A DNA stretch of 22,257 nt from a virus, in IMG/VR virus record IMGVR_UViG_3300008740_000054, positions 1-22,257 of that record; one strand, 5' to 3'. Of the stretch, positions 1-22,257 are shown in pieces (the first letter of the stretch is position 1; the number at the start of each line of letters is the position of its first letter). Both the position numbers and the translations under genes were made by a program. The notes beneath the pieces were generated by a model. The model was not told where the DNA came from and ran no database searches. It worked only from the letters and a program-made list of their open reading frames with translations.

Positions 1-1764
1 AAAAGAGAAGAATCAAAACCTGAAAGAAAAGGAAAAAAACAAGCGTTTGCGGGGATGTCTAATCAAAGAAAAAAATCAATACTAGAAGGTGTTGATACTG
101 CAGACGATTTTATGAAAAAAAGAAAACCAAATGATTATGTTATATGGTTTCCTGAAGATAACCAATTAATTAGTAGAGGTAGTGCACCAGATTTTAAAAA
201 TGTAGATAGAGCAACTTGGAAATCTGACAAGATGAATATGGAGATGACAGGTCAGTATGTTACTGGTTTAACTAAAACAGCAACTGAAGATAAACAACTT
301 CAAACCATTTTTGGTGGACGTTTATCTTTAACTAATAGTCTTACTGAAGGTGTTCGAATGGTGAATACAGGCGGAGATATGGAAATGTCTTGGTATGATG
401 GTAATGAAATAGGAGCGGCTAAAATGGTGACTTCTGAAACCTTTTATGAAGCTTTAGGAAGAACAATGCCTGATCCTAAAAACAATCAATCAAACAACGC
501 AGAATTTAATGAAGTAGACTTTGAGGGACAAACTTATCTTTATGATAGAAAAAATCATCTCTATAGAAGAAATAAAATTACATTTGATCCAGATGAGAAA
601 AATTTTACTTTTGAAGCAGGTACGAAAATTACGCATATTATTGAACAAGTAATATTATTAAGTGAATATGGTAGAAAATTTACTAGTCATACAGTTAAAA
701 ATGGAATGATAGATTGGTTTAGAATTCAACCAAAAGTTCTTCAATTACAAGATTCTGCTATTTCACGGTCTTATGGATTTCATCCTAAGGTATATGCTTA
801 TACAATAATCAAATATAAAGTAATGGATAATTTATTTTTGTCGCCTACAGAATTAGCTAATAATGTTGATCAATTAAAATCTATGACTAAAAAAAAGTAT
901 GATTATTATTATACAGGTGAAAACTTAGATGTATTAGATTTTGATCTTTCATTTAAATTTGCATTTTATCAACCAAGTATGCCTGATAGAGGACAGTCTC
1001 CATTGGATCAAACAGAAGTAAGTAAATCTGGTACTGTTAATGAAGGTCCAGATATAGAACAAAGTGACGGCGGACAAACATTCACATTAGCGGAAGGTAA
1101 AAAAAGTGTTGCTACAAGTGTTAAAGAAGGGTCTGGTACACAAGATGAAAATCCTTTTATAAGACTTGCAAGACATTATAATAATGTAATTGTTAATAGT
1201 AATGTTGATTTAGTATCTTGTGATTTAACTATAATGGGAGATCCTTATTGGATGCCTAATGGTGGGCTAGGTAATTACATTGCCGCACCTGTTAAAACAT
1301 CTGATTTAGGAACAGTTTCATCATTTATAGATGGTGATGGTAATGCTGATTTTACAAGATCTCAAGTAATGTGCGTTTTAAATTTTAATTCACCTTATGA
1401 TTATGAAATGAGTGAACAAGGTGGCCAAATGAAGTTTCCTACTGTAAAAGCAAAAGCTAAAGGTAATGAAAAAATAGGGCAGTTTAGTGGATTGTATAGA
1501 GTATGGCAAGTTAAAAATGAATTTGTTTCAGGAATGTTTAAACAAATATTATCAATGTTAAGAATTAATAATCAACCCGAATCAGGTCAAAGTAACAAAT
1601 CTAGTAACAAATCTTATACTACAAAGAAAAAAACAGAATCAATACCATTAGTAGATAATGAAAATAAAGCGGCTATAATAAAAGGATACCCATATTGGAC
1701 GCCACCAAACAAAGAGTTAAAAAATAATTCCTGGAATTGGGGAATGATGAAAAACCAGAAGTAA
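1..1764 (+). CDS. Hub-like baseplate structural protein (5' partial)
   Basis: Probably a tail or baseplate hub protein positioned like gp27 of T4, directly upstream of the spike. The frame is open back to base 1. The first 18 codons are Lys/Glu/Arg-rich, and the first ATG (position 55) has no Shine-Dalgarno at a usable distance, so the true start probably lies upstream; starting at 55 gives 569 aa. Counting from that ATG, the motif GDPYWMPNGG lies near residue 395. A closing block FSGLYRVWQVKNEF followed by SGMFKQILSMLR lies near residues 477-503; I associate both with hub or tail proteins of marine myoviruses. A DGDGNAD loop near residue 426 resembles a calcium-binding loop. The C-terminus is a Ser/Lys-rich linker ending in an aromatic IKGYPYWTPP segment. 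The stop is one base before the next ATG, so the two genes are tightly linked. That it is a structural gene is fairly sure; the hub role is inferred from position and motifs. Confidence 0.7.
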   Translation, partial: KREESKPERKGKKQAFAGMSNQRKKSILEGVDTADDFMKKRKPNDYVIWFPEDNQLISRGSAPDFKNVDRATWKSDKMNMEMTGQYVTGLTKTATEDKQLQTIFGGRLSLTNSLTEGVRMVNTGGDMEMSWYDGNEIGAAKMVTSETFYEALGRTMPDPKNNQSNNAEFNEVDFEGQTYLYDRKNHLYRRNKITFDPDEKNFTFEAGTKITHIIEQVILLSEYGRKFTSHTVKNGMIDWFRIQPKVLQLQDSAISRSYGFHPKVYAYTIIKYKVMDNLFLSPTELANNVDQLKSMTKKKYDYYYTGENLDVLDFDLSFKFAFYQPSMPDRGQSPLDQTEVSKSGTVNEGPDIEQSDGGQTFTLAEGKKSVATSVKEGSGTQDENPFIRLARHYNNVIVNSNVDLVSCDLTIMGDPYWMPNGGLGNYIAAPVKTSDLGTVSSFIDGDGNADFTRSQVMCVLNFNSPYDYEMSEQGGQMKFPTVKAKAKGNEKIGQFSGLYRVWQVKNEFVSGMFKQILSMLRINNQPESGQSNKSSNKSYTTKKKTESIPLVDNENKAAIIKGYPYWTPPNKELKNNSWNWGMMKNQK

Positions 1765-1765
1765 A

Positions 1766-3298
1766 ATGAGTGAAGCAAAAAGATCATCACTGAAAATAAA
1801 TCCAAAACAAGAGCCGGGCCCGTATGAGGCCATTGTCAGAAATGTTTTAGATCCTAAATATAATGGATCTCTTGAAGTAGAATTATTAAAAAGTATAGGA
1901 CCAGGAAATACATCTCAAGCTACAGGTCAAAGAGTAACTGCAAAATATTTGTATCCTTTTTATGGTGCAACATCTATTAATGCTGTTTCTAATAATATAG
2001 GTCAAAAATATAGTCAACAAAGTTATGGAATGTGGTTTGTTCCACCCGACATAGGAAATATTGTTATGGTTATATTTGTTGAAGGTCATATTAACAAAGC
2101 ATATTGGTTTGGTTGTGTTCAGCAAGAATTAATGAATTTTATGGTGCCAGGAAATGCGGCAACTTCTAATTTAGATAAAAAATTAGATGGTCCTCCAGGA
2201 ACAATAAGTTCTGATTCAAAATTACCTGCTGTAGAACATAATAAAATTCGTTGGTCTACTAAAACAACTAATAGAGCAAATATGGTAAATTTAAAAAAAC
2301 CTGTTAATGAAGATTTGCAAACAGTTTTAAACACTCAAGGATTAGTAGCAGACGAAACAAGAGGAATAACAACAAGTAGTGCTAGAAGAGAAGTTCCTTC
2401 TTCTGTATTTGGAATTAGCACTCCAGGACCAATAGATAAAAACACTACTGCTTATACAGATTTAGCTCACGTAAGATTAGGTGGAAGTACTTTTGTAATG
2501 GATGATGGAGATGATAAATTTGTTAGAAAAACTAAAGCAAATGAAGGCCCTTCAGAATATTATAATAAAGAATTAGATGAAAGAGGAGGAGAATTAGATG
2601 TACCTCATAATGAATTAATTAGATTAAGAACTAGAACAGGTCATCAACTTTTATTTCATAATTCAGAAGATTTAATTTATATAGGCAATGCAAAAGGAAC
2701 TTCTTGGGTAGAATTAAGTTCTGATGGAAAAGTAGATGTGTATGCAGAAGATAGTATAAGTTTTCATACAAAAAATGATTTTAATTTAACAGCAGATAGA
2801 GATATTACTATGGAAGCAGGAGGAAATATAAACATTAAAGCAAGTGGACAAACTACTGCTGAAAAAGACACAAAAGGAAAAATTCAAATTGAATCAGCTT
2901 CAAAAACAAGTCTTGTAGTAGGAGAAGGAACATATATTACAACAACAGGAAATTTAGAAGTTAATTCAACAGGTGAAACAAAAATTACATCAGGAGGAGG
3001 ATCACATATTAACTCAGGTGGTAATCATTTAGAGACTGCACCAGAAATTCATATGAATGGTCCTGCGGCGGGTATAGCCATACAGGCTGTAGAACTTCCT
3101 ACGCATAAATTACCTGGACATGAAGATTTACCTATTTTAGCACAACGTTCACCACAACACGAACCTTGGACGCAACACGAAAATTTAAATCCTGTAGCAT
3201 TTAAAAGTGCATTAACAGATAGAGATAAAACAGAAACAGTTAAAAATGATCTAGAAGTTACACCTATACCAGATACATTTAAAAACGCAAGGACTTAA
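1766..3298 (+). CDS. 5: gp5/VgrG-like baseplate spike, no visible lysozyme domain
   Basis: Central spike of the contractile tail, expected to trimerise and pierce the outer membrane. Residues about 17-125 look like the gp5 N-terminal OB-fold, including GMWFVPPDIGNIVMVIFVEG. Residues about 130-230 are a polar linker. From about 235 come VgrG/gpV-type segments (HVRLGGSTFVMDDGDD, then ELIRLRTRTGHQLLFHNSED). From about 315 to 425 there are short alternating repeats rich in Gly, Asp, Thr and Ile, such as DITMEAGGNINIKASG, typical of the intertwined triple-stranded beta-helix. T4 gp5 (575 aa) carries a T4-lysozyme-type muramidase between OB-fold and helix; here (510 aa) I see no such sequence and no Glu-Asp-Thr catalytic pattern. 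The C-terminal about 80 residues are Pro/His-rich. Followed after 4 nt by a PAAR gene, which would cap it. Spike identity is strong; the lysozyme absence rests on reading alone. Confidence 0.87.
   Translation: MSEAKRSSLKINPKQEPGPYEAIVRNVLDPKYNGSLEVELLKSIGPGNTSQATGQRVTAKYLYPFYGATSINAVSNNIGQKYSQQSYGMWFVPPDIGNIVMVIFVEGHINKAYWFGCVQQELMNFMVPGNAATSNLDKKLDGPPGTISSDSKLPAVEHNKIRWSTKTTNRANMVNLKKPVNEDLQTVLNTQGLVADETRGITTSSARREVPSSVFGISTPGPIDKNTTAYTDLAHVRLGGSTFVMDDGDDKFVRKTKANEGPSEYYNKELDERGGELDVPHNELIRLRTRTGHQLLFHNSEDLIYIGNAKGTSWVELSSDGKVDVYAEDSISFHTKNDFNLTADRDITMEAGGNINIKASGQTTAEKDTKGKIQIESASKTSLVVGEGTYITTTGNLEVNSTGETKITSGGGSHINSGGNHLETAPEIHMNGPAAGIAIQAVELPTHKLPGHEDLPILAQRSPQHEPWTQHENLNPVAFKSALTDRDKTETVKNDLEVTPIPDTFKNART
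3289..3293 (+). promoter_or_regulatory. Shine-Dalgarno for the PAAR gene
   Basis: AAGGA lies inside the last codons of the spike gene, 9 nt before the ATG at 3303. It supports that start and shows that the PAAR gene has its own initiation signal despite the 4-nt gap. Confidence 0.6.
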
Positions 3299-3302
3299 TA
3301 TT

Positions 3303-3590
3303 ATGACTATACCAGTACATAGAGATACAGATTCACGTGTTTGTGGAGCATCTACAACTGTTGCAGGTAATACAACTGTATTTGCTAATAATTTATTAGT
3401 ATCAGTTGATAGTGATCCAAACAGTCATGGTGGAGGATCTTTATCAGCAACAAGTAATGCTGTTTTCGCCAATAATAAATTAGTAGTGCATAATGCACCT
3501 GATTCAGCTTCACCAGACGCATTGTGTCCTATTCCACCGCATTGTGGGCCAGATACTTCACAAGGGTCACCTAATGTATTCACGGGATAA
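3303..3590 (+). CDS. PAAR-domain spike-tip protein
   Basis: A 95-aa protein of PAAR type, the cone that sharpens the tip of the gp5/VgrG beta-helix; the T4 counterpart is gp5.4. Two copies of the hairpin core are visible: TVFANNLLVSVDSDPNSHGG near residues 25-44 and AVFANNKLVVHNAPDSAS near 53-70. Conserved-looking His and Cys residues (C14, H42, H63, C75, H80, C81) could provide the metal site known from PAAR structures; which of them bind metal is inferred. The segment PIPPHCGPDT near 76-85 matches the usual Pro/His/Cys-rich end of the fold. The length is normal for a lone PAAR protein with no toxin extension. It sits between spike and wedge genes, as expected for a tail-tip component. Confidence 0.88.
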   Translation: MTIPVHRDTDSRVCGASTTVAGNTTVFANNLLVSVDSDPNSHGGGSLSATSNAVFANNKLVVHNAPDSASPDALCPIPPHCGPDTSQGSPNVFTG

Positions 3591-3593
3591 TTT

Positions 3594-3598
3594 GGAGG
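3594..3598 (+). promoter_or_regulatory. Shine-Dalgarno for the gp25-like gene
   Basis: GGAGG in the 20-nt gap after the PAAR stop, 12 nt before the ATG at 3611. The spacing is a little long, but no other start in this frame fits it better. It is the strongest ribosome-binding match in the window. Confidence 0.6.
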
Positions 3599-3610
3599 TT
3601 AAATAATTAT

Positions 3611-4057
3611 ATGAGCACAAAAGAAAAAACATTGTATAAACAAATTGAAGTTAAGTCTAATACTAAACATAAGGTTCCGCCTACTCAAAAATCTTATAAA
3701 GGAATTAGTACAGCTAACCCAAATAACACTAGTTTTACACTTCATGATATTGCTTTAATTAAGCAAGATATAATTAATCATTTTCATATTAGTCAAGGAG
3801 AAAAATTAGAAAATCCAGAGTTTGGGACAATTATCTGGGACGCACTTCATGAACCACTAACGGATGATTTAAAAGAAGCAATAGGTAAAAATGTTACTGA
3901 TATAGTTAATTATGATCCAAGGGTACAAGTTAACGATGTAGTTGTAACATCATATGAAAGTGGACTACAAGTAGAGTGTGATTTAACTTATCTTCCTTAT
4001 AATATAACAGAATCAATGAGGATGAAATTTGATGAGGAGGCTGGGTTAATAAATTAA
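3611..4057 (+). CDS. 25: gp25-like baseplate wedge protein
   Basis: A 148-aa member of the gp25/GPW family, the small wedge component that joins the gp6 core to the sheath in T4-like and related contractile machines. Residues 1-35 are a basic, Lys/Thr/Ser-rich extension. The family core begins near residue 40 with FTLHDIALIKQDIINHFHIS, followed by GEKLENPEFGTIIWDALHEP, which contains the conserved N-P-x-F-G-T and the Glu-Pro of the gp25 EPR-type motif. It ends with a beta-strand block (VQVNDVVVTSYESGLQVECD) near 112-131. T4 gp25 is 132 aa, so the size is normal apart from the N-terminal extension. In T4 gene 25 is far from genes 5 and 6; here it lies between spike and gp6. The last codons form half of an inverted repeat. 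Confidence 0.92.
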   Translation: MSTKEKTLYKQIEVKSNTKHKVPPTQKSYKGISTANPNNTSFTLHDIALIKQDIINHFHISQGEKLENPEFGTIIWDALHEPLTDDLKEAIGKNVTDIVNYDPRVQVNDVVVTSYESGLQVECDLTYLPYNITESMRMKFDEEAGLIN

Positions 4058-4069
4058 CTGAGCAGTTAA
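4054..4069. repeat. Perfect 7-bp inverted repeat over the gp25 stop codon
   Basis: TTAACTG, then AG, then CAGTTAA. The left arm includes the TAA stop of the gp25-like gene. As RNA it could fold as a 6-bp stem with a GAGC tetraloop. No T-run follows, so it is not a canonical intrinsic terminator. It lies 9 nt before the late-promoter-like element, so it could act as an mRNA-end hairpin, a protein-binding site, or nothing. Confidence 0.6.
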
Positions 4070-4077
4070 CTAACACA

Positions 4078-4085
4078 AATAAATA
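4078..4085 (+). promoter_or_regulatory. Candidate T4-type late promoter (-10 AATAAATA)
   Basis: AATAAATA differs at one base from the T4 late consensus TATAAATA, which acts alone without a -35 box. It sits in the longest intergenic gap of the window, with expected transcription start near 4091-4093, about 15 nt before the micro-gene ATG. I noticed no other copy as good between genes. In AT-rich DNA an 8-mer like this also arises by chance, so the evidence is its placement. Confidence 0.45.
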
Positions 4086-4095
4086 CGTTTAAAAC

Positions 4096-4099
4096 AGGA
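4096..4099 (+). promoter_or_regulatory. Shine-Dalgarno for the 36-aa micro-gene
   Basis: AGGA (within ACAGGAT) lies 7 nt before the ATG at 4107. This near-ideal spacing is a main reason to treat the 36-codon frame as a real gene. Confidence 0.55.
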
Positions 4100-4106
4100 T
4101 AAAACA

Positions 4107-4217
4107 ATGATAGCAAGTTTTGTATATACAGCGTCAGATAGTTATATTACTACAACAATAACCCATACCGATGGAACAGTTCATACGGTTGTTAAACCTA
4201 AACCTAAAGGAAAATAA
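4107..4217 (+). CDS. 36-aa micro-protein upstream of gp6
   Basis: Unrecognised small protein. It begins MIASFVYTASDSYITTTITH and ends in a basic tail VVKPKPKGK. The body alternates Thr, Tyr, Ile, Val and His, suggesting a beta-hairpin (a strand, THTDGT as a turn, then VHTVV as a second strand). No membrane segment or signal peptide. Support for reality: a good AGGA 7 nt upstream, filling of almost the whole gap between gp25 and gp6, and a stop that overlaps the gp6 ATG by one base (TAATG), the same junction style as gp6 to the next gene. Possible roles are a small baseplate accessory piece or a leader peptide that couples ribosomes onto gp6; neither is shown by the sequence. Confidence 0.65.
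   Translation: MIASFVYTASDSYITTTITHTDGTVHTVVKPKPKGK
4206..4211 (+). promoter_or_regulatory. Shine-Dalgarno for gp6
   Basis: AAAGGA inside the last codons of the micro-gene, 5 nt before the gp6 ATG at 4217. It supports that start, so gp6 can be initiated directly as well as by ribosomes finishing the micro-gene. Confidence 0.6.
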
Positions 4218-7200
4218 TGTCATCTACAAATAGACAAAATAGATTGTTATTAACAGAAGATTGGGAAAGAGTTTATCAATCTTATAGAAACGCAGAATTT
4301 AAAAGTTACGATTTTGATACAATTCGTAGAACTCTTATTAATTACTTAAGACAAAATTATCCAGAAGATTTTAACGATTATATAGAATCAAGTGAGTATC
4401 TTGCATTAATAGATATGATTGCTTTCTTAGGTCAAAATATTGCTTTTAGAATAGATTTAAATGCAAGAGATAACTTTTTAGAATTGTCAGAACGTAGAGA
4501 ATCAATTTTAAGATTAGCTAGACTATTAAGTTATAATGCTAGAAGAAATCAAGCGGCGAATGGAATTCTCAAAATAGATACAGTTACTACTACAGAAAAT
4601 ATAATAGATAGTAATAACTTAAACTTGTCAGGACAAACTGTTACTTGGAATGATCCTGGTAATGTTAATTGGTATGAACAATTTATAAAAGTTTTAAATT
4701 CTGCATTACCAATTAATGAAAAATTTGGAAAACCTACTAAAAAAGATACAATAGATGGCATACCTACAAATACATATAGATTTAATTCTATAGGACTTGA
4801 AGTTCCAGTTTTTAATTATTCAAAAAATGTAGATGGTAGAAATGCTGATTTTGAAATAGTATCAACTACAACAGAAAATTCATCTATAATAGAAGAACCA
4901 CCATTAGCCGGTAGAGCAGTGTCTATGATTCATAGAGATGACGGTAAAGGTAGTGGTAGTAATAATACTGGATTTTTTATGCATTTCAGACAAGGTGTAA
5001 TGGATGTAGGTAATTTTAATGTTACTACTCCAAGTTCTAATCAAGCAATTAATATTGATGCTACAAATATTAATGATACAGATGTTTGGTTATATTCTAC
5101 AAATACACTTGGTATTGAAACTGCTCTTTGGACAAAACTTTCTGCAACAGAAGGAAATAATGTAGTTTACAATAGTACAATTAAATCAATTAAAAACATT
5201 TATTCTGCAATAACTAAAACAGATGATAGAGTAACGTTACAATTTTCTGATGGAACATTTGGAAATTTACCTCAAGGAACATTTAAAGTTTATTATAGAA
5301 CAAGTGATAATAGATCATTTAGAATAGTTCCAGATGATATGCAAAATGTTGAAATAGATATAGATTATGTTAGTGAAAATGGAAAAAGTGAAGTATTAAC
5401 TTTAACACTAGCTCTAAAATATACTGTAGATAATGCAACTTCAAGTGAAGAAAATTCAAGTATTCGTGCTAATGCACCTTCTACATATTATACACAAAAC
5501 AGAATGATTACAGGAGAAGATTATAATATTTCTCCATTAGCAGTTAATCAAGAAATTTTAAAAGTTAAATCAGTAAACAGAGTATCTAGTGGTGTGTCTA
5601 GATATTTTGATTTAATTGATAGTACTGGAAAATATAGTAATACTAATTTATATGGTAATGATGGAATAATTTATAAAGAAGAATTAGATGATTTAGGTAC
5701 ATTTATTTTTACTACAAGAACAGATATTGAAGGAAATATTATTAATACAATAGAACCAGGATTGTCAACTAAAAGAGTTTATAATTTTTATACTGATAAA
5801 TTTCCAAAAATTTTATTAACAGATATTAACCCAGTATGGACTCAAGTAACTAAAGCTACAAATCAAAGTACAGGTAATTTACAAGACGCAAATTCAACAA
5901 AATATCAAGTAGGAACATATACAGCAAGTCAATTAAAATATATTGAAGCTGGTGCTCTTTGTAAATTTGAAGCTCCTACAGGATATCATTTTATGTCCGA
6001 TGGAACATTAATGGCAGGTGCGTCTGACCATGCAGGAGCATCTACTTATAAATGGACAGGAGTAGTTAGTGTTTCTACAGATGGTACAACCGATCTTGCA
6101 GATGGTTCAGGTGCAATTAAATTTAATGATGTTATACCAAGTACTGCAATATTAACACAAATTATTCCTAAATTTAACAAGTATCTAAGTTCTGATGTTA
6201 AAACTCAAATTATTGATCAAATATTTGCGTATAAAACTTTTGGATTAAGATATGACTTATCAACTAGAAAATGGAAACTTGTAGATGAAAATAATTTAAA
6301 TCTTTTTGGTGCGTTTAGTACAGGAAAAACAGGAGATACTAGTAATGCACAATTAGATGCAAGTTGGCTTCTTAAATTTACTAACAATGGAGAAACGTAT
6401 ACAATGACGTCAAGAGGTATGCGTTATGTATTTGAAAGTGATAAAGAAATTAGATTCTTTTATGATAGTGCAGATAGAAATTTTGATTATAAATCAGGAA
6501 AAATATTACAAGACAGAATTTCTGTATTAAGCATAAACACTGCTCCAGATGTAATAACACCTATGAATAATGAAGTTGCATTTGATATTACAAAAGAATA
6601 TAGAAATACAGATGGCTATGTAGACAGTAAAAAAATAGAATTAACGCATTATGATTCAGATCAAGATGGTATTGTAGATAACCCTACTGCATTTGATGAT
6701 ATTGTTGCTTCTTCTGTAAATCCTTCTACAAAATATATTTTCCAAAAGAAATATACTTCTAATAATATAGAAGAATGGAGATATATTAATGCTACTACAG
6801 AACTTATTTTTGTAAAACAAAATAATAGCTCTATAGGAGCCTATAGTACCTATACTGATGATAGCATAATTTATTTGATAGATGATGATGCATTTAAAAT
6901 AGTAAATGGTACTAATAATACACTTACAGATACAACAAATTATAAAGTTCATGTAGGTCGAGACAAACTTAAATTTCAATATGTACATACTGTAGATGGT
7001 AATACACGATTAGATGCTAGTTCAACTAATATTATGGATTTGTATATGGTGACTAAAACATTTGATACAAACTTTAGACAATGGTTAAATGGAACAATTA
7101 CTACAAAACCTTTACCACCTAGTAGTGATGCATTGTATACTAGCTATAGCACACAATTAAATTCTATAAAATCAATTAGTGATGAAATTATATATCATAC

Positions 7201-7660
7201 TGTAAAATATAAAATTTTATTTGGATCTCAAGCTGAAACAGATTTACAAGCTTCATTTAAAATTGTTAAAAATGCAGAAGAAGTTACAAATGATAGTGAT
7301 ATCAAAAGTAGAGTATTAACAGCTATTGGAGAATTCTTTTCATTAGATAATTGGGATTTTGGAGAAACATTTTATTTCTCAGAATTGAGTACATATGTAA
7401 TGAATGAATTAGCACCAGATATTTCAACTTTCATCATTGTGCCTAATGAATCTACACAAAGTTTTGGTAGTCTTTATGAAGTAAAATCAGAAAATGATGA
7501 AATCTTTGTTAGTGGAGCAACCTTAGACAATATAGAAATCATAGATGCCGTGACAGCGGCTAAAATTAAAGCATCTGGCAAAGTTGTGTCATCTACATCC
7601 TCAACCGGTACTGGAGTGACTAGTAATACAACTGGGACCAGCACTGGAAGTGGATACTAA
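4217..7660 (+). CDS. 6: Baseplate wedge protein gp6
   Basis: Core wedge subunit whose dimers form the inner ring of the T4-like baseplate and bind gp25, gp53 and gp7. Residues about 5-115 are strongly gp6-like: RQNRLLLTEDWERVYQSYRN, then ESSEYLALIDMIAFLGQNIA and ARDNFLELSERRESILRLAR. A second family block near 419 reads NAPSTYYTQNRMITGEDYNI. The C-terminal block near 1040-1085 includes DNWDFGETFYFSELSTYVMN and then DISTFIIVPNESTQSFGSLY, as in gp6/baseplate-J ends. Between them lies a long middle segment (about 500-960), so the protein is 1147 aa against 660 in T4. Within it DSDQDGIVDN (813-822) looks like a calcium-binding Asp loop. The last about 27 residues are a Ser/Thr/Gly tail. The start overlaps the micro-gene stop by one base, and the stop overlaps the next ATG in the same way. 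Identity is very sure; the job of the added middle is unknown. Confidence 0.95.
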   Translation: MSSTNRQNRLLLTEDWERVYQSYRNAEFKSYDFDTIRRTLINYLRQNYPEDFNDYIESSEYLALIDMIAFLGQNIAFRIDLNARDNFLELSERRESILRLARLLSYNARRNQAANGILKIDTVTTTENIIDSNNLNLSGQTVTWNDPGNVNWYEQFIKVLNSALPINEKFGKPTKKDTIDGIPTNTYRFNSIGLEVPVFNYSKNVDGRNADFEIVSTTTENSSIIEEPPLAGRAVSMIHRDDGKGSGSNNTGFFMHFRQGVMDVGNFNVTTPSSNQAINIDATNINDTDVWLYSTNTLGIETALWTKLSATEGNNVVYNSTIKSIKNIYSAITKTDDRVTLQFSDGTFGNLPQGTFKVYYRTSDNRSFRIVPDDMQNVEIDIDYVSENGKSEVLTLTLALKYTVDNATSSEENSSIRANAPSTYYTQNRMITGEDYNISPLAVNQEILKVKSVNRVSSGVSRYFDLIDSTGKYSNTNLYGNDGIIYKEELDDLGTFIFTTRTDIEGNIINTIEPGLSTKRVYNFYTDKFPKILLTDINPVWTQVTKATNQSTGNLQDANSTKYQVGTYTASQLKYIEAGALCKFEAPTGYHFMSDGTLMAGASDHAGASTYKWTGVVSVSTDGTTDLADGSGAIKFNDVIPSTAILTQIIPKFNKYLSSDVKTQIIDQIFAYKTFGLRYDLSTRKWKLVDENNLNLFGAFSTGKTGDTSNAQLDASWLLKFTNNGETYTMTSRGMRYVFESDKEIRFFYDSADRNFDYKSGKILQDRISVLSINTAPDVITPMNNEVAFDITKEYRNTDGYVDSKKIELTHYDSDQDGIVDNPTAFDDIVASSVNPSTKYIFQKKYTSNNIEEWRYINATTELIFVKQNNSSIGAYSTYTDDSIIYLIDDDAFKIVNGTNNTLTDTTNYKVHVGRDKLKFQYVHTVDGNTRLDASSTNIMDLYMVTKTFDTNFRQWLNGTITTKPLPPSSDALYTSYSTQLNSIKSISDEIIYHTVKYKILFGSQAETDLQASFKIVKNAEEVTNDSDIKSRVLTAIGEFFSLDNWDFGETFYFSELSTYVMNELAPDISTFIIVPNESTQSFGSLYEVKSENDEIFVSGATLDNIEIIDAVTAAKIKASGKVVSSTSSTGTGVTSNTTGTSTGSGY

Positions 7661-10600
7661 TGGCATACGATAAAGATCAAAAAGAATTTCCATTACCTAC
7701 AGGAGATGAGTCAAACTCTCAACGTAAGACGTCTGAGTTTTTGCCTAAATATTTTAGAACACCTGTAAATGAAAAATTCCTTCATAGTACTTTAGATCAA
7801 TTATTATCTCCTGGTTCAGTAGAAAAGTTAACTGCTTATTATGGTAGAAAATCTAGTAAAGCACATACTACTAGTGATGTTTATGTACCTGAAGTTTCAA
7901 CTGATAGGGAAAATTATAAATTAGAACCTTCTACAATAGTTAAAGATGATTTAGAACAAACTGTATTTCATAAAGATTATATTGACTATATTAATCAAAT
8001 TAAAGCATTAGGTGGTAATGCAGATGATCATAGTATTCTTAATAAACAAGAATTCTATGCTTGGGCTCCACATATTTGTTGGGATAAGTTTTATAATTTT
8101 AGAGAATATTATTGGATGCCTTATGGTCCTCTAACTATTTCAATTGCCGGACAACAACAAAATATTACAAGTACCTATACTGTAGAAGTTAAAAATAATG
8201 TAGATAGCTATGCGTATTTGTTTACACCTGACGGATTAACTCAAAATCCAAATTTAAAATTATATAGAGGTCAAACTTATATTTTTGATGTATCTACAGC
8301 TGGTTTACCTTTTACAATTAAAACTGTTAGATCATTAAGTGATGACTATCTTTATACTAACGGTGTTTCAGCACAAAAAGTAGAATCAGGATTAGTTGCT
8401 TTTCAAGTTCCAGAATCAGCTCCAGATTTATTGTATTATGGTGCAAGTAATGACATTAATGTATTTGGAGAATTAAGAATTCATAATATAAGTGAAAATA
8501 CTTACATAAACGTAGATACAGATGTTATAGGTAAAAAAACTTATACTCTTACTGATGGAACAGAACTTTCAAATGGAATGAAGGTTCATTTTACTGGTAA
8601 TGTAACTCCAACAAAATATGCATCGGATGATTGGTATGTTGAGGGTGTAGGTACTGCTATTCAATTAATAAATGAAAAAGATTTAGAAATTTCAAGCATT
8701 TATTCTCAAACTTTTGACGTTCCATTTGATACACAAAAATTTGACAGAGTAGGTTTTGGAACAGCTACAACTTATGCAATTGCAAAAGACTATGTTGTAA
8801 TTAATAAAGGATCTTTAGATAAAAATCCTTGGTCACGTTATAATAGATGGACTCATAAATCAGTAATAGAATCAAGTGCAAAAGTTAATCAAGAAATTCC
8901 TTCATTTGATGAAAGTTTAAGAGCTAAACGTCCTATTATAGAATTTGAAGCGGGATTAAAATTACATGAATACGGAACTAAAGCTAAAGATAGTATTGAC
9001 TTAATAGATACAGCAACAACAGATGTAATGTCAACTATTGAAGGTTCTATAGGATACTATGTAGATGGAATTTTGCTTGTAGATGGTATGCGAGTATTAT
9101 TTACTGCTGATACAGATTTAACTGTTAATAATAAAATTTATACTGTAAAAATTATAACAATAACTTCGAATGGTGTTGCTACAAAACAAATTGCTCTTCA
9201 AGAAGCAACAGATACTACACCAAATACTAATGATGTTGTTTTAATTAAAAATGGAACAAAAAACATTGGTAAAATGTATTATTATGATGGTTCAAAATGG
9301 AAAATAACACAAACAAAAACTAAAGTAAATCAATCTCCATTATTTGATTTATTTGATAGCAATGGTGTAAGTTATGCAAATACAACAACATATGCAAGTA
9401 CAAATTTTCCTGGAAATAAAATTTTTAGTTATAAAGAAGGAACAGGAACTAATGATACAGAATTAGGATTTCCTTTAACATATCAAAGTGTCACTAATAT
9501 GGGAGACATTGTTTTTAATTTTAATTTAATAAATGAAACATTTTCTTATCAAACAGCAGATACATTAACAACAATTGATACTAATTCGGGATTGTTAAGA
9601 AAATATTCTGATTTAGCTACTTTTAAAGTTATATCTGGCTGGGAAACTGCAGATGTTAAAAGCAGTCAAAGAGTTATTAGACAATATGATGTGTCTACGC
9701 AAGTAAATGATTTTGCAGTAGATGTATATGAAAGAAGTGGCGATATAAATGATTTAAATATTAAAGTTTTTGTTAATCATAAAATTAAAAGAGATCCAAT
9801 TGATTATACTATTAATAGAATTAATGGTATTGCATATATTAGATTTATAAAAGATTTAGTAGCAGGTGATATAGTTATTTTAAAAACTAGAAGTGCTACA
9901 AAGAAAAATGCAAATGGACATTATGAATTTCCTAAAAATCTAGAATCTAATCCATTAAACAACAAAGTATCTACGTTTACTTTAGGACAAGTAGGAGATC
10001 ACGTTAATTCAATTGTGGAAGAAGTTCCAGGATTTATTGGAGTTTCACCGGGTAGTAATAATTTAAGAGATTTAGGTATTATTTCTAAATATGGTAGAAA
10101 ATTTTTACAGCATTCAGGATTAACAAATCTTGCTATATATCATCTTTGCAACAAAGAGAATAATATAGTTAAAGCAATAAGATATTCTCAAAATGAATAT
10201 AGTAAATTTAAAAGACAATTTATAGAACAAGCTAAAAATTTAGGAATGGATGGCACACCAGCTAATATGGTGGATGAAGTTCTTAGAAGAATTAATAAAG
10301 ATAAAACTAAAAGTATGCCTTTTTACTTTACCGACATGGCGGGTTCAGGTGGTTCTAAAAAAACATCAATTACAGTTGGAGATCCAGGTAATCCATATTA
10401 CGCATTAACAAATGTATTTTCATTAAGTGAATTAAGTGATAAGTCTGTATTAGTTTATAAAAATGATGTACAATTATTACATGATACTGATTATGTGTTT
10501 AATAGTGAAGGTTTTATTCAAATAAAAACAACTTTACAGAAAAATGATAAACTTGCTATTGTAGAATATGACACAACAAATGGTTCATATATTCCTGCAA

Positions 10601-13600
10601 CTCCAACTAAATTAGGTTTATATCCTAAATCTATACCTTCATTATATAATGATACTACGGCATTGACTCCAATTAATGTAATACAAGGACATGATGGTAG
10701 TATAGAAGTAGCTTACAATGATTATAGAGATGATATATTATTAGAATTAGAAAAAAGAATTTATAATAATCTTAAAGTTGCTTATGATCAAGAAGTATTT
10801 GGTCTTCATGATTTTATTCCAGGACATTATAGAAAAACAGATTATTCTTTAGATGCTATTAACAAGAGTTTATTAGTAGACTTTTCTAATTGGTTAAGTT
10901 TTGTAGGCAATATTGACTATACAGAAAATACATATCAAGAAATCCATGGTAGTAATTCACTTGTTTTTAATTATGGATCTATGTCTAGTTATGATAGTAA
11001 ACCACTATTAGGTTGGTGGAGAGGAATTTATAAACAAGCATATGATACAGATAGACCACATAGCCATCCTTGGGAAATGTTGGGTTTTGCAGAAAAACCA
11101 ACTTGGTTTGATACTGTTTATGGATCGGCTCCTTATACTAGTGACAACTTAATTTTATGGCAAGATTTACAAGATGGTGCTATTCGAGAACCTAATAAAA
11201 ATGTTGTAATTAAAGACAATTATAAAAGACCTGACTTACTTAAACATATACCTGTTAATTCTTTAGGCCTTTTAATAAGTCCACACGATAGTAATTTTTC
11301 ACAAGAATATGTTGCTCATTTAACTAGAGATCCATTTAAATTTGGTGATCACGCACCAGTAGAAAATGCATGGCGAAGAAGTTCTGATTATCCTTTTGCT
11401 GTTATGACATCTTGGATATTAAATCAACCTAGTCATGCTATTACAGTAGGTTGGGATAGATCAAGAGTTATAAGAAATACTGCAAAACAACTTGTATATA
11501 AAGATACAGGATCAAGAATTAAACTAGCTGATCTTAAATTTCCAAATTCTATTGCCGATGAAAATAAAGTTTTAACAGCAGGGTTTGTAAATTATATTTA
11601 CGAATATGTTGAAACAGATTTATTAACAAATTATTCTAATTATAGAGATAATGTTAAAAAAATTATTAATCAATTAGCATTTAAAGTTCGTGGTTATACT
11701 AAAAAAGACAAATTTAAATTACTATTAGATAGTAGAACTCCTTTAAACACTAGTAACGTATTTGTTCCTGAGGAAAATTATGATATAATTCTTAATACAA
11801 GTTCCCCTATAGATGTAGTAACTTATAGTGGAATAATTATAGAAAAATTAGCGGCAGGATTTACAATTAAAGGTTATGATAAAAATTCTCCAACTTTAAA
11901 ATATTTTGCTCCTATTAAAAAACAATCTGATGCTGTTATTAGAATAGGGGGTGTGAGTGCTTCTTATGTTAATTGGGGAGAAAATAAAAGATATGATGTA
12001 GGAATGATTGCCAAATATGGTGATGATTATTATTCTACAAAAGATCAACATATATCTAGTACAACATTTGAAGGATCAAATTTTATTAAATTACAAGAAT
12101 TACCTATTGAAGGAGGAGGTTCAGCATACTTACGTACTAATTTTGAAAGCACTGTTTCAGAAATTGCATATGGTTCTTTATTCAGAGAAATTCAAGATGT
12201 ATTTGATTTTATTCTTGGTTATGGAAAATATCTTGAGTCTTTAGGATTTGTATTTGATGATTTTAATAGAGATGTAGGAGCAGTTACTAATTGGCAATTA
12301 AGTGCTAAAGAATTTTTATATTGGACAACACAGGGTTGGGCGGAAGGCTCAGTAATATCTTTAAGTCCATTAGCTAATAAATTAAAATTAAAAACAAACT
12401 ATTGTGTGGGAGATAATGTATTTGATAATTTTTATGATTATACATTATTTAAAGAAGATGGCACTAAACTTGATAAAGAATTTGTAAGAGTAGTAAAACA
12501 GTATAATGATTATGAAATAATAACAAAAAATACTGTCAATGGAATTTATTATGCAAAAATTCCATTAGTACAAAAAGAACACGTAGTACTAATTGATAAT
12601 AAAACAATATTCAATGATATAATTTATGATGTCGAGTCTGGATATAGACAAGATAGATTGAAAGTTCTTGGATATATTACAGCAAACTGGACTGGTGGAT
12701 TAAATGTTCCAGGGTTCATATATGATCAAGCTAATGTAATCGAATGGTCGCCTTATACTGATTATGTAATGAGTGATATTGTAAAACATAAAGAATTTTA
12801 TTATACTGCTAAAAGTAAGATAAAAGGCAGTGCAAAGTTTATTGATAAAGATTGGGATAGATTAGATAATAAACCTGTAGCAGACTTATTTCCTAATTTT
12901 GAATATAAAACTAATCAATTCGCAGACTTTTTTGATTTGGATACAGATAATTTTGATTCAACCCAACAAAGAATGGCTCAACATTTAATAGGTTATCAAA
13001 AAAGACAATTTTTACAAAATATTATTAATGATGATGTTTCACAATATAAATTTTATCAAGGATATATTCAAGAAAAAGGAACTAAAAATGTATTAACTAA
13101 ACTATTTGATGCATTAACATCTGCAGATAAAGAAAGTATAGATTTTTATGAAGAGTGGGCAATTAGAAAAGGACATTATGGTGTAAGTCAAGGATTTGAT
13201 GAAGTAGAGTATACTTTAGATGATAGCAAATTTAGATCTAATCCACAACCTTTTGAATTAACAAATACTATAGATCCTTTAGCTACTGATTTAGTTATTA
13301 GACAAAAAGATAGTGATGTATATCTTAAACCTGAAAATTATACGCATAAACCTTTCCCAACAAAATATGAAAGTATACCGTATTTGCCAACTGCTGGATA
13401 TGTAGATCCTAGTGATGTTAAATTTATTGTAGCAAAATATGATGACATATTAAATTTAGATGTAGCTGTATTAAAACAAGGACATTATGTATGGGTAGGA
13501 AATTATAAAAATGATTGGGAAGTATTTAAATTTTCTAATACTCAAGCCAAATTAAGTAAAATAGAAAAGTCAGGTGATTTAATTTTAGTTACTACACAAA

Positions 13601-16600
13601 ATACTGCAAATGTAACTGTTGGAGAAATTTTTGCAATACGTGTAGGAACTGCAACACATATTTTAAAAGCAAATAAAGTAGAATTAAATGTTATTACCTG
13701 TGATAAAAAAGATGGTGTTTCTGCTGTAGATCCTGCAACAGGATACGTAAGTCAATTTAAAACATCTAGAATTGCAAGTATTACTGATGTAAATTCAAAA
13801 ATAATGGATACAGGTCTCCAGAATAATGAAAAATTCTGGGTTGATAAAAACGATAATAATAAATGGTCCGTATTGAATAATAGTTTTGTATATAATTCAC
13901 ATCAAGAAATTTCTAATCCTAATAATATAGCAAATACAGAATTTGGTAAAGTATTAGCTAGTAATGATGCAAATAACATTTTAGTTGTTGGTGCACCAAA
14001 TGATTCAGATGGTAGAGCTTTTGTTTATAAAAGAGGAGGAGATAATTCAACATTTAATTTATTTCAAGTTCTAGAATCGCCTCCACAAGATCCTGCATTA
14101 AACAAATTAGATGTATATGATGCTGGTGCAAAATTTGGATCAAGCGTTGCAATAAGTCCAGATGGAAAATATATTTTAGTAGGTGCTCCACAAGCCTCTA
14201 ATGTTAGAACTTATTATAAAGGAAATTATGCTGTAGGAACTCCATATACAATAGAAGATATTGTAAAATACAAAGAACAATTGTGGAAAGTTGTAAATCC
14301 TATATTACCTGAAGATCCTTCAGTAGATTTTACAACATTTGATAGTCATGTATTTGCTAAAGAATCAACATATGATTCTGTAACAGGAAATTATACACCA
14401 TTAACACAAATAATTTTAGGAAATTATATTTTTACAAATGCTACTACAGATCATTTATTAATTAGAGCATCATTAGATCAATACCAAGGTACTAAAATAG
14501 GAGACAAATTACAATTAGCTTGGAATAAATGGAATACTTTTGTTCCTCCATCAGGAACAGCATACGAACCATTTAATGGTTATAATGCTGATGTTACTAA
14601 TGCACTTCAAGGTGAACAAACAATTACAGAAAAAGTAGATGAAATATTAAGCATAGATCAAACTCTTAATGATTTAACAGTAGGTGATGCTATTGCCACT
14701 GACAGTGCAGATGGTACAGTAGCTTGGGTAAACAAAGTAGGTACTCAGTCTTTAATTTATTTGAAAGATGTTAAAGGTAATTTTTCAGCTACAGGTGATT
14801 TATTATTAGGATCTATAAATGTTGGAACATACCAGCGTGTATTCCAAGAAGATATAAACTATTTAGGTGGCTGGTGGAAAATTAGCATAGGTGCAACAGT
14901 TAATAATTGGCCATATATTTCAGAAACAAATCCATATCTAGTAATACATGATATTATTAGACAAGGAATTACTAGAACAGCATCATCATATTATAATGTT
15001 TTAGCCGCAACTCAAAATGCAGTTTTACCAGGTGTTCCAAGAACATCTGAAATAGGAATTTTATCTTATTACAAAACTTATAGTATTGCAGGACAACCAG
15101 TGTTCCAAGGTTTAGTTACTGATCAAAGATTCTTTTTTAGATTAAGCACTGCATTTAATACTAAAGTTGTTGGAAATACTATTAATGGGTGGTTAAACAC
15201 AATAAGAGATTCAAATAATACAGTGTTTGATCCAAGTGTAATGGGATTAAACTTTAGCGATATTAATAAAGAGCTTACAATAAACGGTATTTGGAATGGT
15301 TACATAACTGTAGATGCTGAAGCAGATAATTTAGGTAACTTTTATATACCAACAGTAGGCAGTACTGTTAGAGATCAAACGACAATGAAAACTGCTGAAG
15401 TTACTTTTGTTAAAACAATCGACTTTAACAAAATACAATTATTTTTAAAAGATGCCACAGGTGCTTTCAAAAAAGGACTTGATGCAGGTGAATCAAGTGA
15501 CATTTATTTAATAGGTACTCCAGATAGAAAAATTGGAACTTTAAGAGACGCAAGATTAGATGTTAATGGTCAAAGTGGGCCATACTTTGTATTTGATTCT
15601 GGTAAAACATTAATTTCTACAACTAATACAGATATAGAAGTAAGACATTTTGATAAAGAATATTGGTTTTATGATGAACAAACATTAGATGGTGTAGCTA
15701 GATCGGCTAACATTCCTGGAAGTACTAATAAAGATTATCTTCAAGTGTATAATATTTCTGCTGGAGAAGGAACACAAAGCGGTAATGTTAATGAAGGTGC
15801 ATATTCAGTTTATGAAATAGGAACAAATAATTTATTTGCTCATGCAGGAACATTTATAGTACCTGATACTAAAGATAATTTAAAAGTAGGTAGTAAAATA
15901 GAAATAAGAAAAGTAGGAGATGAAACTGTTGCGTATGTAGGAGCTTCGGGAGATTTATCATCAGCTACTCCTGGGAAAATTTATTTTGTTAAAAGAAGTA
16001 CTACTAAAAATTGGGCACTTTCAACAAATCCGTTGTATATGGGCGTATTTGATCCAGCTCTTTCATATGCTACAGGTGAATATACAATTTATAATTCAGA
16101 ATTATATAAAGCAAAAACAAATCTTGTTGCAGGTGCATGGAATTCAAGTTATTGGGAAAAACAAAGTGCAGGTACAGATTATTTAGGATATATTCCTAAT
16201 GATTCAGGAATAACATTAGAAGGAGATTCTACTCTTAACCAAAATAATTTAGTAATGTTTGGTGGACAATTTGATATTAATTCTACAGGAACAATTCTTG
16301 TAACTAATTTATTATACAGTACTGATGCACAAAAAGTTGCTGTATATAGATTACAAGAAGGACATTATACATATTCACAAACAATTACATCACCTGAAGA
16401 TTCATCTCCTAATATAAATTTTGCGAATAGCGTAGCTATTTCAGAAGATGGAAGTATGTTAGCTATTGGTAGTCCTTTAAAAGACTTTGCTAATGCTGTT
16501 GATGCCGGAGTAGTTTATACATATCTACAAGCAAGTGGTGTTTATTCATTGAATCAAAATTTAAGAAGTCCTGATAGTGAAAATTCAGAAAACTTTGGAC

Positions 16601-19600
16601 ACCAATTAGGATTTGATGGAAATACATTGGCAGTTACAAGTCTTAAAGGAGATATAACAGTTACCACTGCATTTGATACAGAAACTACAATATTTGATAC
16701 TGGAGCAACAACATTTTATAAAGTAATGTCAGATAGTGGTGCAGTACATTTATTTGAAAGATCAGGTAATACTTTATTATATGCTGAAAAATTTGTATAC
16801 ACAAATGATGGTACTGTAGAATTTGGACGTAATACATTAATAAATGATAATCATGTTTATATAGGTTTACCTACACTTACATTGGCTAATAGTAATAAAG
16901 GAACAGTTGTTAACTTTAGAAAAACTAAAGGAAAATCAAGTTGGATGCAAACAGTAGAAGGTGCTGACCATGTAGAAGTTGATAAAATTAAAAGTGTATT
17001 CATTTATAACAAGAAAAATAATTCTGTTGTTGCTAATTTAGATTATATTGATCCTGTATTAGGAAAAATTGCAGGTACAGCCGAACAAGAATTATATTAT
17101 AAAACACATTATGATCCAGCAATTTATAATTTAGGAACTTCAGCAGTAACAGTAGATACAAATAATCACTGGGCAGAAGAACAAGTAGGAAGACTTTGGT
17201 GGGATTTAAGCACGGTAAGATATTATTATCCTTATCAAGGCAATATTATATTCAATAATAATCATTGGAATAAACAATTTATTGGTTCATCTGTAGATGT
17301 ATATGAATGGGTAGAAACAATTTATAAGCCTAGTGTATGGACAGAACTTGCATCTAGTAACGAAGGATTATCTTTAGGAATAAGTGGTACACCTAAATAT
17401 GATGATACTGTATATGTTACTAGAAATACTTACGACAAAATTGCTCAAACTACAAAACCTAAATATTATTATTGGGTTAAAAATAAACAAACTACACCAG
17501 ATGTAGAATTTAGAAGTTTAAGTTCGTTAGCAGTTTCTAAACTTATAGATGATCCTAAAGGACAAGGTTACAAATATATTACGTTCTTTGATTCAAATAA
17601 ATTTGCGTTAGTTAATTGTGAATCATTATTATCAAATTCAGATGCTATTCTTAATGTTCGTTATTGGACAATAGAAAATAAAGAACTTAATATCCATAAT
17701 GAATATCAAGTTATGACTGAAGGATTGTCTACTAGTAAACCTTCTTCGGAAATAGAAAAAGTTTGGCATAATAGTTTAATAGGTTATGACGAACAAGGAA
17801 ATGCTGTACCTGATCCAAATTTAAGTAACAAATTAAAGTATGGAACTTTATATAAACCTAGACAAAGTTGGTTTGATAATCATCAAGAAGCATTAAAACA
17901 ATTAGTAGAAAGAGTTAATTCAGTATTGAAACTTAATTTAATTGTAGATAAAGTGGACTTAACTAACTTATCTAAAGCAGAAACACAGCCTACAACAAAT
18001 ACTAAACTTTTTGATAAAACTGTAGACGTAGTAGGAGATTTAGCTTTTGTAGGAACAAATACAATTAAGAAAGCAGAACTATTACCAACAATTGTAAATG
18101 GTAAAATTACTGATGTAACTATTTTAAGTAAAGGTAAAGGTTATACAACTGTACCTACATTTGAAATTTCAGGAGACAGCGGAAGTGGTGCTGTAATAGA
18201 ATTAACAATTGATGCTTTAGGACAAGTTGATACTGCAATTGTAAAAGTTAATGGAGAAGGATATACATCAAATACAAAAGTTGTTGTTAGACCTTACAGT
18301 GTACTTGTAAAAAGTGATGCAGAGCTTGGTGGTAAATGGGCAATATATGGTTATGATACAAGTTTAAGTACTTGGAGTAGAACAGCTTCACAAAAATATA
18401 ATACTGATCTTTATTGGTCATATATTGATTGGTATGACATAGGATATAATCAATTTACATCAATAGATTATACTGTTAGTCAATCATATTTGTTAGATTC
18501 TTTAAGTGATGAAATAGGAGATATTGTAAAAATAGAAAATGTAGGCACAGGTGGTTGGCTATTATTAGAAAAAATAGATAATCAACTTAATGTAGATTAT
18601 ACTGTAAATTATAAAACTATTGGTAGAGAAAATGGAACAATTGCATTTAAAAATACTTTATATGATTTTGGTTCTAATACTGTAGGTTATGCATCAACTA
18701 GTTATGATACTGTATTATATGATAGACAGCCTGTTCAAGAAACAAGAATAATATTAGAAGCTTTAAGAGATAAAATTTTTATTAATGATTTAGAAATATA
18801 TTATAACGAACTTTTCTTTGCTAGTTTAAGATATGCATTAAGCGAAAATAAATTAACAGATTGGGCATTTAAAACAAGTTTCATCAAAGTAAAACATAAT
18901 GCAGGTGATCTTAAACAAAAAGCAACTTATAAAAATGATAATCTTTCTAACTTCGAAGATTATATTAAAGAAGTTAAACCATACAAAACTAATATTAGAG
19001 AATATGTAAGTTCTTACGAAAAAGTAATACCATCAAGTTCAGTTATAACTGATTTTGACTTACCAGCTAGATATGATGATGATAATCAAATAACACCTAG
19101 TTCAGCAAAACTTGTAGGGACTGCTTTAACTGGAATAGATACAATTACAAGTTATCCTGATAAACATTGGTTAGAAAATGTAGGATTTAAGATTGTATCA
19201 TTTAATATAGGAGAAAAAGGTAGTGGTTATATTACTCCACCAATAGTTTCAATAACTGGCGGAGGAGGTTCTGGTGCTACAGCTCAAGCATATATTAGTG
19301 GAGGCAAAGTAACTTCAGTTATAATTCTTAAAGAAGGATCAGGATATTTAACAGCACCTACGGTAACTTTACAAGGAGGAATTAAAGATGTAACTACAGG
19401 AATAGTTGCTAAAGTTAGTGCTGTGTTAGGTAAGTCTTTAGTTAAAGCAACTCATCTTACTGTTAAGTTTGACAGAACATCAGGAACATATTTAATAACA
19501 TCATTAGCAAGAACAGAAACGTTTGCAGGAAATAATTCTGTATTAGATTATTATTTAAAATGGCCGTTAGATTTAAGAAGAAATACAATCAAAGTAACTG

Positions 19601-22257
19601 TTAATAGTATTGAAAGTTTATCAAGCGAATACACTTATACTAATAAATTAGATACAACTAAAGATTATAATAGATATATAGGACATATTAAATTTATTTC
19701 ACCACCTGCTAATCTTCATGCTATTAAAATAGAGTACATGATAGACGCATCTAAATTACAAGCACAAGATAGAATTAATCTTTTCTATACACCTACATCA
19801 GGAATGCCAGGTAAAGAATTAGCTCAGATTTTAGATGGAATAGATTATGGTGGAGTTGAAGTAAGAAGTTTAGGATTTGATACTGCATCTGGTTGGGATA
19901 CAGATTCATATATGGCAGGTTCTTGGGATACCTATGATGCAACTTTTGAAGATGAAATTTTAAAAATGGATGGTAGTACTAATTCACTTACATTAAGTAA
20001 AGTACTAGAAGATGGAACAGTTTATAACATTTATAAAAATGCAATAAGAATAGATGATCCTAACTATGGAACAGGAAATACTGTAACAAATAAAAATGCA
20101 ATGATGCAAAGTGTTACAGGTGATGGTTCAACAATGACTATTACATTTGATACTGTACCAACAGTAGCTGGTGATGTAATTGTAGTTAGAAAATCTACTA
20201 GTGATGGTAGTTTCTTACCAGATCCAGAAACTTATGATACTTTATTGGCAGGTGGTGATTTAGCTTATTCATCTGCAACAGGATTAAAAGCAGAAGACAT
20301 TATAGTAGAAGGAGATGATTTTGTATCTCCTACAACTTCAAAAGGTCCAGAAGAATTTGTACCAGGACAAGTACTTGATACTTTAGACATTCAAGTATTT
20401 GACAAAGGTGGAGAATCAGGAAGTAGAATTAGTAGTTACAATCATATAGGAGACGGTGTTACTACAAATTATCCATTTAGTGAATATCCACAAAGTTCAG
20501 ATGCCGTATTTGTTTCAGTAGGTAATGTTTTACAAGAATCTAATACTTACGTTGTAGACTATCCAAATAAATTATTGAAATTTAATAGTGCTCCTATATT
20601 AAATTCTAAAATTAATTTTGTAACTATGAGTAATAATGGAGAAAAAGTTTTAGACTTTGATACATTTACAGGAGATGGAAGTACTTTAGATTATGTAACA
20701 AGAGCAACATGGATTGATAATAGTATAAACACGTTTGTAAGAGTAAATGGTTTATCTGTTCCATACACTATTTTAAAATCAGACAGTTCTTATGCTGTAC
20801 AAGATAAAGTTGTTGTAAGATTTACAGATGCCCCTCCGGCAGATTCAGTTGTTAATATAGTTGTATACGCAAGTGCTAGTCAAACATTTAGTGAAGTTAC
20901 TGAAGATAATTTTACAGGTGATGGAAGTACGGCTTCATTCCAATTAAGTCAAACACCATTTAATCAAAAACCTTTATCATTTAATACAGTTGTTAGAGTT
21001 GGTAGTGAAATTTTAAATGCAGGATTTACTAAAACATTTACATTAGATAATAATAGAGAATATGAATTTGAAACTTGGCAAGAAGTTCCAGGATCAATAC
21101 TTCCTGCAGATGTAAGAGCATTTTTAAATGGAGTAGAATTAGTACAAGGACAACAATATACTTGGAATTCAGGAACTACTAGTATAACACTTATAACAGG
21201 AGTAGGTGTTCCAGGCGATACTTTAAGAGTGTTTGCAATGAACAATGGTGAATATACTTTAAATGAAACAACAGGTATGATTACATTTAGTACTGCACCA
21301 GCTCAAGGATTAACTATTTCAGTTTACCAATTTAGTAATCATGACGTAGCAAAAATAGAAAGAATTAATTATGATGTCGTTGCAAGATTAACTGTAACTG
21401 TTGGTACAGATGATTATTATATGTACAAACAATTAACTAATGGACGTATTAAATTAAGACAATTAGCCGAAGATGCTCAATATGTTTGGGTAACTCTTAA
21501 TGGAGAATTGTTAGCTCCTAGTGTAGATTACAAAGTTACAAATGATCAGATGTTTGTAAAAATAAACAGATCATTGGCTACAAATGATGTTATAGATATT
21601 ATACACTTTACAGCACCTAAATTTGTATCTAAATTTGGTTATAGACAATTTAAAGATATGATGAATAAAACTCATTACAAACGTTTAGGTAATACTAACA
21701 AATATCAATTAGCAACTTCGCTTAAATGGTCAGATCAAGATTTAGAATTAACAGATGCAACTGGTATAACAGAACCTAGTATAGCAAATAATCTTCCTGG
21801 AGTATTGTTTATTGATGGTGAAAGATTAGAATATTTTGTTAAAGTAGGCAATAAACTTTCACAACTTAGACGAGGAACGTATGGAACAGGAGTAAAAAAT
21901 ATTCATGTTGTAGGTGAAGAAGTATTAGATCAAGGACAATTTCAAACTGTACCTTATAAAGATGAATTTTTAACTGAACAATATACAGCAGATGGTAGTA
22001 CTAATGCAATTACTATTGGATTTACTCCTAAATCTGCTAACGAATTTGAACTATTTGTAGGTGGTAAAAGGATGAGAAAGAATGATATTTCTATATATGA
22101 CCCAACACAAGGTCAAGATAGTCCTGAAGCAGATGTTACTTCCCCTGCAGAATTTACTGTAGATGGTATAAGCCCAGTTGTAACACTTGCAACAACACCT
22201 ATAGCTGGCACAAAAATAATAACTATAAGAAAACAAGGTAAAAAATGGCAATCTGGC
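7660..22257 (+). CDS. Giant baseplate/tail-fibre-like structural protein (3' partial)
   Basis: An unbroken frame of at least 4866 codons that leaves the window without a stop, so the full protein is longer. It starts in a TAATG overlap with gp6, with a weak GGAAG at 7646-7650. The N-terminus (MAYDKDQKEFPLPTGDESNS) has no signal peptide. Conserved-looking blocks are EFYAWAPHICWDKFYNFREY (near 132), MRVLF (near 480), RDDILLELEKRIYNNLKVAY (near 1023), and GWWRGIYKQAYDTDRPHSHP (near 1118). Later come four W/Y-rich binding-like modules, a split FG-GAP-type propeller (about 2093-3095), two Gly-rich beta repeats (about 3480-3545 and 3843-3907) and DGST repeats from about 4104 to the end; these are listed separately. 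Position matches gp7 of T4 (1032 aa), and the N-terminal third may hold the gp7 role, joining gp6 to outer wedge parts. The rest looks like display and adhesion architecture. No enzyme motif recognised. Gene reality is certain; the wedge-plus-fibre role is inferred. Confidence 0.9.
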   Translation, partial: MAYDKDQKEFPLPTGDESNSQRKTSEFLPKYFRTPVNEKFLHSTLDQLLSPGSVEKLTAYYGRKSSKAHTTSDVYVPEVSTDRENYKLEPSTIVKDDLEQTVFHKDYIDYINQIKALGGNADDHSILNKQEFYAWAPHICWDKFYNFREYYWMPYGPLTISIAGQQQNITSTYTVEVKNNVDSYAYLFTPDGLTQNPNLKLYRGQTYIFDVSTAGLPFTIKTVRSLSDDYLYTNGVSAQKVESGLVAFQVPESAPDLLYYGASNDINVFGELRIHNISENTYINVDTDVIGKKTYTLTDGTELSNGMKVHFTGNVTPTKYASDDWYVEGVGTAIQLINEKDLEISSIYSQTFDVPFDTQKFDRVGFGTATTYAIAKDYVVINKGSLDKNPWSRYNRWTHKSVIESSAKVNQEIPSFDESLRAKRPIIEFEAGLKLHEYGTKAKDSIDLIDTATTDVMSTIEGSIGYYVDGILLVDGMRVLFTADTDLTVNNKIYTVKIITITSNGVATKQIALQEATDTTPNTNDVVLIKNGTKNIGKMYYYDGSKWKITQTKTKVNQSPLFDLFDSNGVSYANTTTYASTNFPGNKIFSYKEGTGTNDTELGFPLTYQSVTNMGDIVFNFNLINETFSYQTADTLTTIDTNSGLLRKYSDLATFKVISGWETADVKSSQRVIRQYDVSTQVNDFAVDVYERSGDINDLNIKVFVNHKIKRDPIDYTINRINGIAYIRFIKDLVAGDIVILKTRSATKKNANGHYEFPKNLESNPLNNKVSTFTLGQVGDHVNSIVEEVPGFIGVSPGSNNLRDLGIISKYGRKFLQHSGLTNLAIYHLCNKENNIVKAIRYSQNEYSKFKRQFIEQAKNLGMDGTPANMVDEVLRRINKDKTKSMPFYFTDMAGSGGSKKTSITVGDPGNPYYALTNVFSLSELSDKSVLVYKNDVQLLHDTDYVFNSEGFIQIKTTLQKNDKLAIVEYDTTNGSYIPATPTKLGLYPKSIPSLYNDTTALTPINVIQGHDGSIEVAYNDYRDDILLELEKRIYNNLKVAYDQEVFGLHDFIPGHYRKTDYSLDAINKSLLVDFSNWLSFVGNIDYTENTYQEIHGSNSLVFNYGSMSSYDSKPLLGWWRGIYKQAYDTDRPHSHPWEMLGFAEKPTWFDTVYGSAPYTSDNLILWQDLQDGAIREPNKNVVIKDNYKRPDLLKHIPVNSLGLLISPHDSNFSQEYVAHLTRDPFKFGDHAPVENAWRRSSDYPFAVMTSWILNQPSHAITVGWDRSRVIRNTAKQLVYKDTGSRIKLADLKFPNSIADENKVLTAGFVNYIYEYVETDLLTNYSNYRDNVKKIINQLAFKVRGYTKKDKFKLLLDSRTPLNTSNVFVPEENYDIILNTSSPIDVVTYSGIIIEKLAAGFTIKGYDKNSPTLKYFAPIKKQSDAVIRIGGVSASYVNWGENKRYDVGMIAKYGDDYYSTKDQHISSTTFEGSNFIKLQELPIEGGGSAYLRTNFESTVSEIAYGSLFREIQDVFDFILGYGKYLESLGFVFDDFNRDVGAVTNWQLSAKEFLYWTTQGWAEGSVISLSPLANKLKLKTNYCVGDNVFDNFYDYTLFKEDGTKLDKEFVRVVKQYNDYEIITKNTVNGIYYAKIPLVQKEHVVLIDNKTIFNDIIYDVESGYRQDRLKVLGYITANWTGGLNVPGFIYDQANVIEWSPYTDYVMSDIVKHKEFYYTAKSKIKGSAKFIDKDWDRLDNKPVADLFPNFEYKTNQFADFFDLDTDNFDSTQQRMAQHLIGYQKRQFLQNIINDDVSQYKFYQGYIQEKGTKNVLTKLFDALTSADKESIDFYEEWAIRKGHYGVSQGFDEVEYTLDDSKFRSNPQPFELTNTIDPLATDLVIRQKDSDVYLKPENYTHKPFPTKYESIPYLPTAGYVDPSDVKFIVAKYDDILNLDVAVLKQGHYVWVGNYKNDWEVFKFSNTQAKLSKIEKSGDLILVTTQNTANVTVGEIFAIRVGTATHILKANKVELNVITCDKKDGVSAVDPATGYVSQFKTSRIASITDVNSKIMDTGLQNNEKFWVDKNDNNKWSVLNNSFVYNSHQEISNPNNIANTEFGKVLASNDANNILVVGAPNDSDGRAFVYKRGGDNSTFNLFQVLESPPQDPALNKLDVYDAGAKFGSSVAISPDGKYILVGAPQASNVRTYYKGNYAVGTPYTIEDIVKYKEQLWKVVNPILPEDPSVDFTTFDSHVFAKESTYDSVTGNYTPLTQIILGNYIFTNATTDHLLIRASLDQYQGTKIGDKLQLAWNKWNTFVPPSGTAYEPFNGYNADVTNALQGEQTITEKVDEILSIDQTLNDLTVGDAIATDSADGTVAWVNKVGTQSLIYLKDVKGNFSATGDLLLGSINVGTYQRVFQEDINYLGGWWKISIGATVNNWPYISETNPYLVIHDIIRQGITRTASSYYNVLAATQNAVLPGVPRTSEIGILSYYKTYSIAGQPVFQGLVTDQRFFFRLSTAFNTKVVGNTINGWLNTIRDSNNTVFDPSVMGLNFSDINKELTINGIWNGYITVDAEADNLGNFYIPTVGSTVRDQTTMKTAEVTFVKTIDFNKIQLFLKDATGAFKKGLDAGESSDIYLIGTPDRKIGTLRDARLDVNGQSGPYFVFDSGKTLISTTNTDIEVRHFDKEYWFYDEQTLDGVARSANIPGSTNKDYLQVYNISAGEGTQSGNVNEGAYSVYEIGTNNLFAHAGTFIVPDTKDNLKVGSKIEIRKVGDETVAYVGASGDLSSATPGKIYFVKRSTTKNWALSTNPLYMGVFDPALSYATGEYTIYNSELYKAKTNLVAGAWNSSYWEKQSAGTDYLGYIPNDSGITLEGDSTLNQNNLVMFGGQFDINSTGTILVTNLLYSTDAQKVAVYRLQEGHYTYSQTITSPEDSSPNINFANSVAISEDGSMLAIGSPLKDFANAVDAGVVYTYLQASGVYSLNQNLRSPDSENSENFGHQLGFDGNTLAVTSLKGDITVTTAFDTETTIFDTGATTFYKVMSDSGAVHLFERSGNTLLYAEKFVYTNDGTVEFGRNTLINDNHVYIGLPTLTLANSNKGTVVNFRKTKGKSSWMQTVEGADHVEVDKIKSVFIYNKKNNSVVANLDYIDPVLGKIAGTAEQELYYKTHYDPAIYNLGTSAVTVDTNNHWAEEQVGRLWWDLSTVRYYYPYQGNIIFNNNHWNKQFIGSSVDVYEWVETIYKPSVWTELASSNEGLSLGISGTPKYDDTVYVTRNTYDKIAQTTKPKYYYWVKNKQTTPDVEFRSLSSLAVSKLIDDPKGQGYKYITFFDSNKFALVNCESLLSNSDAILNVRYWTIENKELNIHNEYQVMTEGLSTSKPSSEIEKVWHNSLIGYDEQGNAVPDPNLSNKLKYGTLYKPRQSWFDNHQEALKQLVERVNSVLKLNLIVDKVDLTNLSKAETQPTTNTKLFDKTVDVVGDLAFVGTNTIKKAELLPTIVNGKITDVTILSKGKGYTTVPTFEISGDSGSGAVIELTIDALGQVDTAIVKVNGEGYTSNTKVVVRPYSVLVKSDAELGGKWAIYGYDTSLSTWSRTASQKYNTDLYWSYIDWYDIGYNQFTSIDYTVSQSYLLDSLSDEIGDIVKIENVGTGGWLLLEKIDNQLNVDYTVNYKTIGRENGTIAFKNTLYDFGSNTVGYASTSYDTVLYDRQPVQETRIILEALRDKIFINDLEIYYNELFFASLRYALSENKLTDWAFKTSFIKVKHNAGDLKQKATYKNDNLSNFEDYIKEVKPYKTNIREYVSSYEKVIPSSSVITDFDLPARYDDDNQITPSSAKLVGTALTGIDTITSYPDKHWLENVGFKIVSFNIGEKGSGYITPPIVSITGGGGSGATAQAYISGGKVTSVIILKEGSGYLTAPTVTLQGGIKDVTTGIVAKVSAVLGKSLVKATHLTVKFDRTSGTYLITSLARTETFAGNNSVLDYYLKWPLDLRRNTIKVTVNSIESLSSEYTYTNKLDTTKDYNRYIGHIKFISPPANLHAIKIEYMIDASKLQAQDRINLFYTPTSGMPGKELAQILDGIDYGGVEVRSLGFDTASGWDTDSYMAGSWDTYDATFEDEILKMDGSTNSLTLSKVLEDGTVYNIYKNAIRIDDPNYGTGNTVTNKNAMMQSVTGDGSTMTITFDTVPTVAGDVIVVRKSTSDGSFLPDPETYDTLLAGGDLAYSSATGLKAEDIIVEGDDFVSPTTSKGPEEFVPGQVLDTLDIQVFDKGGESGSRISSYNHIGDGVTTNYPFSEYPQSSDAVFVSVGNVLQESNTYVVDYPNKLLKFNSAPILNSKINFVTMSNNGEKVLDFDTFTGDGSTLDYVTRATWIDNSINTFVRVNGLSVPYTILKSDSSYAVQDKVVVRFTDAPPADSVVNIVVYASASQTFSEVTEDNFTGDGSTASFQLSQTPFNQKPLSFNTVVRVGSEILNAGFTKTFTLDNNREYEFETWQEVPGSILPADVRAFLNGVELVQGQQYTWNSGTTSITLITGVGVPGDTLRVFAMNNGEYTLNETTGMITFSTAPAQGLTISVYQFSNHDVAKIERINYDVVARLTVTVGTDDYYMYKQLTNGRIKLRQLAEDAQYVWVTLNGELLAPSVDYKVTNDQMFVKINRSLATNDVIDIIHFTAPKFVSKFGYRQFKDMMNKTHYKRLGNTNKYQLATSLKWSDQDLELTDATGITEPSIANNLPGVLFIDGERLEYFVKVGNKLSQLRRGTYGTGVKNIHVVGEEVLDQGQFQTVPYKDEFLTEQYTADGSTNAITIGFTPKSANEFELFVGGKRMRKNDISIYDPTQGQDSPEADVTSPAEFTVDGISPVVTLATTPIAGTKIITIRKQGKKWQSG
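11974..12093 (+). repeat. Carbohydrate-binding-like module 1 in the giant protein
   Basis: Residues about 1439-1478. The pattern is W-x6-Y-x3-x-I-x-x-Y-x-x-x-Y-Y, here WGENKRYDVGMIAKYGDDYY followed by STKD and FIKL. It resembles the short CBM5/12-type fold (aromatic, turn, xIVxYxxxxYxxx, late hydrophobic/aromatic). Similarity to the other three copies is visible by eye; sugar binding is inferred. Confidence 0.4.
12745..12864 (+). repeat. Carbohydrate-binding-like module 2 in the giant protein
   Basis: Residues about 1696-1735: WSPYTDYVMSDIVKHKEFYY, then TAK and a closing DKDWDRL. This is the clearest copy: leading Trp, Tyr six residues later, DIVK, paired aromatics, TAK, closing Trp, the same order of landmarks as CBM5/12-type modules. 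Function inferred. Confidence 0.45.
13936..14217 (+). other. First half of a split FG-GAP-type beta-propeller
   Basis: Residues about 2093-2186 of the giant protein hold two FG-GAP-like blades: EFGKVLASNDANNILVVGAP with GRAFVYKR, and KFGSSVAISPDGKYILVGAP with VRTYYK. The FG...S.DG...LVGAP...G.A.VY pattern is the integrin-alpha-type blade. Two blades cannot close a propeller; matching blades resume about 680 residues later. Confidence 0.7.
14221..14340 (+). repeat. Carbohydrate-binding-like module 3 in the giant protein
   Basis: Residues about 2188-2227: NYAVGTPYTIEDIVKYKEQL followed by WKVV and a closing Phe segment. It begins right after propeller blade 2. It shares Y-x3-DIVKY-x4-W with module 2 but has lost the leading Trp. 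Confidence 0.35.
16048..16161 (+). repeat. Carbohydrate-binding-like module 4 in the giant protein
   Basis: Residues about 2797-2834: FDPALSYATGEYTIYNSELY, then KAK, and a closing AWNSSYWEK. Close to the CBM5/12 landmark order (aromatic start, G, Y-N-x-x-L-Y-K-A-K, closing Trp). It lies just before blade motifs resume. Confidence 0.45.
16255..16960 (+). other. Second half of the split FG-GAP-type beta-propeller
   Basis: Residues about 2866-3100. Blades read by eye: GGQFDINSTGTILVTNLLYS with KVAVYRL; NFANSVAISEDGSMLAIGSP with GVVYTYL; NFGHQLGFDGNTLAVTSLKG with AVHLFER; EFGRNTLINDNHVYIGLPTL with GTVVNFRK. With the two earlier blades this gives about six, a plausible closed ring. Degenerate blades make the count uncertain. 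Confidence 0.65.
18097..18294 (+). repeat. Gly-rich beta repeat 1 in the giant protein
   Basis: Residues about 3480-3545: NGKITDVTILSKGKGYTTVP, then GDSGSGAVIELTID and a second half VKVNGEGYTSNTKVVV. The same GxGYxxxP...GSGA... plan recurs at 19186-19380. Such units are common in phage tail and fibre proteins. Confidence 0.6.
19186..19380 (+). repeat. Gly-rich beta repeat 2 in the giant protein
   Basis: Residues about 3843-3907: IGEKGSGYITPPIVSITGGG, then GSGATAQAYISGGKVTSVII and LKEGSGYLTAPTVTLQGG. A cleaner copy of the unit at 18097-18294, with two GSGYxTxP turns around a GSGATA core. Confidence 0.65.
19966..22257 (+). repeat. C-terminal DGST tail-fibre repeat array
   Basis: Repeated units that open with (T)GDGST or DGST and end with an xAPxxGxxIxVxxx strand. 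Openings are near 19966, 20116, 20446 (variant IGDGVT), 20668, 20914 and 21985, that is residues about 4104, 4153, 4263, 4337, 4419 and 4776. The three middle openings are 74 and 82 residues apart; other gaps are larger and hold degenerate units. Closing strands include FNSAPILNSKINFVTM, DAPPADSVVNIVVY, TAPAQGLTISVYQF and TPIAGTKIITIRK. This layout is typical of phage fibre beta-repeats. The array continues past the window edge. Confidence 0.65.

Follow-up and report, generated by a model that had tools for sequence, protein, structure and literature searches.

A giant protein encoded directly after gp6 in uncultured aquatic phages, with conserved cores of the RaK2-like family and a predicted integrin-alpha-type propeller between them

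In phage T4 the gene directly after gp6 encodes the baseplate protein gp7 (1032 aa), which, according to an excerpt of PMC3004832, is present in six copies per baseplate. Far longer proteins are encoded after gp6 in cyanophage isolates, among them P-SSM2 gp7 (5,195 aa) and the giants of P-TIM68 (4,307 aa), Bellamy (4,067 aa) and S-SRM01 (3,895 aa); S-SSM7 has a giant of 3,007 aa after gp6 and a second one of 3,001 aa two genes on. In S-WAM1, a protein of 6,737 aa (L059:3305-23518), larger than the one described here, lies directly after gp6. According to the accessible part of PMC7029224, pelagimyophages and cyanomyophages have no gp7, and VrlC takes its place there. Further giants, referred to below as RaK2-like, are known from jumbo phages and belong to PHROG 10938, a family to which PHROGs assigns the category head and packaging. 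Nine of them, with lengths of 3,313–4,555 aa, were considered here: CBB_236, RaK2 ORF070, 121Q gp582, PA5oct gp355, Atu_ph07 gp180, Phosso 294, SCTP-2 gp140, Vibrio phage 2.275 424 and XacN1 ORF325. Evidence from virions covers two of these relatives, CBB and PA5oct: CBB_236 was found in virions by mass spectrometry with 21 unique peptides and 7.72% coverage (PMC5259590, in the portion available), and the PA5oct gp355 record carries an ESI-MS/MS note. The Atu_ph07 gp180 gene lies within the CDS 170–215 cluster, which is described in an excerpt of PMC6102473, at the level of the cluster, as rich in virion proteins. Among the literature matches listed, there was no account of the giant family beyond isolate genome papers, and those listed for FG-GAP or integrin-like baseplates (those terms only) contained no paper on it. 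The original prediction for the locus analysed below had supposed that large proteins in this place might already be known in marine T4-like phages, and the cyanophage isolates bear this out; since giants after gp6 are known in both jumbo phages and cyanophages, neither size nor place is new.

The DNA analysed here, referred to as the window, is a stretch of 22,257 nt that constitutes the entire IMG/VR record IMGVR_UViG_3300008740_000054. Its first genes, which, like all features described below, are on the plus strand, follow the order of a T4-type baseplate operon: a virion structural protein (55..1764; phrog_11190), a gp5/VgrG-like hub protein (1766..3298) and, after a PAAR-like tip protein (3303..3590; phrog_281, E 2e-4), a gp25-like wedge protein (3611..4057), the hub and gp25-like proteins being recognised by domain and profile matches, and a gp6-like baseplate wedge gene (4217..7660). 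The earlier identification of the last as gp6 is supported by its match to phrog_10646 (E=1e-291) and by a profile match of 98.5% (E 4e-15) to cyanophage gp6; its match to T4 gp6 is weak (26%), whereas cyanophage gp6 matches T4 gp6 strongly. The gp6 stop overlaps the start of the giant in the sequence TAATG, as it does in all six relatives inspected, so that the giant occupies, as had been proposed, the place of gp7 directly after gp6, and its translation may be coupled to that of gp6. It is from this gene order that the putative placement of the giant in the baseplate is drawn.

The giant open frame starts with an ATG and is stop-free up to the end of the window (7660..22257), extending over 4866 codons or 14,598 of 22,257 nt (65.6%), in agreement with the original figure of more than 65%. 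By chance, one stop per ~11 codons would be expected at the base composition of the frame, and for 4866 open codons log10 P is approximately -199. As the window is the entire record, the end of the frame at 22257 is the end of the contig; extension to the stop, a check that had been suggested, was achieved with the IMG/VR contig L010 (71,680 nt), in which 17,170 of 17,195 shared nt are identical to the window (99.85%; 25 differences). There, the frame reaches its stop 24 codons beyond the window end, giving a protein of 4,890 aa, of which 24 residues are therefore absent from the window, and a predicted mass of ~547 kDa (544 kDa computed for the portion in the window). The giant of a second contig, L011, also has 4,890 aa and shares 94% amino acid identity with that of the window over a 1,000-aa query. 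When the window and L011 were compared in ten blocks, the third codon position was the most frequent site of change in all ten, with a share above one half in eight, a bias expected if the frame is translated throughout. Among 66 relatives, defined as contigs with both the giant start and core 2 (see below) and including near-duplicates, the frame is complete in 38 (4,452–5,294 aa), runs off the contig in 26 and is broken in two, L036 by a single frameshift near 12256-12267 and L037 by a single stop near 8993. L034, a 5'-truncated contig additional to the 66, has one in-frame stop at 4739-4741; this codon is a site that differs from its near-identical relative L032. We conclude that the window contains one uninterrupted giant gene.

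The giant matches PHROG 10938 with E=0 and 1096.9 bits, and in a profile search with the protein cut into five slices, slices 1, 2 and 4 match this family, in contrast to slices 3 and 5. With a 1,000-aa piece of core 1 as query, 58 phage records were matched, nine of which were read in detail. All nine isolate giants match that of the window in at least two segments (blastp), XacN1 being the weakest (E 2e-11); what they share with it is giant size and related stretches in both cores, with 22–34% identity. The gene preceding the giant matches the gp6 of the window in eight of the nine, with SCTP-2 as the exception. The slice searches, likewise proposed at the outset, returned this one giant family and small modules rather than several separate known genes, and by sequence comparison the giant is a single family, not a product of joined genes. 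At 4890 aa the protein of the window is longer than any of the nine, and it differs from them in the region between its cores; for the RaK2-like forms the predicted mass is ~370 kDa.

An alignment of 20 giants revealed a conserved-variable-conserved layout. Core 1 (aa 1-1920; 7660..13419) matches phrog_10938 and, partly or wholly, the nine isolate giants, and core 2 (aa 3085-3830; 16912..19149) is defined by the alignment and by isolate matches. Within core 1, a region at aa ~165-290 (8152..8529), presumably cupredoxin-like, is also present in a P-TIM68 protein of 814 aa that bears the annotation tail fibre connector, and is nearly absent from CBB and 121Q. A CBM5/12-like module of chitin-binding type (aa 1432-1485; 11953..12114) was detected by sequence and structure searches, and a second small module (aa ~1690-1737; 12727..12870) resembles 8fqc_P1 of the phage Milano baseplate (Z 8.3, 45 residues). 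Towards the C-terminus lie two GxGY beta modules, the first (aa ~3480-3545; 18097..18294) common to the cyanophage giants after gp6 and the second (aa ~3845-3930; 19192..19449) identified by sequence comparison, followed by a C-terminal region (aa 4104-4866; 19969..22257) in which six DG(S/V)T motifs resemble the starts of beta repeats. Sequence searches of PDB with the whole giant, aa 1-960 or aa 3081-4200 gave nothing up to E 1, and with the two middle stretches only weak matches (best E 0.016), mostly to chitin-binding domains. CBM-like modules are found in further phage proteins of the tail and baseplate as well; our guess is that those of the giant may bind glycan.

With the cyanophage giants, the protein of the window has in common its place, its size class, the GxGY modules and one C-terminal module. 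End-to-end homology with them was not found, and only short beta modules are shared; the same search for end-to-end kinship failed for VrlC, which does not match the conserved cores and scores (41%) only with a C-terminal stretch. In five of seven cyanophage giants the KGT motif is found among the N-terminal 250 residues, as against near residue 1800 in that of the window. A further segment (aa 4550-4849; 21307-22206) resembles a module of the cyanophage gp7 giants that, by eye, is situated near their N-terminus. From this resemblance, modules seem to be shuffled between giants.

The variable middle is where the giant of the window departs from its isolate homologues. Pfam FG-GAP_2 (PF14312) matches there with E 4.8e-14 and 52.7 bits against a cut-off of 23, and together with a structure model (pLDDT 88.6, pTM 0.72) it predicts an integrin-alpha-type beta-propeller at aa 2076-3084 (13885..16911), which as a model is well supported. 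The best fold match is integrin alphaM (7usm; Z 27.9, 346 residues, 3.1 A, within model residues 126-1134); WD40 and G-beta seven-bladed propellers come close to the integrins (Z ~26), so the choice of an integrin-type over a generic propeller rests on the FG-GAP repeats. Seven blades were counted by eye on the sequence, and the predicted model is a closed seven-bladed fold. The ~346 aligned residues are spread over a stretch of 1,009, from which we infer that the propeller is interrupted by inserts. In the alignment, judged by eye, the largest insert follows the second FG-GAP motif and begins in a CBM5/12-like module in blade 2 (aa 2188-2220; 14221..14319; Pfam E 3.6e-4, below the curated cut-off, blade assigned by eye). 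Next to it is a cassette of 463 residues (aa 2221-2683; 14320..15708), which direct comparison showed to be missing in L023, L024, L025 and L044. Another CBM5/12-like module is weakly indicated between blades 3 and 4 (aa ~2795-2840; 16042..16179; E 0.017 to a chitin-binding domain). The length of the middle is bimodal, 579–826 aa in 24 of the 89 contigs that span the region and 1,166–1,493 aa in the other 65, with none between; on a core-1 tree (86 rows, 73 different) the short form requires at least three changes, two of which are forced by well-supported branches.

In integrins, the alphaI domain is inserted between blades 2 and 3. The integrin alpha headpiece thus has in common with the window the same predicted propeller fold, FG-GAP repeats and an extra domain inserted near blade 2, a likeness of fold and repeat profile only; in contrast to it, the propeller of the window belongs to a phage protein, lacks the calcium-loop pattern D.[DN].[DN]G (DxDxDG-type loops) and yielded no I (VWA) domain in its insert in the Pfam search. 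Propeller profiles match every one of the 89 contigs that span the region; over the full set of 115 loci, many of which do not span it, the counts are 96 and 104. No match was obtained in the 16 isolate loci (T4, six from cyanophages and nine from jumbo phages; plus-strand frames, E 1e-3), FG-GAP was absent at E 0.1 from five isolate middles, and tblastn of the propeller region gave only weak matches, to two phage records (E 8e-4 and 5e-3). Propeller or FG-GAP proteins also appear in the viral structure library for uncultured Caudovirales phages, cyanophage S-TIM5, giant viruses and an Atu_ph07 'hemagglutinin', so that the fold as such is already known from viruses. What seems to be new is an integrin-alpha-type propeller between the two cores, present in all spanning relatives and, by profile search, in none of the nine isolate homologues, from which the window differs in this FG-GAP propeller with its cassette; the novelty lies in the combination of parts, not in length.

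Whether the cores derive from gp7 is a separate matter. T4 gp7, nearly five times shorter, has no significant sequence match to the giant: T4-type gp7 alone did not match any slice (best 0.9%). With combined or cyanophage-containing gp7 profiles, the best stretch of a whole-protein scan (79 windows) was aa ~1711-1926 at 5–27%, although for the combined profile two N-terminal windows (aa 1-200) scored 19.6 and 19.1 against 21.0 for the best. A deeper alignment of core 1 only gave aa 1711-1926 at 14–32% against cyanophage-containing profiles, the windows with the FYQ/KGT motif ranking at the top of 29 with scores of 30 against 14 and 25 against 13. This area includes a mostly helical stretch (aa 1749-1846; 12904..13197) with FYQGxIxxKGT at ~1798-1808, which is strongly conserved among relatives and is a possible counterpart of the gp7 KGT helix; its low model confidence (pLDDT <50) would be expected if it folds together with a partner. 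For comparison, four T4-type and five cyanophage gp7 sequences match each other at 97.5% (E 8e-12 over 36 columns). P-SSM2 gp7 (L053:6006-21593) and four other cyanophage giants carry the T4 gp7 FYxSKG motif near the N-terminus, despite the statement in the available part of PMC7029224 that cyanomyophages lack gp7. A structure search with the core model returned no chain named gp7 among the best 50 matches, in which small chitin-binding-like modules dominate, a result that excludes nothing. Kinship with T4 gp7 through this one helical stretch is suggestive only. Of the original idea that adhesion modules had been added to a gp7-like core, the part concerning the modules stands, as binding-type modules were found; the gp7-like core is only suggested, at 5–32% profile probability.

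Genes downstream of the giant were read in one near relative, the contig of L011, where the stop is followed by a 203-aa phrog_11259 protein, a collar-domain fibre protein and further structural genes, all separate. In the more distant relative G006 a protein with a gp9/10-N domain begins right at the end of the giant. A structural-type protein with a Peptidase_G2 autoproteolytic domain is encoded as a separate gene downstream of the giant in the L011 contig (L142:5038-6501), and a kumamolisin-like serine protease gene (Pro-kuma_activ and Peptidase_S8; L143:2032-3657, IMGVR_UViG_3300032240_000659) occurs after the giant among the tail genes of G006.

Several other explanations of the giant were weighed against these data. 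That assembly had joined separate genes might be suspected of any metagenome contig, the more so with a frame broken in two of 66 relatives and in L034; the same frame is however present in L010 and L011, it is complete in 38 of the 66, and homologous giants exist in nine isolate genomes, and we reject an artefact as practically negligible. The proposed fusion of wedge and fibre functions, in its widest form a polyprotein of gp7, gp8, gp9, gp10 and fibre functions, would account for the position after gp6 and for a length several times that of T4 gp7, and a few modules of the giant do recur in families that carry the label baseplate wedge or tail fibre. The gp8 profile was negative in all nine contigs, but so were the controls, and this does not show that gp8 is absent. 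Against fusion, the slices match the giant family and small modules, not gp8, gp9 or gp10, and the fibre-type genes are separate in the L011 contig (the collar fibre gene) and in G006 (the gp9/10-N protein, one of nine contigs), so that fibres are not fused into the giant where inspected; this part of the original prediction was not upheld, and we regard fusion as very improbable. A precursor cut into several mature proteins is improbable too, if slightly less so: the great length and the neighbouring Peptidase_G2 domain of the L011 contig would suit it, but Pfam detected no protease or self-cleavage domain at threshold in the giant.

A side fibre, whisker or other tail decoration, rather than a wedge component, would be in keeping with the beta-rich modules and carbohydrate-binding-like domains, and CBB has whiskers whose gene is given as unknown in the available part of PMC5259590. 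The gene order with gp25 and gp6, the overlap of the giant start with the gp6 stop and the two long conserved cores all speak against it, and it appears unlikely. A more serious contender, although we do not favour it, is a wedge component of RaK2-like and aquatic phages that is non-orthologous to T4 gp7 and fills its place or forms an extra layer. No slice matches T4-type gp7, the structure search with the core model named none (with the reservation given above), and the replacement of gp7 by VrlC, reported in the portion of PMC7029224 consulted, also points that way; on the other side, the FYQ/KGT windows came first in core 1 by a wide margin, the order gp25-gp6-giant equals that of P-SSM2 with gp7, and VrlC itself does not match the cores of the window. 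This alternative is compatible with most of the explanation that we prefer.

The explanation we consider probable is that the giant is one structural protein of the baseplate wedge and represents, in this aquatic lineage, the RaK2-like jumbo-phage giant encoded directly after gp6. A structural role is likely, and the best reading is a wedge protein in the place of gp7 with an acquired surface-binding head, for which host binding is predicted. The cores would lock into the wedge beside gp6, with the helical stretch 1749-1846 packing against gp6, and, by analogy with T4 gp7, six copies would ring the baseplate. The propeller and CBM-like modules would then extend outward and attach to glycan on the cell surface in the course of adsorption, and the cassette would change which surface is recognised; host binding and cassette-driven specificity are plausible predictions. 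A more far-reaching version, which we regard as somewhat doubtful, is that the wedge of an abundant, uncultured aquatic jumbo-like lineage has come to include an integrin-like head for adhesion. Blade 2 of its seven-bladed propeller would bear the removable cassette, beside modules of chitin-binding type, and exchange of this cassette could shift the host range while the machine stays untouched.

At least 597 IMG/VR stretches, near-duplicates included, encode a relative of core 1, and baseplates of this type may therefore be common in aquatic phages. Should the propeller be an adhesion head, the choice of receptor would be tied to the wedge itself, and the cassette would be a definable element with a putative role in host range.
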